From a virus, in IMG/VR virus record IMGVR_UViG_3300025128_000003, positions 1 through 56,002 of that record: DNA of 56,002 nt; one strand, given 5' to 3'. The stretch's first letter is position 1, and the number at the start of each line of letters is the position of its first letter. Both the position numbers and the translations under genes were made by a program. Shown one piece after another: positions 1 through 56,002 of this stretch. The notes under the pieces were generated by a model. It was not told the DNA's origin and searched no databases. It saw only the letters and a program-made list of their open reading frames with translations.

Positions 1-119
1 TCCAATATCACCCGACCTTTGCAAACCTATTACAAAGATATAATCTTGAACTGTTAGTTGGTCATCATGGTTATCAATATTTAGTGTAGTACTAGCTGTT
101 GCAGAACCATTTCTCCATG
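1..119. repeat. Terminal direct repeat, left copy
   Basis: Bases 1-119 are identical to 55884-56002. The repeat lies inside one open reading frame that is continuous across the join (1395 + 1203 nt, an exact multiple of three), so the genome is circular or circularly permuted with a 55,883-bp unit. The length is what a de Bruijn assembler leaves at the ends of a circular contig, so it is more likely an assembly overlap than a packaged terminal repeat. Confidence 0.95.
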
Positions 120-1395
120 TGCCGTCTACACCTATCCATACCTTTCCTGTTGAAGGTTCAAAAGCAAAGTTTTGTACCCCACCAGCTTGTGCTGTGGTAA
201 ATCCACTTACAGAAGAACTACCATTGTCATACAATGTACCTCGTTGAAAATATGCTGATTCACCTGCAGACCCGTAAAAACCATTAGCATTAACAGAAGC
301 TTTCATATTAAACTGTGGAACAACAATTCCATTACCTAATCTGCCACCATTACCAGAGACAGAACCAGCTTCAACATAAAACTCCCAATAAATTTTAGGA
401 TCATCAGCTTGTATTACTTTATCAGAAACAAGTCCAAAAGCTCCTTGATTACTGCCGCTATATGTCATGCGGTTACTACCTTTTGACATAGAATAGTTTG
501 CAGCAGTACTACCACTAGGTTTACCTAGTATTGAAATTTTTGGATAAACATTGCTAGGTGTATGTATTGTTTGATTAGCACTATTCATATTATTAACAGT
601 AAGATCATTGTTATTACTGCTAATATCATTACCAAGATCAGAACTATTAGCAAAATCTAAACAAAAACTATTACCACCAGCAGATGTAGCTAATGCAGCA
701 ATTTCACTATTTTTCTTTGGAATAAATTGCGAACCATTTGTACCAAATGTAAATGTATCTAGAAAATCACTAACAGAAAAATCACCAGCTTGAATAGATT
801 TACCTTCTAAATAACATGCTTGCGCCCAATAGGCTTTAGGCACATATGGAATAGAGGGATGATCTGTTTTTCCTAATCGTATATCTGCATTTCCTGTTCC
901 ACTTCCAAGACAGGATTGATTGTCAGGAGGGGCTGAATATGAACTAGTGTTAGTAATTTCTCCGCCATTCACAAACAATCTATGACGTTCAGTAGCATTT
1001 ATAGATGTATTTGTATTATAACTTGCTAAAATATGATACCATCCAGCATCTCGAAATTTTGCTGCTGAAGTTTTTTCACCACCAGAACTACCGCCTGTTG
1101 CTACTGAAAATTGTAATTCATCGTCAGCGGCAAAAATAAAATGAACACCATCATTGTAGCTAGTGTGTCCAGTTGGAATAATATTAAAAATATCTCTTTC
1201 AGTGCCAAATTCTAATAATTGATACCATATTGAATAGATAAATTCTTTTCTACCATCAGATGAGATTGAAAAGTTATCTCGATTAAAAAAAGTAGATGAG
1301 CCATCTAACCAAACTGAATTACCAATTAGAGTTGTGTCAAATCCTGCATCAGCTTGACCTGCTACACCTAGAAGAAGATTGTTATTAAATACCAT
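1..1395 (-). CDS. LamG/SPRY tail-fibre protein, N-terminal 465 residues (gene continues at 55883)
   Basis: The ATG at 1395 directly follows the stop codon of the 563-residue tail protein (1396-1398). Reading continues off base 1 and resumes at 55883, ending at 54681, for 865 residues in all. Residues about 20-190 look like a LamG/concanavalin-like lectin fold (WYQLLEFGTERDIFNIIP, then GWYHILASYN). Residues about 325-475 look like a SPRY domain (YWEFYVEAG, later GKVWIGVDGTWRNG). Both are carbohydrate- or protein-binding beta-sandwiches, which suits a receptor-binding or fibre protein at the tail tip. No clear Shine-Dalgarno is visible, so translation is probably coupled to the gene upstream. 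The domain calls are from motif memory, not a search. Confidence 0.75.
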   Translation of the reverse strand, partial: MVFNNNLLLGVAGQADAGFDTTLIGNSVWLDGSSTFFNRDNFSISSDGRKEFIYSIWYQLLEFGTERDIFNIIPTGHTSYNDGVHFIFAADDELQFSVATGGSSGGEKTSAAKFRDAGWYHILASYNTNTSINATERHRLFVNGGEITNTSSYSAPPDNQSCLGSGTGNADIRLGKTDHPSIPYVPKAYWAQACYLEGKSIQAGDFSVSDFLDTFTFGTNGSQFIPKKNSEIAALATSAGGNSFCLDFANSSDLGNDISSNNNDLTVNNMNSANQTIHTPSNVYPKISILGKPSGSTAANYSMSKGSNRMTYSGSNQGAFGLVSDKVIQADDPKIYWEFYVEAGSVSGNGGRLGNGIVVPQFNMKASVNANGFYGSAGESAYFQRGTLYDNGSSSVSGFTTAQAGGVQNFAFEPSTGKVWIGVDGTWRNGSATASTTLNIDNHDDQLTVQDYIFVIGLQRSGDIG

Positions 1396-3087
1396 CTATG
1401 AATACGCCTTTGTTAGCACTGCATGAACATCTGTAGATGTATGCACTATGTAATCAATCCTATCAATTGCTGCTGCACCTGTAGAAAGCACAGGTGCTTC
1501 TCCACCTATAAAGTCCCAAGAAGTTCCGTAAGCAAGCGTTCTAGACCCTGTACCGTCTTGTACAACAAATATACTACCAACCTGTCCTGCAACACAATTA
1601 GTAGGATTATCAAGTGTTCTGTTACCTGCAAGTGTCACAGTAAAGTTTTGTCCTGCATTAAGATCAACTGATATATTAGTACCATCTGATAGTCCTTGAA
1701 TATCAGCAACAGCAGCTTTCTCTATGTGTATATCTTTACCAAGAAGAGAGTTTGTTCCAACTGCGACCGCACTTACATAAAAATCAGTTCCACTTACAAT
1801 GCCTGTTAATGTGCCTCCTGTTAAAGCTAATTTATTACCAATACTTGTAGCCATTGTAGCAGAAAGATTTGTAATAACAGTATTAACACTAGTTATAGCG
1901 TCAAGATTTGTTTTTGTTAAAGCTGATACTGCTACCGCTAGATTATTAACACTTGTAATTATTGTTCTGCTATTATTAACACTTGTAGCCATTGTAGCAG
2001 ATAGATCAGTAATGACTGTATTAATACTTGTAATAGCTGCTGTTCTGTTATTAATACTTGTTGCCATTGTACCAGATAAGTTAGCAACTACAGTATTTAT
2101 ACTGGTTACAGCATCTAAATTTGTTTTTGTTAAAGCAGATACTGCTGCTATGACTGTATTAGCACTTGTTATTGCTGCAGCATTAACAGAAGCTAAAACC
2201 GAAACTGCAGCAATATTTGTATTACTGTTTCCAATACTAGTAGCTAAAGCTGCAGATACTGTAGCAAGCTCTGCACTTGTAGCGAAGTTGCCACCATCAC
2301 CTATAATAGAATTAATACTTGTTATAGAATCTAGATTAGTTTTAGTAAGTGCAGAAACTGCAGCAACCTGAGTAACATTAGCAGCAGATACACCTGCCAT
2401 TAAAAGTTCGTCAGCATCAATATTAGTGGCACTTAAAGTTCCAAAGACTGCAGAACCTGTAGCAACAAAAGCAGTACTAACAGAAACTGTTCCAAAGTTT
2501 TGATTAGCAGATACAGCTATAACACCACTAACAGGAATAGAACTAGATACAGTCCCACCTACTGTCATTTTAATTCCAGTGCCAGCATCAACCTGCTTCA
2601 TTGTTCCACCTTCAGCAGAAGGAACATTTGTAAGTCCTGAACCATCACCTACAAAAAAGCCTGCACTAACAATGCTATTAAATGTTGCTACTGAAGCAGA
2701 CACTTTAGCAACATTAATTGTTGTGTCAGCTAAACTTACTGCAATAGTTGGATTACCTGCAGTTCCATTCGCATTACCTATTGTTATTCCTGCACCAGCA
2801 GTAAGCGTTCTACCTAACGCACTACCGCTATTCATTGCTACAAGACCAGTAATACCTGTAAGATCAGTAATAGCATTTAGTGCAGATGCATCAGCAGTAA
2901 GGGCTGAACCGTTTAATTGAAGTGTACCATTAATATTAACAGTTGAATTACTTAATTCTAATGCTGAATTAGTAGCATCTCCATCTTGAACTGTTTGAAG
3001 ACTAGCAGTTATTCCAGTATTACCAGAACCTATTTGTAATAGTTGTTTATAACTATTAGCTATCTGTTTACCTGTAAGTGTTGCCAT
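1396..3087 (-). CDS. Repetitive tail-fibre-like protein with shared C-terminal module
   Basis: 563 residues starting at MATLTGKQ. The ATG at 3087 overlaps the preceding stop in TAATG and is preferred to an upstream in-frame ATG at 3102. The middle is a low-complexity helical or beta-repeat region rich in A, S, T, N, V and I, with recurring units such as VSALTKTNLDAITSIN, as in trimeric phage fibres. The last ~90 residues (GNRTLDNP, VQDGTGSRTLA) closely match the C-terminus of the 301-residue protein at 52610-53515, so the two carry a duplicated C-terminal module. It is probably a structural tail fibre; its place in the virion is unknown. Confidence 0.75.
   Translation of the reverse strand: MATLTGKQIANSYKQLLQIGSGNTGITASLQTVQDGDATNSALELSNSTVNINGTLQLNGSALTADASALNAITDLTGITGLVAMNSGSALGRTLTAGAGITIGNANGTAGNPTIAVSLADTTINVAKVSASVATFNSIVSAGFFVGDGSGLTNVPSAEGGTMKQVDAGTGIKMTVGGTVSSSIPVSGVIAVSANQNFGTVSVSTAFVATGSAVFGTLSATNIDADELLMAGVSAANVTQVAAVSALTKTNLDSITSINSIIGDGGNFATSAELATVSAALATSIGNSNTNIAAVSVLASVNAAAITSANTVIAAVSALTKTNLDAVTSINTVVANLSGTMATSINNRTAAITSINTVITDLSATMATSVNNSRTIITSVNNLAVAVSALTKTNLDAITSVNTVITNLSATMATSIGNKLALTGGTLTGIVSGTDFYVSAVAVGTNSLLGKDIHIEKAAVADIQGLSDGTNISVDLNAGQNFTVTLAGNRTLDNPTNCVAGQVGSIFVVQDGTGSRTLAYGTSWDFIGGEAPVLSTGAAAIDRIDYIVHTSTDVHAVLTKAYS
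1830..2390 (-). repeat. Degenerate coding repeats in the tail fibre
   Basis: The segment encodes repeated units of the form SALTKTNLDxITSINTVI, LSATMATSI and AAITSxNTVI. The clearest unit occurs three times (VSALTKTNLD), with variable spacing. The repeats are diverged at the DNA level and lie wholly within the tail-fibre gene. They probably form a repetitive shaft. Boundaries are approximate. Confidence 0.6.
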
Positions 3088-3365
3088 TATACCATATTCC
3101 AATCTTCATCTGTAGCTTCCCAATTAGATGTTGCAGATTCCCACAATAAATTTCTATCATTATTAAGAGGAGGTCTTGGATTTTGAATTGATTCGTCATC
3201 TTTAACATTAGGTGTTTTATTTTGTGGATGGTTTTTTAAGTCATATGCTCCATCAAAATCTGTTGGGCAAACTAGTAATCCATAACTATTCTTTTTTAAA
3301 ATTCTATGTGGATACATAAAACCACATACATCACATATACCTTTAGCCTTTCTATCAGTAGCCAT
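3087..3365 (-). CDS. Small zinc-ribbon-like phage protein
   Basis: 92 residues. Cysteines at ICDVCGF and near LVCPTDFDG form a CxxC...C pattern, suggesting a small metal-binding ribbon, although a fourth ligand is not obvious. The C-terminal half is proline-, asparagine- and tryptophan-rich and probably extended. It overlaps the genes on both sides by one to a few bases, so it belongs to the late operon between the neck adaptor and the tail fibre. Function unknown; a minor structural or assembly role is inferred from position only. Confidence 0.6.
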   Translation of the reverse strand: MATDRKAKGICDVCGFMYPHRILKKNSYGLLVCPTDFDGAYDLKNHPQNKTPNVKDDESIQNPRPPLNNDRNLLWESATSNWEATDEDWNMV

Positions 3366-4039
3366 TATACGGCTCTTAGTTTAGGTTTAAAGAAGATACT
3401 AGCACGTTCGGAATCTTCTGTCAAGGCTCTTTCTAATAATTCTTCATAATTTTGTTTAAGAAAAGTAATTTTACCAGCATCTACACCGGGACGTTTAATA
3501 GACATATAAAAAGCTAGACCAGCAGATAAGCAAGGCAAGAACCTTTTTGGAACATCTGCATTTTGTCCAGCCGATTTATTTATATCTTCTAACTCTCTAA
3601 TTTTTTCAACTTTCAAAACATCGGTTGAGTTTTCTGGAATAGGCCAGATAAAGAGAATTGGATTATCTCTGTCTCTTTTAATTGAATATTGTGTAGCTCT
3701 TCCTGTCTGTCCCTTTTGAGGAATTTGTAAATACTCTTCATATGATATTCTAGTTAAAGGTAAATCAGTATTATCTCTATTTACAATAACCTGTAAAGCA
3801 TCAATGGTTGCACCACTCAAAGCATACGAAGACACACTAGCGGTAACAGTAATTGCAGAAGCTTCCGTTGACCATAGAAGAATACCTCTGTTCTGCCAAT
3901 CTTTTAGCATTAAGTTAAGAGAACGTCTAGCAGAAGCTGGCTCATGACCAAGGGTTTGCTCACCCCCAATCATTTCAGTTGCTTCTTGAATTACATCATC
4001 AATCTCTAATGTAAAATTAAATGTACCACTAGTAGCCAT
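3365..4039 (-). CDS. Head-tail adaptor, P22 gp4-like
   Basis: 224 residues. The N-terminus (DDVIQEATEMIG, then RRSLNLMLKDWQNRGILLW) has the helical pattern of P22 gp4-type neck adaptors, which attach below the portal ring. The remainder is mixed alpha/beta with a basic C-terminus (FFKPKLRAV). An AAGG ribosome binding site lies over the stop region of the tiny upstream reading frame. A second adaptor-like gene sits at 7209-7868. The family call rests on pattern recognition. Confidence 0.65.
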   Translation of the reverse strand: MATSGTFNFTLEIDDVIQEATEMIGGEQTLGHEPASARRSLNLMLKDWQNRGILLWSTEASAITVTASVSSYALSGATIDALQVIVNRDNTDLPLTRISYEEYLQIPQKGQTGRATQYSIKRDRDNPILFIWPIPENSTDVLKVEKIRELEDINKSAGQNADVPKRFLPCLSAGLAFYMSIKRPGVDAGKITFLKQNYEELLERALTEDSERASIFFKPKLRAV

Positions 4040-4042
4040 TTA

Positions 4043-4129
4043 CTATTTCCTTTTAACTTTTTTCTTAGTTTTTTTCTTTTGAGGAGGTTTAGTAATCTGT
4101 TGTTTTATGTTTGACCTAGTAATAGTCAC
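4043..4129 (-). CDS. Tiny lysine-rich peptide (GTG start)
   Basis: 28 codons from a GTG at 4129, with AAGG upstream. The second half is almost entirely lysine (PPQKKKTKKKVKRK). It fills the gap between the KKTKYM-repeat protein and the gp4-like adaptor, and its stop sits over the adaptor's ribosome binding site. It matches the strong basic bias of the genes upstream. It may be a real DNA-binding or condensing peptide or just a spacer; there is no homology evidence. Confidence 0.35.
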   Translation of the reverse strand: MTITRSNIKQQITKPPQKKKTKKKVKRK

Positions 4130-4131
4130 TT

Positions 4132-4281
4132 TTACTTTTTCCTTTTAGATGCCATTGCATATCTTTGGGGAACAGGTCCACCTTTAGACATATACTTTGT
4201 TTTCTTTATAGCGCCACCCTTAGACATATATTTAGTTTTTTTAACTGGGCCACCTTTAGCCATGTATTTAGTCTTCTTCAT
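4132..4281 (-). CDS. 49-residue KKTKYM-repeat basic protein
   Basis: The ATG at 4281 overlaps the end of the 228-residue gene in another frame. The protein is three tandem 12-residue units of the form KKTKYM(A/S)KGG(P/A)(V/I), followed by a short basic tail. The 36-nt DNA units differ mainly at synonymous or conservative positions, so the peptide repeat seems to be maintained. It shares the K-G-G motif with four neighbouring basic proteins. Function unknown. Confidence 0.6.
   Translation of the reverse strand: MKKTKYMAKGGPVKKTKYMSKGGAIKKTKYMSKGGPVPQRYAMASKRKK
4132..4281 (-). repeat. Three tandem 36-nt coding repeats
   Basis: Three in-frame units, each encoding KKTKYMxKGGxx, span about 4170-4280. 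Copies differ at several third-codon positions, so they are not a recent slippage product. Confidence 0.65.
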
Positions 4282-4954
4282 CTTCCGCATCATTCATCTC
4301 CTCTTGATATAGATTATTAAAAGTTAAAAAAGGATTCATGTAACTATCATGAATTTCTGCTGAATGAACATATTGACTTGGAGCAAAATCTGGTGCGCCT
4401 TCTCCAGTTACCCATAATGCAGGATTAGTAACTCTAACTCTGTTATTAGGTAATGCAATAATATTACCTGTATATTCTCCAGCATCAATTAATTCTAATA
4501 CATGAGATTGTTTATGTTGTGCTGGATCATCAGATATTGCACTATCTGTATAATCAACAGTAAATAAATATCTCCCAGTATAAAAAACATTATCAATCTT
4601 ACATAACCAAGGACTTGAAGAAACTCTATCCATGACTACTACTGCATGATTTCTAGAAGAACAATCCCAAGGTTGAGCTAAATGTGTCGCCATTTTAGTA
4701 GGCCATTCTTCTAACATAGTATCAGCTACTAAAGCTGTAATGGGCATTCTAGCCCACATTGCTCCACCATGTATATTTTCTTCTTCATCACATCCAGTAA
4801 ATACAACATTAAAACTTAATGATCTATCTGGTATAGTATTAACTGCTATTACTAAAGCATGTAAATACTCACCTTCGTATTCCATGTGATTATGTGTAAA
4901 CTCTTTTCTTACCCAACATTTAAAGTGTGGAATGTTTGAAGTTAAATACGCCAT
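4268..4954 (-). CDS. Conserved marine-phage virion-region protein, unknown function
   Basis: 228 residues beginning MAYLTSNIPHFKCWVRKEF. From memory this N-terminus recurs in cyanophages and other marine phages as an unannotated protein in structural modules. The internal segment HGGAMWARMPITALVAD is likely conserved. There is no signal peptide or TM helix, and the C-terminus is acidic (NDAEDEED), unlike its very basic neighbours. It sits between the basic-protein cluster and the neck adaptor. Function unknown. Confidence 0.6.
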   Translation of the reverse strand: MAYLTSNIPHFKCWVRKEFTHNHMEYEGEYLHALVIAVNTIPDRSLSFNVVFTGCDEEENIHGGAMWARMPITALVADTMLEEWPTKMATHLAQPWDCSSRNHAVVVMDRVSSSPWLCKIDNVFYTGRYLFTVDYTDSAISDDPAQHKQSHVLELIDAGEYTGNIIALPNNRVRVTNPALWVTGEGAPDFAPSQYVHSAEIHDSYMNPFLTFNNLYQEEMNDAEDEED

Positions 4955-5518
4955 TTAACATCTCCATCTTCTTCTAGCTTGGCGTAATCTAGAATTAGGA
5001 TTCTTAGCAGCTTTTGGAAACTTCTTCATTTGTCCCGCTGATCTAGCACAATAACTTTTACGTCTTGCTGCTCTAGCCTTGCTAGGTTTCTTTTCAGTTA
5101 CAGCAGTTTTAAGTTTACTACCGGGATTTTCTCTACGATATTTAGCTACTCCTTTAGCGGTCATACCTGCTCCTTTTTTAGTAGGACGCTTTTGACCTCC
5201 GCTAATGGTATGCCCCTTCATACCTTTACCAGTTGATTTTCTTTTAGTAGCCACCGTTCCACCCTTTTTTCTATAAGCACTTGTCTTCTTAGCAACCCCT
5301 TTTGGTTGCTTAGAAAACTGTTTACCCTTTTTAGTATCCTCTCTTTTCTTACGAGTAGATGCTGCATATTCAGACGAAGAGAGAGATTTGATTGCCTTTT
5401 CGGGTAGATATCTCTCTCCTGTCGCCTTCGGACCTTGTGTAGAGGGTTTGCCCGATTTCGTTCTCCACTTTTGCTTTGTCCAGTCTTTCAGATTTTTCTG
5501 TGACTTTGCAAGTGTCAT
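4955..5518 (-). CDS. Very basic protein with DUF5872/DUF6321-like segments
   Basis: 187 residues, rich in K and R throughout. The N-terminal part (LKDWTKQKWRTKSGKPS, then KATGERYLP) and the C-terminal part (GMTAKGVAKYRRENPGSKLK, later RKSYCARSAGQMKK and a terminal RRRWRC) resemble two small conserved phage/giant-virus domains I recall as DUF5872 and DUF6321. A RKKGGTV motif lies between them. The acidic-free, arginine-rich composition suggests nucleic-acid binding or packaging with DNA. It overlaps the next gene by one base. Confidence 0.6.
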   Translation of the reverse strand: MTLAKSQKNLKDWTKQKWRTKSGKPSTQGPKATGERYLPEKAIKSLSSSEYAASTRKKREDTKKGKQFSKQPKGVAKKTSAYRKKGGTVATKRKSTGKGMKGHTISGGQKRPTKKGAGMTAKGVAKYRRENPGSKLKTAVTEKKPSKARAARRKSYCARSAGQMKKFPKAAKNPNSRLRQARRRWRC

Positions 5519-5850
5519 TAGCTTTTGTAACCCCCGCCTTTTTTCTTGTATTGCTGTGCCAGCATCTGTGCTTTTCTAGCTGACCACTGACCGGGTGCGC
5601 CTCCCTTACCACCTGCTTTAATCTTGTTAAATAAATTTTTACGCATAGTTGGCTTTGTATAATTACCTGCCTCATTGACTCTGGACTTCTTAGCAGTTCC
5701 ACCTGTTTTCCTTTTTGTAATTACGCCACCCTTCTTAGCAGTCTTAGCTCCTGTTCGTACAGCTTTTAAATCAGCACCTGTAATTTTATTTCTAGGTGAT
5801 GCAACCCTTGCTAATTTTTTTTGTTTAGGACTGTACTTAGAAAAAGGCAT
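5518..5850 (-). CDS. Basic KKGG-motif protein, 110 residues
   Basis: Lysine- and arginine-rich, with KKGGVITKRKTGG in the first half and KKKGGGYKS at the C-terminus. The core NEAGNYTKPTMRKNLFNKIK followed by GAPGQWSARKAQMLA looks like a conserved phage sequence seen from memory in other marine phages, with no assigned function. It overlaps both neighbours by one base, so it is co-translated. A DNA-associated internal head protein is one possibility; unproven. Confidence 0.6.
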   Translation of the reverse strand: MPFSKYSPKQKKLARVASPRNKITGADLKAVRTGAKTAKKGGVITKRKTGGTAKKSRVNEAGNYTKPTMRKNLFNKIKAGGKGGAPGQWSARKAQMLAQQYKKKGGGYKS

Positions 5851-6356
5851 TATATCTGTCCTCCAGATTTATACCCATACATTACATTTTTATTACCTAT
5901 CATACCGCCACCTCGTTTATAAACAACCTGACCACCTTTTTTACGAGAGGCGCTTCTCTTTTTATCTTGAGCTTGCTGTAATAAATCTTTTTTAGACTCA
6001 AGTTGATTCTGTAATTTTTTACCTATAGATGCTCTTTCTTTAATCGTTTTACTTTTATCAGCAGTATTTTCTTTTATTTGTTGTTGTATATTTTTTATTT
6101 CTTCCATATTCTTTTTTTCTGCAGCAGTAGCATCTTTTATACTTTTTCTTTTTCTTGCTGATTTAGCACCTATTTCTTGTAAATAAGAAGATTCACCAAC
6201 TGTAACTTTACCAGCTTTACCAGTTTCTACATCTCTCATACCGGGATAATTAGCAGTATCAACCATTGATCTAGCTTCTAATTTTCTAGCTACATCAGCA
6301 GGTTTATTTTTACGTTTTCTTTTAGCTGTTGGTTTAAAAATTTTTCCTTTAGACAT
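5850..6356 (-). CDS. Basic coiled-coil protein with C-terminal GG motifs
   Basis: 168 residues. The N-terminus is strongly basic (KRKRKNK). The central ~70 residues have a charged heptad pattern (EEIKNIQQQIKEN, then KKLQNQLESKKDLLQQ), consistent with a coiled coil. The C-terminus carries three spaced GG motifs (RKKGGQVVYKRGGG, YKSGGQI). The same motif type ends the next three upstream/downstream proteins, so it is a family signature of this cluster. Function unknown. Confidence 0.6.
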   Translation of the reverse strand: MSKGKIFKPTAKRKRKNKPADVARKLEARSMVDTANYPGMRDVETGKAGKVTVGESSYLQEIGAKSARKRKSIKDATAAEKKNMEEIKNIQQQIKENTADKSKTIKERASIGKKLQNQLESKKDLLQQAQDKKRSASRKKGGQVVYKRGGGMIGNKNVMYGYKSGGQI

Positions 6357-6360
6357 AATA

Positions 6361-6990
6361 TTAGCTCCTTACTTTTCCATAGCCACTAAGAGCTTTACCA
6401 ACACCTACAGGACCACCTTTTTTCTTATAGCTAATTTGTCCACCTTTTTTCTTTATTCTAAGCAAGCCACTTTCTACTAGCTCATCTATTTCACTTTTAT
6501 CAATAGCACCTCTAGCATTTAAACCCATTGCTTCTGCAATATTACCAACCTCGTCACTAAACTCACCAATATTTCTTTTAGTGGCAGGATCAATAAGTCC
6601 CATTGCTCTACGTTGTCTAGTTTGTCTTTTAGACATTTTAGGAAGCTCTACTTTAGAAAGAGCAGGTCTATTTGGACCTTCAGCTACACCTTCAACATTT
6701 CTTCTTCTAGGCATAGCAGGAGACATTTCTCCCATGCTTTCCATATCAGAAGCTCTTTTAAGTGCGGCAATTTCTCTACCTCTTTTACCTTTCGGCATTT
6801 CGGTATCTTTTCTTTTAGCAGTTCCTGTCTTCCGTCTTGTTTTTGGTCCCGGCTTTCCAGACTCTTCCCATTTCTTAACAGAAGTAAAACCAGCAGCTTT
6901 TGCTTTAGCTTTTATTTCAGGAGAAATAGCCTTACGACCTTTACCTTTTCTGCCTCTTTTCTTTTTTACTAAACTTTTTGCTTTAGCCAT
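6361..6990 (-). CDS. Basic KKGG-motif protein, 209 residues
   Basis: The N-terminal 75 residues are lysine- and arginine-rich (KKKRGRKGKGRK) and histone-tail-like. A middle domain (GEFSDEVGNIAEAMGL...KSEIDELVESGLL) looks like a small helical fold. The C-terminus ends in RIKKKGGQISYKKKGGPV, the cluster's signature. The gene lies directly downstream of a 65-residue protein and upstream of the coiled-coil protein. Probably a virion or assembly protein; function unknown. Confidence 0.6.
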   Translation of the reverse strand: MAKAKSLVKKKRGRKGKGRKAISPEIKAKAKAAGFTSVKKWEESGKPGPKTRRKTGTAKRKDTEMPKGKRGREIAALKRASDMESMGEMSPAMPRRRNVEGVAEGPNRPALSKVELPKMSKRQTRQRRAMGLIDPATKRNIGEFSDEVGNIAEAMGLNARGAIDKSEIDELVESGLLRIKKKGGQISYKKKGGPVGVGKALSGYGKVRS

Positions 6991-7001
6991 GATACTATTC
7001 C

Positions 7002-7199
7002 TTATACCGAGTAATCATATTCTTTGTTGTCAATGACAACTTTTTCAAACTGAATAGAATCACCCTCTGCTGCTGGACCTTTTCTAGCTGCTCCATAACC
7101 TTTTCCAGTTGGACGAGCTACAGCATCCATACGCTCTTCTTTATAACGATCAAATCCAGCTTTATCATAAGAATACTTTTTATTGTTAATAAGTGGCAT
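7002..7199 (-). CDS. Small conserved hypothetical protein, 65 residues
   Basis: Starts MPLINNKKYSYDKAGFDRY and ends FEKVVIDNKEYDYSV. A GGAGG ribosome binding site (AGGAGGGAAC) lies just before the ATG. There are no recognisable motifs beyond repeated (K/E)YxY-like ends. It sits in the neck region between an adaptor-like gene and the basic cluster. Function unknown. Confidence 0.55.
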   Translation of the reverse strand: MPLINNKKYSYDKAGFDRYKEERMDAVARPTGKGYGAARKGPAAEGDSIQFEKVVIDNKEYDYSV

Positions 7200-7208
7200 A
7201 GTTCCCTC

Positions 7209-7868
7209 CTAACTACTTCCTTGAATAATTGTGTTAGCACTACCTGCCGGGCTTGAATTAAGCTCCATATTATCTTGCCTAGCTCTTCTAGCTTGATTAC
7301 GAAGACCATCAATTGAAGCTTTAAGTTCAGCTTGCCATGCTGGTACAGTATTAAAACTTTTATTAAATAAAGATGCTTCCACCATTGATGCATAAAAAAG
7401 AGCATCATAACAAAAATCTGAAAAATAATTGTTTGGTGCAGCAGATGTTAAAGCAGCAGGTCTAGCCACATAAACAACTTCTGTGTCATATGCAGAGGCA
7501 GGAGTGGGGGCAAGATAAATCTGCGTATTACTCCGCATTGCATAATACTTAGGTTCGCCAACAGATGAAGAAACAAAAGGCCAATAGTCATTTACATACT
7601 CTTGGCTTCTTTGTAACAAATTAATTTTTGAACCTGAAACTTTAATATTAATATTTCTAATTATTCTTGTATCTGATGCAAGAGAAACAAGTGGATTATT
7701 AACACTTGTTGTAACAGATGTAATTTGATTTAGTGCGACATCATCTAATTCTTTAATAAGACGAAATTCTGCCTTATTAATAATAACAGGAATTTGATCA
7801 GTAAAATCCTGCGAATCATTTTCAGATGTATTTCTAATATCAGATACAAGTTCACTATAAGAAGGCAT
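7209..7868 (-). CDS. Tail-tube/adaptor-like neck protein
   Basis: 219 residues. The pattern SYSELVSDIRNTSEN...QIPVIINKAEFRLIKELD, then QRSQEYVNDYWP, GEPKYYAMRSNTQIYLAPTP and a Y-x-RPA segment fits a widespread marine-phage adaptor family that I place near T7 gp11-type tail tubular A proteins. Such proteins form the ring between portal and tail. Its position, a few genes after the capsid gene, fits. The assignment is from motif memory. Confidence 0.65.
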   Translation of the reverse strand: MPSYSELVSDIRNTSENDSQDFTDQIPVIINKAEFRLIKELDDVALNQITSVTTSVNNPLVSLASDTRIIRNINIKVSGSKINLLQRSQEYVNDYWPFVSSSVGEPKYYAMRSNTQIYLAPTPASAYDTEVVYVARPAALTSAAPNNYFSDFCYDALFYASMVEASLFNKSFNTVPAWQAELKASIDGLRNQARRARQDNMELNSSPAGSANTIIQGSS

Positions 7869-7872
7869 CTAT

Positions 7873-8169
7873 TTATCCATAATAAATATAAAATTTACCA
7901 GCATTACTTGCGCCAGCCAGAGAAACCTTACCAGTGCATTTTACACCTGTATCATTAATATAAACATTATCCATTACATTTGTACCAAGTGCAGCATGTT
8001 TTATCTTGGGACCATTCTGATCACCAACAACTAATTCAGATGCAGCAGATACAGCAAAACTATAAACTTGGATACGAGTATCTGTAACAGTTACACTTGA
8101 AATAGCATCTACAAATATACCATTTCCACCAGCACCACCAGTTACTTGTCCTATTCTAATATTCGACAT
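7873..8169 (-). CDS. Small virion-region protein, 98 residues
   Basis: Beta-rich and low in charge, with a glycine-rich N-terminus (GQVTGGAGGNGIFVDAIS) and ending GKFYIYYG. It is the first gene after the capsid gene, beyond a strong hairpin. A capsid decoration or fibre-like role is possible on composition and position, but no family was recognised. Confidence 0.5.
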   Translation of the reverse strand: MSNIRIGQVTGGAGGNGIFVDAISSVTVTDTRIQVYSFAVSAASELVVGDQNGPKIKHAALGTNVMDNVYINDTGVKCTGKVSLAGASNAGKFYIYYG

Positions 8170-8188
8170 TTAAATCTCCCAAAGAAGG

Positions 8189-8214
8189 AGGAGAGAGGAT
8201 TTCTCCCCTCTCCT
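8189..8214 (-). terminator. Hairpin after the major capsid gene
   Basis: Ten stem positions (8189-8198 with 8205-8214) with one A-C mismatch and a six-base loop, 11 bp downstream of the capsid stop. No long U-run follows, so it is more likely a partial terminator or a 3' mRNA stabiliser than a strong intrinsic terminator. Either would raise capsid mRNA relative to downstream genes. Confidence 0.5.
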
Positions 8215-8224
8215 AGTTCTTATC

Positions 8225-9184
8225 TTACGATCCACCAGCGTTACCGAAGTAACCTCTCCAATCAGACCAACCAAAGCTATAACGCTCTCTGGCCTTGAAG
8301 CGAAGATTACCAGTATCGAAGTCTGGCTCCATCTTCGTCTGAAGTGGCGCTCTAACAAACATCTTAGGTCCGTTAGGAACATTCGTTCTAACAAACCAAG
8401 CATCAGTGTCCGTAAAGCGACGATTGATAAAGCAACCCTTCGGAAGCATCGACATACTCTGAATCGAGTTGACATCGTTCCATCCTGACGGGTTGGTAGC
8501 GGCTTGTGATCCACCAAGAGCGGAAACCGTACCAGACGCAGGAATCAGGGTTGAATTAAGTAGAGAGTTCGACGTTGCCCAGTTATCTGGCGCAACATGC
8601 AGTGAAACTCCCGAACCACCTACAAGAATGCCTCTATCATCCGTAATCTTTTGAATGGCAGTAAGGCCAGCTTCCAACGAAGCAAACGAAAGGTCTGCAG
8701 CAGTTAGGAGGTTGGACTGAGTGCCATCGACAGTCGGATGGGCATTACTGAAAAGAGGCTCACCGTCGCCGCCATGATAGGCAGCAGCATCAGTGAAACC
8801 GTTGTTGAAGATATCAGCAGCTTTAACCTGCTTCGTATTACCCATTGCTCTCGCAAGAGCTTTAGCTCTCAACTTAGCAAAGGTGTCATACAAATTATCT
8901 TCCATAGCTTCTTCCGTTACCGCAAAGGCAAGGGAAATCGTTTCGTTGACATAACGAGCAACATAACTTTCACTTGCTTCATCGTAAGTAACTGCAGCAC
9001 CTTCACCCTTCACAGGTGCAGTGCCGAAGCCTGTGAACAGAACTTCTTCTTCAAAAGCTCTGTCTGAGTTTTCAACCTCAAAAAGAGGTTCATGCTCATT
9101 ATCGACTTCTCCATATTCTAGTCCAAATACAGCATTCAGACCGGGGAGAAGTTCTTTTGCAATACTAGCTCTATTAATAGCCAT
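8225..9184 (-). CDS. Major capsid protein, Mu gpT-like
   Basis: 319 residues, the usual size for HK97-fold capsid proteins. Recognisable stretches are VARYVNETISLAFAVTEEAM (N-arm/spine region), ARAMGNTKQVKAADIFNNGF and PLFSNAHPTVDG, which are characteristic of the Mu gpT-type major head subunit. No cleaved N-terminal prodomain is evident, and scaffolding is supplied by a separate gene at 10323. Codon use looks more GC-rich than its neighbours, as expected for the most highly expressed gene. A hairpin follows the stop. Confidence 0.88.
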   Translation of the reverse strand: MAINRASIAKELLPGLNAVFGLEYGEVDNEHEPLFEVENSDRAFEEEVLFTGFGTAPVKGEGAAVTYDEASESYVARYVNETISLAFAVTEEAMEDNLYDTFAKLRAKALARAMGNTKQVKAADIFNNGFTDAAAYHGGDGEPLFSNAHPTVDGTQSNLLTAADLSFASLEAGLTAIQKITDDRGILVGGSGVSLHVAPDNWATSNSLLNSTLIPASGTVSALGGSQAATNPSGWNDVNSIQSMSMLPKGCFINRRFTDTDAWFVRTNVPNGPKMFVRAPLQTKMEPDFDTGNLRFKARERYSFGWSDWRGYFGNAGGS

Positions 9185-9200
9185 GATTCAAACTCCCCTA

Positions 9201-9782
9201 TTAAATGCCTGATGGTGAGGACAACTTAGCGTCCACATGCTTAACGATACGAACTTCCAGAACTGGGAAGGCTCTTTCCGTAGCAATAGTAATATCATTG
9301 CCCGGCTCATCAAGAACACCAATAGCTCTTACAGGAAGAATAGTGGTATTTCTTGTAGCCGCTTTAACACCAAAACCAGACTGTCCGGTAAAAGTGCTAC
9401 CCGTTCCAAGAGTAAGACCGAAGTTCACCGTATTAATATCCCCCGAAGATACCGAAGCATCTGCTTGAATAAAATAGGTGGACGATGGACTCGTATCAAC
9501 AAAAGCTTTAATATCAGTAGCACTCGTATTAGCGGGCCAATACTTGCTATATTTGGGTTCCCCGTTCGCTACATAGTGGCACCCCATGAAAACACCGTCA
9601 GCAAAGTCGGCGTCTGCAGAGACAGGTTCTACATTTCCAAGGCTCGTCTTGATTAGATCACCACAGAACATGCTTCTTGCATCACCAGATGCAATCGGCA
9701 GTTCATCGAAACCTGTGGAGTTAGTACCAGAACCACGTTTGCGGGCAGGAAGGAAACCTCTAAGGTTTTTAGTAGTAGACAT
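9201..9782 (-). CDS. Capsid decoration-like protein
   Basis: 193 residues, immediately upstream of the capsid gene in transcription order. The pattern ASGDARSMFCGDLIKTS, GVFMGCHYV and RAIGVLDEPGNDI resembles a beta-rich family found next to capsid genes in many marine phages, usually annotated as structural. Like the capsid gene it is comparatively GC-rich. Probable head decoration or stabilising protein. Confidence 0.6.
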   Translation of the reverse strand: MSTTKNLRGFLPARKRGSGTNSTGFDELPIASGDARSMFCGDLIKTSLGNVEPVSADADFADGVFMGCHYVANGEPKYSKYWPANTSATDIKAFVDTSPSSTYFIQADASVSSGDINTVNFGLTLGTGSTFTGQSGFGVKAATRNTTILPVRAIGVLDEPGNDITIATERAFPVLEVRIVKHVDAKLSSPSGI

Positions 9783-9821
9783 AATGTCACTCCTCTCTGA
9801 TTATCCCATGACCCACACTAA

Positions 9822-10319
9822 CTATTCTTGGAAGTTTGGTCTTCGCCCTCTAGTTACTGTGGACCTACTGTTATTACTAATAGGCATTCTAGAATCAGAG
9901 GCATTCTCCAGTTGTGCATTAACTGCATTCATCAACTGCTGACTCTTATTCTCATAATACCTTTTACGAGCTTCTAGCTTACCTGTTGGCATCTTAGCCA
10001 ACGCTAAATCCCCACGACAGACTGTTCCGCTATATCGCCCATTCTCCTGTACGACTGAAGATATTGCCATCTCTGGAACTTCTTCTGGAGTAACCCATGT
10101 CCATCCTTCTGCCATTTTCTTACCAACATTCTGGTAGTCATCTGCGCCTTTTAGATGTATACGAATCCAACGTAGTGACATTCCTTCGTTTGCCATTCTA
10201 TTCATGACTTGATCTGGAATGTCTAGCGCATTAGGCTCTTCATATGTCCATTCGGTTTCTTCTCTAGTTTTCTGTTCTCTTGTACTGGCTGAACGTACCT
10301 CGCTCTTCCGTGTGTTCAT
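9822..10319 (-). CDS. Conserved head-module protein, unknown
   Basis: 165 residues between scaffold and decoration genes. The central segment RWIRIHLKGADDYQNVGKKM, then EGWTWVTPEEVPEM, is recalled as a conserved block in marine podophages. The N-terminus is charged and the C-terminal 60 residues look helical and Asn/Arg-rich (RKRYYENKSQQLMNAVNAQL). Probably involved in head assembly; no function is known to me. Confidence 0.55.
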   Translation of the reverse strand: MNTRKSEVRSASTREQKTREETEWTYEEPNALDIPDQVMNRMANEGMSLRWIRIHLKGADDYQNVGKKMAEGWTWVTPEEVPEMAISSVVQENGRYSGTVCRGDLALAKMPTGKLEARKRYYENKSQQLMNAVNAQLENASDSRMPISNNSRSTVTRGRRPNFQE

Positions 10320-10322
10320 GTC

Positions 10323-11294
10323 TTAACTCCCTCGGCCAAATGTTATGTCTGTGTAATCACCATCTGAACTATCAACTTTTAATTTTTCAGCGGCATATAC
10401 TTCAAGTGGAATATTCCATTTATTTGCAAGTCGAACATCTTCTTGTGAAAGTTTAATCTTCTTGCTAGATGTTGCTGGCGACCGGGAAGCTCCAGCGACC
10501 ACTTGAGCAGCAGGTGCCGTCTGCTGCGAACGATTATCTTCACTCACCTCTTGGTCAGTAAACTTGTGTGGAAATTCAGTTCGTAGTCTACGATTAATTT
10601 CCGTATAAAAATCTTCTTCGTCAGGATCGTATCCCATTTGCTTTAGCTCTGCATCAATAGCAAGGGCTGAAGCTGTCATAACACTATCCTTACCAAACCA
10701 TTCATTTTCTGCCGCCCATTCTTCTGCTCTAGGATCAGGAGTTCTTTGAGCGGGTTGTTGCTGTTGTGGTTGTTCTGCTTGTTTCTTAGCTTCTTCTTCT
10801 TTTGCTTTAGTATAATTATCTAGAGCAGCTTTTTGCTTACTCAAGTTATCTAAATCAAGTTGACTTCTTTGAAGAACTTCTAGTGTTTGAAGAACTTTTT
10901 CTCCGTCACCAGAATTATAAGCATCTAGATATGCAGACTTAGCCAACGCAACTTTATCATTTAACTGTTGCTCACTCATATTTGTAGTTGTTTTTTGAGT
11001 GTCAACAAAACTTTGTTCTTGGCTCGAAAGTCTTTCTTGTAGTTCTTTCTTTTCTTGTAGCAAAGCCTCTATTTGTTCTTCTCGTTCTTTACGCTGCTTT
11101 ACTAATTGCCTAATTCTTTTTTGTGCGCCATTCGTTTCAATACCGTCAAGCTCTTTTATTTCTTCTTTCTTAGGAGCTTCTGCTTTAACTTCAGGCTCTG
11201 CTTGTTTTGCAGGAGGTGGAGTATCTTCTTCAATTTCATACTCTACCTTTTCTGGGATAGTAACGTCACCCCATTCGTCATTATTTTCTTCCAT
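10323..11294 (-). CDS. Scaffolding protein
   Basis: 323 residues, acidic N-terminus (MEENNDEWGD, EIEEDTPPP), then a long charged helical/coiled-coil region (residues ~60-180, QKRIRQLVKQRKEREEQIEA) and a basic C-terminal helix (KKIKLSQEDVRLANKWNI). This composition and its place just before the capsid gene are standard for podophage scaffolds, which guide procapsid assembly and then exit. A dedicated promoter lies 53-81 bp upstream of the start. Confidence 0.8.
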   Translation of the reverse strand: MEENNDEWGDVTIPEKVEYEIEEDTPPPAKQAEPEVKAEAPKKEEIKELDGIETNGAQKRIRQLVKQRKEREEQIEALLQEKKELQERLSSQEQSFVDTQKTTTNMSEQQLNDKVALAKSAYLDAYNSGDGEKVLQTLEVLQRSQLDLDNLSKQKAALDNYTKAKEEEAKKQAEQPQQQQPAQRTPDPRAEEWAAENEWFGKDSVMTASALAIDAELKQMGYDPDEEDFYTEINRRLRTEFPHKFTDQEVSEDNRSQQTAPAAQVVAGASRSPATSSKKIKLSQEDVRLANKWNIPLEVYAAEKLKVDSSDGDYTDITFGRGS

Positions 11295-11346
11295 TTACTT
11301 TCTTTCCTTTCGGCTGATTCGACACAGACGTTTTACGAATAACTAT

Positions 11347-11375
11347 ATTATACACTATTTTTTGCGTTTAGGCAA
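11347..11375 (-). promoter_or_regulatory. Sigma70-like promoter before the scaffold gene
   Basis: On the minus strand: TTGCCT (11375-11370), a 17-bp spacer ending TAGTG, then TATAAT (11352-11347). Predicted start is near 11340, about 45 nt before the scaffold ATG. It shares the spacer end and -10 context with promoters at 14851 and 16591. Confidence 0.75.
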
Positions 11376-11379
11376 CCCC

Positions 11380-11802
11380 TTAGTTAGATAAATTAAATGT
11401 AGGGTCTAAATCCTTTGGGTTTTCTACCTTTAGCATAATTTGATCGTCATACAAAAGAATAAGCTTTACTCCTTTATAAATCATTTTTACACCAGCATGC
11501 TTACCATAACACACATAGTCACCCGGCTCACACCAAGCACCTGTAGAAAACTTTTCTTTATCTTCGTAGGCAAGCTCACCCACAGCCAAAACTTTACCTA
11601 CCGTAGTAAGATATGTCATATCATCTACTGTAGAGTCAGGCAAAAGAATACCACCCTTTGTTTTTGATTTAATAGATACTGGACGAATTAAAATATTAAA
11701 ACCGGGAATTGTAGGTAGAGGTGAGGGATCAGCTACATCATCTTCATTGCCGCTAATCCATTGATCATTTTTAATTGCTTTATTCAAAGCAGCTTGCTGC
11801 AT
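11380..11802 (-). CDS. GroES-like co-chaperonin
   Basis: 140 residues. Residues ~30-130 follow the Cpn10 order: GFNILIRPVS, then KTKGGILLPDSTVDD, GKVLAVGELAYEDKE, GDYVCYGKHAGVKM and LLYDDQIMLKV. This matches the GroES beta-barrel with its mobile loop near GGILLP. Phage co-chaperonins such as T4 gp31 replace GroES so that host GroEL can fold the capsid protein, and this gene lies just upstream of scaffold and capsid. No GroEL gene was found. An ~30-residue acidic N-terminal extension is unusual for GroES. Confidence 0.8.
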   Translation of the reverse strand: MQQAALNKAIKNDQWISGNEDDVADPSPLPTIPGFNILIRPVSIKSKTKGGILLPDSTVDDMTYLTTVGKVLAVGELAYEDKEKFSTGAWCEPGDYVCYGKHAGVKMIYKGVKLILLYDDQIMLKVENPKDLDPTFNLSN

Positions 11803-11804
11803 GG

Positions 11805-11999
11805 TTATTCTCCTTCTTCATCATGATATCTTGTTTTTACAATTTTGGTTAAATCATTTCTGGCCCATGCTAACCCTTGATAAAACCCTACTAATTCCCT
11901 ATAACTTGCGTAGTCGCTAACTCCATTTTCTGCTAGGTTTGTCTTTATATGATCCATCTGTTCATTTAAAGATACTACAATTTCGTCCCATAAATTCAT
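11805..11999 (-). CDS. Small hypothetical protein, 64 residues
   Basis: The start at 11999 (MNLWDEIVVSLNEQ) overlaps the stop of the 35-residue membrane peptide in TAATG, and is preferred to an upstream in-frame start. The sequence is helical and charged, ending RYHDEEGE. The segment YRELVGFYQGLAWARNDL resembles small podophage head-module proteins seen between portal and scaffold. Function unknown. Confidence 0.6.
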   Translation of the reverse strand: MNLWDEIVVSLNEQMDHIKTNLAENGVSDYASYRELVGFYQGLAWARNDLTKIVKTRYHDEEGE

Positions 12000-12106
12000 T
12001 AGAAAATTACAGCCCCTACTATAACACCAATAATTGCAGCACAAATTGTTTTAATACAAATACTACATTTACATTTTCCAAACATAGATTTTATTTTTTC
12101 TTTCAT
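11999..12106 (-). CDS. 35-residue membrane peptide
   Basis: MKEKIKSMFGKCKCSICIK, then one C-terminal hydrophobic helix (ICAAIIGVIVGAVIF). A good ribosome binding site (AAAGGAGAGT) precedes the ATG. Four cysteines cluster before the helix (CKCSIC...IC). It lies between portal and a small head gene. Function unknown; its size and single helix would allow a small membrane-acting role. Confidence 0.55.
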   Translation of the reverse strand: MKEKIKSMFGKCKCSICIKTICAAIIGVIVGAVIF

Positions 12107-12107
12107 A

Positions 12108-14666
12108 CTACTCTCCTTTACTTATAGCAGTTTCAATAACTTTCATTAAAGCTCTTAATCCTTCTATATTTTCTGTAGATTCTCTTCCTTCTGATATCTG
12201 TGTTAGTTTACCAAGAAGGTCCATAGCTTTTAGTTGTTGAGCATTTTGTAGTCGAGCTTCTTCAGTTGCAGCATCTACAAGAGTATCTACAGCTTTCATT
12301 GTTTGTTTATTAATTCTGTCTTTTTCTTTTTCTTCAGATTTAATTAATTGTTGCTGTCCATCTTGTATTGCTTTAAGTGCAACTTCTGTTTCTTCAATGT
12401 CAAGTTCTCTATTTTTAAGAGAAGCCTCTGAAGCATTCTTCATAGTATCAAGTTGAAGTTTTTGTTGTTCAATCTGCAATCTTGCTTTTTCAAGATCAAC
12501 CATTTGTGCTTCAGGACTTTGTTGCTGACCCATAGCTTGGTTAGCATTTTGAACTTGAGATGCCGCTTGAGCCATAGCAACTTCCATAATATTAGGCATT
12601 TGTTGTTGCTCTGGTGGCAGGTTACCCACAATATTTTGTGCAACTCCAGTTACCTGCTCTTGATACTTCATAATAATATGTTCTTGAATATTTGATTGCA
12701 ACACAGGTACAACTCGTTGCATTGCTGGATTCTTTCCATTCATTGGGTCTTGCAGGAAAGCCATCTTTACTTGAATATGAGCATCATGATTTTGACCGGG
12801 GAAAGCTGCAATTGGTAGTCCTCTTGTAGCTGCCGCAATATCAGATAAAGGGTCAAGCGGTTTAGGTTCTTTCTTAGGAGGTAATATTTGATCTAGATTT
12901 GGCATATTTGCCGCATCAAGAATTGTTCTGTTTAGTGCTTCTAGGTTGAACATACCGGGAGGAGATTGCTGGGCTAATTGTAGTGCCATCTGAGCCAACA
13001 TCATCCGGTGAGCATTTGACGGGATGTTTGGATCACTAACAGGAATAACATCTATTCTACCATCAAAATCTCTTTTGAGAATTTTCTGGGACATGCCCGG
13101 TACATCAAAAGGATATTCATTTGGCAAATAGTCGTAGTTTATTTTTGCTAGTATCTTAAACTCATCTTTCTGAGACTTGTGAAGTCTTTTGTGGATTGCA
13201 CTAAAGAACTTACTAGACGCTTCAAGAAGAGCCATCGTTGTACCCACAGGCCCATATGAAGAAGCATCTGATACAACCTGTTCGGTACTATCAGCAAACT
13301 TCTGTCCTGTGGCTGTAACAAAGTTTAGCATCTGGAACAGGGTCGAGGAAGGCTCCTTATATGGCAAAGGAACAATAGACTTAGAAAGGTCCATACCAGT
13401 TGCTTCAACTTCTTTGAACTCGCCCGGTGCAATTGGATCGTTATCACCAACAATCCTCACACCCTTTGCTTTAAATCCTCCCGGTAAGTTCGAGAACTGA
13501 CCCGCATCAACCAAGGCTCTCATAGCTGCAGTTGCAGTCAGTGTAAGATTGCCAAGGAAATGGATCAGCCCTAACCCATAGAAACCAAAGCCCGGTACAA
13601 AGCGATAATGCACAAAATGCATAATCTTTTCTCTTGTAGGATCATCAGGTCGATAGTTTCTACGAATACTTAGTATCTGACGAGACTGCTCTTCAACAGT
13701 AACAATATAAGGAAGAGCAACACCTTCAGAATATTCTGGATCAGACTCAAGTTCTAAATAACAATGTTGTTCAAGCAAAACATATTGTGGATCATCTTCA
13801 CCTGTTTGGGACATTCCCATAACAGTATCAATCTTAGATGATATAGGTGTAGGACTTGGGACATATGCATCTGGCAACTCAATATCCAAATACATTCCAG
13901 AACGAATCTCTCTCATTAAATCATGCGGACTTCTATAAATAATATGAGTGTATCTATCTGCTTTTCTTAGATCACTAGCATAGTATGATACATAGAATTG
14001 ATCAATAGGAACAAACTCTGCTACAGGTCTTTCAAGTGATGCATCATAGTAAACTTTTTTAAATGCGGACCCAATCAACGGCAGATGGAACAACATCCGC
14101 TCAAACTCATCAAAGTATTCAGGCATTTGCTCTGTAAGCTGATAGTTCATAAACTCTTGAACTCTTTGAGCCTGTTGATCTTTTTGAAAGTTACTTGTTC
14201 CTAGAACTTGAGACTTAACTGGTCCTGCAGGTGGGAACAATTCAGAAATAGCTTTTGATTGAAACTTAACAGCAGACTCTACCAACAAAGGATGCACAGC
14301 AGTACAGGCACCCTCAAATGGTTCTGATGTATCTTCAAGCTTTAATCCAAGAAGATCAAAGCCTCTTTCAAACATTGATTCCCATTCTGATCTTGAATTT
14401 AAATCAGCATCATATCTATCATATACACCTTCAGCTATTCTTACTAAGTCAAAATCTTCTATATCTTCTGCAAGATTTTCAAACCATTCTTTAATATCTG
14501 TCTTTTCTTCATATTCAAATTCATTTTCAAAACTAACAACAACACCACCATCCTCTTCAATATCAAAGGATACTGTTTCACCAATTTCAATATTGGCTCC
14601 CTGATCTGGTATCTGAATAACTTCAGCAGATGGTATCTTATCGTATGGATTTCTTTCAGTCGCCAT
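12108..14666 (-). CDS. Portal protein, P22-like
   Basis: 852 residues. Landmarks: SRSEWESMFERGFDLLGL, VHPLLVESAVKFQSKAISEL, HRMMLAQMALQLAQQSPP and a long C-terminal coiled coil (residues ~690-840, QIEQQKLQLDTMKNASEASL). This is the P22-type podophage portal pattern, with a large core and long helical barrel, and fits its place after TerL. It forms the dodecameric DNA channel and terminase dock. A weak AAGGAT ribosome binding site precedes the ATG. Confidence 0.85.
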   Translation of the reverse strand: MATERNPYDKIPSAEVIQIPDQGANIEIGETVSFDIEEDGGVVVSFENEFEYEEKTDIKEWFENLAEDIEDFDLVRIAEGVYDRYDADLNSRSEWESMFERGFDLLGLKLEDTSEPFEGACTAVHPLLVESAVKFQSKAISELFPPAGPVKSQVLGTSNFQKDQQAQRVQEFMNYQLTEQMPEYFDEFERMLFHLPLIGSAFKKVYYDASLERPVAEFVPIDQFYVSYYASDLRKADRYTHIIYRSPHDLMREIRSGMYLDIELPDAYVPSPTPISSKIDTVMGMSQTGEDDPQYVLLEQHCYLELESDPEYSEGVALPYIVTVEEQSRQILSIRRNYRPDDPTREKIMHFVHYRFVPGFGFYGLGLIHFLGNLTLTATAAMRALVDAGQFSNLPGGFKAKGVRIVGDNDPIAPGEFKEVEATGMDLSKSIVPLPYKEPSSTLFQMLNFVTATGQKFADSTEQVVSDASSYGPVGTTMALLEASSKFFSAIHKRLHKSQKDEFKILAKINYDYLPNEYPFDVPGMSQKILKRDFDGRIDVIPVSDPNIPSNAHRMMLAQMALQLAQQSPPGMFNLEALNRTILDAANMPNLDQILPPKKEPKPLDPLSDIAAATRGLPIAAFPGQNHDAHIQVKMAFLQDPMNGKNPAMQRVVPVLQSNIQEHIIMKYQEQVTGVAQNIVGNLPPEQQQMPNIMEVAMAQAASQVQNANQAMGQQQSPEAQMVDLEKARLQIEQQKLQLDTMKNASEASLKNRELDIEETEVALKAIQDGQQQLIKSEEKEKDRINKQTMKAVDTLVDAATEEARLQNAQQLKAMDLLGKLTQISEGRESTENIEGLRALMKVIETAISKGE

Positions 14667-14844
14667 TTTTATAAGTATCCTTAAACTTTAAATAGATATG
14701 TTGTGATAAATCTTTTGCATATTTATTCCATCTACCCCTACACATTTCAGATATGGAACAAGTACAGTCTTTCTTTTTACATCGATAATCTTCATATTTG
14801 GGTCGGATTAAAGAATAATTAATATTATTTTCAAATTGAAACAT
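14656..14844 (-). CDS. Small cysteine-containing protein, possibly leaderless
   Basis: 62 residues with a cluster KKKDCTCSISEMCRGRW that could bind metal. The ATG at 14844 falls at the predicted +1 of the promoter at 14851-14879, so the mRNA would be leaderless, or this frame is only a leader of the portal transcript. It overlaps the portal start by 11 nt. No family recognised. Confidence 0.5.
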   Translation of the reverse strand: MFQFENNINYSLIRPKYEDYRCKKKDCTCSISEMCRGRWNKYAKDLSQHIYLKFKDTYKNGD

Positions 14845-14850
14845 GGCACT

Positions 14851-14879
14851 ATTATATCACTAAAAATCTCTTTATGCAA
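14851..14879 (-). promoter_or_regulatory. Sigma70-like promoter before the portal region
   Basis: Minus strand: TTGCAT (14879-14874), 17-bp spacer ending TAGTGA, TATAAT (14856-14851), followed by AGTGCC. Same architecture as the promoters at 11347 and 16591. Confidence 0.75.
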
Positions 14880-14934
14880 CCCTTATCTTGAAATAAATAC
14901 ATAATCAGCTACAGTTGTACCCGCTAACTCTATA

Positions 14935-16500
14935 TTAAGTCCTCCAATATCCTACTCTTTTTTGACGCCGGGGGTTTACATCATCTTCCCAGTTTGGATC
15001 ATCTGGATGTCCTAGCCGCCATGACTCCTTCATGTAATGCACAGCCATAACAAGAGCATCTACTTGGTCATCATGACGCCCATGCGGAAATGTAATAAGT
15101 TCCTCCATTAATTCGTCTGCCCATCGCTTATTAGATGGTAGCCAAACTCGTCCAGACTCCAGCATAGGACTAGCTGCATACACTCTAGATACCTTGTCCT
15201 TATCTGGTGTGTACTCCATTACAGGCAAACCACTACGTCTTAAATCCTGTATCAGAGATTGACCACTTGCTTTCTTTTCAATAATACAAACATCAGGTCT
15301 GTACTCATTATATAGTTCCTGTGATATCCTTCTCAAATCAGGATATTCAAACTTACCTCTTGTACTTCCTAACAAAATAAGATTACTTCCCCAAAGCTCC
15401 CGCCCATCATAGTCTTCTTCAGGCATGTCAAATATTCCCCATGTCTGAATAACTGTGAAGTCAGCAGTTGTCTTTGTAGAAAAGGCTGTATCAAATGTTT
15501 GAATAATAAAGTCACAGGACGGCGGGTCATCATAATCCCACCGTTCAACCCACCTCTTTTTTATAATCCCACCTTCTTCTGGTGTAGGATTCTGCATATA
15601 TAATGATTCCCAATACCTTGAACCATTGCTTGCAATAATCTCTTCTTCATCTACTCGTAATACTTCGTCGGGTTTCCATTCAGGAAAATAAGAACTACCT
15701 ACAGGTAAATCAAGTAACTCTGAAGCTTCTTCGTCAATCCAAGCAGGTATCTTTACAACCTCCCAAGGATATGTACTTTCCATATCCATTACTTCTTCCT
15801 GCTTCAGTAACCATCCACATAAATCATCATGATGGTATCTTGTGTTAATAATCACTATAGAACCACCGGGCATAATACGAGTACGCAAACCAGCAGGATA
15901 CCATTCTTTAATATACCTACGACCAGCTTCTGAAAAGCTGTCCTCTTCCGACATAGCATCATCCAAGATTGCTATATGCGCTCCCCGTCCTGCAATCTGT
16001 GATCGAACACCAGCAGCATAGTATGTACCATTAAGATTTGTTTTCCATTTACCCGCCGCCCGTACATCACTCCGTAATGTAACACCGGGAAAAATATCTT
16101 GGAACTGTTCTGTGTTTACAATATCTCTTACAGACCTACCGAAGTCTGAGGCAAGTTGATCACTATGAGATATCGTCAGTATCTCATGTTGAGGATTATT
16201 ACCTATATACCATGCTGGAAATATCTTGGAACAAATGACTGACTTGCTACTACGAGGTGGTAAAAAGACCATTAACCTTTTGATCTCACCATCCTGAACC
16301 TTTTGAAGTTTGTCAGAGAGAATTTTAATATGTCTCCCCATCTTCCAATCAGACACAACTGTAGGGGCAACAAGACGAACAAAGGAAATAAAGTCCATCT
16401 TACTTGTTTGTAACACAAGATCATCTAGAAATGTACTTAGTGTCGCTAGTGTATCTATAGAGTTCTCTATAGATTCTTCCATACCTTCTTCTAAACTCAT
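14935..16500 (-). CDS. terL: Terminase large subunit
   Basis: 521 residues. ATPase: Walker A-like FLPPRSSKSVICSK near residue 80 and Walker B AILDDAMSEED near residue 175. The C-terminal nuclease shows acidic clusters at IQTFDTAFS and HGRHDDQVDAL. It cuts concatemers and drives packaging through the portal. Walker A has Ser where most families have Gly (usually G-K-S/T), a noteworthy variant. It is the first late gene; the small subunit is on the opposite strand at 39052. Confidence 0.9.
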   Translation of the reverse strand: MSLEEGMEESIENSIDTLATLSTFLDDLVLQTSKMDFISFVRLVAPTVVSDWKMGRHIKILSDKLQKVQDGEIKRLMVFLPPRSSKSVICSKIFPAWYIGNNPQHEILTISHSDQLASDFGRSVRDIVNTEQFQDIFPGVTLRSDVRAAGKWKTNLNGTYYAAGVRSQIAGRGAHIAILDDAMSEEDSFSEAGRRYIKEWYPAGLRTRIMPGGSIVIINTRYHHDDLCGWLLKQEEVMDMESTYPWEVVKIPAWIDEEASELLDLPVGSSYFPEWKPDEVLRVDEEEIIASNGSRYWESLYMQNPTPEEGGIIKKRWVERWDYDDPPSCDFIIQTFDTAFSTKTTADFTVIQTWGIFDMPEEDYDGRELWGSNLILLGSTRGKFEYPDLRRISQELYNEYRPDVCIIEKKASGQSLIQDLRRSGLPVMEYTPDKDKVSRVYAASPMLESGRVWLPSNKRWADELMEELITFPHGRHDDQVDALVMAVHYMKESWRLGHPDDPNWEDDVNPRRQKRVGYWRT

Positions 16501-16590
16501 ATTTAACCTTTTGTTATTGTTATTAAAATTAATTATTAAAGTTATTATTTAAAATATGTTTGTTCTGTTTCTCTGTAATCTGTATAGACT

Positions 16591-16619
16591 ATTATACACT
16601 ATTTTTAAATACTATGCAA
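16591..16619 (-). promoter_or_regulatory. Sigma70-like promoter before terL
   Basis: Minus strand: TTGCAT (16619-16614), 17-bp spacer ending TAGTG, TATAAT (16596-16591). Predicted start is near 16584, leaving an 84-nt leader before terL. Confidence 0.75.
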
Positions 16620-16758
16620 GCCCCCGATTAAAAAAAATTATAGGTGTGATATTAATGCAACAATATCCTTGATGAGTTACCTTGGTATTTTTGGTAAATA
16701 TTTGAGGGGTCTGTTTTATATATATACACATGCATGCGTTTTTGCGGGTGGGGGTCTA

Positions 16759-16777
16759 CAAAGTCTTTTAGACTTTG
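16759..16777. other. Perfect 7-bp hairpin
   Basis: CAAAGTC and GACTTTG flank a TTTTA loop. It lies in the control region upstream of the first bulged hairpin and could be an early terminator-like or replication element. Confidence 0.5.
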
Positions 16778-16857
16778 ACAGTCTGGCAAAAAAGAATGCT
16801 TTTTCTTTGAAAAAAACTACAAAGTTCTCTGTAAATCTGTAAGATTTAGCTTGACTG

Positions 16858-16871
16858 TGACATTTTAGTCA
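16858..16871. promoter_or_regulatory. Short inverted repeat TGAC-N6-GTCA
   Basis: A weaker relative of the 16972-16987 palindrome; both contain TGACATTT. It may be a second operator half-site. Low certainty. Confidence 0.3.
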
Positions 16872-16883
16872 TAGACTAAGAGT

Positions 16884-16935
16884 TTATTTATTACTCTCTA
16901 CTTAGCTTTCTTTGAAAGCAGAGAGTGATAAATAA
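16884..16935 (+). repeat. Bulged hairpin element A
   Basis: Basal stem of 16 bp (16884-16899 with 16920-16935, one T-G pair at step 9), a 5' bulge ACTTA (16900-16904), a 6-bp apical stem GCTTTC/GAAAGC and loop TTT. No gene clearly starts after it before element B. Same bulge as element G. Confidence 0.75.
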
Positions 16936-16971
16936 CTTATAAAACAATAGGTTATCGACAATCTGTTTGGT

Positions 16972-16987
16972 GTGACATTTATGTCAC
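16972..16987. promoter_or_regulatory. Perfect 16-bp palindrome, operator candidate
   Basis: GTGACAT-TT-ATGTCAC, dyad-symmetric, between hairpins A and B in the early control region. It could be a repressor or activator site on the early transcription unit. No matching regulator was identified. Confidence 0.45.
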
Positions 16988-17041
16988 TGCTGATGAAAAT
17001 CGACCAGCCCTTGATGAAGGGCTTGACAAGCTATGATGAAC

Positions 17042-17093
17042 TAATTAATAATCTTCTTAGTGAGTTCTTACGAACTAAGAAGATGATTAATTA
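17042..17093 (+). repeat. Bulged hairpin element B
   Basis: Basal stem of 17 positions (17042-17058 with 17077-17093) with one A-G mismatch at step 9, bulge AGTG, apical stem AGTTC/GAACT, loop TTAC. A CTGGAG ribosome binding site follows, with the next ATG 16 nt after the stem. Confidence 0.85.
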
Positions 17094-17108
17094 AACTGGA
17101 GAAACACA

Positions 17109-17288
17109 ATGAAAGCAATAGCTTTATTTGGATTTATGGTATCAACTATGTTGTTCCTACTCTGCATGCTGAAGGTAGCCACCGAAGGTGTTTTGTTTGG
17201 TTGGATTGTGATGGATATCACATTCCTGACAGTAATCCCCCTTTCGGCCATTTGGTTTTTAGTTCATGCCTGTGAGCCGAGAAACTAA
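17109..17288 (+). CDS. Small two-helix membrane protein, early gene
   Basis: 59 residues. Two hydrophobic segments: ALFGFMVSTMLFLLCML and WIVMDITFLTVIPLSAIWFL. GGAG lies 9 nt before the ATG. The stop codon is the first bases of hairpin C. Probably an early membrane protein modifying the host envelope; no family recognised. Confidence 0.65.
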   Translation: MKAIALFGFMVSTMLFLLCMLKVATEGVLFGWIVMDITFLTVIPLSAIWFLVHACEPRN

Positions 17289-17338
17289 TTAATAATCTTA
17301 TAGTAGAGTATCTTACGATACTATAAGATGATTAATTA
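17286..17338 (+). repeat. Bulged hairpin element C
   Basis: Basal stem of 16 positions (17286-17301 with 17323-17338), A-G mismatch at step 9, bulge AGTAG, apical stem AGTATC/GATACT, loop TTAC. It begins at the stop codon of the preceding gene, and the next ATG is 16 nt after its end. Confidence 0.85.
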
Positions 17339-17353
17339 AAACTGGAGGTTGAG

Positions 17354-17521
17354 ATGAGTAAAATTGAATTGTTGAATGCCGAGTTTGCTGACCTTGATGT
17401 GACCGTTTCGGTCAGTGCTGGTGGTGGCGGGTTTGATATCTTTGAGAACTCCACTGGCAATCACATCACAACTTGTTGTGATTTGCAGGAAGTGGAAGCG
17501 ACCTTAGATGGTTGCTTCTGA
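17354..17521 (+). CDS. Small early protein, 55 residues
   Basis: Preceded by ACTGGAGGTTGAG directly after hairpin C. Glycine-rich middle (SAGGGGFDIFENSTGN), then HITTCCDLQEVEATLDG. Acidic and soluble. Its stop (TGA) lies 3 nt before hairpin D. Unknown; probably an early host-takeover protein by position. Confidence 0.6.
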   Translation: MSKIELLNAEFADLDVTVSVSAGGGGFDIFENSTGNHITTCCDLQEVEATLDGCF

Positions 17522-17524
17522 GGT

Positions 17525-17576
17525 TAATTAATATCCTACAGGGTAAGTTCTTACGAACCCTGTAGGGTATTAATTA
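17525..17576 (+). repeat. Bulged hairpin element D
   Basis: Basal stem of 18 bp (17525-17542 with 17559-17576) with a T-G pair at step 10, bulge GTAA, apical stem GTTC/GAAC, loop TTAC. This is the longest fully paired copy. Confidence 0.88.
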
Positions 17577-17605
17577 TCTTAACCAGCCAACAAAGGAGAT
17601 GTCTA

Positions 17606-17731
17606 ATGATTAAGAACATGGTGTGCGATCTTATTGACTTTGCAAAGACAGGTCAAAGTGACCTGTTGGTTTGTTCACTCAACCACTATCGGTTGCCATG
17701 TCCAAAATGGTTGTTGAAATTCTGCGGGTAA
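17606..17731 (+). CDS. Small early protein, 41 residues
   Basis: AAAGGAG lies upstream. An earlier ATG (17599) ends after four codons, so 17606 is chosen. Sequence MIKNMVCDLIDFAKTGQSDL then basic and hydrophobic with three further cysteines (VCSLN, LPCPKW, KFCG). Its stop is part of hairpin E. Unknown function. Confidence 0.5.
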   Translation: MIKNMVCDLIDFAKTGQSDLLVCSLNHYRLPCPKWLLKFCG

Positions 17732-17781
17732 TTAATAATATCCCTGTAGAGTATCTTGCGATACAGGGATATGATTAATTA
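17729..17781 (+). repeat. Bulged hairpin element E
   Basis: Basal stem of 17 positions (17729-17745 with 17765-17781), A-G mismatch at step 9, bulge GTAGA, apical stem GTATC/GATAC, loop TTGC. Starts at the stop codon of the 41-residue gene. Confidence 0.87.
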
Positions 17782-17814
17782 TCTTTTACCAACCGCCAAC
17801 GATAGGAGAATATC

Positions 17815-18012
17815 ATGGCAAAGCGTACTGAAAAAATTACCCAATCCTTTTCTGGCACCCGCTGGATGAAATTGCGGGACGGCTGGGAAGCCTTCCAAAA
17901 GGCAAAGGAGGACGGCAAGCCAATCCGTATCCTCCACCCTTCGGGTAGCTTTAAGGTAATCCACAATGCTTCGGCATTGCCGGAAGGTGTGGAGGCTAGG
18001 CATAAAGCCTAG
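17815..18012 (+). CDS. Small early protein, 65 residues
   Basis: ATAGGAGAATATC precedes the ATG. Basic N-terminus (MAKRTEKITQSFSGTRWMKL), then DGWEAFQKAKEDGKPIRIL. Comparatively GC-rich for this region. It is the one early gene here not followed by a bulged hairpin; a different structured segment follows. Unknown function. Confidence 0.6.
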   Translation: MAKRTEKITQSFSGTRWMKLRDGWEAFQKAKEDGKPIRILHPSGSFKVIHNASALPEGVEARHKA

Positions 18013-18020
18013 TCTCTGCA

Positions 18021-18056
18021 GGGCGAGGGATTGTCCCGGTTAAGCCAGTAACGCCC
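18021..18056 (+). other. Possible branched RNA structure
   Basis: GGGCG (18021-18025) pairs with CGCCC (18052-18056), enclosing GGGA/TCCC with a 3-nt loop (18027-18037) and a weak GG...CC arm. A further GGTGA/TCACC arm lies at about 18080-18105. It sits in a 118-bp gap between two early genes, in place of a bulged hairpin. It could be a leader element of the 18131 gene or a small RNA. Confidence 0.4.
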
Positions 18057-18130
18057 TAAAAATTAAGACGCTGGTAGGTGTGGTGAGCCTTCACTAGAAA
18101 TCACCATTAACTTTGCAAAGGAGATAGCCG

Positions 18131-18358
18131 ATGGCTAAAAAGACAGTAAAGACTTCGATCCGGGTAAACCCGAAAGGGAACTACAACTACGGCTTCCATC
18201 GCCTGAATAGTGGATATCGCTTAGATATCCCCTATGCTTCGGTGTCAGTCTTCGATGGTGGTAGCAATGCTACTGTGCGCCGTCCTACTAGTGGCCTACG
18301 GTTCATTTATGAGAATAACCGGAAGGGCAAGGTCAGAGTTGCCCATAACGTCGGCTAA
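18131..18358 (+). CDS. Small basic early protein, 75 residues
   Basis: AAAGGAGATAGCCG precedes the ATG. Very basic with beta-like pattern (KTSIRVNPKGNYNYGFHRL, SGLRFIYENNRKGKVRV). The stop overlaps hairpin F. The positive charge suggests nucleic acid or protein binding, but no family was recognised. Confidence 0.6.
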   Translation: MAKKTVKTSIRVNPKGNYNYGFHRLNSGYRLDIPYASVSVFDGGSNATVRRPTSGLRFIYENNRKGKVRVAHNVG

Positions 18359-18407
18359 TTAAATATCTGCTAGGTAAGTTCTTACGAACCTAGCAGATGA
18401 TTAATTA
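18356..18407 (+). repeat. Bulged hairpin element F
   Basis: Basal stem of 18 positions (18356-18373 with 18390-18407), A-A mismatch at step 8 and T-G at step 9, bulge GTAA, apical stem GTTC/GAAC, loop TTAC. Starts at a stop codon; the next ATG is 16 nt after its end. Confidence 0.87.
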
Positions 18408-18422
18408 TCTGAGGAGAAAGGC

Positions 18423-18671
18423 ATGGATCGCAATAACATACGACTTACCTATAAAGGCTATGAAATATCCATAGCCCAACATAGAGAGGGAGATAAAGTT
18501 GTCCTTTCTGAGATAGCTCTGAAAGAGGATGGTGAATGGAAAACAGCTTTACAAGCTGGAGGTGCTATTGTAAATTTAGACTTTGGCAAAACGCTAGACG
18601 GTTTTGCTGGAGTACTCGGCTGTGTCATCTACTATATTGATGAAATCAAAGGGGAAGATTATGCTGGTTAA
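18423..18671 (+). CDS. Small early protein, 82 residues
   Basis: Strong GAGGAGAAAGGC ribosome binding site after hairpin F. Sequence RLTYKGYEISIAQHREGDKV, GEWKTALQAGGAIVNLDFGK, with a mildly hydrophobic C-terminal segment (GFAGVLGCVIYYIDEI). It overlaps the start of the Gp88-like gene by 11 nt, so the two are translationally coupled. Function unknown. Confidence 0.6.
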   Translation: MDRNNIRLTYKGYEISIAQHREGDKVVLSEIALKEDGEWKTALQAGGAIVNLDFGKTLDGFAGVLGCVIYYIDEIKGEDYAG

Positions 18672-19284
18672 AGATGCGAAGACCTTCGGTGTTATCAGCA
18701 CCAAAAATACAAAGATGGGTAGCACCACCTTTGCGATTGATGCCTTTGCTTGCAAAGTTGGTGATAAACTTGCAAAGATCGAAGGAACACCATGCTTCTC
18801 TTGCTATGCAAGAAAGATTCAGAAGCTACGACCTTCGGTCGATCAAGGCTGGAAAACTAACCTTGCCAAGTGGGAACAATCTGATCCGAAGGATTGGATT
18901 AAAGCTATGGCTTTTCAGATCGAACGATACTGCTTCGATGGCTTTCACCGCTGGTTCGATAGCGGAGACTTACAGTCTGTTGAAATGCTGGATGCTATCT
19001 GTCAGGTAGCTAAAGCTACACCACAGATTAAACACTGGCTCCCAACACAGGAAAGGGGTATTGTAAAACAATACAGCAAACCAATTCCCGATAATTTAAT
19101 CATTAGAGTGTCGGCATCGATGATTAATGGTGACAAGCCTAGCTTTGACCATGCATCACAAGTCTTTTACAAAGTCGATCCGAAAGGCTTTGAATGTGGA
19201 GCAAGCAAGCGAGGCAATGCTTGTGGACCTTGCAAGGCTTGCTGGGATAAGTCGATAGACTTTATCAGCTATCCCAAACACTAA
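18661..19284 (+). CDS. Gp88-like phage protein
   Basis: 207 residues. The start at 18661 is chosen because GGGGAAG lies just upstream. Cysteines at TPCFSCYARK and near FECGASKRGNACGPCKACW suggest a metal site; the overall pattern (FDSGDLQSVEMLDAICQVA, HWLPTQERG, IIRVSASMING) matches the phage gene-product-88 family I recall from mycobacteriophages and others. These are of unknown function and often near early genes. The stop is the first element of hairpin G. Confidence 0.65.
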   Translation: MLVKDAKTFGVISTKNTKMGSTTFAIDAFACKVGDKLAKIEGTPCFSCYARKIQKLRPSVDQGWKTNLAKWEQSDPKDWIKAMAFQIERYCFDGFHRWFDSGDLQSVEMLDAICQVAKATPQIKHWLPTQERGIVKQYSKPIPDNLIIRVSASMINGDKPSFDHASQVFYKVDPKGFECGASKRGNACGPCKACWDKSIDFISYPKH

Positions 19285-19333
19285 TTAATATCTATCTACT
19301 TAGCTTCTATAGAAGCAGATAGATAGTTAATTA
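19282..19333 (+). repeat. Bulged hairpin element G
   Basis: Basal stem of 16 bp (19282-19297 with 19317-19333) with an extra G at step 9, bulge ACTTA, apical stem GCTTC/GAAGC, loop TATA. Its bulge and apical type match element A rather than the TTAC-loop copies. Confidence 0.85.
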
Positions 19334-19346
19334 ACTGGAGGTTATC

Positions 19347-19565
19347 ATGGATAAATTTCGTACTGCACTTCTCGATCTTACAGTCTCCGAAGGTGGGACT
19401 GTTTACATGGAGGAGAGTAATGACTCAGCCATTATTCTTTCTCCCTCCCAAATTCCTACAGTAATGCTGGCACTAAGCCAAGCATTAGTAAATAAGAAAG
19501 AGCAAGAGATGGCTGAAGGTCGGGAAGCGTTGCTTCAGAATTTAGTTTCTGAAGTTAGAGATTAA
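19347..19565 (+). CDS. Small early protein, 72 residues
   Basis: CTGGAGG lies directly after hairpin G. Sequence VSEGGTVYMEESNDSAIILS then a helical acidic C-terminus (ALSQALVNKKEQEMAEGREA). The start of its domain resembles the protein at 20797 (GTGTVYLRDGENFIVV), hinting at a distant paralogue. Function unknown. Confidence 0.6.
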   Translation: MDKFRTALLDLTVSEGGTVYMEESNDSAIILSPSQIPTVMLALSQALVNKKEQEMAEGREALLQNLVSEVRD

Positions 19566-19574
19566 CTTTATTTG

Positions 19575-19608
19575 CTACGGGGTGTTGCCTAACGGCAGCA
19601 TCCTGTAG
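19575..19608 (+). other. 15-bp hairpin with TAAC loop
   Basis: 19575-19589 pairs with 19594-19608 throughout, including three G-T pairs. Immediately after comes TATAATAATG. With no U-run it is unlikely to be a classical terminator; it may cap the upstream mRNA or control the overlapping promoter. Confidence 0.6.
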
Positions 19609-19614
19609 TATAAT
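19585..19614 (+). promoter_or_regulatory. Sigma70-like promoter overlapping a hairpin
   Basis: TTGCCT (19585-19590), 18-bp spacer ending TAG, TATAAT (19609-19614). The -35 and preceding G-T match the late promoter at 11347-11375. Both the -35 and spacer lie in the 15-bp inverted repeat. Confidence 0.5.
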
Positions 19615-19832
19615 AATGTCTCTATCATACATAAATAATTTTGACATGCCATTTTGTCAATGGCTAGAAGGTGAGCGACATCTTTGATCGAAGCAAAGTG
19701 ACATTTGCAAAACAACGTCAGACGCAAGTGCGAAGCAAATCTTGTCGGCTACGGGAGCCGTTAGGGGCTATTTGTGAAGGTTATGCTGCGTAGCAAGTAG
19801 CACCATCCGCACTCTAACAATGGAGAAAGGCT

Positions 19833-19973
19833 ATGAAAAAAATAAAACAAAGAAGGATTGAGGCGCATGCCTTGAGCTTGCCACAGTTCAAGCGGCAGGT
19901 TGTTAAGTCTAAGAAGACTTACATTCGGAAACCTAAACACAAACAATCTGGAGGTAATTACTGTTATATATAG
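19833..19973 (+). CDS. Small basic protein, 46 residues
   Basis: GGAGAAAGGCT precedes the ATG. Lysine/arginine-rich: MKKIKQRRIEAHALSLPQF, then KRQVVKSKKTYIRKPKHK. This block looks like a small conserved phage protein of unknown function. Its last codons run into the 5' arm of hairpin H, so the protein's C-terminus (GGNYCYI) is set by the hairpin sequence. Confidence 0.6.
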   Translation: MKKIKQRRIEAHALSLPQFKRQVVKSKKTYIRKPKHKQSGGNYCYI

Positions 19974-20007
19974 TGGAGTTCTTACGAACTATATATAGCA
20001 GTAATTA
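19955..20007 (+). repeat. Bulged hairpin element H
   Basis: Basal stem of 17 bp (19955-19971 with 19991-20007) with a T-G pair at step 10, bulge AGTGG, apical stem AGTTC/GAACT, loop TTAC. The next ATG is 15 nt after its end, with GGAGAAAGG between. Confidence 0.88.
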
Positions 20008-20021
20008 TCTGGAGAAAGGCA

Positions 20022-20231
20022 ATGGAGTACGAAGTAACAGTATACCGGACAATGGTACAAAAAGTAACTATTGTAAAAGATAGTCCCATCCCGTTGTCTA
20101 ATGAAATAGCAATAATTTTAAAAGAGGAGGCCGAAGACGAAGCTGCTGAGATGTATGACTACGAATGGACAGATGTATCATCTGACATAGAATATACTTG
20201 GACTGGAGTCGAACGAAAGAAGCAGCTATGA
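20022..20231 (+). CDS. Small acidic early protein, 69 residues
   Basis: Starts after hairpin H. MEYEVTVYRTMVQKVTIV, then an acidic helix (EEAEDEAAEMYDYEW). It ends in ATGA overlap with the next gene. Overall negative charge could mimic DNA, but no family was recognised. Confidence 0.55.
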   Translation: MEYEVTVYRTMVQKVTIVKDSPIPLSNEIAIILKEEAEDEAAEMYDYEWTDVSSDIEYTWTGVERKKQL

Positions 20232-20473
20232 AAAAGATTATTCATGTGAACCAACACATCATTCGAGATAATCGCAAGAATGATACAAGAAAGCCGCCAC
20301 TAACTTGCAAGACAAGCAAAGATAATATCTATGCTAAAGATATTATTATTGATGGGCCATGTAGGATAGTTTATAATCCTGATAAACCTTTGTCTTGTGG
20401 TGCCCATGTTTGGATTGAAACAGAGAGTGAGATTACTGTAGTGGGCAAAGCCCAGAAATGGAGTGATTTATGA
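20228..20473 (+). CDS. Conserved phage protein, 81 residues
   Basis: The start MKKIIHVNQHIIRDNRKND (ATGA overlap with the previous stop) is preferred to an in-frame upstream start. The segments PLTCKTSKDNIYAKDIIIDG and DKPLSCGAHVWIETESEI match a small protein I recall as common in phages of Rhodobacterales and related hosts, function unknown. It begins a run of tightly overlapped small genes. Confidence 0.65.
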   Translation: MKKIIHVNQHIIRDNRKNDTRKPPLTCKTSKDNIYAKDIIIDGPCRIVYNPDKPLSCGAHVWIETESEITVVGKAQKWSDL

Positions 20474-20619
20474 GCCACAAGGCTAACGATATCCTTCGGG
20501 AAAATCTTTTTGAAGAAGTTCTGAATGAACTTCTTGAAAAGCATCCGCATGCCTATCTTCCTTGGATTGAAGAGGTTGCGGAGAGGGTTACACTCAAACG
20601 ACTAGAGGAAATGGAATGA
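20470..20619 (+). CDS. Small helical protein, 49 residues
   Basis: ATG overlaps the previous stop (TTATGA). Helical and acidic (NLFEEVLNELLEKHPHAYL, then EEVAERVTLKRLEEME). It ends overlapped with the next start. Unknown function; the reading frame is supported by the unbroken chain of overlapping starts and stops. Confidence 0.5.
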   Translation: MSHKANDILRENLFEEVLNELLEKHPHAYLPWIEEVAERVTLKRLEEME

Positions 20620-20804
20620 TTGATGACATCCAAGGACAAGTATATCATAAGCTTGAAGAAGTTTTGATTAATACAATCAAGACTTGGGGACTTAGCGACC
20701 GAGATAGTAAGGCACATGCAGAATTAATTCTTGACTTTGGACATACCGGAGTGCATGATCTTGCTATGGAAGTAAACGAAATTTTGGAGAACGAGTATGC
20801 TTAA
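20616..20804 (+). CDS. Small helical protein, 62 residues
   Basis: Start overlaps the previous stop. Sequence VYHKLEEVLINTIKTWGLS, then ILDFGHTGVHDLAMEVNEIL; all-helical and acidic. Coupled to both neighbours by start/stop overlaps. Unknown function. Confidence 0.5.
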   Translation: MIDDIQGQVYHKLEEVLINTIKTWGLSDRDSKAHAELILDFGHTGVHDLAMEVNEILENEYA

Positions 20805-20961
20805 AGCTGAAGTTACTGATACCGGAACTGGAACAGTCTACCTTCGGGATGGTGAAAACTTTATTGTTGTTAGTGCTTGTGAAATACCAAGCCTTATGGC
20901 AGAACTTGCAAAGGGACTTGAAGAATTTCGATCTAACATAGAATGGGAGTGGAAAATATGA
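20797..20961 (+). CDS. Small protein, 54 residues
   Basis: MLKAEVTDTGTGTVYLRDG, then NFIVVSACEIPSLMAELAKG. Short beta-hairpin plus helix pattern, with some resemblance to the 72-residue protein at 19347. Overlaps both neighbours. Unknown function. Confidence 0.5.
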   Translation: MLKAEVTDTGTGTVYLRDGENFIVVSACEIPSLMAELAKGLEEFRSNIEWEWKI

Positions 20962-21116
20962 TTGCCAATCAACCATACAATAGGTATTCTCAGATCGACT
21001 CTGAGACTGCTGCTTACATTTGCCTTGTCGCTAACGTCGAAGACGTAAGAGACATCTCACTGATGGATATAAATACTTTTATGACTGACATGGAAGATTG
21101 GTACAAAGATGTATAA
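20958..21116 (+). CDS. Small protein, 52 residues
   Basis: Start overlaps the previous stop in ATGA. Sequence PYNRYSQIDSETAAYICLVA then acidic (MDINTFMTDMEDWYKDV). No motif recognised. Coupled to the following one-helix peptide. Confidence 0.45.
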   Translation: MIANQPYNRYSQIDSETAAYICLVANVEDVRDISLMDINTFMTDMEDWYKDV

Positions 21117-21198
21117 AAATCTGTTTATTGTTATAGCGTTATCCTTCTGCATGGTACTACTTACTATGTATACTCAATCACTACTGGGGTTAGACTAA
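21109..21198 (+). CDS. 29-residue membrane peptide
   Basis: MYKNLFIVIALSFCMVLLTM then TQSLLGLD: one transmembrane helix and little else. It starts inside the previous gene, and its stop shares one base with the next ATG (TAATG). Could be a small early membrane effector. Unknown. Confidence 0.45.
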   Translation: MYKNLFIVIALSFCMVLLTMYTQSLLGLD

Positions 21199-21380
21199 TG
21201 GAAAGTTACTGCGAAGTTTACGACTTCACTTCAATACGTTCTGCTGTGCTTGAAGCAAAAGGAACTTGGACTATGGAAGATCAAGTGCGAGTAGATATGT
21301 TGGAGGAGGGATTGAACCCACATTCTGTATCAGATGTGAACCTGTATTGGATCGACATACTTAAAAACTATGGAGGATAA
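21198..21380 (+). CDS. Small acidic protein, 60 residues
   Basis: MESYCEVYDFTSIRSAVLEA, then EDQVRVDMLEEGLNPHSVSD. Acidic and soluble. Its last codons (TAT GGA GGA TAA) supply the ribosome binding site of the next gene. Unknown function. Confidence 0.5.
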   Translation: MESYCEVYDFTSIRSAVLEAKGTWTMEDQVRVDMLEEGLNPHSVSDVNLYWIDILKNYGG

Positions 21381-21384
21381 TTCT

Positions 21385-21585
21385 ATGAAAATAGAATATC
21401 GCCGTCGCAGTGACGGCATGGTAAACAAGTGGAAGCAGGTTATGGCTTCCTCTCTCGACAATGATCTCTATGAAGAGATCATGGAAAGTGGGAATAAGTT
21501 CCTTGATCGCCCGGTGTGGGTGGTCGAGGATGTTCTCACTGAGAACGAATACCAATACGGAGTAAAAAAGAAAAAGAAAAAATGA
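21385..21585 (+). CDS. Small protein with poly-lysine end, 66 residues
   Basis: The start at 21385 is chosen over the ATG at 21370 because GGAGG ends nine bases before it. Begins MKIEYRRRSDGMVNKWKQVM and ends in six lysines. A nucleic-acid-binding role would fit the tail but is not shown. Overlaps the next start in ATGA. Confidence 0.5.
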   Translation: MKIEYRRRSDGMVNKWKQVMASSLDNDLYEEIMESGNKFLDRPVWVVEDVLTENEYQYGVKKKKKK

Positions 21586-21758
21586 AAGGCTTGACTTTTC
21601 TTTTTATATTAGTTATCTTGAATGGGTGCCTTCCACTGACAATCATGTCGGTGGGTGGCTCCATTTATGACAGGTATGAAAAGAAAAAAATAGAAGAAAG
21701 ATTAGAACAACTTGAAAAGGAAGAGAAAGAAAATGCTAGACCAATTCTACAACACTGA
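21582..21758 (+). CDS. Possible small lipoprotein or one-helix membrane protein
   Basis: 58 residues. N-terminal hydrophobic stretch TFLFILVILNGCLPL with a lipobox-like LNGC, then a charged helix (YEKKKIEERLEQLEKEEKE). Could be a membrane-anchored coiled coil. Its end overlaps the DUF932 gene by 26 nt in another frame. Role unknown; an outer spanin is possible by shape only. Confidence 0.45.
   Translation: MKGLTFLFILVILNGCLPLTIMSVGGSIYDRYEKKKIEERLEQLEKEEKENARPILQH
21591..21619 (+). promoter_or_regulatory. Weak sigma70-like promoter candidate
   Basis: TTGACT, 17-bp spacer ending TTAGT, TATCTT, within the 58-residue gene and about 107 bp before the DUF932 start. Plausible internal promoter, but AT-rich sequence makes chance matches likely. 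Confidence 0.3.
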
Positions 21759-22602
21759 CCGAGAAGTATTTTTCAAGGTAGACGAAGAGCCTGTTGTTGG
21801 TAGCTGGACAAGAACACCCGCTAAAGGCAAACGAATGCTGCGAAAGCAGGACACCGGAGAATACCTTAGTATTGTGGGTGACGGCTATCGGACAGTGGAG
21901 AACGAAGAAGTTCTCATGCCTCTTCAAAAGGCTATGATTAATTACTTTGATCCCGCTGTGCTGGAGAGCGTAGAGATTAATGATACAATGGGCTATCGTA
22001 AAAGTGGGCTTATCACTTGGTCAGAGTATCGTTTTCCTGAACTTGCAAAAGCTATTGAAACATCCAGTGGTCATCGTACTAATCTGATGCTTCGATATAT
22101 TTTTAAGAATGGATACGATGGTAAGCATGGTATGACCTTGTATGCTGGAGAGATTGATGTATTCTGTACCAACGGAATGATCACTGGTAGTTATGATAAA
22201 TTTACTAAACGTCATACATCTAGCTTTGATTCAGATGACTTTGTATTAGCTTTTGAACAAAGCATGGCAAAGTATCATGAGATTGCCGACCAGTATCAGC
22301 GATGGGCAGATACAAAAGTTGATCCAGAAAAAGTTGCAGAAGTTTTAGAAAAGTTTACTGGCTCTGAAGAGTACAAGCCCAATCGTTTAGCAACGAAGTT
22401 GTGGTCACAGTTTATTGATGAACGAGAGGTAAGAGGCAGTAATGTCTTTGCTTTTGTTTCTGCACTTACGCATTATGCTAGTCATAATGATAACCGTTTC
22501 CCTGTTACTCGATCTGGTTCTTCTGATACCTTGTATAAGAGGCAGGAAAGAGTGCAGGGTTGGTTACGTTCTAAAGCTTTTAAAGAATTAGAAGCGGCGT
22601 AA
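21733..22602 (+). CDS. DUF932-family phage/plasmid protein
   Basis: 289 residues. The ATG at 21733 has AAGGAAGAGA before it and is preferred to an upstream TTG. Segments GEYLSIVGDGYRTVENEEVL, MLRYIFKNGYDG and GEIDVFCTNGMITGSYDKF match the DUF932 (phage/plasmid-like) family. Members are common in phages and plasmids, function unresolved, often near early or replication genes. Overlaps the next gene in TAATGA. Confidence 0.75.
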   Translation: MLDQFYNTDREVFFKVDEEPVVGSWTRTPAKGKRMLRKQDTGEYLSIVGDGYRTVENEEVLMPLQKAMINYFDPAVLESVEINDTMGYRKSGLITWSEYRFPELAKAIETSSGHRTNLMLRYIFKNGYDGKHGMTLYAGEIDVFCTNGMITGSYDKFTKRHTSSFDSDDFVLAFEQSMAKYHEIADQYQRWADTKVDPEKVAEVLEKFTGSEEYKPNRLATKLWSQFIDEREVRGSNVFAFVSALTHYASHNDNRFPVTRSGSSDTLYKRQERVQGWLRSKAFKELEAA

Positions 22603-22793
22603 TGAAACTATATACTACAGACGAGGACTTTGATATCTTGCATCAGGCAGTAGATAAAGCTCGTAAGAATGCAAAAGATATTAAAGTTCCTCGTCAATCT
22701 TTGTTGAATGTTCTAATGGATCATTCACATTTTATAACTGCATTAAAACAATATGGTGAAAGCGTTGAATACCCTAATGAAAAGGATAAATAA
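22602..22793 (+). CDS. Small helical protein, 63 residues
   Basis: Start overlaps the DUF932 stop. Sequence TTDEDFDILHQAVDKARKNA, then VPRQSLLNVLMDHSHFITAL. Predicted helical. Coupling to DUF932 suggests a related job; no family recognised. Confidence 0.55.
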   Translation: MKLYTTDEDFDILHQAVDKARKNAKDIKVPRQSLLNVLMDHSHFITALKQYGESVEYPNEKDK

Positions 22794-22795
22794 CT

Positions 22796-23095
22796 ATGCT
22801 TGAAACTAAATTAGATTTAGGAAAAATAAATGCACAGATTGAAATTCATACGGATGGTTTATATATTGCTGTATATCTTAATACTAGTGATAGTATTAAA
22901 ACTATCTGTAAACTTTCTTTAGATGATTTAGTCCTAGATTATGTTAAAACTTCTACACATAATAATTTGATATCTGAAAAAGATTTTTCAGAATTATATA
23001 CAGAAATTAATTCAAGTCTTATGTTGCTTGAAGAATTAATTGGTGATGATTTCCCAGACTCAGGATTTACAGATGACTTTTCAACTACTCACTAA
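22796..23095 (+). CDS. Hypothetical protein, 99 residues
   Basis: MLETKLDLGKINAQIEIHTD, with an acidic C-terminus (DDFPDSGFTDDF). Mixed beta then helical. Very AT-rich coding compared with genes before 22.6 kb. Overlaps the next gene by 23 nt. Unknown. Confidence 0.5.
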   Translation: MLETKLDLGKINAQIEIHTDGLYIAVYLNTSDSIKTICKLSLDDLVLDYVKTSTHNNLISEKDFSELYTEINSSLMLLEELIGDDFPDSGFTDDFSTTH

Positions 23096-23384
23096 TCTAA
23101 AGTTTTTAGTAAAAGAATTATCTAATCAAGAGATTAGACACATTGATCCTTTAAGAATGAGGATAACTTTACAAGGACTAATTAATGCAGAAGAGAAAAG
23201 AATGACTGAGTATAATACAGGATTTATTCCTGAAATATTATGTGATATCAATGACTTAATAGATTTAGCTAATGATATTATGGTAGATAAACATAGTAAA
23301 AACGAACAGTTATTTACATTAGCTTTATCTTTATCACTATTAAAAGAAAAAATATCAAAGGAATTTATTGGAGATGTTAAGTGA
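23073..23384 (+). CDS. Hypothetical helical protein, 103 residues
   Basis: The start MTFQLLTNLKFLVKEL (ATG at 23073, AGGA upstream) is preferred to an in-frame start at 23040. Helical, with DPLRMRITLQGLINAEEKRM and CDINDLIDLANDIMVDK. No family recognised. Confidence 0.5.
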   Translation: MTFQLLTNLKFLVKELSNQEIRHIDPLRMRITLQGLINAEEKRMTEYNTGFIPEILCDINDLIDLANDIMVDKHSKNEQLFTLALSLSLLKEKISKEFIGDVK

Positions 23385-23544
23385 ATTAGAATTAGCTAAA
23401 ATAGAAATTAAAGAACTTAACAAACAACTTTATACACAATATAAAGATAATGTGGAGTTAAGAAAACAAATAGAATATTTAAAAGCTAAGTTAGAAAGTT
23501 GCGAAAATCTTTTAGAACAACTATCAGTAATTAAACTAAAGTAG
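23374..23544 (+). CDS. 56-residue coiled-coil protein
   Basis: MLSELELAKIEIKELNKQL and EYLKAKLESCENLLEQL show clear heptads over nearly the whole length. Overlaps the preceding gene by 11 nt. A small oligomerising or accessory protein; lies three genes before the SleB hydrolase. Confidence 0.5.
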   Translation: MLSELELAKIEIKELNKQLYTQYKDNVELRKQIEYLKAKLESCENLLEQLSVIKLK

Positions 23545-23551
23545 GTATACA

Positions 23552-23626
23552 ATGATTATAGAACTAATGATAATTAAAGTAGTTATTATAGGTAGTTTTT
23601 ATTTAATAGGAGCAATAGCTTCATGA
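23552..23626 (+). CDS. 24-residue membrane peptide
   Basis: MIIELMIIKVVIIGSFYLIG then AIAS, one hydrophobic helix. Its stop overlaps the SleB start (CATGAG), so it is coupled to a lysis-type enzyme and could help export or membrane damage. Very short, hence the low certainty. Confidence 0.35.
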   Translation: MIIELMIIKVVIIGSFYLIGAIAS

Positions 23627-24105
23627 GAATATTTATAATAGGATTTATTATTCTTGTGTTATTTAAATCTACTGTTGCTAAATCTGAAGATTTAGAATAT
23701 GATAAACAGTTAGACTGCATGGCAGAAGCATTATACTTTGAGGCAAGAGGTGAGTTATTCTCTGGAATGTTAGCAGTTGCTACAGTTATTATGAATAGAG
23801 TAGATCATCCTTCCTTCCCGTCAAACATTTGTGATGTTGTACATCAAGGAAAATATTGGAAAGGTAATCCTGTTAGAGATAAATGTCAGTTTAGTTATTA
23901 CTGCGATGGCAAACCAGAAAGTTTTTTAGATGAATATGCCCTGCGGGAATCTTATCAAGTAGCATCCTTTGCTATGGAAGGAGCTAGGCTACATCACCTT
24001 AATACAGCATTATATTATCATGCAGTTTACATTAACCCTAACTGGCCTTATAAAAAATTAATGGTTTTAGGTCAACACATATTTTATGGAGTAGAAGATG
24101 GCTAA
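23623..24105 (+). CDS. Secreted cell-wall hydrolase, SleB family
   Basis: 160 residues. N-terminal signal or anchor (IFIIGFIILVLFKSTVA). Catalytic domain: CMAEALYFEARGE, then AVATVIMNRVDHPSFPSNIC, CQFSYYCDG and a HAVYINPNWP segment, as in hydrolase_2/SleB enzymes that cleave peptidoglycan glycan strands; the Glu of FEARGE is the likely catalytic acid. It lies in the early/middle arm, far from the M15 peptidase and holin, which is unusual for an endolysin. Confidence 0.8.
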   Translation: MRIFIIGFIILVLFKSTVAKSEDLEYDKQLDCMAEALYFEARGELFSGMLAVATVIMNRVDHPSFPSNICDVVHQGKYWKGNPVRDKCQFSYYCDGKPESFLDEYALRESYQVASFAMEGARLHHLNTALYYHAVYINPNWPYKKLMVLGQHIFYGVEDG

Positions 24106-24301
24106 GAACTTATGGGACAGAGATAGAAAAAGTATTTACAAAGGACTTGTAAAAGAGTATCAACAAGAAGGGTATGATATTAAAGAGGCTAGGCGATTGG
24201 CTAGTCAGGAGACAGATGAGATCATGGCTGATAAAAAGTTTTTTGTAGATACACTCATTGAAGTAGAAGAGGAGGAAGCAGGTGAAGATCGAACTTATTA
24301 A
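24098..24301 (+). CDS. Small acidic protein, 67 residues
   Basis: Start overlaps the SleB stop. MAKNLWDRDRKSIYKGLVKE then an acidic end (LIEVEEEEAGEDRTY). The acidic GAG codons also supply the GAGGAGG ribosome binding site of thyX. Unknown function. Confidence 0.5.
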   Translation: MAKNLWDRDRKSIYKGLVKEYQQEGYDIKEARRLASQETDEIMADKKFFVDTLIEVEEEEAGEDRTY

Positions 24302-24968
24302 TTCTATGGGTGACGATCTAACTGTAGTTAATGCAGCTAGAGTTTCTTTTGATAAAGAAAGTGAGTGGGAAAATATAACTCCCGCTGGGCCTATAGAACA
24401 TTTGCTTACAGAAAAAGATATAAAGTTAATAAAGTATCTTGCAAAGCATAATCACTTCACACCCTTTACTCATTGCACTATTACAATGAGAGAGACTGTA
24501 CCTATCTTTGTAGCCCGTCAAAGATTTAAACATACTATAGGCTTTAGTTATAATGAAGTCAGTCGGCGCTACGTTAATGACACTCCAAAGATTTATACAC
24601 CGGACGCATGGAGAGCTAAAGCAAATAATGCAAAGCAGGGTAGCAGTGAAGAGACAATTGATATAAACCCTGTGGGAGAAAGACCCCCACCTATGGTGGA
24701 CATCTATAAACTTTCTATAAAAAATTCTTTATGGACATACGAAGAGCTACTACGCAAAGGTGTCTGCCCAGAGCAAGCTAGGATGGTGTTACCACAATCT
24801 ATGTACACAAGTTATTATGTAACTGGCTCTTTATATGCATGGGCAAGAGCCTACAATTTAAGAAGTGATCCCCATGCACAAAAAGAAATCCAAGAGATAG
24901 CATCTCAATGGAATGAAATTTGTTTAACTTTATACCCAACTTCATGGAAGGCATTAACAAATGACTGA
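24282..24968 (+). CDS. thyX: Flavin-dependent thymidylate synthase
   Basis: 228 residues with a GTG start just after GAGGAGGAAGCAG. ThyX makes dTMP from dUMP with FAD and methylene-THF. The signature region reads FVARQRFKHTIGFSYNEVSR followed by RY, i.e. the RHRxxS part is KHTxGFS while NEVSRRY is kept. From memory this is the variant branch found in many phages. Landmarks NHFTPFTHCTITM and GVCPEQARMVLPQ also fit. It supplies dNTPs with the RNR at 31533. Confidence 0.9.
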   Translation: MKIELINSMGDDLTVVNAARVSFDKESEWENITPAGPIEHLLTEKDIKLIKYLAKHNHFTPFTHCTITMRETVPIFVARQRFKHTIGFSYNEVSRRYVNDTPKIYTPDAWRAKANNAKQGSSEETIDINPVGERPPPMVDIYKLSIKNSLWTYEELLRKGVCPEQARMVLPQSMYTSYYVTGSLYAWARAYNLRSDPHAQKEIQEIASQWNEICLTLYPTSWKALTND

Positions 24969-25128
24969 TAGATGGCTAGTTCAAGTAGCAGGTAATGATG
25001 ACTTAGAAAAGTCATTATCATTTCAAAGTAAAAAAGAAGCTGAAGAATTTATTGAAGAACGAGTTGACATGGTACGTCACTTGGGATATGATCCCGATGA
25101 GACATACTATTTAATACCCATACAGTAA
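24961..25128 (+). CDS. Small protein, 55 residues
   Basis: ATG overlaps the end of thyX. MTDRWLVQVAGNDDLEKSLS, then KKEAEEFIEERVDMVRHLG. Its stop codon lies in the bulge of hairpin I, and its last residues are encoded by the hairpin's 5' arm. Unknown function. Confidence 0.55.
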   Translation: MTDRWLVQVAGNDDLEKSLSFQSKKEAEEFIEERVDMVRHLGYDPDETYYLIPIQ

Positions 25129-25157
25129 GTTCTACGAACTGTATGGGGATTAAATAG
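25107..25157 (+). repeat. Bulged hairpin element I
   Basis: Basal stem of 18 positions (25107-25124 with 25140-25157), A-G mismatch at step 10, bulge GTAA, apical stem GTTC/GAAC, loop TAC. It lies 5 kb from the others and 11 nt before the primase-helicase start, with AGAGGAGATAAT between. Confidence 0.87.
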
Positions 25158-25167
25158 AGGAGATAAT

Positions 25168-26820
25168 ATGGAACGAACTAACGCTAAATTTGTACGACAT
25201 ACATCATGTGATCACTGTGGATCGTCGGATGCCAATGCAGTCTACGATGACGGTACTACATGGTGTTTTTCTTGTGAAACTTTCGGAAGTGAGGATAACA
25301 TGGAAGCGGCACAGTCGCCCATCAAAAATGTTTATACATCTAATCTATCAAGCGGTCAGATCACTGGTATACCAGATCGTAAGATATCTGCCGATACTTG
25401 TAAGGCTTACAACGTAACCACTCTTACCAACAACGGCACAATCTTCAAGCATATCTACCCGTATTACGATGACTCCAATACGCAGATAGCTACAAAGATT
25501 CGTACCGTACAAAACAAAGGCTTTTTATCTGAAGGTAATATGTCTGGCGCTGTACTGTTTGGTCGCAACAAGTTCTCTGCTAAAGGTAAATATATTACCA
25601 TTACTGAGGGCGAGCTTGACGCTATGGCGGCATACCAAATGTTTGGCAGCAAGTGGCCTTGTGTGTCAGTCAAGTCTTCTAGCTCTGCACTGGCAGACTG
25701 CAAGAAAAGTTTTGACTATCTTAATTCTTTTGAAAATATTATTATCTGCTTTGATAATGATGCTGCTGGACATAAGGCAGCAGAGAAAGTTGCTGGCTTG
25801 TTTGAGCCACACAAATGTAAGATTGTTAATCTTAGTCAGTTCAAGGATGCATCTGATTATCTACGAACTGGAAATCAAGAAAGCTTTGTTCGCACATGGT
25901 GGGCAGCAGAGCCATATACCCCTGCAGGTATTATTAATCTTGATGCCCTTGGAGATACACTGTATGAAGAAGACTTCTGTGAGACAGTACCTTATCCTTG
26001 GACGGGACTCAATAAAAAGATATACGGTATGCGTACTGGTGAGTTACTAACTTTTACTTCAGGTTCAGGTATGGGTAAGAGCAGTATCATTCGAGAGTTA
26101 ATGCATCATATTATGAAAACCTCTACCGATAACATCGGTGTTCTTGCTTTAGAAGAGAGCATTCGTAACACTGCGCTAAACATCATGTCTGTTGAGGCAA
26201 GTCAACGACTATACATCAAAGAGGTGCGGGATACTTTCTCTATTGATCAGCTACAAAAGTGGCAGAATGCTACCGTAGGTACAGGACGTTTCTTTGCCTT
26301 CGATCACTTCGGTTCTATCTCTAACGACGAGATACTGAATCGAGTGCGCTTTATGGCAAAGGCTCTTGATTGTAAATGGATTATTCTTGATCACCTGTCG
26401 ATCCTTGTTTCTGGACAAGAGGATGGTGATGAACGTCGATCTATTGATATTCTAATGACAAAGCTTCGATCTCTCGTAGAGGAGACAGGAGTTGGTTTGT
26501 TGTTGGTATCTCACCTTCGTAGAGCATCAGGCGATAAAGGTCATGAAGATGGACGAGAGGTATCTCTTGCACACCTCAGAGGTAGCCAGAGCATTGCTCA
26601 TCTAAGTGATGGTGTGATAGCCTTGGAGAGAAACCAACAAGAAGAAGACGAGACGCTTGCCAATACCACTGTGGTTCGCATTCTAAAGAACAGGTACACA
26701 GGTGATACTGGCATTGCTACCTACTTGTATTACGACAAAGATAGTGGTAGGATGTCTGAGATATCCAACCCCTTTGATGTAAATGAGGATGACGAGGAGG
26801 AAGGTTTTGACAACTACTAG
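25168..26820 (+). CDS. T7-like primase-helicase
   Basis: 550 residues. Zinc ribbon near residues 12-40 (CDHCGSSD and CFSCETFG). Toprim-like primase core near 140-215 (TITEGELDAMAAYQMFG, IICFDNDAAGHKAAEKVAG). RecA-like helicase from ~280 with Walker A TFTSGSGMGKSS and Walker B WIILDHLSIL, then a sensor-type SHLRRASGD and an R-G-SQS segment. Equivalent of T7 gp4: primes and unwinds for the adjacent polymerase. It ends acidic (DDEEEGFDNY). Preceded by hairpin I. Confidence 0.92.
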   Translation: MERTNAKFVRHTSCDHCGSSDANAVYDDGTTWCFSCETFGSEDNMEAAQSPIKNVYTSNLSSGQITGIPDRKISADTCKAYNVTTLTNNGTIFKHIYPYYDDSNTQIATKIRTVQNKGFLSEGNMSGAVLFGRNKFSAKGKYITITEGELDAMAAYQMFGSKWPCVSVKSSSSALADCKKSFDYLNSFENIIICFDNDAAGHKAAEKVAGLFEPHKCKIVNLSQFKDASDYLRTGNQESFVRTWWAAEPYTPAGIINLDALGDTLYEEDFCETVPYPWTGLNKKIYGMRTGELLTFTSGSGMGKSSIIRELMHHIMKTSTDNIGVLALEESIRNTALNIMSVEASQRLYIKEVRDTFSIDQLQKWQNATVGTGRFFAFDHFGSISNDEILNRVRFMAKALDCKWIILDHLSILVSGQEDGDERRSIDILMTKLRSLVEETGVGLLLVSHLRRASGDKGHEDGREVSLAHLRGSQSIAHLSDGVIALERNQQEEDETLANTTVVRILKNRYTGDTGIATYLYYDKDSGRMSEISNPFDVNEDDEEEGFDNY

Positions 26821-27259
26821 AGTAAAGAAAAAGTTTGACAGGCAGCTATACAATATGGTAAATCAAAAGAGTGTAGATGCTGGCAAAAAATACTTAAAGT
26901 CTATTGGACATAGAATTACATCTACCAAAGAAGATATGAAGGTAGATATTCGTAGCTCCAAAGACGGCAAGCAGTATCTCACAGAGGTTGAGGTCAAGCT
27001 AGTGTGGGACGGCGAGTGGCCCAAGCACTGGAAAGATATTCAATTGAGTGAGCGCAAGCGGAGACTTATTGAGTATGCAAAGAATAAGGAAAAAGATTTA
27101 TGTTTTCTTATCTTTAATAAAAGCTTTACATCTGCTTGGAAAATTGATAGTAATATACTAGATGACTGTGAACTAAAGGAGGTTCCCAACAGGTTTGTAT
27201 CCAAAGGAGAATACTTCTTTATTGTTCCAACTGAAAAGGCTGAACTTATTACATTATGA
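26807..27259 (+). CDS. PD-(D/E)XK-like nuclease between helicase and polymerase
   Basis: 150 residues from a TTG at 26807, chosen because AGGAGG lies six bases upstream; an in-frame ATG at 26783 is an alternative. The core KEDMKVDIRSS then YLTEVEVKLVWDG gives the D...ExK pattern of PD-(D/E)XK enzymes. In T7 the endonuclease I gene also lies in this region, so resolvase/endonuclease I is the analogue. Homology was not tested. Confidence 0.55.
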   Translation: MTTTRVKKKFDRQLYNMVNQKSVDAGKKYLKSIGHRITSTKEDMKVDIRSSKDGKQYLTEVEVKLVWDGEWPKHWKDIQLSERKRRLIEYAKNKEKDLCFLIFNKSFTSAWKIDSNILDDCELKEVPNRFVSKGEYFFIVPTEKAELITL

Positions 27260-28920
27260 AATGCATCCTTGATATAGAAACTAATGGGCTTTTAAACGAA
27301 GCAACCAATGTCCACTGTATAGTGGCGTATGACATCGACGGTAAGAAGCCCTACGTTTTCAAGGGTGACGAATGCCGAGCAAGGTTTCCTAACTTTGCAA
27401 GAAATGTATCACAGTTTATTATGCACAATGGTTTATCTTTTGATGCACCTATGCTTAATAAACTTTGTGGTACAGAGATTAAAGATAATAGTATCTTAGA
27501 TACATTGATACTATCACAACTGTTCAACCCCATGAGAGATGGTGGACACTCACTAGAGTCATGGGGCGAACGGTTTAATTTTCCGAAAGGAAGTGTAGAA
27601 AGCTTTGATTACTACACTGAAGATATGTTAGAGTATTGCAAACAAGATGTTAATATAACATATAAACTGTATAACTATCTGAAGAAAGAAGGTTCTAAGT
27701 TTTCTAAAAGAAGTATTGATCTAGAACACCGGATAAGAAAGATCATTAATGATCAAGAGAACTTTGGTTTTTATCTGGATATTCCATATGCAACTACCTT
27801 TATGGCATCTTTGCAAGATAGATCACAAAATATTTATAATCAGTTACAAGAGGTATTCCCTCCCATTGTAACCACTGGTCGAGTACACAAGAGAAGCGGT
27901 AAACCTTTAAAAGATATTATTGAACCGTTTAATCCAGCATCTCGAAAGCAGATCGGTGAGAGACTGATGGAGTTAGGATGGGAACCTACAAAGAAAACTG
28001 ATAAGGGTAATGTGATTGTAGATGAAGATGTATTAAGTACAATTGATATGGATGAAGCTAAATTAATATCTGAATATCTACTACTACAGAAACGTCATAC
28101 TCAAATAGCTTCATGGGTAGAAGCTGTTAAGACTGATGGAAGAGTACATGGTAGAGTGCTAACGCTACGAACTGTTACAGGACGTATGGCACATACATCA
28201 CCTAACATGGCTCAAGTACCTGCAGTGTACTCTCCCTTTGGTAAAGAGTGTCGGTCCTGTTGGACTGTTCAGAACCCAGAGACACATAGTCTTGTTGGTA
28301 CTGACGCTTCAGGATTAGAGTTAAGAGGACTTGCTCATTTCATGGATGATCAAAACTTTGTTAATGAGATTTTAAATGGTGATGTACATACAGCCAATCA
28401 AAAGATGGCTGGGTTACAAAATAGGGATCAGGCAAAGACATTTATCTATGCACTTATGTATGGAGCAGGTGCCGCAAAGATTGGATTAATTGTAGGAGGA
28501 GATTCTAAGACAGGAGAAAATTTAATCAGTAAGTTTATGAGTAACATGCCTAAATTTAATTTATTAAAAAAGAAGTTGACAGAAGCTTCTGAATCTGGCA
28601 TGATCCGAGGACTAGATGGACGGCTGTTACACATTAGATCACCACATGCATCTCTCAATACCTTGATACAAGGATCAGGTGCGGTGATATGTAAACAATG
28701 GCTCGTTCAAATGATTGATAAAATACAAGAGTCAGGAGTAGATGCAAAGCTTGTAGCCAGTGTTCATGACGAGTACCAATTTGAGGTTGCCAATGTTGAC
28801 ACAGAAAAGTTTGGTGAGATCACTAACACTGCTATTAAAGAAGTCCAAGATATATATGATCTTAAATGCCCACTGGACTCTGAATTTAAAGTAGGAAAAA
28901 ATTGGGCAGAGACGCATTAA
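27256..28920 (+). CDS. Family A DNA polymerase with 3'-5' exonuclease
   Basis: 554 residues, shorter than T7 gp5 (~700). Exonuclease motifs: ILDIETNG, MHNGLSFDAPM and EYCKQDVNITYKL. Polymerase motif A VGTDASGLELRGLA, motif B RDQAKTFIYALMYGAG, motif C VASVHDEYQFEV with the catalytic HDE. T7-type replicative enzyme working with the primase-helicase. ATG overlaps the preceding stop in ATGA. The short length suggests a reduced thumb insert and probably no thioredoxin-binding loop. Confidence 0.93.
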   Translation: MKCILDIETNGLLNEATNVHCIVAYDIDGKKPYVFKGDECRARFPNFARNVSQFIMHNGLSFDAPMLNKLCGTEIKDNSILDTLILSQLFNPMRDGGHSLESWGERFNFPKGSVESFDYYTEDMLEYCKQDVNITYKLYNYLKKEGSKFSKRSIDLEHRIRKIINDQENFGFYLDIPYATTFMASLQDRSQNIYNQLQEVFPPIVTTGRVHKRSGKPLKDIIEPFNPASRKQIGERLMELGWEPTKKTDKGNVIVDEDVLSTIDMDEAKLISEYLLLQKRHTQIASWVEAVKTDGRVHGRVLTLRTVTGRMAHTSPNMAQVPAVYSPFGKECRSCWTVQNPETHSLVGTDASGLELRGLAHFMDDQNFVNEILNGDVHTANQKMAGLQNRDQAKTFIYALMYGAGAAKIGLIVGGDSKTGENLISKFMSNMPKFNLLKKKLTEASESGMIRGLDGRLLHIRSPHASLNTLIQGSGAVICKQWLVQMIDKIQESGVDAKLVASVHDEYQFEVANVDTEKFGEITNTAIKEVQDIYDLKCPLDSEFKVGKNWAETH

Positions 28921-28925
28921 AGTTC

Positions 28926-28954
28926 TTGACATTATAAAATAAGTATGTTATAAA
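28926..28954 (+). promoter_or_regulatory. Sigma70-like middle promoter
   Basis: TTGACA (28926-28931), 17-bp spacer, TATAAA (28949-28954), directly after the polymerase stop. Predicted start near 28961. It shares TATGTTATA around the -10 with the Hsp20 promoter. Confidence 0.75.
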
Positions 28955-28991
28955 CATTATATTGAAACAGACATGAAAGGAGATTATATTT

Positions 28992-29204
28992 ATGTCGAAC
29001 TGTGAAATGAAAGTACTAGGCGCTCTGAAGAAGGGCATGAGAGTAACCCGTAAGACCGCTATCCAACGGGGATGGTGTGAGAACCTTACAGCTACTATTT
29101 CTGATCTTCGTAGCAAAGGTTATCCTATTGATACTGTTACAGCTAAACTACCAGAGGGTGGTAGTTACACTCGTTATCGTTTGAATGAAGCAGCAGCAAG
29201 CTAA
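28992..29204 (+). CDS. Small winged-helix DNA-binding protein
   Basis: 70 residues. MKVLGALKKGMRVTRKTAIQ then ENLTATISDLRSKGYPIDTV, with a wing-like SYTRYRL. This fits a small winged helix-turn-helix protein family of phages. AAAGGAGATTATA precedes the ATG, and the promoter just upstream makes it the first gene of the middle unit. Probably a transcription or replication regulator. Confidence 0.7.
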   Translation: MSNCEMKVLGALKKGMRVTRKTAIQRGWCENLTATISDLRSKGYPIDTVTAKLPEGGSYTRYRLNEAAAS

Positions 29205-29215
29205 AGGAGCATAAC

Positions 29216-29701
29216 ATGGCTGATTATAAACACAATATCATTTCTGGTACTGCCTTTTGGGCATCTGTCGTAGCCCCTAACACCACCTTTGATGCTGATG
29301 GTGTGTGGGAAGTTAATGTCTGTAATCTAGACGATGAGGCTAAAGCCACTCTAGAAGCAGATGGTGTCGCCATCCGTAACAAGGGTGACGAGAAAGGAGA
29401 TTACGTCCAGATCAAGCGTAAGGTCAGGCGTAATGATGGTGGAGTAAACACTGCACCAAAGGTCGTTGATTCCAATAATTCCCCCATGCATAATACCCTT
29501 ATTGGAAACGGCTCCCTCGTTAATGTTAAGTATCGGGCTTATGATTGGAAGTTCGGTAATAAGACGGGAGTCGGTGCCGACCTTGTAGCTCTCCAAGTAG
29601 TAGACTTGGTTGAGTATCAACAGGCAGGAGGTTCGGATTTTACTCCTGTCTCTGGTGGATACGCTTCTTCGGAAGACGATATCCCGTTCCCCTCTAACTA
29701 A
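29216..29701 (+). CDS. Single-stranded DNA-binding protein, gp2.5-like
   Basis: 161 residues. OB-fold-like body (GTAFWASVVAPNTTFDADG, RAYDWKFGNKTGVGADLVAL) and an acidic/aromatic tail ending SSEDDIPFPSN, like the tails of T7 gp2.5 and bacterial SSB that recruit partners. Position beside the polymerase supports a replication role. GC-rich relative to its neighbours, suggesting high expression. A C(UUCG)G hairpin follows its stop. Confidence 0.8.
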   Translation: MADYKHNIISGTAFWASVVAPNTTFDADGVWEVNVCNLDDEAKATLEADGVAIRNKGDEKGDYVQIKRKVRRNDGGVNTAPKVVDSNNSPMHNTLIGNGSLVNVKYRAYDWKFGNKTGVGADLVALQVVDLVEYQQAGGSDFTPVSGGYASSEDDIPFPSN

Positions 29702-29708
29702 TGGAGAT

Positions 29709-29734
29709 GGGCAGGACTCTTCGGAGTCCTGTCC
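29709..29734 (+). terminator. C(UUCG)G hairpin after the SSB gene
   Basis: Eleven-bp stem (29709-29719 with 29724-29734, one G-T pair) closed by an extra-stable C(UUCG)G tetraloop, 8 bp after the SSB stop. No U-run follows, and the next gene's ATG is 10 nt later. It is best read as an mRNA-stabilising or attenuating hairpin. Confidence 0.65.
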
Positions 29735-29743
29735 TAACCATCT

Positions 29744-30604
29744 ATGGAAAATATAACTACTTTAGTAGAGGATATTTATGATCTTTTTTCTGAGAATCAT
29801 GAGAGTAGAAGATCAAAAGATGATATAGAGAAAGCAGCTAAAAAAGCTGGCAGAAATATAGCAAATCTTTTGATTAAATCTCTTGAAGAACGAAAAGAAA
29901 AAAGACCTGCTACATTACGATTATCAAATGTAGGCAAACCAAAGAGACAACTTTGGTATCAGCTTACTAAAGCGGAAGGAGAAAGCACACTTAAACCTCA
30001 TGACTATATTAAGTTTATATATGGTCATATGATAGAAGAACTTTTGTTGTTTCTTTCTTTTGTTTCAGGACACTCTGTAACAGAGCAACAGAAGAGAGTT
30101 AAGATAGGCGGTGTAGTAGGACATAAAGATTGTAAGATTGATGGTGTTACAGTAGATGTTAAGAGTGCATCAGCTTATGCATTTAAAAAGTTTAAAGATG
30201 GAACACTATCTAGTAACGATCCGTTTGGTTACATTAGTCAACTCTCTGCTTATGCAAAAGCAAACAATGAAAAGGAAGCAGCATTCTTAGCTATTGATAA
30301 ACAAAGTGGTGAGCTAACCCTATTACCATTACATCAGATGGAGTTTGATGATGTCGAAACTACGATTACAGACATTAAAAAATCCTTGGAGAATAAAGAA
30401 CCCCCGTCTAAATGTTATGAAGACGTTCCTTTCAACAAGTCTGGTAATCGCCAGCTTGCCATTGGTTGCAGGTACTGCGATTATAAGCGTATCTGTTGGG
30501 CTGATTCTAACAATGGTCAAGGGCTTCGCCAGTTTAATTATGCATCTGGTCCTGTATATCTCACACAAGTTACAACAGTTCCAAATGTGGAGGAAATTAA
30601 GTGA
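29744..30604 (+). CDS. Cas4/RecB-like PD-(D/E)XK exonuclease
   Basis: 286 residues. Nuclease core GHKDCKIDGVTVDVKSASAY gives D...DxK; a later QLSAY and C-terminal cysteines (CRYCDYKRICW, with an earlier KCYED) could bind Fe-S as in Cas4-type enzymes. It resembles phage exonucleases acting in recombination or DNA degradation. No good ribosome binding site follows the hairpin upstream, so its expression may depend on reinitiation from the SSB gene. Confidence 0.7.
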   Translation: MENITTLVEDIYDLFSENHESRRSKDDIEKAAKKAGRNIANLLIKSLEERKEKRPATLRLSNVGKPKRQLWYQLTKAEGESTLKPHDYIKFIYGHMIEELLLFLSFVSGHSVTEQQKRVKIGGVVGHKDCKIDGVTVDVKSASAYAFKKFKDGTLSSNDPFGYISQLSAYAKANNEKEAAFLAIDKQSGELTLLPLHQMEFDDVETTITDIKKSLENKEPPSKCYEDVPFNKSGNRQLAIGCRYCDYKRICWADSNNGQGLRQFNYASGPVYLTQVTTVPNVEEIK

Positions 30605-30933
30605 AAACCCAAAGTGCCAAAGCAAAGGGTAGAAGATTTCAGCAGTGGGTGAGAGACAAGCTGATAGATATACTTTCTATAAATGAAGAGGACATAGAGA
30701 GTAGGAGTATGGGAGCTTCTGGTGAGGACTTAATCATGGCACAGATGGCTCGCCAGAAGTTTCCCTTCTCCATTGAATGTAAGAATCAAGAAAGATTAAA
30801 TGTATGGGATGCATACAATCAAGCAGAGACAAACTCAGGTAAGTATGAACCTGTACTCTTTATAAAAAAGAACAACAAAAAACCACTGGCAGTTTTAGAT
30901 GCGGAATATCTTATTAAATTACATAGAAAATAA
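30601..30933 (+). CDS. Holliday-junction resolvase-like nuclease
   Basis: 110 residues with a GTG start overlapping the previous stop. KAKGRRFQQWVRDKLIDIL, GASGEDLIMAQMARQKFPF and SIECKNQERLNVWDAYNQAE: the E-D...E-x-K arrangement fits PD-(D/E)XK resolvase-type phage proteins. Probably processes branched replication intermediates. It is the third nuclease-like gene in the region. Confidence 0.65.
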   Translation: MKTQSAKAKGRRFQQWVRDKLIDILSINEEDIESRSMGASGEDLIMAQMARQKFPFSIECKNQERLNVWDAYNQAETNSGKYEPVLFIKKNNKKPLAVLDAEYLIKLHRK

Positions 30934-31249
30934 AGAAAAGTTATACGTCTATGATCCTATAGAAGAAGCTACTGATCCTAATGCAGAGCTTTTTAATGGT
31001 GTTATACTGCAAGCTCTTATTGACATTTGCAGTGAAGAAGAGTATAACACTAAGCATCATAAGGGTGCAAGGGAAGAAGCTATGGCATGGTTCTTCTCAA
31101 CTATAGTATCAGTTGTGGATAACTTTGAAATGGTTTGTGATTTAGCTGGATTAGATTCTGGTACAGTAAGAAATTTTGCAAGAAAAATTACATTATCTAA
31201 TAACAAAGAAGTGTTAAGACAACAAATGTTGAGGCATTTTCATGACTAA
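30899..31249 (+). CDS. Conserved hypothetical protein, 116 residues
   Basis: Overlaps the preceding gene by 35 nt. Helical, with EEEYNTKHHKGAREEAMAWF and VCDLAGLDSGTVRNFARKIT; the second stretch looks like a helix-turn-helix. The KHHKGAREEA motif seems a conserved phage block. Function unknown; DNA-binding is possible. Confidence 0.55.
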   Translation: MRNILLNYIENKEKLYVYDPIEEATDPNAELFNGVILQALIDICSEEEYNTKHHKGAREEAMAWFFSTIVSVVDNFEMVCDLAGLDSGTVRNFARKITLSNNKEVLRQQMLRHFHD

Positions 31250-31523
31250 ATTTAAAGAAGATTTTAATAGCTACATTAAAAGGAGACAGAAAGAAGTGGA
31301 CGAACAGGAGGCTACATCAAAACAAGTTGGTGGTGATCATTACAAAGATTGTAAAGTACAACCTGTTGAGTATATACATAGCAATGAGCTAGACTTTTTT
31401 GAAGGTAACATTGTTAAGTACATTACTCGTCATAGAAAGAAAGGTTCTGGATCACAAGATATTAGAAAGGTGATCCATTATGCAGAGCTTATTTTAGAAT
31501 TAGTCTACAACGAAAAACCATAG
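31242..31523 (+). CDS. DUF3310 protein, nucleotide kinase-like
   Basis: 93 residues. QVGGDHYKDCKVQPVEYIHS, FFEGNIVKYITRHRKKGSGS and KVIHYAELILELVY are the DUF3310 signature. The family includes T7 gp1.7, reported as a nucleotide kinase. It would act in dNTP supply with ThyX and the RNR directly downstream. ATG overlaps the previous gene by 8 nt. Confidence 0.85.
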   Translation: MTKFKEDFNSYIKRRQKEVDEQEATSKQVGGDHYKDCKVQPVEYIHSNELDFFEGNIVKYITRHRKKGSGSQDIRKVIHYAELILELVYNEKP

Positions 31524-31532
31524 GGGAAGTGA

Positions 31533-33209
31533 ATGTTTAAATCTAATAAAAATCCACAGTTTAGATCAAAGTTTTCTGAAGATATCTTTTATACAAAGTA
31601 CGCACATGCTGGTGCTGAAACCATGCATGAACTTGCAGCTACTTTAGTAGAAGATGTGTGTCAAGAATATATGAGTAAGCCTGAGAAGGATGAGCTTGTC
31701 AGTCACATTGCAGACCTACGGTTTTTGCCGGGAGGTCGCTACCTTTATTATGCAGGTAGAGATAAAAAGTTTTTTAATAATTGTTATCTTCTTAATTGTG
31801 AAGAAGACACTAGAGAAGATTGGGCTAATCTCTCATGGAAATCTGAGTCCTGTCTGATGACAGGTGGTGGCATTGGTGCCGACTATTCTGTGTACAGAGC
31901 AGAGGGTAAAACTCTAGGAGGTACTGGTGGTATCTCCAGTGGTCCTCTACCTAAGATGCAGATGATCAATGAAATTGGCCGAAGGGTCATGCAAGGTGGT
32001 AGTCGTAGGTCTGCTATCTATGCTAGTCTTAATTGGAAACATGAAGATGTTTATAAGTTTCTTTCTGCAAAGAATTGGAAAGATATGCCTGTTGGTACAA
32101 CGGGACAGTCCTTGTTTGATATTAAACAAGATGACTTTAATTTTCCTGCACCTTTAGATATGACAAATATAAGTGTAAACTATGACACTGAATGGCTGTT
32201 AAATTATTGGAATACAGGAGAACTTGGGGATGTCTTTATTACTAATGTACGGCAAGCTTTATCAACTGCAGAACCGGGATTTAGTTTCAACTTCTTTGAT
32301 AAAGAAAAAGAGACACTGCGAAATGCATGCACAGAGGTTACATCAGAAGATGATTCCGATGTCTGTAACTTGGGTAGTCTTAACTTTGCTAGGATTGATG
32401 GCGTTGAGCAGCTACGCTCTGTGGTTGAGTTAGCTACTAAATTTTTAATATGTGGTACTCTACGAGCGCAACTTCCCTACGAAAAGGTTTATAAAACAAG
32501 AGAAAAGAACCGCCGTCTTGGTTTAGGTTTGATGGGACTGCATGAGTGGTTGATACAACGAGGCAGTAAATACGAGACAACAGAAGAGATGCATCGTTGG
32601 TTGAAGATTTACAAATCAGAATCTGATAAAGTTTCTGATGAGTTCTCTGATTTATTAGGCGTCTCTCGTCCGGTAGCAAAGAGAGCAGTAGCACCTACAG
32701 GAACTATTGGTATCATTGCTGGTACTTCTACAGGAGTAGAGCCTATCTTTGCTGTAGCTTACAAACGTAGGTATCTCAAGAACCGTAGGTGGCATTACCA
32801 ATATGTGGTTGACAGTGCTGCTCAAGAGATGATTGAGTTGTATGATGCTGATCCTGACTCGATTGAATCAGCTATAGATTTAGCTACAGACTACGAACGT
32901 AGACTTTCTTTTCAGGCAAACATTCAAGAGTATGTCGATATGTCTATCTCCAGTACAATTAATCTACCTACTTGGGGATCAAAAGATAACAATGAAGACC
33001 TTGTTGTTCCCTTTGCTAATACCCTTGCTAAGTATGCACACAGACTTAGAGGATTCACCTGCTACCCTGACGGTAGTCGAGGAGGTCAACCTTTAACTGT
33101 TGTACCCTACAAAGAAGCTGTCGATAAGCTTGGTGAAGAGTTTGAAGAGAACATTCAAACACATGATATCTGTGAGATAGCAGGTACAGGAGGAGTGTGT
33201 GGTGTTTAA
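31533..33209 (+). CDS. nrdJ: Class II (B12-dependent) ribonucleotide reductase
   Basis: 558 residues, short for class II enzymes. Active site NACTEV (N264, C266, E268), redox cysteines likely C84 (FNNCYLLNC) and C278 (SDVCNLG), and a class II-type APTGTIGIIAGTSTGVEP. Converts ribonucleotides to deoxyribonucleotides using adenosylcobalamin from the host. C-terminal CEIAGTGGVCGV may act as the shuttle cysteines. Typical of marine alphaproteobacterial phages. An HNH gene begins inside its last codons. Confidence 0.9.
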   Translation: MFKSNKNPQFRSKFSEDIFYTKYAHAGAETMHELAATLVEDVCQEYMSKPEKDELVSHIADLRFLPGGRYLYYAGRDKKFFNNCYLLNCEEDTREDWANLSWKSESCLMTGGGIGADYSVYRAEGKTLGGTGGISSGPLPKMQMINEIGRRVMQGGSRRSAIYASLNWKHEDVYKFLSAKNWKDMPVGTTGQSLFDIKQDDFNFPAPLDMTNISVNYDTEWLLNYWNTGELGDVFITNVRQALSTAEPGFSFNFFDKEKETLRNACTEVTSEDDSDVCNLGSLNFARIDGVEQLRSVVELATKFLICGTLRAQLPYEKVYKTREKNRRLGLGLMGLHEWLIQRGSKYETTEEMHRWLKIYKSESDKVSDEFSDLLGVSRPVAKRAVAPTGTIGIIAGTSTGVEPIFAVAYKRRYLKNRRWHYQYVVDSAAQEMIELYDADPDSIESAIDLATDYERRLSFQANIQEYVDMSISSTINLPTWGSKDNNEDLVVPFANTLAKYAHRLRGFTCYPDGSRGGQPLTVVPYKEAVDKLGEEFEENIQTHDICEIAGTGGVCGV

Positions 33210-33747
33210 TAAAAAAGAATACAACAAAGAATATCGCTCAACACCTAAATATAAAAAATATAAAAAAGAATACGACAAAAAATATAATTCAAAACCTGAA
33301 GTTAAAGAACGTAAAAAAGAATACGAATCAAGACCTGAAGTTAAAAAACGTATGAAAGAATATAAAAAAAATTGGGGTCAATCATTTGTGGGAAAATTGT
33401 CGATAGTAAAGTCGAGAAGCAAAAAAAAGAATCTTGAATTTAATTTAACAATAGAATACTTAAAAAGTATATATCCAAAAAATAATATGTGTCCTCTGTT
33501 AAATATACCATTAGATTGGCAGAGTTCTCACAAGCATCCTAACACTCCATCGTTAGATAGAATTGATAGCAGTAAAGGATATATAAAAGGAAATGTACAA
33601 TGGGTAAGTTGGAGAGCTAATCAACTTATGTCTAATGCAACTCCAGATGAGCTTCTTATGCTTGCTCAAAACTACAAAAAGATATACAATCAAAAACTTT
33701 ATGGTGATAGTTTATTTGATCCAGAAGCAACAGAGACTTTAAGATGA
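33199..33747 (+). CDS. HNH-type homing endonuclease
   Basis: 182 residues from a GTG within the end of nrdJ (AGGAGG upstream). The first 60 residues are Lys/Tyr/Glu repeats (KKEYDKKYNSKPEVKERKKE). The nuclease part reads MCPLLNIPLDW, TPSLDRIDSSKGYIKGNVQW and VSWRANQLMSNAT, the pattern of HNH enzymes related to homing endonucleases in phages and large viruses. A free-standing mobile gene inserted between nrdJ and the membrane-protein gene; very AT-rich compared with nrdJ. Confidence 0.75.
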   Translation: MVFNKKEYNKEYRSTPKYKKYKKEYDKKYNSKPEVKERKKEYESRPEVKKRMKEYKKNWGQSFVGKLSIVKSRSKKKNLEFNLTIEYLKSIYPKNNMCPLLNIPLDWQSSHKHPNTPSLDRIDSSKGYIKGNVQWVSWRANQLMSNATPDELLMLAQNYKKIYNQKLYGDSLFDPEATETLR

Positions 33748-34103
33748 GACAATTTATATTCGATTCATGGAATGGTATTATGAATGCTAATGCTAACCCA
33801 CTAAAAAATATAACCGATATGCAAGTAAGACATCTTGTACTACAAACACTAGCATGGATGTGGTGCATTACATTTTCTATAATGATAGGCGATTTACTCT
33901 TCTTTGGTTATACACTTGTCGCACATACTGTTTTAATAGCTGCTATTGTCATAACAGTCAGTACTTTTGAGGCAGCAAGAAGAAGTCCTACAAGTTTTGA
34001 CTTTATTAAAAAATATCACACACCTTCTAGAAGTAGATATCAATGGTACAATGGTAAAAGAATAACTTACCAAGATGGTGATCCCGGTGGGGAACATGAA
34101 TAA
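33744..34103 (+). CDS. Two-TM membrane protein, 119 residues
   Basis: Start overlaps the HNH stop. Two helices around LAWMWCITFSIMIGDLLFFG and LVAHTVLIAAIVITVSTFEA, then a soluble tail (KKYHTPSRSRYQWYNGKRI). Two-TM topology allows a holin-like or host-membrane role; not the GTA-type holin family. Probably adjacent to nrdJ before the HNH insertion. Confidence 0.55.
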   Translation: MRQFIFDSWNGIMNANANPLKNITDMQVRHLVLQTLAWMWCITFSIMIGDLLFFGYTLVAHTVLIAAIVITVSTFEAARRSPTSFDFIKKYHTPSRSRYQWYNGKRITYQDGDPGGEHE

Positions 34104-34108
34104 TATAT

Positions 34109-34185
34109 ACTCTCGTAGCTCAACTGGATAGAGCAACAGACTTCTAATCTGTAGGTTGCAGGTTCAAGTCCTGCCGAGAGTGCCA
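34109..34185 (+). tRNA. tRNA-Arg (anticodon TCT)
   Basis: Acceptor ACTCTCG/CGAGAGT, D-arm GCTC/GAGC, anticodon stem ACAGA/TCTGT with loop CTTCTAA (anticodon 34143-34145), T-arm GCAGG/CCTGC with TTCAAGT, discriminator G and an encoded CCA. Reads AGA (and AGG by wobble), codons frequent in this AT-rich genome, so it probably supports phage translation. Confidence 0.95.
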
Positions 34186-34194
34186 AAAAAAAGC

Positions 34195-34223
34195 TTGACA
34201 AAAATAAAAAAATATGTTATATA
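34195..34223 (+). promoter_or_regulatory. Sigma70-like promoter of the Hsp20 gene
   Basis: TTGACA (34195-34200), 17-bp spacer, TATATA (34218-34223), nine bases after the tRNA. Predicted start near 34230 gives a 49-nt leader. Confidence 0.75.
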
Positions 34224-34227
34224 CTAA

Positions 34228-34278
34228 GCGGGAATGCCTTAATGGGTTCCCGCAACATCTTGCTAAAAGGAGATAACA
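34228..34278 (+). promoter_or_regulatory. ROSE-like RNA thermometer leader
   Basis: A first hairpin GCGGGAA/TTCCCGC (34228-34234 with 34247-34253). Then 34257-34264 (ATCTTGCT) pairs with AAGGAGAT (34267-34274): A-U, U-A, C-G, U-A, U-G, a bulged G (34262), C-G and U-A, loop AAA. The Shine-Dalgarno AAGGAGA is thus sequestered in a 7-bp stem with one bulged G, the design of ROSE elements (U(U/C)GCU box) that control small heat-shock genes in alphaproteobacteria. Confidence 0.65.
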
Positions 34279-34698
34279 ATGTTTACAGATTTTATTTTTA
34301 ATCACAGTATAGGTTTAAACAAGTTAATGGAAGACTTAGAAGCCATGAACTATGGCGCTCGTAAAGGTCAAACATTTCCTCCACATCGTATTACAAAAGA
34401 AGGAAATAAATATTATTTACAGATGACTGTAGCTGGCTATGAAAAAAAAGATATTAAAGTAGAGCTTAAAGATTCTGAAACTTTATCTATATCTTCAGAT
34501 GGCTCGTCATTTAAAAATATTGGTGACAATGCTGAAGAACTTTATGACGGTATAGCAGCAAGAGGATTTTCAAAAGAATTTAAACTATCTCCCTATATGG
34601 AAGTTACAAATGTAACACTAGAGAACGGCATTCTTGAAGTGCAACTAGCGTATGAGCTACCAGAAGAAAAGAAATCAAAACTTCTAACAATTAACTAG
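34279..34698 (+). CDS. Small heat-shock protein, Hsp20/IbpA type
   Basis: 139 residues. Alpha-crystallin core near residues 35-135: ITKEGNKYYLQMTVAGYEKK, GIAARGFSKEFKLSPYMEV and ENGILEVQLAYELPEEKKSK. Class A sHSPs bind unfolding proteins and hold them for refolding. Own promoter and thermometer-like leader indicate heat-controlled expression. Phage sHSPs are known from marine phages; the likely role is protecting phage protein folding. Confidence 0.9.
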   Translation: MFTDFIFNHSIGLNKLMEDLEAMNYGARKGQTFPPHRITKEGNKYYLQMTVAGYEKKDIKVELKDSETLSISSDGSSFKNIGDNAEELYDGIAARGFSKEFKLSPYMEVTNVTLENGILEVQLAYELPEEKKSKLLTIN

Positions 34699-34707
34699 AA
34701 AGGAAAG

Positions 34708-34731
34708 GGGGAGGGCAGAAATGTTCTCCCC
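34708..34731 (+). terminator. Weak hairpin after the Hsp20 gene
   Basis: GGGGAG/CTCCCC six-bp stem with a 12-nt loop, no U-run, ten bases after the Hsp20 stop. May slow transcription or protect the Hsp20 mRNA end. Confidence 0.35.
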
Positions 34732-34737
34732 ACTCTG

Positions 34738-34878
34738 ATGTCTAAAGATATAAATAAAAAAGTTTTAGAAACCTATCCAACAAAAAAGAAAACTAGTGTA
34801 GGTAAATCACCGCTCTCTAGACCAACTAATAAATCTAAACGAAGAGCATGGAAAAAATATAAAGGACAAGGAAAGTGA
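34738..34878 (+). CDS. 46-residue basic protein
   Basis: MSKDINKKVLETYPTKKKTS, then SPLSRPTNKSKRRAWKKYKG and QGK. The pattern matches a small basic protein I recall as widespread in marine phages, function unknown. The start lies just after the Hsp20 hairpin. The stop overlaps the GTG of the next gene (AAGTGA). Confidence 0.6.
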   Translation: MSKDINKKVLETYPTKKKTSVGKSPLSRPTNKSKRRAWKKYKGQGK

Positions 34879-35318
34879 CAAAGAGATTTCTTAAACTAGA
34901 TAAAGAAGTGTTTGATATTTTCTGGCCTGACCTAAGTATACTATTTAATAAGGTAATAGCAGAGCAAGGCTCTGGTCGAGATAGTCTTGAACTTCTCTAT
35001 ACTAAACTTAAAAATGATTTATTAGAAGTTTGGATTTATAAAAGTGAAAATGGTATACAAGCAGCTTACTGTACAGCTATTACAGACTACCCAGAAAAGA
35101 GAAGTTTATTCTGGGGTTATATGAGTGCTATAGATAACAACATGGGTGAGTGGAAAGAGCCGATGATTGCTGCGCTGAAACATTATGCATTGCATAACAA
35201 TTGTGATTGTGTAGAATTTTTCTCAACAAGAACTGGATGGAATAAAATCTTTGAAGATGCTGGTGCTGTTGTAGAAAATATAGGTACAATTTATGAGGTA
35301 ACTTTAGATGACAAATAA
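34875..35318 (+). CDS. GNAT-like acyltransferase-type protein
   Basis: 147 residues from a GTG with AAGGA upstream. The order LLEVWIYKSENGIQAAYCTA, ITDYPEKRSLFWGYMSA, LKHYALHNNCDCVEFFSTR and GWNKIFEDAGA fits a phage branch of the GNAT superfamily. No acetyl-CoA P-loop is clear by eye, so activity is uncertain. It opens the glycosylation-type cluster. Confidence 0.55.
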   Translation: MTKRFLKLDKEVFDIFWPDLSILFNKVIAEQGSGRDSLELLYTKLKNDLLEVWIYKSENGIQAAYCTAITDYPEKRSLFWGYMSAIDNNMGEWKEPMIAALKHYALHNNCDCVEFFSTRTGWNKIFEDAGAVVENIGTIYEVTLDDK

Positions 35319-36099
35319 TATACCTACTATTTATATTGGGTATGATAGTAAAGAAGAAGTTGCATATAAGGTATTACAAGAATCAATTTTAGATCATACT
35401 ACTGCGCCTGTAAATATTATACCTCTACAACAGGGAAGACTAAGAGATATTAATTTTTATAGACGAACACACTTTGTAAAAGATAATATTAAATATGATT
35501 CTTTAGATAAAAAACCTTTCTCTACAGATTTTAGTTTTACAAGATTCCTTGTACCATTTTTACAAATGCATAGAGGTCTTGCACTTTTTATGGACTGTGA
35601 TATGTTGGTGAGATCAGATATTATGGAGGTGTTTGAAATCCCCCAACGATCAAAACAAAAAGCTATCTGGTGTGTTAAACATGATTACAGTCCTACGGTA
35701 GCCCTAAAGATGGACGGACAAATACAAACACACTATAGCAGAAAGAACTGGTCTTCTTTTGTACTGTGGAACTGCAGTCATGAAAGACATAAAAATTTTA
35801 CAATTGATGATGTTAATTTAAAGAATGGATGGTATCTTCATAACTTTCAATGGCTAGAAAATAGTGACATAGGTGATCTACCTGCAGCATGGAATTGGTT
35901 AGATGGTTATTCTAATGATGCAATTGAAGCAAAGAATGTACACTTTACTACAGGTGGTCCTTGGTTTAAAGATTGGAAACCTAGCAAACGATCTGATGCT
36001 AAATACGCATTAGAATGGGAGACTCTTCATGATGCTATCGTATTAGAAGAATCTCTTGGAAAGGAAAAACAAATTAAATGGGAAAAAACATATGTTTAA
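35308..36099 (+). CDS. GT8-like glycosyltransferase
   Basis: 263 residues. Nucleotide-sugar fold with TIYIGYDSKEEVAYKVLQES at the start and the metal-binding DxD motif in LFMDCDMLVRSD. Later DVNLKNGWYLHNFQW and LPAAWNWLDG fit retaining GT8-type enzymes. Target unknown: a virion protein, a host envelope sugar or phage DNA. It overlaps the fusion gene downstream. Confidence 0.7.
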   Translation: MTNNIPTIYIGYDSKEEVAYKVLQESILDHTTAPVNIIPLQQGRLRDINFYRRTHFVKDNIKYDSLDKKPFSTDFSFTRFLVPFLQMHRGLALFMDCDMLVRSDIMEVFEIPQRSKQKAIWCVKHDYSPTVALKMDGQIQTHYSRKNWSSFVLWNCSHERHKNFTIDDVNLKNGWYLHNFQWLENSDIGDLPAAWNWLDGYSNDAIEAKNVHFTTGGPWFKDWKPSKRSDAKYALEWETLHDAIVLEESLGKEKQIKWEKTYV

Positions 36100-38389
36100 A
36101 AATGTAACAGTAGTAACTTCCTTTTCAGAGGATGGCTGGGATACCTATGCAAAAGAGATGATATGGTCTATTGCAGAAAACTGGGAACCAGAGATTAAAG
36201 TTGTAGCTTATTATCATGACTTTGATATTACAACAAAAGACCTACCAGAGTGCAGACATATTGAATATCGAAACCTTAATGATCTAAGTGAACTGATTGA
36301 ATTTAGAGAAAGGTTTAAAGAGTATGATGGTACAATGGGTGGTAAGTCCCAATATACTTTTAGATTAGACGCTATTAAGTTTTGTCACAAAGTCTTTGCT
36401 ATTACAGACTGTGCCTTTGGTCTTTGCGAAACAGTTGAGAAGCCGGGATGGCTTGTGTGGCTAGACGCAGACACAGTAGCAGTTAGACCTCTTAGTAGAT
36501 ATAATCTTTTACAAAGCCTACCGAAAGGTAGTGATCTTGTACACTTAGGTAGAAAGAACTTTACTTATAGTGAGACTTCTTTTATTGGGCTTAATCTAGA
36601 AAGCCAACCACCTATAGATTTTCTAGGTGATTTTCTGGGGGCATATCTTTCAGGCGAACTGCTGCACTACAGAGAGTGGCATGATGGTTTTATCTTTGAA
36701 CGACTACTAACAATCTACAAAGCACATGGTCTAAAGTTTCATGATTGGACAGGTGATCTAGATATTAAGAGTATGACGGAAGGTAAACAAGCCTTTGAAT
36801 TATTTCCACTGGGTTCTTATGTTAAGCACAAGAAGGGTAAAAAGAAAGATAAAACATATGAAGTAGCTCCTGATGTAACAGGTCCAGCCAGATATAAACA
36901 ACTTAATAAAATGGTTGATACCTACAAACCTAACACAATTGTAGAAACAGGAACTTGGAATGGTGGTAGGGCTATTGAAATGGCTATGTCAGCATTCCTG
37001 CATGTTGATGAAGTAACCTATACAGGATATGATTTATTTGAGGATGCTACAGAAGAGCTTGATAAAGAAGAGCTTAACAGTAAAGCACACAACAGCATTG
37101 AAGCAGTGACTGCTAGGCTAGATGAGTTTACTGAAGCTATGAAAAGCCAAGGTAAAACTTTTAACTTTACTCTTATCAAGGGTGACACAAAAGAAACTCT
37201 TAAAAATACAAAAGCAGACTTTGCTTATATTGATGGAGGACACTCTGAAGATACAGTAAACCATGACTACGAGATGCTAAAGGAATGTGACGTAATTGTA
37301 TTTGATGACTATGTAACTAAAGATGAGAACGGCAACGATCCCGGCGAAGAGTTCTATGGTGTAAATAAAATTATTGAAAAGTTTGAAGGTCGTAAAAAAA
37401 TCCTACCATCAAAAGACAGGATTGTAGAGGGTGGTATCACACACCTAGCTGTCGTTATCAATAATGATAACATACCAGACATACCAGAAAACTTTGACGC
37501 TATACCAATTGTTATCCAACCAAGAGATTGTATGCCTAAAGAAGATATACAGAACAATGTTAAAGAGAATACTAAGCTTATTAATAAATGGATTGGAAGA
37601 GCATCACCTAATGACGAGGTAGCTGTTCTAATATCAGGTGGGGATAGCACTGATTGGGATAAGGTAAGGTCTATTATTGATATGGAGGGACCGCTACGCA
37701 CTAAGGTAGTATGCGTTAAACATTCTTATCCTACTCTACTTAAACAAAAGATTCAGCCTTGGGCCTGTGTTATCCTTGATCCAAGACCCATTGAAGGACT
37801 AAGTACACATGGAGTAGTTCGTAAAGATTTGTTTAAAGACATTGATCCACAAACTATCTTTATGCCAGCATCTATGACTGATCCTTCTATTGTTAAGCTA
37901 ATTAAAGAAAAGACAAATAACATTATTGGATGGCATGCATTTACACAATCACTACAAGAGAATCAAAAAGATCAGCTAGTTAATAATGCTGTTAAAGTTA
38001 ATGAAGAGCTAGGTATACAAGAAGGTGCTACTATGATTACAGGTGGAACCTGTGCAGCTATGAGGTCAATAGGTATCATGCACACTCTTGGCTTTAGAAA
38101 GTTTCATTTATTTGGATATGATTGCTCTATGCCAGAGCCACCAGATGAAGATAAAGATCAAAAGATGGAAGATGGAAAACCAAAGTATCTAAAGGTTGGT
38201 GTTAAAGAGCAAGAGTTCTGGACAACTGGAGAGCTTATTGCGATGGCACAGGACTGTGAAAAACTATTTTCAAAAGAAGATGTTGATATGAAGATTAATT
38301 TTCATGGAGAAAATACTTTGGTAGCTGCATGCTGGGAGCTATCACCAGTACATCAATTAAAACACTATCACCAAGTACTAGACTTATAG
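36092..38389 (+). CDS. GT - methyltransferase - DUF115 fusion protein
   Basis: 765 residues; ATG at 36092 (MFKNVTVVTSFS) within the end of the GT8-like gene. Residues ~1-250: glycosyltransferase-like with DxD (LVWLDADTVAVRPL). Residues ~265-430: class I SAM methyltransferase (IVETGTWNGGRAIEMAMSAF, FAYIDGGHSEDTVNHDY, VIVFDDYVTKDENG). Residues ~480-765: DUF115/Maf-like (AVLISGGDSTDWDKVRSIID, TGGTCAAMRSIGIMHTLGFR, KFHLFGYDCSM), a family of flagellin and surface glycosyltransferases. Together a sugar-transfer and modification enzyme. Confidence 0.75.
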   Translation: MFKNVTVVTSFSEDGWDTYAKEMIWSIAENWEPEIKVVAYYHDFDITTKDLPECRHIEYRNLNDLSELIEFRERFKEYDGTMGGKSQYTFRLDAIKFCHKVFAITDCAFGLCETVEKPGWLVWLDADTVAVRPLSRYNLLQSLPKGSDLVHLGRKNFTYSETSFIGLNLESQPPIDFLGDFLGAYLSGELLHYREWHDGFIFERLLTIYKAHGLKFHDWTGDLDIKSMTEGKQAFELFPLGSYVKHKKGKKKDKTYEVAPDVTGPARYKQLNKMVDTYKPNTIVETGTWNGGRAIEMAMSAFLHVDEVTYTGYDLFEDATEELDKEELNSKAHNSIEAVTARLDEFTEAMKSQGKTFNFTLIKGDTKETLKNTKADFAYIDGGHSEDTVNHDYEMLKECDVIVFDDYVTKDENGNDPGEEFYGVNKIIEKFEGRKKILPSKDRIVEGGITHLAVVINNDNIPDIPENFDAIPIVIQPRDCMPKEDIQNNVKENTKLINKWIGRASPNDEVAVLISGGDSTDWDKVRSIIDMEGPLRTKVVCVKHSYPTLLKQKIQPWACVILDPRPIEGLSTHGVVRKDLFKDIDPQTIFMPASMTDPSIVKLIKEKTNNIIGWHAFTQSLQENQKDQLVNNAVKVNEELGIQEGATMITGGTCAAMRSIGIMHTLGFRKFHLFGYDCSMPEPPDEDKDQKMEDGKPKYLKVGVKEQEFWTTGELIAMAQDCEKLFSKEDVDMKINFHGENTLVAACWELSPVHQLKHYHQVLDL

Positions 38390-38398
38390 GAGGATACA

Positions 38399-38803
38399 AT
38401 GCTAGGAATTGCAGAATCAGTTATCGGCGTTGCGGGTAAAGTCTTAGATAAATTTGTAGAAGACAAAGATTTAAAAACTAAACTTAACGCAGAGCTTCAA
38501 TCACAATTAATTAATCTAGATACTCTTCAAGCACAAACAAATCTAGAACAAGCCAAACATGATTCTATTTTCGTTGCGGGAGCTAGACCTGCTATCATGT
38601 GGATATGTGCCTTTGCTTTGGCATGGCAGTATATCCTAGCACCAATGGCATCATGGGGTTTGGCTATATGGTATCCTGTAGTTACACTTCCAGAGCTAGG
38701 CACTGAAGAGCTTACGGGGCTTGTTATGGCATTACTCGGATTGGGGGCAGCCCGTTCATACGAGAAGGCTAAAGGTGTAGCTAGAAACAATATGTCTAGA
38801 TGA
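38399..38803 (+). CDS. Holin, GTA-type 3TM family
   Basis: 134 residues. Amphipathic N-terminus (GIAESVIGVAGKVLDKFVED), then AGARPAIMWICAFALAWQYI, WYPVVTLPEL and TGLVMALLGLGAARSYEKA. This is the 3TM holin family known from gene transfer agents and alphaproteobacterial phages, forming membrane lesions for lysis. AGGAGG lies before the ATG. Confidence 0.85.
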   Translation: MLGIAESVIGVAGKVLDKFVEDKDLKTKLNAELQSQLINLDTLQAQTNLEQAKHDSIFVAGARPAIMWICAFALAWQYILAPMASWGLAIWYPVVTLPELGTEELTGLVMALLGLGAARSYEKAKGVARNNMSR

Positions 38804-38813
38804 ATAATGTAAT

Positions 38814-39062
38814 ATGATAACTAAAGTTACACCAACACACACTAAAGATTGGTACATTAAATGGGTAGCATCCCTCTTCGTTGTAATAGGAGTGCTACTC
38901 TCTGCTAATAACATATACCCATATAATTTAATGTTTCATTTTATAGGATTAACTGGCTGGCTTGTTGTATCTATGATATGGAATGACAGGGCATTGCTTA
39001 TGATTAACTCTGTATCATTAGCTATTTTAGCAAACGGGATTATACAATATTATGTTAAATGA
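38814..39062 (+). CDS. Three-TM membrane protein
   Basis: 82 residues. Helices around WYIKWVASLFVVIGVLLSAN, LMFHFIGLTGWLVVSMIW and LLMINSVSLAILANGIIQYY. The GWLVVSMIWNDRA motif resembles the DUF6552-type membrane proteins of marine phages. Beside a holin it could be an antiholin or second holin. Overlaps terS by 11 nt. Confidence 0.6.
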   Translation: MITKVTPTHTKDWYIKWVASLFVVIGVLLSANNIYPYNLMFHFIGLTGWLVVSMIWNDRALLMINSVSLAILANGIIQYYVK

Positions 39063-39459
39063 AAAACAAGAAAAATTTGCACAAGCATATGTACTTAATC
39101 ACAATGCTACAGATGCAGCAAAGACAGCAGGGTACTCTGATAGGTCAGCATATAACCAAGGTTATAGACTGCTCCAAGAAGAAGCTGTTAAAGAAAGAAT
39201 TGAAGAGTTATCAAGAGAACTGAGGACAACAGTAGATGTTGTATCAGAGATTGAAAAGCAATATGAGTTTGCTAAAGGACAAGGCCATGTCAACAGTGCT
39301 ATTAAAGCTCTTGAGCTATTATCAAGAGTTAGAGGCAACACTGCTGATACAGGTAAGAGTGTAGGTAAAGACGAACTTGTAACAATGATAGTAGGATGCT
39401 TACAAGTTTTAGGTAAGGAAGAGGTTGATAAGATTATGGCTAAGTGTACCTTTGACTAA
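39052..39459 (+). CDS. terS: Terminase small subunit
   Basis: 135 residues. MLNEKQEKFAQAYVLNHNAT, AAKTAGYSDRSAYNQGYRLL and VKERIEELSRELRT form the Terminase_2 family N-terminal HTH and first coiled coil; it recognises phage DNA for packaging. It is the last gene of the plus arm, while terL starts the minus arm 22.5 kb away. Confidence 0.85.
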   Translation: MLNEKQEKFAQAYVLNHNATDAAKTAGYSDRSAYNQGYRLLQEEAVKERIEELSRELRTTVDVVSEIEKQYEFAKGQGHVNSAIKALELLSRVRGNTADTGKSVGKDELVTMIVGCLQVLGKEEVDKIMAKCTFD

Positions 39460-39531
39460 GGTGGTTTAGCCTTGAGAGAAATCATTTTTGAGAAAAAGAA
39501 CTGCGTAGTTTCTATAAGCTCATAAATAATT
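39460..39531. other. Convergence point of the two arms
   Basis: 72 bp between convergent genes. Contains an imperfect hairpin around GAACT-GCGT-AGTTTC (about 39500-39515) with A/T runs on both sides (TTTTTGAG and TAATTTTA), so it could act as a weak bidirectional terminator. No gene is seen. Confidence 0.45.
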
Positions 39532-39879
39532 TTATTTCTCCTTTTCTACAGGGGGATGTTTTCCGTTGTGCATGTGAGCTAATTTAGACACTTCGTCTTT
39601 TAATTGTTTTATCTCAGCAGCAACAGTACCTTTTCTTTTATTTTCTATAGCTAAATTATTTGGACTAAGTATGTCAGATAAAACTCCAATTTGTTGACGA
39701 AGAACTGAAACATTTTGTTCGGCTGTATCTAACTCTCTATTTAATTCATCTATATGTTTTTTAATTTCTTCTTGACCAGATTTTAGAGTAGCAACCTGTG
39801 AACGTACCAAGGCCCATGCTCCTGATAAAGAAGCTATGACAGCACCAAGTTGAAACAACATTCTAACATCTAGTTCCAT
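39532..39879 (-). CDS. One-TM coiled-coil lysis-type protein, spanin-like
   Basis: 115 residues. One helix near the N-terminus (MLFQLGAVIASLSGAWALV), then a coiled coil (GQEEIKKHIDELNRELDTAE, NVSVLRQQIGVLSDIL). This inner-membrane plus periplasmic coiled-coil layout suits an i-spanin, and its pairing with an M15 endolysin supports a lysis role. No cognate o-spanin was found beside it; a lipoprotein lies at 53518. Last late gene. Confidence 0.6.
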   Translation of the reverse strand: MELDVRMLFQLGAVIASLSGAWALVRSQVATLKSGQEEIKKHIDELNRELDTAEQNVSVLRQQIGVLSDILSPNNLAIENKRKGTVAAEIKQLKDEVSKLAHMHNGKHPPVEKEK

Positions 39880-40262
39880 TACTTATAGCTCCATACCCAA
39901 GGTCTACTATTAGATTCTTGATTAGACAAATCGTCAATATGTATAAATCTTGAATCATGGTTTCCTCGTTGAGCAACACCAATACCTGTCATACCATGTT
40001 TGAAAGCTAATTGTATTATATCATAAGCAAGTTTACCCATACACTGTATGTCTACCGCTCTTCCTTGTGTATGTGAAGAGTTAGGAGCGCCACCTATAGC
40101 ACTGTTATGAGCCGGGTGACGATAAGCAGATGTTATAATAAGAGGTCTGCCAATCTCTTCCCTTAAATTATCTAACTTATGCATGAAGTTATCATCCATT
40201 CCATACTCACCTGTTCCCTTACAAACAAGTTCGTCATGAGTAAAGTATTTCCAATTAGACAT
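39879..40262 (-). CDS. M15-family D-Ala-D-Ala carboxypeptidase/endolysin
   Basis: 127 residues starting MSNWKYFTHDELVCKG (ATG at 40262 with AGAGAGGAAT upstream; an upstream in-frame start is rejected). Peptidase_M15_3 landmarks: ITSAYRHPAHN, NSSHTQGRAVDIQC (zinc ligands H and D) and FIHIDD. It cleaves peptide stems of peptidoglycan and is the probable endolysin of the late unit. A short form without a cell-wall-binding domain. Confidence 0.85.
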   Translation of the reverse strand: MSNWKYFTHDELVCKGTGEYGMDDNFMHKLDNLREEIGRPLIITSAYRHPAHNSAIGGAPNSSHTQGRAVDIQCMGKLAYDIIQLAFKHGMTGIGVAQRGNHDSRFIHIDDLSNQESNSRPWVWSYK

Positions 40263-40263
40263 T

Positions 40264-43200
40264 TTATTCCTCTCTAATAGCAGTGCCATATAGCTGTTGG
40301 TAAACTCTATTTATATCTTCAATAGGTAGAGGCGCACCAGTAACAAACCTTACTCTACCTCCTAAAGTTTCACTGATACCATCTGGAATAAACATATTAG
40401 CATCAGCAGCATTAATAAGTCTTTCTGCACCAGATGGTAAGTCTCTACTAAATTGTTGTGTTAAACCTCTATTAAGTCCAGTCCTAAAATCTTCTTGCAG
40501 AATGTCTCCATAAGCATCTAGCGTAGACTGTAACTTTCTAAACTTTGAAAGCTTTTGTTGTTGTCCTTTTACATAAGCATCATATACTTGATCAGGAGTT
40601 TGAGCTTCATAAGAACTAAGGCTTTGATTTACATATCTACTAGAATTTTGAATGTCCTGTACAACAGGAAGAATATTCCTTCTCATACCTTGAGTAAGAT
40701 CAAGTCTAGATTTTCTTAATCCAAAAAATTCTTCAAGACCATCATATCCCGTAACACCTGCAGCACCAGATACTAGCCCACCAGTAGGTGTGGAGTATCC
40801 ATATTTAGAAACTTCAGTTCCAGTTGGATCAGATAAAAATGAGTTAAGTGTAATCCCTTCTTCACCTAATTCTTTAGCTTTAGCTTGTTGAAAAGCAAGT
40901 CTATTTCTTAAAAATTTAACAAAGCCCGGTTCAAATAATTCTGCTGATCCTATAGCTATATTTTTAAAAGTATCTCCTATTTCTGTAGGAGTTTCAAAAT
41001 CTTGACCTCCACCTAGAGCATCTAAAAATCCTTCTGTAATCATAGATGTTCCTAAAAATGGACCAAGCATTTGATCAGATAATTGCAATGTTAATTTAGC
41101 CGCATCATCTGTTGTAAACTCTTGACCATCAGAATATAGTTTATCTACAGCCCTATGCAATGTTCTGCCACCTATCTTTAAATATTCAAAAGGATCAAGA
41201 GGACCAAGATCAACATAGTCAACTACAGTATTACCTCCTGCTAGTTTAAATGGACTTAAAAATATTTTAGCTGAGTGGGCTGAGTAGCTAGGAACAAGAT
41301 CATTAATAGCATTCTTTTGATCATCTGATATACCAAAGAGGGATTGGCTATAGTCCGCTGCCATATCACCACCTATTCCAGCAACAGTTATGCCACCAAG
41401 TCTTTTCATTCCTTCAGCAACTAATCTAGGATTATTAGAGGCTAAATCTTGCATAGTATATTTTACTAGATTTTTAGTAACTCGCATCATCTCTGCAGGA
41501 AAAGCTAAGAAGTCACCAACAGGCGCACCTCTAAGTTTTTTAAATCCTCTAGGAACAAGATTATAGTTAGGCATTAAGTCTCTTGTTCTTTGTGCAGCAA
41601 GCCTATCTAATTCATCAGCACTAATATCAGGCAAAGCTTTCTTTAAATAATTTTTAGTTTTTTCAAAATGAATAACTTTAAAATAATCATCTTCTGCTTG
41701 GTATAATTTGAATAGTTTATCGCCACCAGTTCTGTTTAAAATCTTTTGACCTAAACCATTTGGCTGTAGTTTAAACGCATCACTAGCCACCTGTCTAATA
41801 ATATTAGCAGTAACACCACTATCTATAATTCCAAGTTCTTGATATTTAGCTACATTATCAGCTAACTCTTTTGAACTAACATTTTTAAATTTAGAACCTA
41901 CTGCATCTGCAGCTTCTTTAAAACCTTTACCACCAGAGACCATGCCATTCGCAGCCATAAGTACTGTGTTACCCATCATATTTCTAAAATGTGTAGCTGG
42001 ATTACCAACAGTCTTTGACAATTGTGAAATAGATTTACCTTTTAAAAATGTTCTAACTACACTATTAGGATTAGCTCCAAAGAATCCATCTTGATCAAGA
42101 GCATCTTTAACTATTTTTTGATAATTTTTATTTGCATATAATCCTTCTAATGGATTTTTAAATGCTCCACTATTTACACCTGAAACAATACGAGATAATC
42201 TTTCTTCACCAGCTTCACCTAATGATTTAAGTCCGGCCTCTGGTTCAGGAGAAACAACTCGCCTTCCTATTCCTTGCACACCTGCTCTTGCTAAATCATT
42301 AGCATCAAGATGCCTTCTAATACCATCAAGATATTCATACTCTGCTTTAAATACAGAAAGTTTTTCTAATGTATTTTGAAAGTTTTTAAATGGGTCTTTT
42401 ACTTCACCCCATAGTTCTCTAATTTCAGGAGGAATATCTTTACGTTTTCTTGTAGACTTACTTGTACTACCTGTGCTTTCTCTCATTTTATCTAAAAATT
42501 TAAACACACCTTCTGCTTCTGAGCCACCTCTACCAGCAACCAAATCTTTTAAAACAGCACCAATATTTTCTTCTGGAATGCCTTCAACATTTCTTAAATA
42601 AGCAGCAGCACTTTGTTTTATATTATCTGGTATATCTTCAAACTTATAATTAGGATCATCAAAAGCTCTATATGATCTATTTAAATATGTTCCTATATTT
42701 TTATCTATTTTAATTTGTAGTTCACTACCATCTTTTAAAAAATTATCTTTTATAAAAGCAGACAACTTATCAATTTCATTTCTCATTTCATCTACAGTAT
42801 TAGAAGCAAATGTAGAGTCTGCTCTTAATGTAGCCTTTGCAGTTTCGTCGCCAGCTAAAGCTTTATTGACTACATTTTCTAAATAGTCAGTATTATACAA
42901 ATTTTTGTCTTTTAATTCCTTTTCTAAAGGTTCATTAAATCCTCTTATCTTTGTAAATGTTGCGTTTGCAGCACCATCTTTTTTAACCGCAAGCTCAAGC
43001 ATAGTTTCATCTGTACCACCAGTTGCAGTTAAATATCTACTAAAAGGTACAATTTCATTTATTTTAGGACTAACACTTTTAGTAAGTGATTTTAAAATTT
43101 TAGCACCGCCAACAATTGTGCCTCCAAGAATACCCTCTAATGCTAAGTTATTAACAAGCTGATCAATAAATTGTTGTTCTTCTGGATCATCAAGATCAAT

Positions 43201-43824
43201 AGTACGACTTCTAATTTTATCTAAGTATTCTTTTGGTAAAAGTTCATTGTCAACAAGAATATTAGCTATGTTATCTTCTGGTCTTTCATAAGCTGAATAA
43301 GTAAGATTAGCTGTACCAGCACCTGCAACATTTCTACCAATTTTTCCTAGTCCTCCTAACTTGCCTAGTTTAGCAGCACCTGCATAGGGAATAAGATATG
43401 ATCCAATCTCCGCACCTATATTACGGATATCACCTGTTAAGCCCTCTCCATGATAAGGATCAAATGTTTCTTGAAAAGTTCTTTTAACTTCATTAGGTAT
43501 ATTTGCACCAATGTCATCAGCAAAGTTACCTATAGTACTAGATACTGACTCTGGCAAGATCATATCACCAAGCTCAACAACACCTGTAGCTGCTCTACCT
43601 AAAGCAGATGTAAACATGGCTACAGGTGCAGGACCAAATCCTTCTGTTGGATCAACTTCACCTTTTTCATACTTATCAAAAAATGAATCGTATTCTTTAT
43701 AATACTCATCAGGATTAACACCGTAAGATTCTATAATACCTTCAACTTGTTCAGGTGCTACATCATCTCCAGCAATTTTATTTTTAATATCATGAAAGGT
43801 TTGAGTTCTAAAACTTATGCCCAT
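40264..43824 (-). CDS. Large internal virion protein (ejection-type)
   Basis: 1186 residues. Several glycine/alanine-rich hydrophobic stretches (IGSYLIPYAGAAKLGKLGGL, EGILGGTIVGGAKILKSL, RLGGITVAGIGGDMAADYSQ) alternate with charged helices. Large size, late position and such membrane-active-like segments resemble podophage ejection proteins (T7 gp15/gp16 type) that leave the head with DNA. No lytic transglycosylase motif was seen. The family is known only as a structural protein to me. Confidence 0.65.
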   Translation of the reverse strand: MGISFRTQTFHDIKNKIAGDDVAPEQVEGIIESYGVNPDEYYKEYDSFFDKYEKGEVDPTEGFGPAPVAMFTSALGRAATGVVELGDMILPESVSSTIGNFADDIGANIPNEVKRTFQETFDPYHGEGLTGDIRNIGAEIGSYLIPYAGAAKLGKLGGLGKIGRNVAGAGTANLTYSAYERPEDNIANILVDNELLPKEYLDKIRSRTIDLDDPEEQQFIDQLVNNLALEGILGGTIVGGAKILKSLTKSVSPKINEIVPFSRYLTATGGTDETMLELAVKKDGAANATFTKIRGFNEPLEKELKDKNLYNTDYLENVVNKALAGDETAKATLRADSTFASNTVDEMRNEIDKLSAFIKDNFLKDGSELQIKIDKNIGTYLNRSYRAFDDPNYKFEDIPDNIKQSAAAYLRNVEGIPEENIGAVLKDLVAGRGGSEAEGVFKFLDKMRESTGSTSKSTRKRKDIPPEIRELWGEVKDPFKNFQNTLEKLSVFKAEYEYLDGIRRHLDANDLARAGVQGIGRRVVSPEPEAGLKSLGEAGEERLSRIVSGVNSGAFKNPLEGLYANKNYQKIVKDALDQDGFFGANPNSVVRTFLKGKSISQLSKTVGNPATHFRNMMGNTVLMAANGMVSGGKGFKEAADAVGSKFKNVSSKELADNVAKYQELGIIDSGVTANIIRQVASDAFKLQPNGLGQKILNRTGGDKLFKLYQAEDDYFKVIHFEKTKNYLKKALPDISADELDRLAAQRTRDLMPNYNLVPRGFKKLRGAPVGDFLAFPAEMMRVTKNLVKYTMQDLASNNPRLVAEGMKRLGGITVAGIGGDMAADYSQSLFGISDDQKNAINDLVPSYSAHSAKIFLSPFKLAGGNTVVDYVDLGPLDPFEYLKIGGRTLHRAVDKLYSDGQEFTTDDAAKLTLQLSDQMLGPFLGTSMITEGFLDALGGGQDFETPTEIGDTFKNIAIGSAELFEPGFVKFLRNRLAFQQAKAKELGEEGITLNSFLSDPTGTEVSKYGYSTPTGGLVSGAAGVTGYDGLEEFFGLRKSRLDLTQGMRRNILPVVQDIQNSSRYVNQSLSSYEAQTPDQVYDAYVKGQQQKLSKFRKLQSTLDAYGDILQEDFRTGLNRGLTQQFSRDLPSGAERLINAADANMFIPDGISETLGGRVRFVTGAPLPIEDINRVYQQLYGTAIREE

Positions 43825-43830
43825 ATATAT

Positions 43831-46293
43831 TTATCCTTGTTCATCAGAAGCTTTTTGAGCTTTACCTATTTTAGCTCTAGCTGCGTCTATTGTTGCTTGA
43901 GTAGTTCCAGCTTCTTTGCCCCGTCTACTGCCTGTCCTTGCTAAAGATAAAGCAAAAGCATTTGCAGTATTAACAGCAGATGTTGGATTAACACCTTCAT
44001 TTAATAAAGTTGTAAATCTATTATATACCTGTAACTTTTGAAAAGGTTCAATTGTTAAGTCGTTTATACTTTTTACTAATTTATCATATGCTTCATTACC
44101 ATCTAAACCATACCTATTTGCTATTCGTTCAGCTTGGGCTTTTGCTGATCTTAAATTATTTTCAGATTCAAGTTTACTTCTTTCCATATCAAGTTTAGTT
44201 TTAGCTAAATTAATATTAAGCTTATCTTTTAAGATATCACCCTCAATATCTTTAGCTGCTCTGCTTTCTTTTCTAAAGTCACTTTGTATATTTTTTAGTT
44301 CTGCAATAGAAGGTAGTGTAGCCTGATTTAGCTTTGCAAGAACCCCACCGGGTCCAGCTTTACCAGCAAACCTAGCTGATGTTGCAGCAAATTCTGCAAA
44401 TAATCTTGCTTCTCTAGCCTCTTCTGCTTCAGATAATCTTTCAGCACCCTCTCCTTTTTTCTTTTCTAAGAAAGATAGATAGTCACTAAATGCTGTATCA
44501 AGCTCATCATAACTATCTGATAAAGGAGTTCCCTCTTTATTTACAAGATTATTTAATTGTTTTGGGTCTAAAACAGATTTCTCAACTTCAGCAGATTTAA
44601 TAGCTGCATTTGCAGCTTTTTCTATATTAGCTTCTTTTTTAATTACTTCAGATGATTCTTGCGGACCAAAAGCTGCATCATCTGCTAGTACATCGCTACC
44701 TACAACATCTCTGTTATCAATCATTTTAGGTAATTGTCTTGTATCTGCTATGCCACCCGGTAAAGGTGCAGCAATTTGAGTTAATGCTTCTTCACCTAAA
44801 GATTTTTTTCTACTTACTTCTCCACCCGCCAAAGGTGTTGAACCAAAAGGTGCAAATATATCTTGTTCTTGTTGAGTAAGATAATCAACTGTTCTAGAAG
44901 TTGGTATTTGACCTGATCCTAAACCTTCATCTACTTCTGTTATTGATGGAGGATCAACAGCTATACTTAATGGAACTGTTGGTGTAGCTTGAGCAGCTAT
45001 TAACTCTTCAAGAGAACCAACAGGTTTAGCTCTTGCTGCTAATGAAGAATCTGAACCTCTAACAGTTCTAGGTGTACCAATAAGACTAGAAATTTTTTCT
45101 AAAAAATTAGCACCTACATTACGAATACTACTATCTCTTTGTTCAGCTTCTAATGGAGTTGGTCCCGATGGTGCTGATATACCTACTGGTCTACCATACA
45201 TTCTCACATTTGGAATATTATATTGTCTAGTATTATTTTGATGTCTTTCTAAACTAGCCAAGCCACCTCTAATTTGTCCACCAGATTGACGAGGTACTAC
45301 CTGACCACCTGCTTTATTCTTAAAGCCACCCAAGGCACCAAAGATACCAACGCCTGTACCAAGTGTACCAAGAAGCTGTTGACCAAAGCTAGGTTGTGGT
45401 GTTTGTTGAGTTGTAACCTGATACGTTGACGGGGAGAATGGATATGCATTTACAAGAGCATTATACTCTTGTAATTGACGTAGTGGAAACTCTCTTTGTT
45501 CTATAAAGTCTCTCTCAGCTAAATTTAGTGCAGCTTGTTCTTGGGCTTGTTGAGCTTCACCAACACTAGAAAGCAATGCAAGTTCTCTTGCAGCTTGTGC
45601 AGGAACAGCTTCACCAAGACTTGAAAATAATCCAGCACCCGTTAATTGTCTTTGCTTTTCAGCTTCAAAAGATCGTTGAGCTTGTTCAAAAGCTGTAGCT
45701 AAACCTTTACTTTCAATATCATCAAGCTGACGTTGCAAGTTTCTTTGTGCTTCAGCCTCAAGAATAGCTGCTCTTGACCCGCCAAATGATCCAGCACCTA
45801 CAGCCTCTGCTCTTAGTTTAGGTTCAATAACACTTTCAAACTGTCTAACAGTTTCTCTTTTAGCTTCATCAATAACTGGCCGATATACATCTTGTGTAAA
45901 TCTTTCAAAATCTTCACCAGTAAAACCTAATGATCCAAGCCCAGCTTTTTCTTTAGCCTGTTGAAAGAACTGGGGTGATCTACCTAAGTCAGTTGAAGCA
46001 AGTCCCTGTCTTCCTAACGCTGCAAGACCAGTAAAAGCTTCTTGCTGTTCAGGAGCAAAGTCAGCAATTCTTGGACCAGTAAACTGATCGAAAGCTCTAA
46101 GCTGTTGAACAGTATCACCTGTATCTGGGTCTGTTGCATCTTCAAAGAACTGCGCCCTACCCGCTTCTAATACATCTTGAATAAAAGGTTTAGTTATATT
46201 AAACCCTTCATTTGTTAATGCTCGGGCTGAAACAGCAGTAGGACCACCGCCAAACTGTCCTGACCCACCAAAAACATTTGCTAATACACCCAT
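43831..46293 (-). CDS. Internal virion protein, 820 residues
   Basis: Starts MGVLANVFGGSGQFGGGP. The first ~270 residues are helical and Gln/Glu/Ala-rich (EAEAQRNLQRQLDDIESKGL), then a hydrophobic Gly segment (LGTLGTGVGIFGALGG) directly before KNKAGGQVVPRQSGGQIRGG, which echoes the GG motifs of the basic cluster. Likely an ejection or internal core protein by composition and neighbours. Confidence 0.65.
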   Translation of the reverse strand: MGVLANVFGGSGQFGGGPTAVSARALTNEGFNITKPFIQDVLEAGRAQFFEDATDPDTGDTVQQLRAFDQFTGPRIADFAPEQQEAFTGLAALGRQGLASTDLGRSPQFFQQAKEKAGLGSLGFTGEDFERFTQDVYRPVIDEAKRETVRQFESVIEPKLRAEAVGAGSFGGSRAAILEAEAQRNLQRQLDDIESKGLATAFEQAQRSFEAEKQRQLTGAGLFSSLGEAVPAQAARELALLSSVGEAQQAQEQAALNLAERDFIEQREFPLRQLQEYNALVNAYPFSPSTYQVTTQQTPQPSFGQQLLGTLGTGVGIFGALGGFKNKAGGQVVPRQSGGQIRGGLASLERHQNNTRQYNIPNVRMYGRPVGISAPSGPTPLEAEQRDSSIRNVGANFLEKISSLIGTPRTVRGSDSSLAARAKPVGSLEELIAAQATPTVPLSIAVDPPSITEVDEGLGSGQIPTSRTVDYLTQQEQDIFAPFGSTPLAGGEVSRKKSLGEEALTQIAAPLPGGIADTRQLPKMIDNRDVVGSDVLADDAAFGPQESSEVIKKEANIEKAANAAIKSAEVEKSVLDPKQLNNLVNKEGTPLSDSYDELDTAFSDYLSFLEKKKGEGAERLSEAEEAREARLFAEFAATSARFAGKAGPGGVLAKLNQATLPSIAELKNIQSDFRKESRAAKDIEGDILKDKLNINLAKTKLDMERSKLESENNLRSAKAQAERIANRYGLDGNEAYDKLVKSINDLTIEPFQKLQVYNRFTTLLNEGVNPTSAVNTANAFALSLARTGSRRGKEAGTTQATIDAARAKIGKAQKASDEQG

Positions 46294-46306
46294 TCTATTT
46301 TCTCCA

Positions 46307-48022
46307 TTAACTCATTAATGATTGAAGAGCTTTACCACCATCCATCTCTGGAGGTTGCATATCTCTACCATATTTTTCTTTTCTAAATTCACTGATAAAT
46401 TCATCCATCTCATCTGCACCATCATCAGGATTACCATTCCCAATCATAGCCATAACATCAGCAGGTACAACATATTCTTTAGGAGACACTGCTAGAAGAC
46501 CACCACCTTTAATTTCCATTATCTGATTATCTTCCATGCCATGTCCATCACCAGCTACAATACCTTCAAAGTCTGGGCTACCACCAGCAGCTAAACCAAC
46601 AAGCCCTCCCTGTGCAGCAGGAACAAATTGAGTGGGACCAAAGAACTCAAAGCCTCCACCTTCAATAGCCCTACGTCTAGCTTCTGCTGCTGTAAGACCA
46701 GCACCAGTACCACCAAATTCGCCAACTCTTCTACGAGCAGAGACCCTTCTACGAGCTATAGGTGCAGGAATACCCTGACTAATAAGTTGTTGTGCAGCTT
46801 CTTCCTCTGCCATGCGTTGAGCTTCAATAGCATCTACAAGGCTAGTAGCTTCAACAGAGGCTAACCCTCTACCTAAATCTCCAAATATAGCACCAGTATC
46901 TAATTCTCCATAAAGGTCTCTATATCCGTCTGGAATTGCTTTAAAACCTGCTTGTAAACCATCTTTACTAGCTGCTGCTTTAGCAGGAGCAAATCTATCA
47001 ATATATGCTGCTTCTCCTGTACCTGCATAAGCTTCCTCTGGAACAAAAAAATCAGCAGTTAGTTGTCTTTCTGCAGCTAATCTTGGAATTTGTTCAGCAT
47101 TTAGTCCAGCCATACCCAGCCTGCTTTCTATTGGACCTAAATTTTTAGTATCTTTAAACTGTTCTTGTGCTTTATTATATACTTCTAAAGAAGTAAGAGG
47201 TCTACTTGTTTTTGTTAGTATCCTGCTAGGTAAATTAAAAACATTACTTGGACTTGAAATAGCTGCTAATTCAGCAGTTGTTCGGTTATTAAGTGCATCA
47301 GGTATACCCGGTAAAGAACCAGTTTTTTCTCCTAAAATATCTTTATACAACGGATCATCAAGAGGTATAAGTTCGTCATAATCAGTAATATCAATATCTG
47401 GAACTCTGTAACCTTCAGAATCAATCAAGTTAGTGGCGGCTTTATCACCTCCAAAAAGATATGGTCTCTTAGCTCTAGCTTTTGATAATTCTCTAGCTCT
47501 AAGATATTGTCTTTCCCTTGACTCTTTTATATAGTCATCACTATCTTTAATTCCTAAACGCTGATCATTTGGTCCTAAAAATTCAGCTAATTTACCAGTA
47601 CCGTATTGCAAACCACCAGACACAATACCAGAAGATAATGAATCACTTAAACTTCTAAATGGTAAAGAGCCTAATGCTGTACCTGCACCAGATAAAATAG
47701 ACTTAGTAGCTAGAGGACTAAGACCTAACTGTGAGAAAGCAGGACCAGCAATAGCAGGTAAAGCAATAGAAGCTATAGCAGGAATAATATTTTCTGGTTT
47801 AAAGTAATTTTTAACAGCAGATTTAACAGTATCAAATACATCACCTAAGAAATACTCAGGCAATCCAGTATCAGGATTAATAGACATTAGACCAGATTCT
47901 TGAAGTCTTCTAACTTCTGGTCTTGTCATGTGTACAAGTTCTGTATCTCCTCCTCTACCTTGTAGAGCAAGAAGAGAAGCTACACCACTCTGTGGTGCTT
48001 GTCTATTAATAAATACTGCCAT
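46307..48022 (-). CDS. Internal virion protein, 571 residues
   Basis: Hydrophobic core segment near residues 75-130 (IIPAIASIALPAIAGPAFSQ). The C-terminus holds QGGLVGLAAGGSPDFEG, MEDNQIMEIKGGG and SPKEYVVPADVMAMIGNGNP, a block typical, from memory, of marine-phage tail or internal proteins. Overlaps the 437-residue gene upstream by 17 nt. Probably part of the ejected core or tail tip. Confidence 0.65.
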   Translation of the reverse strand: MAVFINRQAPQSGVASLLALQGRGGDTELVHMTRPEVRRLQESGLMSINPDTGLPEYFLGDVFDTVKSAVKNYFKPENIIPAIASIALPAIAGPAFSQLGLSPLATKSILSGAGTALGSLPFRSLSDSLSSGIVSGGLQYGTGKLAEFLGPNDQRLGIKDSDDYIKESRERQYLRARELSKARAKRPYLFGGDKAATNLIDSEGYRVPDIDITDYDELIPLDDPLYKDILGEKTGSLPGIPDALNNRTTAELAAISSPSNVFNLPSRILTKTSRPLTSLEVYNKAQEQFKDTKNLGPIESRLGMAGLNAEQIPRLAAERQLTADFFVPEEAYAGTGEAAYIDRFAPAKAAASKDGLQAGFKAIPDGYRDLYGELDTGAIFGDLGRGLASVEATSLVDAIEAQRMAEEEAAQQLISQGIPAPIARRRVSARRRVGEFGGTGAGLTAAEARRRAIEGGGFEFFGPTQFVPAAQGGLVGLAAGGSPDFEGIVAGDGHGMEDNQIMEIKGGGLLAVSPKEYVVPADVMAMIGNGNPDDGADEMDEFISEFRKEKYGRDMQPPEMDGGKALQSLMS

Positions 48023-49319
48023 AGTTCCTTACCTGCTGTGGTTGTGCATAAAATGATGCTGGTTGCATAGCATTAGTATAATAGTTTGTTGATCTTAACC
48101 CATCGGGTTGTTGTTGACCTTTTATAAACTGTTCAGGTCTTTGAGATGGGATTGTTTCTTCTGGTATTGACATACCTTTATTTACTACATCAATAAGAGT
48201 AGGTTGTTTATCAATTAAATCTTGTATACCCCCACCTGTTTGTGCAATAGTTCTACCGGGAGTAAAAACAAATGGTCTTCTTCTTATTCTTCTTAAATCA
48301 CTTGTATTATTATTAGATGGTAAAACCTCTTGTTGAGGTCTAACTTCTAATGGGTTTCGTAAAACACTAGCAATACCTCTAGGTCTTTTTGGGTCTGGCT
48401 CGGCATCAGTATTAAAATTAAAGTCATCAACCGGATCAGAAGCAGGAACTGTAGGGGTTGTATCTACTGTCTGTGGAGATGATGCTGAAATAGGAGATTG
48501 AGCAGGTGCTGGACCTATATCAACACCCATTGTACTTAAAGACTTATTAGCTACAGATCGAACTTCACTTATAAAATCTTGTGTATTTAATCCTAAATTA
48601 TTTGCAATATCAGCTAATCCTCCTTTGAGAGAATCTATACCTAAATCTATTGCCTGTGCAGTAGGTGTGAAAGCTGTTGCAACATCTGTTAAACCAATAT
48701 TTCCTGCTAAAGATGCTACTTCACTTAGAGGATTTTGTGTATTTAATCCTAAATCATTTGCAATACCTGTAACGTCTGCAATAGTTCTACCTGCAAATCC
48801 AGCAAAAGGATTTACAACATCAATTATATCTGCTATAAATTCTCCCGGTTTAAATCCCCTAAAACCAAACTGATCAAATTCAAATCCTAAAAATTCAAAT
48901 GGGTCCATTATTTCACCTATAGTGGTATCGAAACCACCAAAAGGGTCTTGTCCATATTGACCAATTTCACCCGGATCAAGTCCTGATAGATCATCACCAA
49001 AAGGATCATCTGTAGTTGGTCCTAAACCACCCTCTACTCCACTCTGAGCATCTGTAGCTGGATCAGATATCCCAGTATCATCTGATTGACTTGTGCTATT
49101 TGGAACCTCACCTAAAGGACCACTTGGTCCAGAAGGACTATAAACAGAAGGAGGAACAGATGGATCATCATCTGAACTATCACCACCTCCACTATCACCA
49201 CCTTCACCAAAACAAATAAACTTTTGCAAAGGTTTTTCTATCTCATTCCAAGGTTTATCTAATCCTAAAATAGTAGATAAACTATCAGACCATATTCTAT
49301 TTTGTTTTAATTCAATCAT
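48006..49319 (-). CDS. Low-complexity structural protein, 437 residues
   Basis: The ATG at 49319 overlaps the desaturase stop in ATGA and is preferred to an upstream TTG. Residues ~45-130 are Gly/Ser/Asp/Pro-rich (GGGDSSDDDPSVPPSVYSP), then three related units around (I)AN(D/N)LGLNTQ(N/D)(P/F), an internal repeat. Acidic. Role unknown; lies in the internal-protein cluster. Confidence 0.6.
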   Translation of the reverse strand: MIELKQNRIWSDSLSTILGLDKPWNEIEKPLQKFICFGEGGDSGGGDSSDDDPSVPPSVYSPSGPSGPLGEVPNSTSQSDDTGISDPATDAQSGVEGGLGPTTDDPFGDDLSGLDPGEIGQYGQDPFGGFDTTIGEIMDPFEFLGFEFDQFGFRGFKPGEFIADIIDVVNPFAGFAGRTIADVTGIANDLGLNTQNPLSEVASLAGNIGLTDVATAFTPTAQAIDLGIDSLKGGLADIANNLGLNTQDFISEVRSVANKSLSTMGVDIGPAPAQSPISASSPQTVDTTPTVPASDPVDDFNFNTDAEPDPKRPRGIASVLRNPLEVRPQQEVLPSNNNTSDLRRIRRRPFVFTPGRTIAQTGGGIQDLIDKQPTLIDVVNKGMSIPEETIPSQRPEQFIKGQQQPDGLRSTNYYTNAMQPASFYAQPQQVRNYGSIY

Positions 49320-50071
49320 TGTTTTACCCAACTAATAAAATTACCCGCTAAATCTAGTTCCCACCATTTAACTTTATTAGTATACTTATGAGGATAACAG
49401 TGATGGTTATTATGCCATCCCTCTCCAAAATTTAAATAAGCCAACCACCAAATATTATTAGATACATTATTACCTATAAAATTTGCATAGCCTAAACTTT
49501 TATGACAGAAGTAATTTGTAAAAGCTTGAAGTATCATAGTTATCATTGAAGGTATAATAAACATAAAATATAAAGCTTGAATACTTATAAAACTTAATCC
49601 TGCAATATAAGTTAAGATACAAAGTAACCAATATTTATGAGTAAATTTCATAAATTTATTTTTACCAATATCTGTACATTTTCTTAAAAGATCATTAGAA
49701 GATATTTTATATCTTAAAAATAACATATCAAATAAATTTAAATATTTTGGTGAGTGAGGATCATTAATACCATCTGCTTTATCATGATGATTTCTATGAA
49801 TACCAACCCAGCCAATAGTGCTACCTGTCCCAGAAATAACACTAAATATTCCACATAAATATTTTATCCAAGAATATTTAAACTCAAAAGATTTATGAGT
49901 CCAATACCTATGATTACCTACAATAATACCAAGACCATTCATGCAGGAATACATCAAGATAGCTGCTAAAACCCATAGCCAACTAAAATTAATAAATGGA
50001 ATAAAAGCTATAGAAGTTAATATATTTATAGCTAATAATATTCTTATTGATGTAAATCTGCTTGTTAGCAT
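49316..50071 (-). CDS. Fatty acid desaturase
   Basis: 251 residues, integral membrane. Three histidine boxes: HRYWTH (54-59), HRNHH (92-96) and HNNHH (220-224), plus H190 in NYFCHKSLGY. These bind the di-iron centre of acyl-CoA/acyl-lipid delta-9-type desaturases, which insert a double bond in fatty acyl chains. Four or more TM helices. It overlaps the HlyC-like gene by 7 nt and the structural gene downstream by 4 nt. AMG-like, in a tail operon; very AT-rich. Confidence 0.88.
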   Translation of the reverse strand: MLTSRFTSIRILLAINILTSIAFIPFINFSWLWVLAAILMYSCMNGLGIIVGNHRYWTHKSFEFKYSWIKYLCGIFSVISGTGSTIGWVGIHRNHHDKADGINDPHSPKYLNLFDMLFLRYKISSNDLLRKCTDIGKNKFMKFTHKYWLLCILTYIAGLSFISIQALYFMFIIPSMITMILQAFTNYFCHKSLGYANFIGNNVSNNIWWLAYLNFGEGWHNNHHCYPHKYTNKVKWWELDLAGNFISWVKQ

Positions 50072-50463
50072 TTTGAAGGATTCTCCACTACATATCTGTG
50101 ATTATTTTTTCTAAAAGTTCTCATATACTTTCTATTAACATGACCAAATTGTTTTAAATTTTCTTTTTTAATTTTTCTAATAGCTTCTGGACCTCCTAAA
50201 CAAACAAAATGCATATACCAAAATATATCTCCACATCTCCATTCATTTGGCTGTAATCTTCTATTTGATTCTACAAAAGCTTTTTCAACTTCTTTATTAA
50301 TAAATGCATATGTTAAAAATCCTGAATCAAAAATTTTATATTGTCCTAGTTTAACTGGAGGAATAATAAATCTTTCTAAGTGCTGCAGTGTATAATGTTT
50401 ATGATTTTCAGATTGTAATAAGTATTGACATATAGTTACAAAATCTTTATTCTTATCTTTCAT
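50065..50463 (-). CDS. HlyC-like lysine acyltransferase
   Basis: 132 residues. By hand alignment, NHKHYTLQHLERFIIPPVKL then GQYKIF follows HlyC from its catalytic His23 (phage H21) to the QY motif, and LQPNEWRCGDIFWYMHF follows the DWTSGDRKWFIDW block. HlyC-type enzymes move an acyl chain from acyl-ACP to lysines of RTX toxins. The position of HlyC Asp92 appears to be H85, which weakens the activity claim. It ends overlapping the desaturase. Confidence 0.65.
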   Translation of the reverse strand: MKDKNKDFVTICQYLLQSENHKHYTLQHLERFIIPPVKLGQYKIFDSGFLTYAFINKEVEKAFVESNRRLQPNEWRCGDIFWYMHFVCLGGPEAIRKIKKENLKQFGHVNRKYMRTFRKNNHRYVVENPSKC

Positions 50464-50747
50464 TAATTTAAATCATGCCAAGAAGTTTCTGAGCCTAAAC
50501 TAACGTAGCCAACAAACTTCCCCCGAGGTGCTACATAAACAATATTACCTGCTTGTGGCCTTCCTATTTCTGTTACAGTAACTACTGTAAGAATATTTGT
50601 AGAAGGTTTAGTTTCTTCTTGTATGTCCCTTGTTTGTAAGTCTGATATTAATTTTGCTCCCCATTCTGACATAGTATCATAGAGATTGTCAACCTCTGAA
50701 TCTACAAAGCGAACGAACTTAGGTAACTCTGGATATCGTACTGGCAT
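50463..50747 (-). CDS. Small tail-region protein, 94 residues
   Basis: MPVRYPELPKFVRFVDSEVD, then NILTVVTVTEIGRPQAGNIV and KFVGYVSLGSETSWHDLN. Beta-rich C-terminal half. Overlaps both neighbours by one base. I recall similar ends in marine-phage tail modules; function unknown. Confidence 0.55.
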   Translation of the reverse strand: MPVRYPELPKFVRFVDSEVDNLYDTMSEWGAKLISDLQTRDIQEETKPSTNILTVVTVTEIGRPQAGNIVYVAPRGKFVGYVSLGSETSWHDLN

Positions 50748-52603
50748 TACCTAAGTCCGTCCTCTTGTAAAGAAAGTCTTAAAGAGCCATATCTCCATTC
50801 GGTCCCGCCAGTACCATCACAAGAAACTCGAACGATAGCTTGCCTTCCTCTTGCCCTTAAATCAACCTTCTTTGTCTCTGATGTTATTGTAAATGGTCCT
50901 TTTGTAATTGCATCATTTACAGGAAAGTTTTGTGCGATAATACTAAATTGAAGATTACCATTGTTTAATGTAAAGTCAGGAATAAGTCTATCCATAAACA
51001 TTATTTCATTTCCATCTTCAATATCAAATGCTGCTGATTCAATAAATGAATTTTGAGCTTCTCCATTAGCTGTAAAGATACCTTCTGGTTCATTATCAAT
51101 AAGAAAAGATGAAACATCTGTAGTTATAGTATTTCCAAAAACATCTTTATCTTCAAAGGTAGTATATGTAGTTGTACCAAAAGACCATGTTTTTTCTAGT
51201 GGGTTATATAAAACATATTTATCTGGTTCATTAGAACTAGCAGAACAATATAACCATATAATTTCTTTAAACTCAGAGTTAATACCTGCAAAGACTTTAT
51301 CTTCTGCATTACGATTAAAATCATCAAATATAAATCTACGAACTGTACAATCTAAATTTCTAACTTGACCATCAAATGCATAGAAGTTATCCTTGCCCAT
51401 CCAAATTGAAACACCATCAAAGTCAACAGCAGCATGTGGTCCTATTAAACCACAGTTGGTTCCACCCGGTTGAAACCTAAAAGTAAAGGGTGGACCAGTA
51501 AATGTCATTAACCATATAGCATTATCAGTCCAAATATTAACTGCATTTCTTGATCTAACTGCCCCTACAACTTCTGTACCATCAGTAAGAATATTTTCAC
51601 CTGCCGTACTATCTTGATCAGTAGGTGTCCAGTTATCATAGTTATTTTGATCTGACCATCTAACTAACATAGGATTAAAATTACCAGTTCCAAATTCTGT
51701 AGAACCAAAAGAAATAAGGTGTCTATCATTAGGTGATATTAAAATAGAATTATTAACAGAAGGTGAAGCACTAATAAATGTGGCTCTATCAGGATTAGAC
51801 TCAATTGTAGTATCCCACTTATATATTCGTCCACCCCTTCGACAAGCTATAAGGTCTTCCCCAAATGTATCTAAACTCCACTGTGTATTTCTAGTAATAA
51901 TATTAGATGCTGATGATGGTTGATTCCATGCTCTAACACCTGTTGTAGAAGTTCCAGCATTATAAATACCTGCACCATAACCTAAGTTAGTAATAGCGGT
52001 TATAGTGCCTGTAGGTAAAAGATATTTTAATGTGGCAGTTCCTACATCATTTTGAGTAGATTGGGCAGCAGTAGTAGTTTCAAAATGAAACCTATGTGCA
52101 TTAATAACAGACACAGCAAATGTTTTACCGCTTAAATCTTGATTACCTCCAATAGATGTTGAAGATGTAAAGGTTACAAAATCTCCTGTTTCAGCACCAT
52201 GAGATGATACAGAAACAATAATAGTAGTTTGCGATGCAACAGTGTAGAAACCTCTATTCGTACCAGCAATTGTAACAACTGCGGAAACATTAGTTCCTAC
52301 ACTAACTTCTTTAACTGGTGTAATATCTATATTATTACTATTATTATATGCAAATAATTTTTTTTCAGTACCAAAAGCAGCAAATTTAAAAGAATCATTA
52401 TCAGCCCATGCTATTAAATCTCGTCCAATTCCATCAAAAGCAGTATCAACTCTTTTAACGTAACCTCTTAGATTTTCAGGGCGACCTTGCCTAAACCGTA
52501 CTTTATCAACATTATACCAAGAACCCTCTTCTGCATATTCAGTAGATTCTCGGTTTATGCCCGGTTTAAAATTTAATTTTACAAGTCTTGAATTAGTTGA
52601 CAT
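50747..52603 (-). CDS. Tail nozzle/stabiliser-like protein
   Basis: 618 residues, beta-rich throughout. Blocks such as KPGINRESTEYAEEGSWYNV, RFRQGRPENLRGY, LVRWSDQNNYDNWTPT, AIWLMTFTGPPFTFRF and LYNPLEKTWSFG look like propeller repeats of podophage tail nozzle (P22 gp10-like) proteins below the adaptors. Probable structural tail hub. Assigned by pattern. Confidence 0.65.
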   Translation of the reverse strand: MSTNSRLVKLNFKPGINRESTEYAEEGSWYNVDKVRFRQGRPENLRGYVKRVDTAFDGIGRDLIAWADNDSFKFAAFGTEKKLFAYNNSNNIDITPVKEVSVGTNVSAVVTIAGTNRGFYTVASQTTIIVSVSSHGAETGDFVTFTSSTSIGGNQDLSGKTFAVSVINAHRFHFETTTAAQSTQNDVGTATLKYLLPTGTITAITNLGYGAGIYNAGTSTTGVRAWNQPSSASNIITRNTQWSLDTFGEDLIACRRGGRIYKWDTTIESNPDRATFISASPSVNNSILISPNDRHLISFGSTEFGTGNFNPMLVRWSDQNNYDNWTPTDQDSTAGENILTDGTEVVGAVRSRNAVNIWTDNAIWLMTFTGPPFTFRFQPGGTNCGLIGPHAAVDFDGVSIWMGKDNFYAFDGQVRNLDCTVRRFIFDDFNRNAEDKVFAGINSEFKEIIWLYCSASSNEPDKYVLYNPLEKTWSFGTTTYTTFEDKDVFGNTITTDVSSFLIDNEPEGIFTANGEAQNSFIESAAFDIEDGNEIMFMDRLIPDFTLNNGNLQFSIIAQNFPVNDAITKGPFTITSETKKVDLRARGRQAIVRVSCDGTGGTEWRYGSLRLSLQEDGLR

Positions 52604-52609
52604 ATGTTT

Positions 52610-53515
52610 TTATCCTAATGAAGAAACAAAAACAGTATCAATTGCTGATACGCCTCTAGCATTATATACAAGTAAATCTACAGAATTTACAGATGTAGAC
52701 ATAGTAGGTGCTGTGCCTCCTTGAAAATTATAAGCATTACCAAAGGCTAATGTTCTACTGCCAGTACCATCTTGTATAACGTATATATGCCCTGTTTGTC
52801 CAGCAACAGCATTTGATGGATTTTCTAAAGTTCTATTACCACCAAGACTAACAACAAAGTTAGTACCTGTAGCAAAGTCAACAGCAATAGAAGCGGCATC
52901 AGTAAGAGTTACAGGTGTACCTGCTACTTGTTTAATAAATGTAGCTTTATTAATAGTAGCAACGGAAACAGAAGCTGCAACAACTTGTGGTAAATGAGCC
53001 TGTGTAATAGAAACAGATGTTGCAAAGCCAACTGCAGATGTAAATGTATTTGTATTTGTAAAAGTATTAGATGAAGAAATTTCGGCAACACCGGATAAGT
53101 TTAATCTATCACTCATAGAATAAACAGATACCGCATCAGAGAAAAAGATGCCAGCAGCAGATGTATTTACTGTTACACCTGAACCACTAGCAGTCTTTAT
53201 TGTAATAGACGAACTACTTTGACGAACAGTTTGATCATTAACAATATAAAATTTTGACTTAGTGGGTACAATAATATTAATATTTGAAGAAACAGTCCCT
53301 ACAAATTCAAGCATAGCCGATCTAGCTTGATCAGCAGCACCATTGGATTCGGTTAAAGTAATATCCGCTGAACTACAAGAAATTAAAGTATACCCTGCAA
53401 TAGCAGAATCAACAAGATCAATAACCTCATTGTTAAGAATCAATCCCCAATTATTAGGATTATCCCCATCTCCTTGCTTTGTAAGGCGTATATTAGTTGT
53501 ATATGTACTTGCCAT
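52610..53515 (-). CDS. Tail fibre-like protein, 301 residues
   Basis: N-terminus TYTTNIRLTKQGDGDNPNNW is typical of marine-phage tail-associated proteins that plug into the nozzle. Middle is Ser/Thr/Val-rich beta sequence (SSSNTFTNTNTFTSAVGF). The C-terminal ~90 residues (GNRTLENPSNAVAGQ, VIQDGTGSRTLAFG) are paralogous to those of the 563-residue fibre. Probably a fibre or tail-spike base. Confidence 0.7.
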   Translation of the reverse strand: MASTYTTNIRLTKQGDGDNPNNWGLILNNEVIDLVDSAIAGYTLISCSSADITLTESNGAADQARSAMLEFVGTVSSNINIIVPTKSKFYIVNDQTVRQSSSSITIKTASGSGVTVNTSAAGIFFSDAVSVYSMSDRLNLSGVAEISSSNTFTNTNTFTSAVGFATSVSITQAHLPQVVAASVSVATINKATFIKQVAGTPVTLTDAASIAVDFATGTNFVVSLGGNRTLENPSNAVAGQTGHIYVIQDGTGSRTLAFGNAYNFQGGTAPTMSTSVNSVDLLVYNARGVSAIDTVFVSSLG

Positions 53516-53517
53516 TA

Positions 53518-53892
53518 TTAAATTCCTTTATCTGGTATTCCAGCCGCTACTATGTAACCTACTAATAAACTATTTCTAGGTGATCTTACTTTCATTATTA
53601 AAGCTTCTGTACTTTTGTAATCTTTATAGCTTGCTATAATTTCATCTACTTTAAATATTACAGGTGGGTTAATAGATATACAATCATTTGTAAGTTGTTT
53701 CTCTGCAATTTCATTTAAAAAATATTCTCTACCTTTAGAGTCAGCAAGAGAAATCTCCATTATGTCTTTTTCTTTTTTACATATAAAAAATGCTGCTACC
53801 GTATCACCCTTCTTCCAATTTTCTTGTGCAGTAGAACAACTGGGCAGTATTGTAAAACAAGCAGCAAGAGTTAAAATAGTTAATAGTTTCAT
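53518..53892 (-). CDS. Predicted lipoprotein, 124 residues
   Basis: Signal peptide MKLLTILTLAACFTILPSC with lipobox LPSC, so the mature protein starts at Cys19 and is lipid-anchored. The mature part has two more cysteines (FFICKK and NDCISI). In a tail operon a lipoprotein may be an o-spanin or a superinfection-exclusion factor; no family was recognised. Confidence 0.6.
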   Translation of the reverse strand: MKLLTILTLAACFTILPSCSTAQENWKKGDTVAAFFICKKEKDIMEISLADSKGREYFLNEIAEKQLTNDCISINPPVIFKVDEIIASYKDYKSTEALIMKVRSPRNSLLVGYIVAAGIPDKGI

Positions 53893-53895
53893 TTG

Positions 53896-54453
53896 TTATA
53901 CATCAGGATGTCTAGGGTTTTGAGGCCAATCATTAAACTCTGCAGCTTTTTTACCAGCGTCTGCCATTTCTACTGTAAACACTGTCATAGCTTCAAGACT
54001 TGCAACATTTGACTTACCATCAATAGCAGCTTCTAGTGCAACAGCCTTTGCTCTTAGGTCTGTACGCCACTTTGAAAAGTCTGCTGGCTTGGCAGTTCCA
54101 TTGTCTTGCTCTCTGATAACAATCCAATCAGTTTGCTCAAGATAATTTGAAAGAGTAGAAGCTACATGAGATTTCATCGTCTCTTTAATTTTAGCTATAT
54201 CTCTTTCTTTTTTTGTTCTAGTTACAACAACCTTATCTTCTTGAACATCGGGAGCAGATTCAGATGTAGAATAAAACATATTGTCTACTAAGCTACCTTC
54301 ATATACATAAGGAACTATACCAATAGCTTTTCTTTCTGCATCTGTCCAAGCAGTTGTAAAAATAGATACCGGATATTGTACACTATTAATCGTTAAAGAT
54401 TTAGGTGTAGAAAAAGTTTGTACTATTTTACCATCTTCAATTCTTGCCCACAT
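53896..54453 (-). CDS. Tail-fibre assembly-like protein, 185 residues
   Basis: MWARIEDGKIVQTFSTPKSL, then TAWTDAERKAIGIVPYVYEG and KMxSHVASTLSNYLEQTDWI-like helix, with a C-terminal FNDWPQNPRHPDV. The N-terminal block resembles chaperone/tail-assembly proteins in marine phages that accompany fibres. It lies between fibre genes. Confidence 0.55.
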   Translation of the reverse strand: MWARIEDGKIVQTFSTPKSLTINSVQYPVSIFTTAWTDAERKAIGIVPYVYEGSLVDNMFYSTSESAPDVQEDKVVVTRTKKERDIAKIKETMKSHVASTLSNYLEQTDWIVIREQDNGTAKPADFSKWRTDLRAKAVALEAAIDGKSNVASLEAMTVFTVEMADAGKKAAEFNDWPQNPRHPDV

Positions 54454-54456
54454 AGT

Positions 54457-54678
54457 TTAAGTTCCTTTCTTAAAACAATCTATACTTTTAACAACAGAGC
54501 TTGGTCCGTAGTGTATTTTAGAAAAATCTTTTAATTCTTGTAAATTATTATATATATGACTATAACATTCTTCTATCTTAGAAAACTCTAATAGTTTAGA
54601 ATTTTTATAGTTTACTTCTAATGCATCTAAGTTATTAGAAGGATTTAATAAAAACATAAAAATTACAATCTTATACAT
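54457..54678 (-). CDS. Small secreted protein, 73 residues
   Basis: Signal-like start MYKIVIFMFLLNPSNNLDAL, followed by a small charged domain with two cysteines (ECYSHIYN, SIDCFKKG) that could form a disulfide in the periplasm. No family recognised. Overlap-spaced in the tail operon. Confidence 0.5.
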   Translation of the reverse strand: MYKIVIFMFLLNPSNNLDALEVNYKNSKLLEFSKIEECYSHIYNNLQELKDFSKIHYGPSSVVKSIDCFKKGT

Positions 54679-54680
54679 TC

Positions 54681-56002
54681 TTACCTACCATATATAGGTG
54701 GTAGTATTCCATTGCCACCTATATCTGCCATAGCCATATATAAAATAGTATTACCGTCACCATTAGGTGCGCTATCGCCACTCAGTGGGCGAAAGCCTTC
54801 AGCTAACAAATCAATATCATAATCACTTCCACTCGCTGGTCCTCTTGCAGCTTCTGCATCTTCGTCATTTGGAAAAAGAAACAGTTCAGCAGGGTTTGAT
54901 GGTGATCTTGCTGTATCAGTTATTACCCAGTCTCTAGCAACTGGAGCATTTTTAAAAATAACAAATCTTGGACGAAATCCCAAGTGAACATACGGAGGAA
55001 CAGTAGAACTACCATTGCCTATATAACTTCCTACTTTACATACACCCGGCACTGATCTAAAGGCGTACATTATAAACGGTTCTCCACTGGCATTTACTTC
55101 AGTACTTAGTCCTAATGTAATAATACTACTGGTTGGTGCTGTATCATTCCAAAGGGTAGTATCATCGTCCCAAACCGCAGCAGATTCTAATCTGCCAAAA
55201 TCTGTTTGTGGGTCACTGGCAGAATATTCATGGTAGGTTATCCATCCTCGTTCCGCATGACTGCTTTCTTTTGTGAAGAAAAATTCTGGCGCTCCACTCA
55301 TGCCATGTTTTATACTAGCTCCAGCATTTCCATCACCTGTATAACTAATAATTGAAAATGCATCACTTGCACTAATACGACCACTTGAATCAATAGTGCC
55401 TATGCTAGTTGAACTTGCATCGTTAGTCCATGCAGTACTTGCTTGCCAACACCATGCTACAAAGTTTTCAGTGTTATCGTTATATCCGTTGGCTCCACTA
55501 CCCAGAGAAAATGATCCAGTGCCAAAAGCAGTAAGGCCATTAGTGTCTGTGCTTTCTGCCGCAGTTGAGTCACTTGACAATTCCTTTGTAGCCCCTCGTA
55601 CAACGTCTACCAGCTTATGCTCATCATCTTGAGAACGATTTTTAAGCCACACCCAAGCTGGATCAATATCAGTTGAAATTGATCTTACAGAGCCGTTACC
55701 CGTATATGTTACAGGTTGAAAATAATCTACGCCTTGATTTTCTGGTCCTGTTAGGTTTGCAGAACAAGGTGCTAAAAACGTAGCTGGTACAGCATATTTA
55801 AAAAGCCCATGTCCATTTTCATCAACGTTTGTTCCAGCAGTTTCATTCCCAGAGAAAGTTGGATTATCACCAAAATTTATAACTCCAATATCACCCGACC
55901 TTTGCAAACCTATTACAAAGATATAATCTTGAACTGTTAGTTGGTCATCATGGTTATCAATATTTAGTGTAGTACTAGCTGTTGCAGAACCATTTCTCCA
56001 TG
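54681..56002 (-). CDS. LamG/SPRY tail-fibre protein, C-terminal part
   Basis: Continuation of the gene at 1-1395; the frame stays open to the window end, so a TTG at 55907 is not its start. Residues ~490-865 contain the block WVWLKNRSQDDEHKLVDVVR, FSLGSGANGYNDNTENFVAW and a GYIGNGSS-like repeat GSYIGNGSSTVPPYVHLGFR, which fits the DUF7483-type beta domain common in marine-phage tail proteins. It ends MADIGGNGILPPIYGR. The last 119 bases repeat the window start. Confidence 0.75.
   Translation of the reverse strand, partial: WRNGSATASTTLNIDNHDDQLTVQDYIFVIGLQRSGDIGVINFGDNPTFSGNETAGTNVDENGHGLFKYAVPATFLAPCSANLTGPENQGVDYFQPVTYTGNGSVRSISTDIDPAWVWLKNRSQDDEHKLVDVVRGATKELSSDSTAAESTDTNGLTAFGTGSFSLGSGANGYNDNTENFVAWCWQASTAWTNDASSTSIGTIDSSGRISASDAFSIISYTGDGNAGASIKHGMSGAPEFFFTKESSHAERGWITYHEYSASDPQTDFGRLESAAVWDDDTTLWNDTAPTSSIITLGLSTEVNASGEPFIMYAFRSVPGVCKVGSYIGNGSSTVPPYVHLGFRPRFVIFKNAPVARDWVITDTARSPSNPAELFLFPNDEDAEAARGPASGSDYDIDLLAEGFRPLSGDSAPNGDGNTILYMAMADIGGNGILPPIYGR
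55884..56002. repeat. Terminal direct repeat, right copy
   Basis: Identical to bases 1-119. Confidence 0.95.

Follow-up and report, generated by a model that had tools for sequence, protein, structure and literature searches.

A two-part, glycine-rich peptide closes many otherwise unlike proteins encoded beside the capsid, portal and adaptor genes of marine podophages. It is C-terminal and modular, it is restricted to late genes of the head module, and it is conserved at the protein level. In relatives of the window, by which is meant the whole stretch analysed, the 56,002-base virus record IMGVR_UViG_3300025128_000003, the tag reads K-x-GG-K-V ... P-R-G-V-G-A-A-L-R-G-Y-G-K-A-M, and the KGG motif is its front part. 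The tag itself is well supported. Its function is inferred and, taken as a whole explanation, a head-targeting signal is considered somewhat probable.

The KGG cluster and its genome

The window carries an exact 119-base direct repeat at both ends (1-119 and 55884-56002) and is therefore probably a complete circular or terminally redundant genome. Its terminase, portal, capsid and SU10-type adaptors mark it, at the level of sequence, as a podophage. Late genes occupy the minus strand at both ends of the record and early genes the plus strand in the middle. The portal is 40-43% identical to those of DSL-LC04, 023Pt_psg01, HTVC023P and CRP-901, and no close DNA relative of the window was found among isolated phages.

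The five small basic genes with KGG repeats described in the initial annotation are present on the minus strand between two head-tail adaptor genes, SU10-type adaptor 1 (7209..7868; PF24175, 84 bits) and SU10-type adaptor 2 (3365..4039; PF24175, 41 bits), both also on the minus strand and forming the borders of the cluster. Two different adaptor genes of this type within one genome, one on each side of the cluster, were observed. The five products, designated P1, P3, P4, P5 and P6, contain 3, 2, 3, 3 and 2 [KRS]GG motifs, respectively. They had been said to end in or repeat KKGG, KRGG or KSGG; motifs occur in all five, but the last residues of P3 are ...RRRWRC, its KKGG being at an internal position. 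The GG motifs attributed to two larger proteins are likewise real as pairs, GGQVVPRQSGG and GGLVGLAAGG, but hardly basic. These minus-strand features are AGGQVVPRQSGGQIRGG in the 820-aa DNA-ejection-like protein (45259..45309) and GGLVGLAAGG in the 571-aa late protein (46580..46609).

All genes of the cluster lie on the minus strand. P6 (6361..6990; 209 aa, net charge about +33) has a basic N-terminus, KKKRGRKGKGRK, a divergent body and a conserved C-terminus, and its relatives have little in common except the ends. P5 (5850..6356; 168 aa) has a basic coiled-coil-like body and, by its sequence, a KGG-rich C-terminal tail (5853..5945); it ends in KKGGQVVYKRGGG...YGYKSGGQI without the core tag. 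P1 (4132..4293; 53 aa, or 49 if translation starts at an inner ATG) contains three KKTKYMxKGGxV/I repeats. Family searches with P1, P5 and P6 gave nothing above threshold; weak Pfam matches of P5 (FlxA and others) fell below the cut-offs and were set aside as coiled-coil noise. The KGG stress-repeat family (PF10685) was also rejected, as none of the five proteins gave a match to it at E <= 1. An acidic 228-aa protein (4268..4954), assigned to phrog_3704, called 'ferredoxin' in PHROGs and without a Pfam match, is encoded between the P1 and P3 genes. The last gene of the cluster is probably a tiny basic ORF (4043..4129; 28 aa, GTG start, MTITRSNIKQQITKPPQKKKTKKKVKRK). Next to P6, a 65-aa protein (7002..7199) contains a conserved RPTG(Q/K)G(Y/F)GAARKGP that is similar to the tag core but internal, not C-terminal.

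P3 (4955..5518; 187 aa, net charge +51) is classified by sequence as a new member of DUF6321 (PF19846), a known Pfam family without a described function; residues 116-185 score 51.1 bits against a curated cut-off of 28.5. In an alignment restricted to the DUF6321 domain, the paired cysteines of the family (S-F/Y-C-A-R ... W-x-C) are present in P3 as SYCARS...RWRC, and in DUF6321 relatives they are lost together (SFLARM...AWGA), which suggests a disulfide or metal pair. Residues 1-84 of P3 correspond to phrog_14910, the C-half of DUF5872 (PF19197), and residues 52-109 of P4 (5518..5850; 110 aa, net charge +28) match phrog_17747 and the N-half of the same family, which likewise has no described function. 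The two halves are one protein in L028 and L062. Neither P3 alone nor P4 alone matched DUF5872 over its curated cut-off of 27.5 bits, and the fused relatives, at 24.2 and 19.0 bits, are also below it. The claim made here is confined to homology: P3 and P4 appear to be homologous halves of DUF5872, jointly covering a family that is split over two genes in the window. A sequence search of solved structures gave no relatives for P3, P4 or the tagged proteins. No solved structure matched the predicted folds of DUF5872 (a fused relative, mean pLDDT 85) and DUF6321 (77.5); significant matches in a viral library were obtained, yet no function followed from them. In two other loci (L084:5761-7125 and L155:6410-7657) the C-half of DUF5872 is joined to long proteins with GG repeats, in which EF-hand-like DLTGDGKVTRADVL and SDGEFV motifs occur.

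Enrichment of the motif was evaluated against composition-preserving shuffles, each protein being shuffled separately, 200 times. The late-strand proteins of the window contain 21 occurrences of [KR].?GG.[VILM] against 3.4 expected (about 6-fold), a count reached in 0 of 200 shuffles; KKGG was seen 6 times (0.4 expected) and GG.[VILM]..GG pairs 7 times (1.0 expected). The early-strand proteins showed no excess of [KR].?GG.[VILM], with 1 against 1.1. A lack of enrichment in the late proteins of related phages had been named as part of the refuting condition; enrichment was instead confirmed in seven relatives (58 against 23.7), the early proteins of the same relatives having 10 against 9.6. Plain [KR]GG lacking the hydrophobic residue showed no enrichment in the relatives (63 against 58.7); the unit that carries meaning is therefore basic-GG-x-hydrophobic.

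A two-part C-terminal tag on unlike late proteins

The shared motif had been read as a sorting tag, a modification site or a DNA-binding element. The first is the best supported of the three, inasmuch as a common tag was found on unlike late proteins, but KGG is its front flank only, and the conserved core, a C-terminal RGxGxAxRGxGK, had been missed. The full layout is K-x-GG-K-V, a short spacer (mostly 2-22 residues) and then RGxGxAxRG(Y/F)GKA. A regular expression applied to a set of loci returned 66 tagged ORFs, whose bodies fell into 43 clusters. Because circularity was to be avoided, the virus collection was scanned at the DNA level for G[VA]G.A.RG[YF]GK by a pattern that is blind to gene ends. 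Among the matches listed, the tag is no more than 20 residues from the stop in 91 of 92 ORFs and no more than 10 in 90, and GG is found upstream of the core in 81 of 91. The 92 ORFs listed have unrelated bodies in at least 32 clusters, although some of these may be diverged relatives, since the clusters come from BLAST with low-complexity filtering. Where one locus carries two tags, they are on different bodies (14 of 14 among the matches listed). Furthermore, the flanks outside the scan pattern are conserved, with K-P-R before it and A, M/L and K/R after it.

The tags of adjacent unlike proteins in one genome have the same residues and different synonymous codons; in L133, the codons differ at 8 of 10 identical tag residues. 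A DNA-level repeat in place of a peptide was rejected, since the codons differ where the residues agree.

A profile derived from 82 tags in other phages, with the window excluded, gave a single significant match in the window, P6 (E 7e-6, 22 bits). The matching region comprises residues 179-206 (6373..6456, minus strand), IKKKGGQISYKKKGGPVGVGKALSGYGK, and is imperfect, with ALSGYGK in the core. P1, P3, P4 and P5 of the window are without the core tag; an aligned relative of P5 in L004 does have it. Sharing by all five proteins, as first supposed, is thus narrowed in the window to P6, the only one that clearly has the core, P3 and P4 being accounted for by DUF6321 and the split DUF5872. By tblastn, P6 had no match among the cultured phages of the collection.

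The neighbours of tagged genes are consistent. In nearly all of the 77 tag loci they are those of the window's podophage clade, and the tagged genes lie either in the interval bounded by the two adaptors, which is also the arrangement of the window, or between the TerL and portal genes, there accompanied by a phrog_3704 gene of the kind that is also part of the window cluster. In other members of the clade, this gene was seen to move with the tagged genes to the second position. In whole genomes, 11 of 11 proteins with the C-terminal core are on the late strand. When 25 complete adaptor intervals were chosen by capsid and not by tag, the strict profile found a tag in 15 and at least two tags in 8; it found none in 10, at least four of which show variants. 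The strict pattern had one match in 84,980 cellular genomes, and the contig concerned encodes the capsid and adaptors of this clade. In a Crocinitomicaceae MAG, the contig L319 (PACT01000004.1) belongs to a phage of the clade and has two tagged proteins; its place in that MAG may reflect either a host link or mis-binning. Judged by these sequences, the tag is used by a large group of uncultured marine phages, in which many unrelated, strongly charged head-module proteins carry it.

Proposed head targeting and the alternatives

The KGG cluster would be one lineage's version of a head-cargo locus, at which many unrelated basic proteins, encoded beside the capsid, portal and adaptor genes, bear a short C-terminal signal. 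This signal would most likely dock on one shared procapsid partner, that is, the scaffold, the inner face of the coat or the portal; docking would load the tagged proteins into the head ahead of DNA packaging, and they would then be delivered along with the DNA into the cell. The untagged P4 and P3, with DUF5872 and DUF6321, may represent additional cargo or core modules of this type. A 323-aa gene (10323-11294) upstream of the capsid gene (8225-9184) is a candidate scaffold, judged from position and acidity alone.

Three lines of evidence point to the head: the genome position and late strand of the tagged genes, the fusion of the tag to recognisable folded domains (DUF6321 in L483 and the peptidoglycan-binding LysM in L222), and the company kept by DUF6321. 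In cyanomyophages the DUF6321 gene is often found between both terminase genes. In the N-terminus of the cyanophage DUF6321 protein S-SZBM1_192, MKTFKQYITEA, residues 4 and 7 are aromatic and I-x-E occupies 8-10; these positions are reported to matter in the T4 capsid targeting sequence (PMC9026906), and this start fits the T4 rules; no such start was seen in the other, longer cyanophage DUF6321 proteins. Moreover, gp137 of S-CREM2 (108049-109521) contains DUF6321, and 4 unique peptides place it in the reported virion proteome (PMC10665884 Table 3), at a coverage of 4.1% and with possible carry-over mentioned by the authors (PMC10665884). Counting against this line, S-SZBM1_192 is absent among the 30 proteins detected in the S-SZBM1 virion (PMC9146016).

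The alternative that survives best, although unlikely, is that the tag and the KGG tails bind nucleic acid as DNA-condensing or nucleoid-binding elements with no docking partner, the glycine-spaced K/R gripping the phosphate backbone. The tagged proteins have a median net charge of +35 and about 26% K+R among the matches listed, P1 has the KGG spacing, and an AT-hook-like RGRP is present in a close P6 relative (KRGRPKGSKK in L002, to be compared with the AT-hook core (R/K)GRP in basic context; P6 itself has KKKRGRKGKGRK without RGRP). However, a charge-only tail would preserve neither the invariant G-x-G-x-A and Y/F-G nor the fixed stop distance (within 10 residues in 90 of 92 ORFs among the matches listed), and the proteins with the variant RGTGAATKG..RGPMA seem, by eye, not strongly basic.

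Because tagged genes flank the adaptor and portal genes, and because the LysM domain carried by one of their products would be in keeping with a tail or ejection role, the tag could instead mediate docking or assembly for the portal-adaptor-tail complex, or be a site of maturation or proteolysis, its bearers being tail or neck parts and not head cargo. This is improbable, as the bodies are many, low-complexity and 61-668 aa long, unlike fixed-stoichiometry neck parts, and several tagged proteins are found in one genome. It is more doubtful still that the tag has its role once delivered or inside the infected cell, in host-target binding, localisation or degradation, and not in assembly. The bodies look like no structural family, and action of injected proteins on the host is known from the T4 internal proteins (PMC9391042), but the tag is confined to late head-module genes, with none in early genes. 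That proteins rich in K and G yield KGG by composition, their ends being alike by accident, is scarcely credible given the shuffles and the C-terminal concentration in the independent scan, and it is refuted for the tag, P1 and P5 by themselves being weaker cases.

Variant tags and known targeting signals

Related peptides close the proteins of other phages. The sequence RGTGAATKGxMxRGPMA is found at the end of short proteins and is C-terminal in 79 of 79 ORFs. The ADGIAQRGKTRGK variant lies within 12 residues of the stop in 88 of 100 ORFs, on many bodies and up to four times per contig, and is often preceded by KKGGKV, the motif noted in the initial annotation. When 56 tagged proteins were aligned jointly, one G of the upstream GG and the core G-x-A-x-x-G were invariant, and the R before the last G of the core was nearly so; the podophage variants have the common core G-x-A-x-R/K-G. 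No matches were obtained by tblastn with the variant-tag proteins, a search in which short low-complexity queries may escape detection, and no occurrence of six tag peptides was found in 5.4 million open-access papers. In the metagenome-assembled DSL-LC04 (L164:1315-1542), a tag-like RGMGCATRGGGAV is located at the N-terminus and is possibly a signal at the other protein end.

If it functions in head targeting as proposed, the tag would be a new variant of terminal head-targeting signals. The scaffolding protein of P22 has a basic C-terminal element that binds coat, but this segment is a folded helix-turn-helix of one protein, whereas the tag is spread over many. In T4, nearly every protein fused to the capsid targeting sequence is taken into the prohead (PMC7697877, PMC9026906). 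Like that of the T4 internal proteins, the tag is a short terminal peptide common to otherwise unlike head proteins, and all 14 double-tag loci among the matches listed show such sharing by unlike proteins of one phage. The T4 sequence, however, is N-terminal, about 10 residues long and removed at L/I-x-E, whereas the tag is glycine-rich, basic, without known cleavage and C-terminal in 91 of 92 ORFs among the matches listed. In phage P1, the N-terminal signal of DarB is sufficient for loading a reporter into heads (PMC9024508); it too is terminal, but it is N-terminal, more than 9 and up to 30 residues long, and without a consensus among the Dar proteins.

We tentatively propose, at somewhat less than even confidence, that aquatic podophages may use a general C-terminal loading code, in which the lineage tags RGVGAALRGYGKAM, ADGIAQRGKTRGK and RGTGAATKGxMxRGPMA, built on the core G-x-A-x-R/K-G, would direct a large set of rapidly changing proteins into the virion. 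Such a code would be an analogue of the T4 capsid targeting sequence without being related to it. Abundant aquatic phages encode many short basic proteins that are classed as unknown. If the proposed function is true, a shared terminal address would mark such proteins immediately as virion cargo, the delivered proteins could be listed from sequence alone, and the tag would provide a ready signal for loading reporters.

Follow-up and report, generated by a model that had tools for sequence, protein, structure and literature searches.

Capped hairpins at putative early genes of uncultured phages: a possible mRNA-processing signal

Introduction

Nine hairpins lie among a series of small genes in the DNA of an uncultured bacterial virus, apparently of marine origin, and the locus raises the question of what these structures do there, and whether they do it as RNA or as DNA. 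The stretch analysed (IMG/VR record IMGVR_UViG_3300025128_000003) has 56,002 nucleotides and is referred to below as the window. From their place and content, we infer that the genes at the hairpins are early genes.

Results

Nine elements in the window

The hairpins had been reported in an earlier note as elements A to I, and all nine were found at their positions on the plus strand (Table 1). A strict generic scanner, applied to the 56-kb window, returned just these nine on the plus strand and the same nine, mirrored, on the minus strand; for D and F an equivalent reading with a 3' bulge scored above that with a 5' bulge. This scanner gave no matches on either strand of five annotated phage stretches (~236 kb), and none in HTVC023P, DSL-LC04 or the T7 early region. 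A related scanner recovered eight of the nine elements and one 3'-side match at 51187, with no matches in five block-shuffled copies of the window. The predicted fold energies of the window elements ranged from -17.7 to -31.6 kcal/mol.

Table 1. Hairpin elements and neighbouring genes in the window.
Feature	Position	Strand	Description
Element A	16884..16935	+	Type 2: 5' bulge ACTTA, apical stem GCTTTC/GAAAGC, loop TTT
Element B	17042..17093	+	Tandem-GA hairpin, GT-GA-GT[TCTT]AC-GA-AC
Small early gene, 59 aa	17109..17288	+	Between B and C; no Pfam family
Element C	17286..17338	+	Tandem-GA hairpin, GTA-GA-GTA[TCT]TAC-GA-TAC
Small early gene, 55 aa	17354..17521	+	No Pfam family
Element D	17525..17576	+	Tandem-purine hairpin, GT-AA-GT[TCTT]AC-GA-AC; in covariance-model training set
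Small early gene, 41 aa	17606..17731	+	Stop codon overlaps element E
Element E	17729..17781	+	Tandem-GA hairpin, GTA-GA-GTA[TCT]TGC-GA-TAC
Small early gene, 65 aa	17815..18012	+	No Pfam family
Element F	18356..18407	+	Tandem-purine hairpin (AA/GA); in covariance-model training set
Small early gene, 82 aa	18423..18671	+	No Pfam family
GP88-like early gene	18604..19284	+	Pfam PF17338, E 3.2e-21
Element G	19282..19333	+	Type 2: 5' bulge ACTTA, GCTTC/GAAGC, loop TATA
Element H	19955..20007	+	Tandem-GA hairpin with one extra G (GGA/GA)
Element I	25107..25157	+	Tandem-purine hairpin (AA/GA, UCU loop), directly before primase-helicase gene
Primase-helicase gene	25168..26820	+	phrog_239, E 4.5e-179

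Element A is the first in the leader, and no start preceded by a Shine-Dalgarno sequence was found directly downstream of it. Elements C and G open with the stop codons of their preceding genes (for G, the GP88-like gene, whose listed ORF begins with TTG and may have its true start elsewhere), and the left arm of H contains that of the gene before it. The primase-helicase gene marks the end of the series in the window. In a covariance model, element B (itself in the training set) scored 68.6 bits and element E was a weak match (E 0.013).

Structure of the cap

According to the earlier note, all copies share a single design with an AT-rich base, a stem of 7–9 bp, a bulge of 4–5 nt on the 5' side only, and usually the loop TTAC. 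Two core types were found in the current study. The one-sided bulge (ACTTA) was upheld for A and G and not for B, C, D, E, F, H and I, which form type 1. The type 1 fold consists of a long stem, a 2x2 purine loop (tandem G.A, or A.A/A.G), two to three pairs and a small U-rich loop. In the minimum-energy folds of these seven elements, the internal loop was GA/GA in B, C and E, AA/GA in D, F and I, and GGA/GA in H, and the terminal loop was UCUU or UCU instead of TTAC. The stem does not end after 7–9 bp, as it continues through the AT-rich base. The TAATTAAT base is a local trait that differs in A, H and I, and stems of the AATTAA type were absent from 72 of 97 non-redundant elements.

The two folds were compared in 36 aligned elements. 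The tandem-GA fold was better than the bulge fold by 3.6–4.9 kcal/mol in 33 of these, slightly better in two and worse in one (L019). Free minimum-energy folding gave the entire tandem-GA tip in 32 of the 36, the tip of the bulge fold in three and only the outer pairs in one; in 20 of the 36, the free fold lay below both named folds through re-pairing elsewhere in the stem. Among the 2x2 loops, GA/GA was counted in 282 copies and AA/GA in 149, followed by a combination with 13 (mirror images apart), class frequencies that are biased since most loci were retrieved by core patterns. In the variant GTAGACTATCTTAGGATAC, the two changed bases pair with each other in the tandem-GA fold only, and some variants retained GA/GA under other tips. 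On these grounds (energy, free folds, the variant and the other tips) the one-sided bulge was rejected as the general structure of type 1. It still stands for A, G and L019, and a search with the type 2 core found 46 stretches in viral contigs. A pairing or switch between bulge GTRA and the complementary loop TTAC was also considered; it relies on complementarities that the tandem-GA fold uses as well, and it is broken in the same variant.

Covariation and stem length

Spelling of the stem was said to vary between copies while complementarity is kept, and this was confirmed for the nine elements. In an alignment of 36 elements, whose rows had previously been filtered for pairing, both sides changed in 20 of 22 pairs and 86.1% of cells were paired; four of five measures were reached by 0 of 500 shuffles, and the fifth, the number of pair types, by 118 of 500. 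The wider family comprised 242 contexts. Removal of redundancy left 97 elements, whose stems are for the most part unrelated (the arms of randomly paired elements had a mean identity of 0.37).

The stem is of free sequence and averages ~20 bp. In the bulge frame, mean pairing fell from 0.52 to 0.29 past position 18 below the core for elements with a 4-bp tip (n=56), and from 0.56 to 0.06 past position 17 for those with a 5-bp tip (n=32), which places the average drop 22 pairs from the loop in both classes. This 'ruler' length is an average, since individual stems below the core range widely, from 6 to 26 bp (4-bp tip) and from 7 to 26 bp (5-bp tip). Isolated mismatches clustered in mid-stem, with 22 of 73 at position 9. 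Among them G.T outnumbered A.C (19 vs 3, p=0.0009), also when stems of the AATTAA type were left out (15 vs 2, p=0.002), indicating that it is the mRNA-sense strand that folds. An early raw count (positions 1–8, chance matches included) had shown more A.C than G.T, as a minus-strand or DNA reading would have it; the bias was reversed after filtering and removal of redundancy.

Stem decay without compensatory change in relatives would speak against selection. At one orthologous site the stems were either intact or gone, and none was visibly decayed when judged by eye. Together with the covariation within and between phages and the G.T bias, this strongly supports the suggestion of the earlier note that selection acts on a folded single strand. 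Those of the note's refuting conditions that were applied here left the suggestion standing.

Gene context and strand

Typically, an element occupies the interval from a gene's stop codon to the ribosome-binding site of the gene that follows. A Shine-Dalgarno sequence and start codon followed just downstream on the same strand in 172 of 242 elements, compared with 6 of 242 in the opposite-strand control, and a Shine-Dalgarno core was present no more than 30 nt from the end of the hairpin in 71 of 97 vs 125 of 469 at shifted places. In 18 virus records, 68 elements were counted, mostly located between terminase and primase-helicase. Each of the 18 records carried them on one strand only, that of the early and replication genes, which was opposite to the terminase in all 15 records with a terminase match. 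Since the elements run in the direction of the genes and border on ribosome-binding sites, RNA is favoured over DNA as the functional form.

The hairpin at the site of element I was kept in all 18 checked records (at least 70% identity). The relative L114 is short of one gene and one hairpin when set against L107; at the corresponding place, the 59-aa gene between B and C (17109..17288) and one hairpin are absent. For this difference in gene content, a side effect of sequence sharing, namely in the right-hand flank, is the likelier cause. Carriers of the elements include phages with distant or unmatched terminases.

Over the 110 nt upstream, promoters of the sigma-70 type were not enriched overall (14 of 96, 0.15, vs 0.15 of 465 controls). 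With a stricter score the figures were 6 of 96 (0.06) vs 0.03 in the controls, and within 20 nt of the hairpin base promoter-like matches reached 0.05 vs a control mean of 0.02 per bin. Two strong promoter-like matches were located at 17023-17052 and 25064-25092. Given no overall enrichment and only this slight excess near the base, the elements were not taken to be promoter-linked units. Eleven terminator-like sites were detected in 16500-26000, none of them among the nine elements.

Database searches

That no named element of this shape is known agrees with the searches made here. Rfam (release 15) returned only a tRNA above the gathering threshold in the window and, at E up to 1 in 16800-25300, only mir-2831 (E 0.94, 22.4 bits vs a cut-off of 90), and a search of the literature gave no description. 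One 19-base core was absent from 257 Gb of prokaryotic genomes. A blastn search of three elements for named phages gave only weak matches (best E 0.3, 0.09 and 1). Two of these matches were followed up and discarded: AR9, which covered 94% of element C at 78% identity (E 4), has no such hairpin fold, and the match of Vibrio phage phi-pp2 to part of element A (E 1) is a plain hairpin near a tRNA gene with neither bulge nor G.A cap. The family is thus apparently undescribed among the RNA families and cultured viruses checked. A host search by terminase found no relative among genome contigs (genome_contigs).

Discussion

Possible function of the hairpins

Among the roles proposed by the earlier note, processing of the RNase III type fits best, although it is unproved. 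We put the probability that the hairpins are an mRNA-processing signal working like the RNase III sites of T7 at a little under 0.4. On this view, the leaders of immediate-early phage genes would carry the elements as hairpins of the mRNA-sense strand. Since what is preserved in the stem is the double helix and not its sequence, their reader is probably a protein that senses double-stranded RNA by its shape, and a host-supplied endonuclease of the RNase III type is the likeliest candidate. The cap would define the orientation and the register. Cutting close to mid-stem, where mismatches tend to occur, would divide the early polycistronic transcript into individual mRNAs, and each of these would have a short leader beside its ribosome-binding site, as in T7 early RNA. 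In the cited parts of these sources, T7 early RNA has five RNase III cut sites (PMC4858673) and structure counts more than sequence at RNase III sites (PMC8708148); the observation in the latter that the loops of bacterial RNase III substrates are poorly conserved counts against the processing reading, as do the wide scatter of individual stem lengths and the failure of the scanner to find this design in the T7 early region.

At BLAST sensitivity, and among ORFs of 50 aa or more, no protein family occurred in each of the four outlying carriers and also in 12 or more of the remaining 14; this speaks for a host factor. The RNase III family PF14622 had no match in the 18 records; such an enzyme would therefore have to be the host's. 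The lack of a shared family argues against a second explanation, possible but rather doubtful, in which a dedicated RNA-binding protein or nuclease switches the early genes off (or on) jointly. The G.A cap would be its recognition code, presented by the long stem beside each ribosome-binding site to control translation of all immediate-early genes together. The conserved cap exceeds the known needs of RNase III, so that reading by an RNA-binding protein with sequence specificity is conceivable, and it is the cap and not the stem that is conserved. Moreover, the elements adjoin ribosome-binding sites and mark the early genes as a group. A stem of such length would be unnecessary for this purpose, and protein operators, as a rule, have a stem of conserved sequence close to the site and extend over the ribosome-binding site. 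A precedent for a dedicated reader is RegB of T4, a phage nuclease which, in the portion of PMC3014915 cited, acts in translation-initiation regions of early genes.

It is unlikely that the hairpins merely protect mRNA ends from exonucleases, or free each ribosome-binding site from upstream sequence and ribosomes, with no specific reader. Their placement between stop codon and ribosome-binding site, the stability of the predicted folds and the wide range of stem lengths are consistent with such a function, but a generic hairpin would need no GA/GA or AA/GA cap (431 copies vs 13 for the next combination).

Less probable still is an element of single-stranded DNA acting on the sense strand in recombination, cassette exchange, replication or as a promoter hairpin. 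Single-stranded DNA, too, can form stable tandem G.A hairpins, and the differing gene content of L114 and L107, the core not found in prokaryotic genomes and the slight promoter-like excess at the hairpin base are in its favour. However, orientation tracks the genes, sigma-70-type promoters are not enriched overall, the L107/L114 difference is explicable by the shared flank, and a search for a phage RNA polymerase gave no matches, its control being likewise silent. A mutational artefact, in which template switching perfects palindromes without selection, would fit stems that are near-perfect or absent at one orthologous site, but is highly improbable as it leaves the conserved cap, the gene orientation and the occurrence in phages whose terminases are distant or unmatched unexplained.

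A broader version of the idea, to be held only tentatively, is that of a modular mRNA 'punctuation' code: a free-sequence stem of ~20 bp topped by a tandem-GA cap, at which a dedicated factor would cut or gate every immediate-early cistron. The code would be common to phages whose terminases are distant or unmatched and that infect the same uncultured hosts.

This apparently undescribed family has a clear consensus that can be searched for and synthesised at once, and it marks immediate-early genes of uncultured phages, most of which have no known function. Should it be a processing signal, operon punctuation of the T7 kind would have evolved again, with a recognisable cap, and early gene control would become accessible to genetics in viruses that resist cultivation. 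A new protein as reader would make the elements part of a new RNA-protein pair.

Comparison with known systems

Kink-turn and k-loop RNAs contain tandem sheared G.A pairs and in this resemble the caps described here. The present elements have no 3-nt bulge, however, and the loop is symmetric (2x2; 3x2 in H) in the seven type 1 copies. Cassette sites of the integron attC kind are acted on by a recombinase in their folded form; in the present phages, a gene-plus-hairpin difference was seen at one element.

The extended start-associated sequences (ESAS) of cluster K mycobacteriophages are, like the present elements, repeated imperfect inverted repeats just upstream of some gene starts, and they are described in the cited part of PMC3203893 as having consensus arms beside a 13-bp SAS, whereas here the arms vary between phages and the cap is conserved. 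The SAS GGGATAGGAGCCC gave one match with two mismatches in the window, at 25083-25095, which is chance level (mean 0.40 in shuffles).

Rnt1p, the yeast RNase III, shows ruler behaviour. In its AGNN-tetraloop hairpins, as outlined in the section of PMC8708148 cited, cleavage is directed by a conserved cap that sits on a stem of 13 bp or more, a likeness to the present elements. The present cap differs in being a tandem G.A internal loop and not an AGNN tetraloop, and the setting is that of a bacterial virus.

The RNase III sites of T7 have an internal loop in mid-stem. The present phage group is not close to T7, the scanner found no such element in T7 400-8000, and cleavage here is predicted. 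Nevertheless, the T7 early sites (R1.1 and others), so far as the cited parts of PMC4858673 and PMC8708148 describe them, are also irregular hairpins between early genes of a polycistronic transcript, and this location, between early genes on the coding strand, is shared by the elements of the window.

Setting of the hairpins in the window

The earlier note had claimed nine hairpins (elements A to I, see the table), and all nine were present on the plus strand. A strict generic scanner, which required a stem, a one-sided bulge and a short apical stem without any sequence rule, matched these nine places and no others on the plus strand of the window, mirrored on the minus strand. Five annotated phage stretches (about 236 kb, both strands) gave no match, nor did three further stretches, the T7 early region among them. 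On one strand of 396 fetched loci (3.52 Mb) it gave 472 matches, compared with 14 in shuffled sequence; this is not a random-sample rate, the loci having been chosen for a phage-gene relative or an element core (the conserved tip sequence used in searches).

Identical copies of a 119-bp direct repeat lie at the two ends of the 56,002-base virus record, which therefore probably represents a whole genome, either circular or circularly permuted. The structural genes are on the minus strand. The early and replication genes occupy the plus strand from about 17100 onward, in a series of small unknown genes, a GP88-like gene, thymidylate synthase, primase-helicase, DNA polymerase, a Cas4-like exonuclease and ribonucleotide reductase. 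All nine elements lie within this series, before and between the small genes, with I directly 5' of the primase-helicase; the genes at the elements were classed as early from their place and gene content.

The window also has one tRNA gene and a 777-aa protein with MptE-like and methyltransferase-type domains, to our knowledge not a usual phage fusion. A stretch starting TATTATACACTATTTTT is present twice, the second copy being intergenic, and is possibly a promoter or operator. A 40-aa reading frame spans all of element B and stops just 3' of it, and two related loci (L107 and L114) hold C-termini similar to this frame.

Positions of features in the window
Feature	Position	Strand
Elements A, B, C, D, E, F, G, H, I	16884, 17042, 17286, 17525, 17729, 18356, 19282, 19955, 25107	+
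Terminal direct repeat	1-119 and 55884-56002	
Portal	12108-14666	-
Terminase large subunit	14935-16500	-
Repeated stretch	11346-11392 and 16590-16636	
40-aa reading frame	16972-17094	
Sigma-70-like promoter matches	17023-17052 and 25064-25092	
tRNA gene	34109-34182	
777-aa protein	36056-38389	

Size of the family

The exact core GTRAGTTCTTACGAAC was found in at least 119 stretches of IMG/VR, GTAGAGTATCTTACGATAC in 61, the type-2 core (that of A and G) in 46 and a 15-base variant in at least 120. Among the 79 distinct GTRAGTTCTTACGAAC contexts in the loci then in hand, 61 lay within an inverted repeat, defined as 6 or more Watson-Crick pairs out of the 8 adjoining the core, with largely unrelated arms, and the other 18 resembled chance matches. 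When all cores were pooled, 242 of 328 contexts had at least 6 Watson-Crick pairs within the first 7 positions: 80/80 of the GTATC type, 28/33 of type 2, 21/21 in three small groups and 113/194 of the GTTC type, which includes matches from the chance-prone 15-base search. These 242 represent 97 non-redundant elements.

Bacterial and archaeal contigs totalling 257 Gb contained no exact match to GTAGAGTATCTTACGATAC, the sole core searched there. An Rfam search returned no matching family; the earlier note knew of no named element with such a shape. Three elements compared by blastn with 50,697 phage records gave weak matches at best. Two of these were examined and rejected: the AR9 sequence does not fold as such a hairpin, and that of Vibrio phage phi-pp2 (180236-180569) is a plain hairpin lacking both the bulge and the G.A cap. 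The latter is stable (-19.5 kcal/mol, z -4.6), lies just 5' of a tRNA-Pro gene, and has a short stretch in common with element A, not its design.

Covariation and folding strand

The stems had been described as differing between copies while staying complementary, and this was borne out. In an alignment of 36 gap-free elements, whose rows were pre-filtered for pairing, 20 of 22 pairs of the bulge fold (the originally proposed 4-5 nt 5' bulge, 4-6 bp apical stem and TTAC loop) had changed on both sides, and 86.1% of cells were paired. Four of five covariation measures were reached by none of 500 shuffles, and the fifth, the number of pair types, by 118. Sliding the partners by 1-3 columns reduced pairing to 34-48%.

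Since the rows were filtered for pairing, a better test comes from a single orthologous site, the one upstream of the primase-helicase. There the hairpin was kept in all 18 distinct checkable records with at least 70% protein identity (19 sequences, L021 and L409 being one record). Six different stem sequences occurred among them, with exchanges such as C-G to T-A and C-G to G-C. By eye, no half-decayed stem, which the earlier note would have taken as refutation, was seen there. The tip varied, with a smaller A/G mismatch in L018 and L020 and the bulge fold in L019 and L021. At 60-67% identity some records had a hairpin of unrelated arms (e.g. L460, L419, L407, L050), and many had none.

The first six positions below the core were 91-100% Watson-Crick paired, a figure partly enforced by the filter. 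Pairing dropped to background after position 18 for elements with a 4-bp tip in the bulge frame (0.52 to 0.29, n=56) and after position 17 for those with a 5-bp tip (0.56 to 0.06, n=32), so that on average it ended 22 pairs from the loop in both classes. Lower stems of individual elements ranged from 6 to 26 bp and from 7 to 26 bp, respectively, a spread that we think is due in part to indels shifting the arms out of register. In type 2 (n=9) pairing faded at positions 14-16.

Isolated mismatches were concentrated in mid-stem (22 of 73 at position 9). After deduplication by context, G.T outnumbered A.C by 19 to 3 (p=0.0009), or 15 to 2 with AATTAA-type stems removed (p=0.002), and A.G/G.A outnumbered C.T/T.C by 18 to 9 (p=0.12). 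A raw count at positions 1-8, chance matches included, leaned the opposite way, and this lean was reversed by filtering and deduplication. Tolerance of G.T on the sense strand indicates that this is the strand that folds.

Structure of the tip

The one-sided 5' bulge held for A and G, which carry a real ACTTA bulge and a tip of 5-6 bp, and failed for the seven type-1 copies. For the latter, RNAfold predicted a nearly unbroken stem and an internal loop, which is GA/GA in B, C and E, AA/GA in D, F and I, and GGA/GA in H. Beyond the internal loop come two or three pairs, closed by a loop of UCUU or UCU. On the 36-element alignment this tandem-GA fold was about equal to the bulge fold in covariation (85.9% paired, 19 of 22 pairs), because 18 outer pairs are common to both. 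In energy it was favoured in 35 of 36 elements, by 3.6-4.9 kcal/mol in 33, the exception being L019. Free minimum-energy folds contained the whole tandem-GA tip in 32 elements, the bulge-fold tip in three and the outer pairs only in one.

Sequence change also favours the tandem-GA fold, since the two altered bases of variant GTAGACTATCTTAGGATAC (records G007 and G013) are mutual partners only there, and GA/GA is retained under quite different tips in GTAGAACTATAGTGATAC and GTAGACTATAAGGATAC. A scan of both strands for 2x2 loops of any letters gave 94 distinct hairpins with GA/GA and 29 with AA/GA, other combinations reaching at most 3 each, mirror images apart; shuffled sequence, scanned on one strand, yielded a total of 8. 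Counting every copy, so that overlapping loci contribute more than once, the figures were 282, 149 and, for the next combination, 13. Because the fetch patterns were biased to the commonest cores, 68 distinct contexts with other tips weigh more: the first inner position was paired in 43, the second in 44 and both in 37.

Other hairpins were seen in related records. In G015 (L424-L425) a run of other hairpins with a 5' bulge, TTATG loops and recurring bulge sequences lies just after the terminase, at the location where the tandem-GA series also lies, and is possibly another element class. In further hairpin classes of G016, G017 and G010 (L409-L414, L421-L423) the bulge repeats adjacent stem bases (AGT-AGTAAC, AAG-AAGTCA, CTA-CTA).

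Placement relative to genes

Of 242 elements, 172 were followed on their own strand by a Shine-Dalgarno sequence and start codon, at a median distance of 35 nt from the core end, compared with 6 of 242 on the opposite strand. In 71 of 97 elements a Shine-Dalgarno core was no more than 30 nt from the hairpin end, against 125 of 469 shifted windows. The upstream stop codon, found for 151 elements, mostly lay in the left arm or immediately 5' of it.

Across 18 virus records, two of them without their last bases, 68 elements with the core or G.A features were found, on a single strand per record. This strand was opposite to the terminase in all 15 records with a terminase match, and wherever a primase-helicase was found the elements were on its strand and upstream of it (G007 read across its ends). 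The list is non-exhaustive: a few more on the same strand come from the covariance model and the generic scanner, e.g. at G005 26688 and G006 26355, both just 5' of the primase-helicase, with one exception just 3' of the polymerase (G009, near 32303). A laxer scanner gave scattered matches of other kinds on both strands.

Terminase identity to that of the window was 68-100% in 14 of the 18 records and 27% in G001; G002, G004 and G017 had no match, although in a fragment a missing match need not mean a missing terminase. No protein family common to these four and at least 12 of the other 14 records was found. G013 (L426-L431, 106,894 bases) has two full-length terminase matches (82% and 71%) and is perhaps two phages joined in assembly.

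Mean arm identity was 0.74 for 51 element pairs whose downstream genes are homologous (at least 60%) and whose upstream genes differ, and 0.73 for 15 pairs of the reverse arrangement (16-base arms), compared with 0.37 for random pairs (12-base arms). L222 and L239 have an identical upstream gene and stems differing by two compensated pairs. Relative to L107 and the window, L114 has one gene and one hairpin fewer between B and C, a cassette-like difference that can be accounted for by short homology at the right flank.

Two good matches to a sigma-70-like promoter (11 of 12) were seen at elements B and I, without overall enrichment across elements.

Possible function and known systems

Comparison of sequences establishes a predicted sense-strand fold with a stem of free sequence, a conserved G.A cap and a place before the first plus-strand genes. 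Such a hairpin would suit a protein reader that recognizes the shape of double-stranded RNA, the best fit being a dsRNA endonuclease of the RNase III type, and the cap might then have the role of the AGNN tetraloops described for yeast Rnt1p (PMC8708148). We tentatively favour RNase III-type mRNA processing sites (probability roughly 0.38). The early RNA of T7 is reported to have five RNase III sites, at which cutting yields mono- and dicistronic mRNAs (PMC4858673), and a review describes such sites as depending on stem-loop structure without strong consensus, 12 bp sufficing for a single cut (PMC8708148). The RNase III family PF14622 had no match in the 18 records, its control matching in 8 of 14 genomes; a phage RNA polymerase search was uninformative, its control being silent. 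The chief rival, a dedicated RNA-binding protein or nuclease acting on the early genes as a group, seems only a little less probable, and T4 RegB (PMC3014915) is a precedent for such a nuclease.

No description of such hairpins was found in a literature search. Closest by position are the ESAS of cluster K mycobacteriophages, which, as described in PMC3203893, have consensus arms and SAS, unlike the hairpins studied here. Phage mRNA is already known to contain cis-acting hairpins for processing or regulation, and the present family is, as far as could be tested, a new member of that kind.
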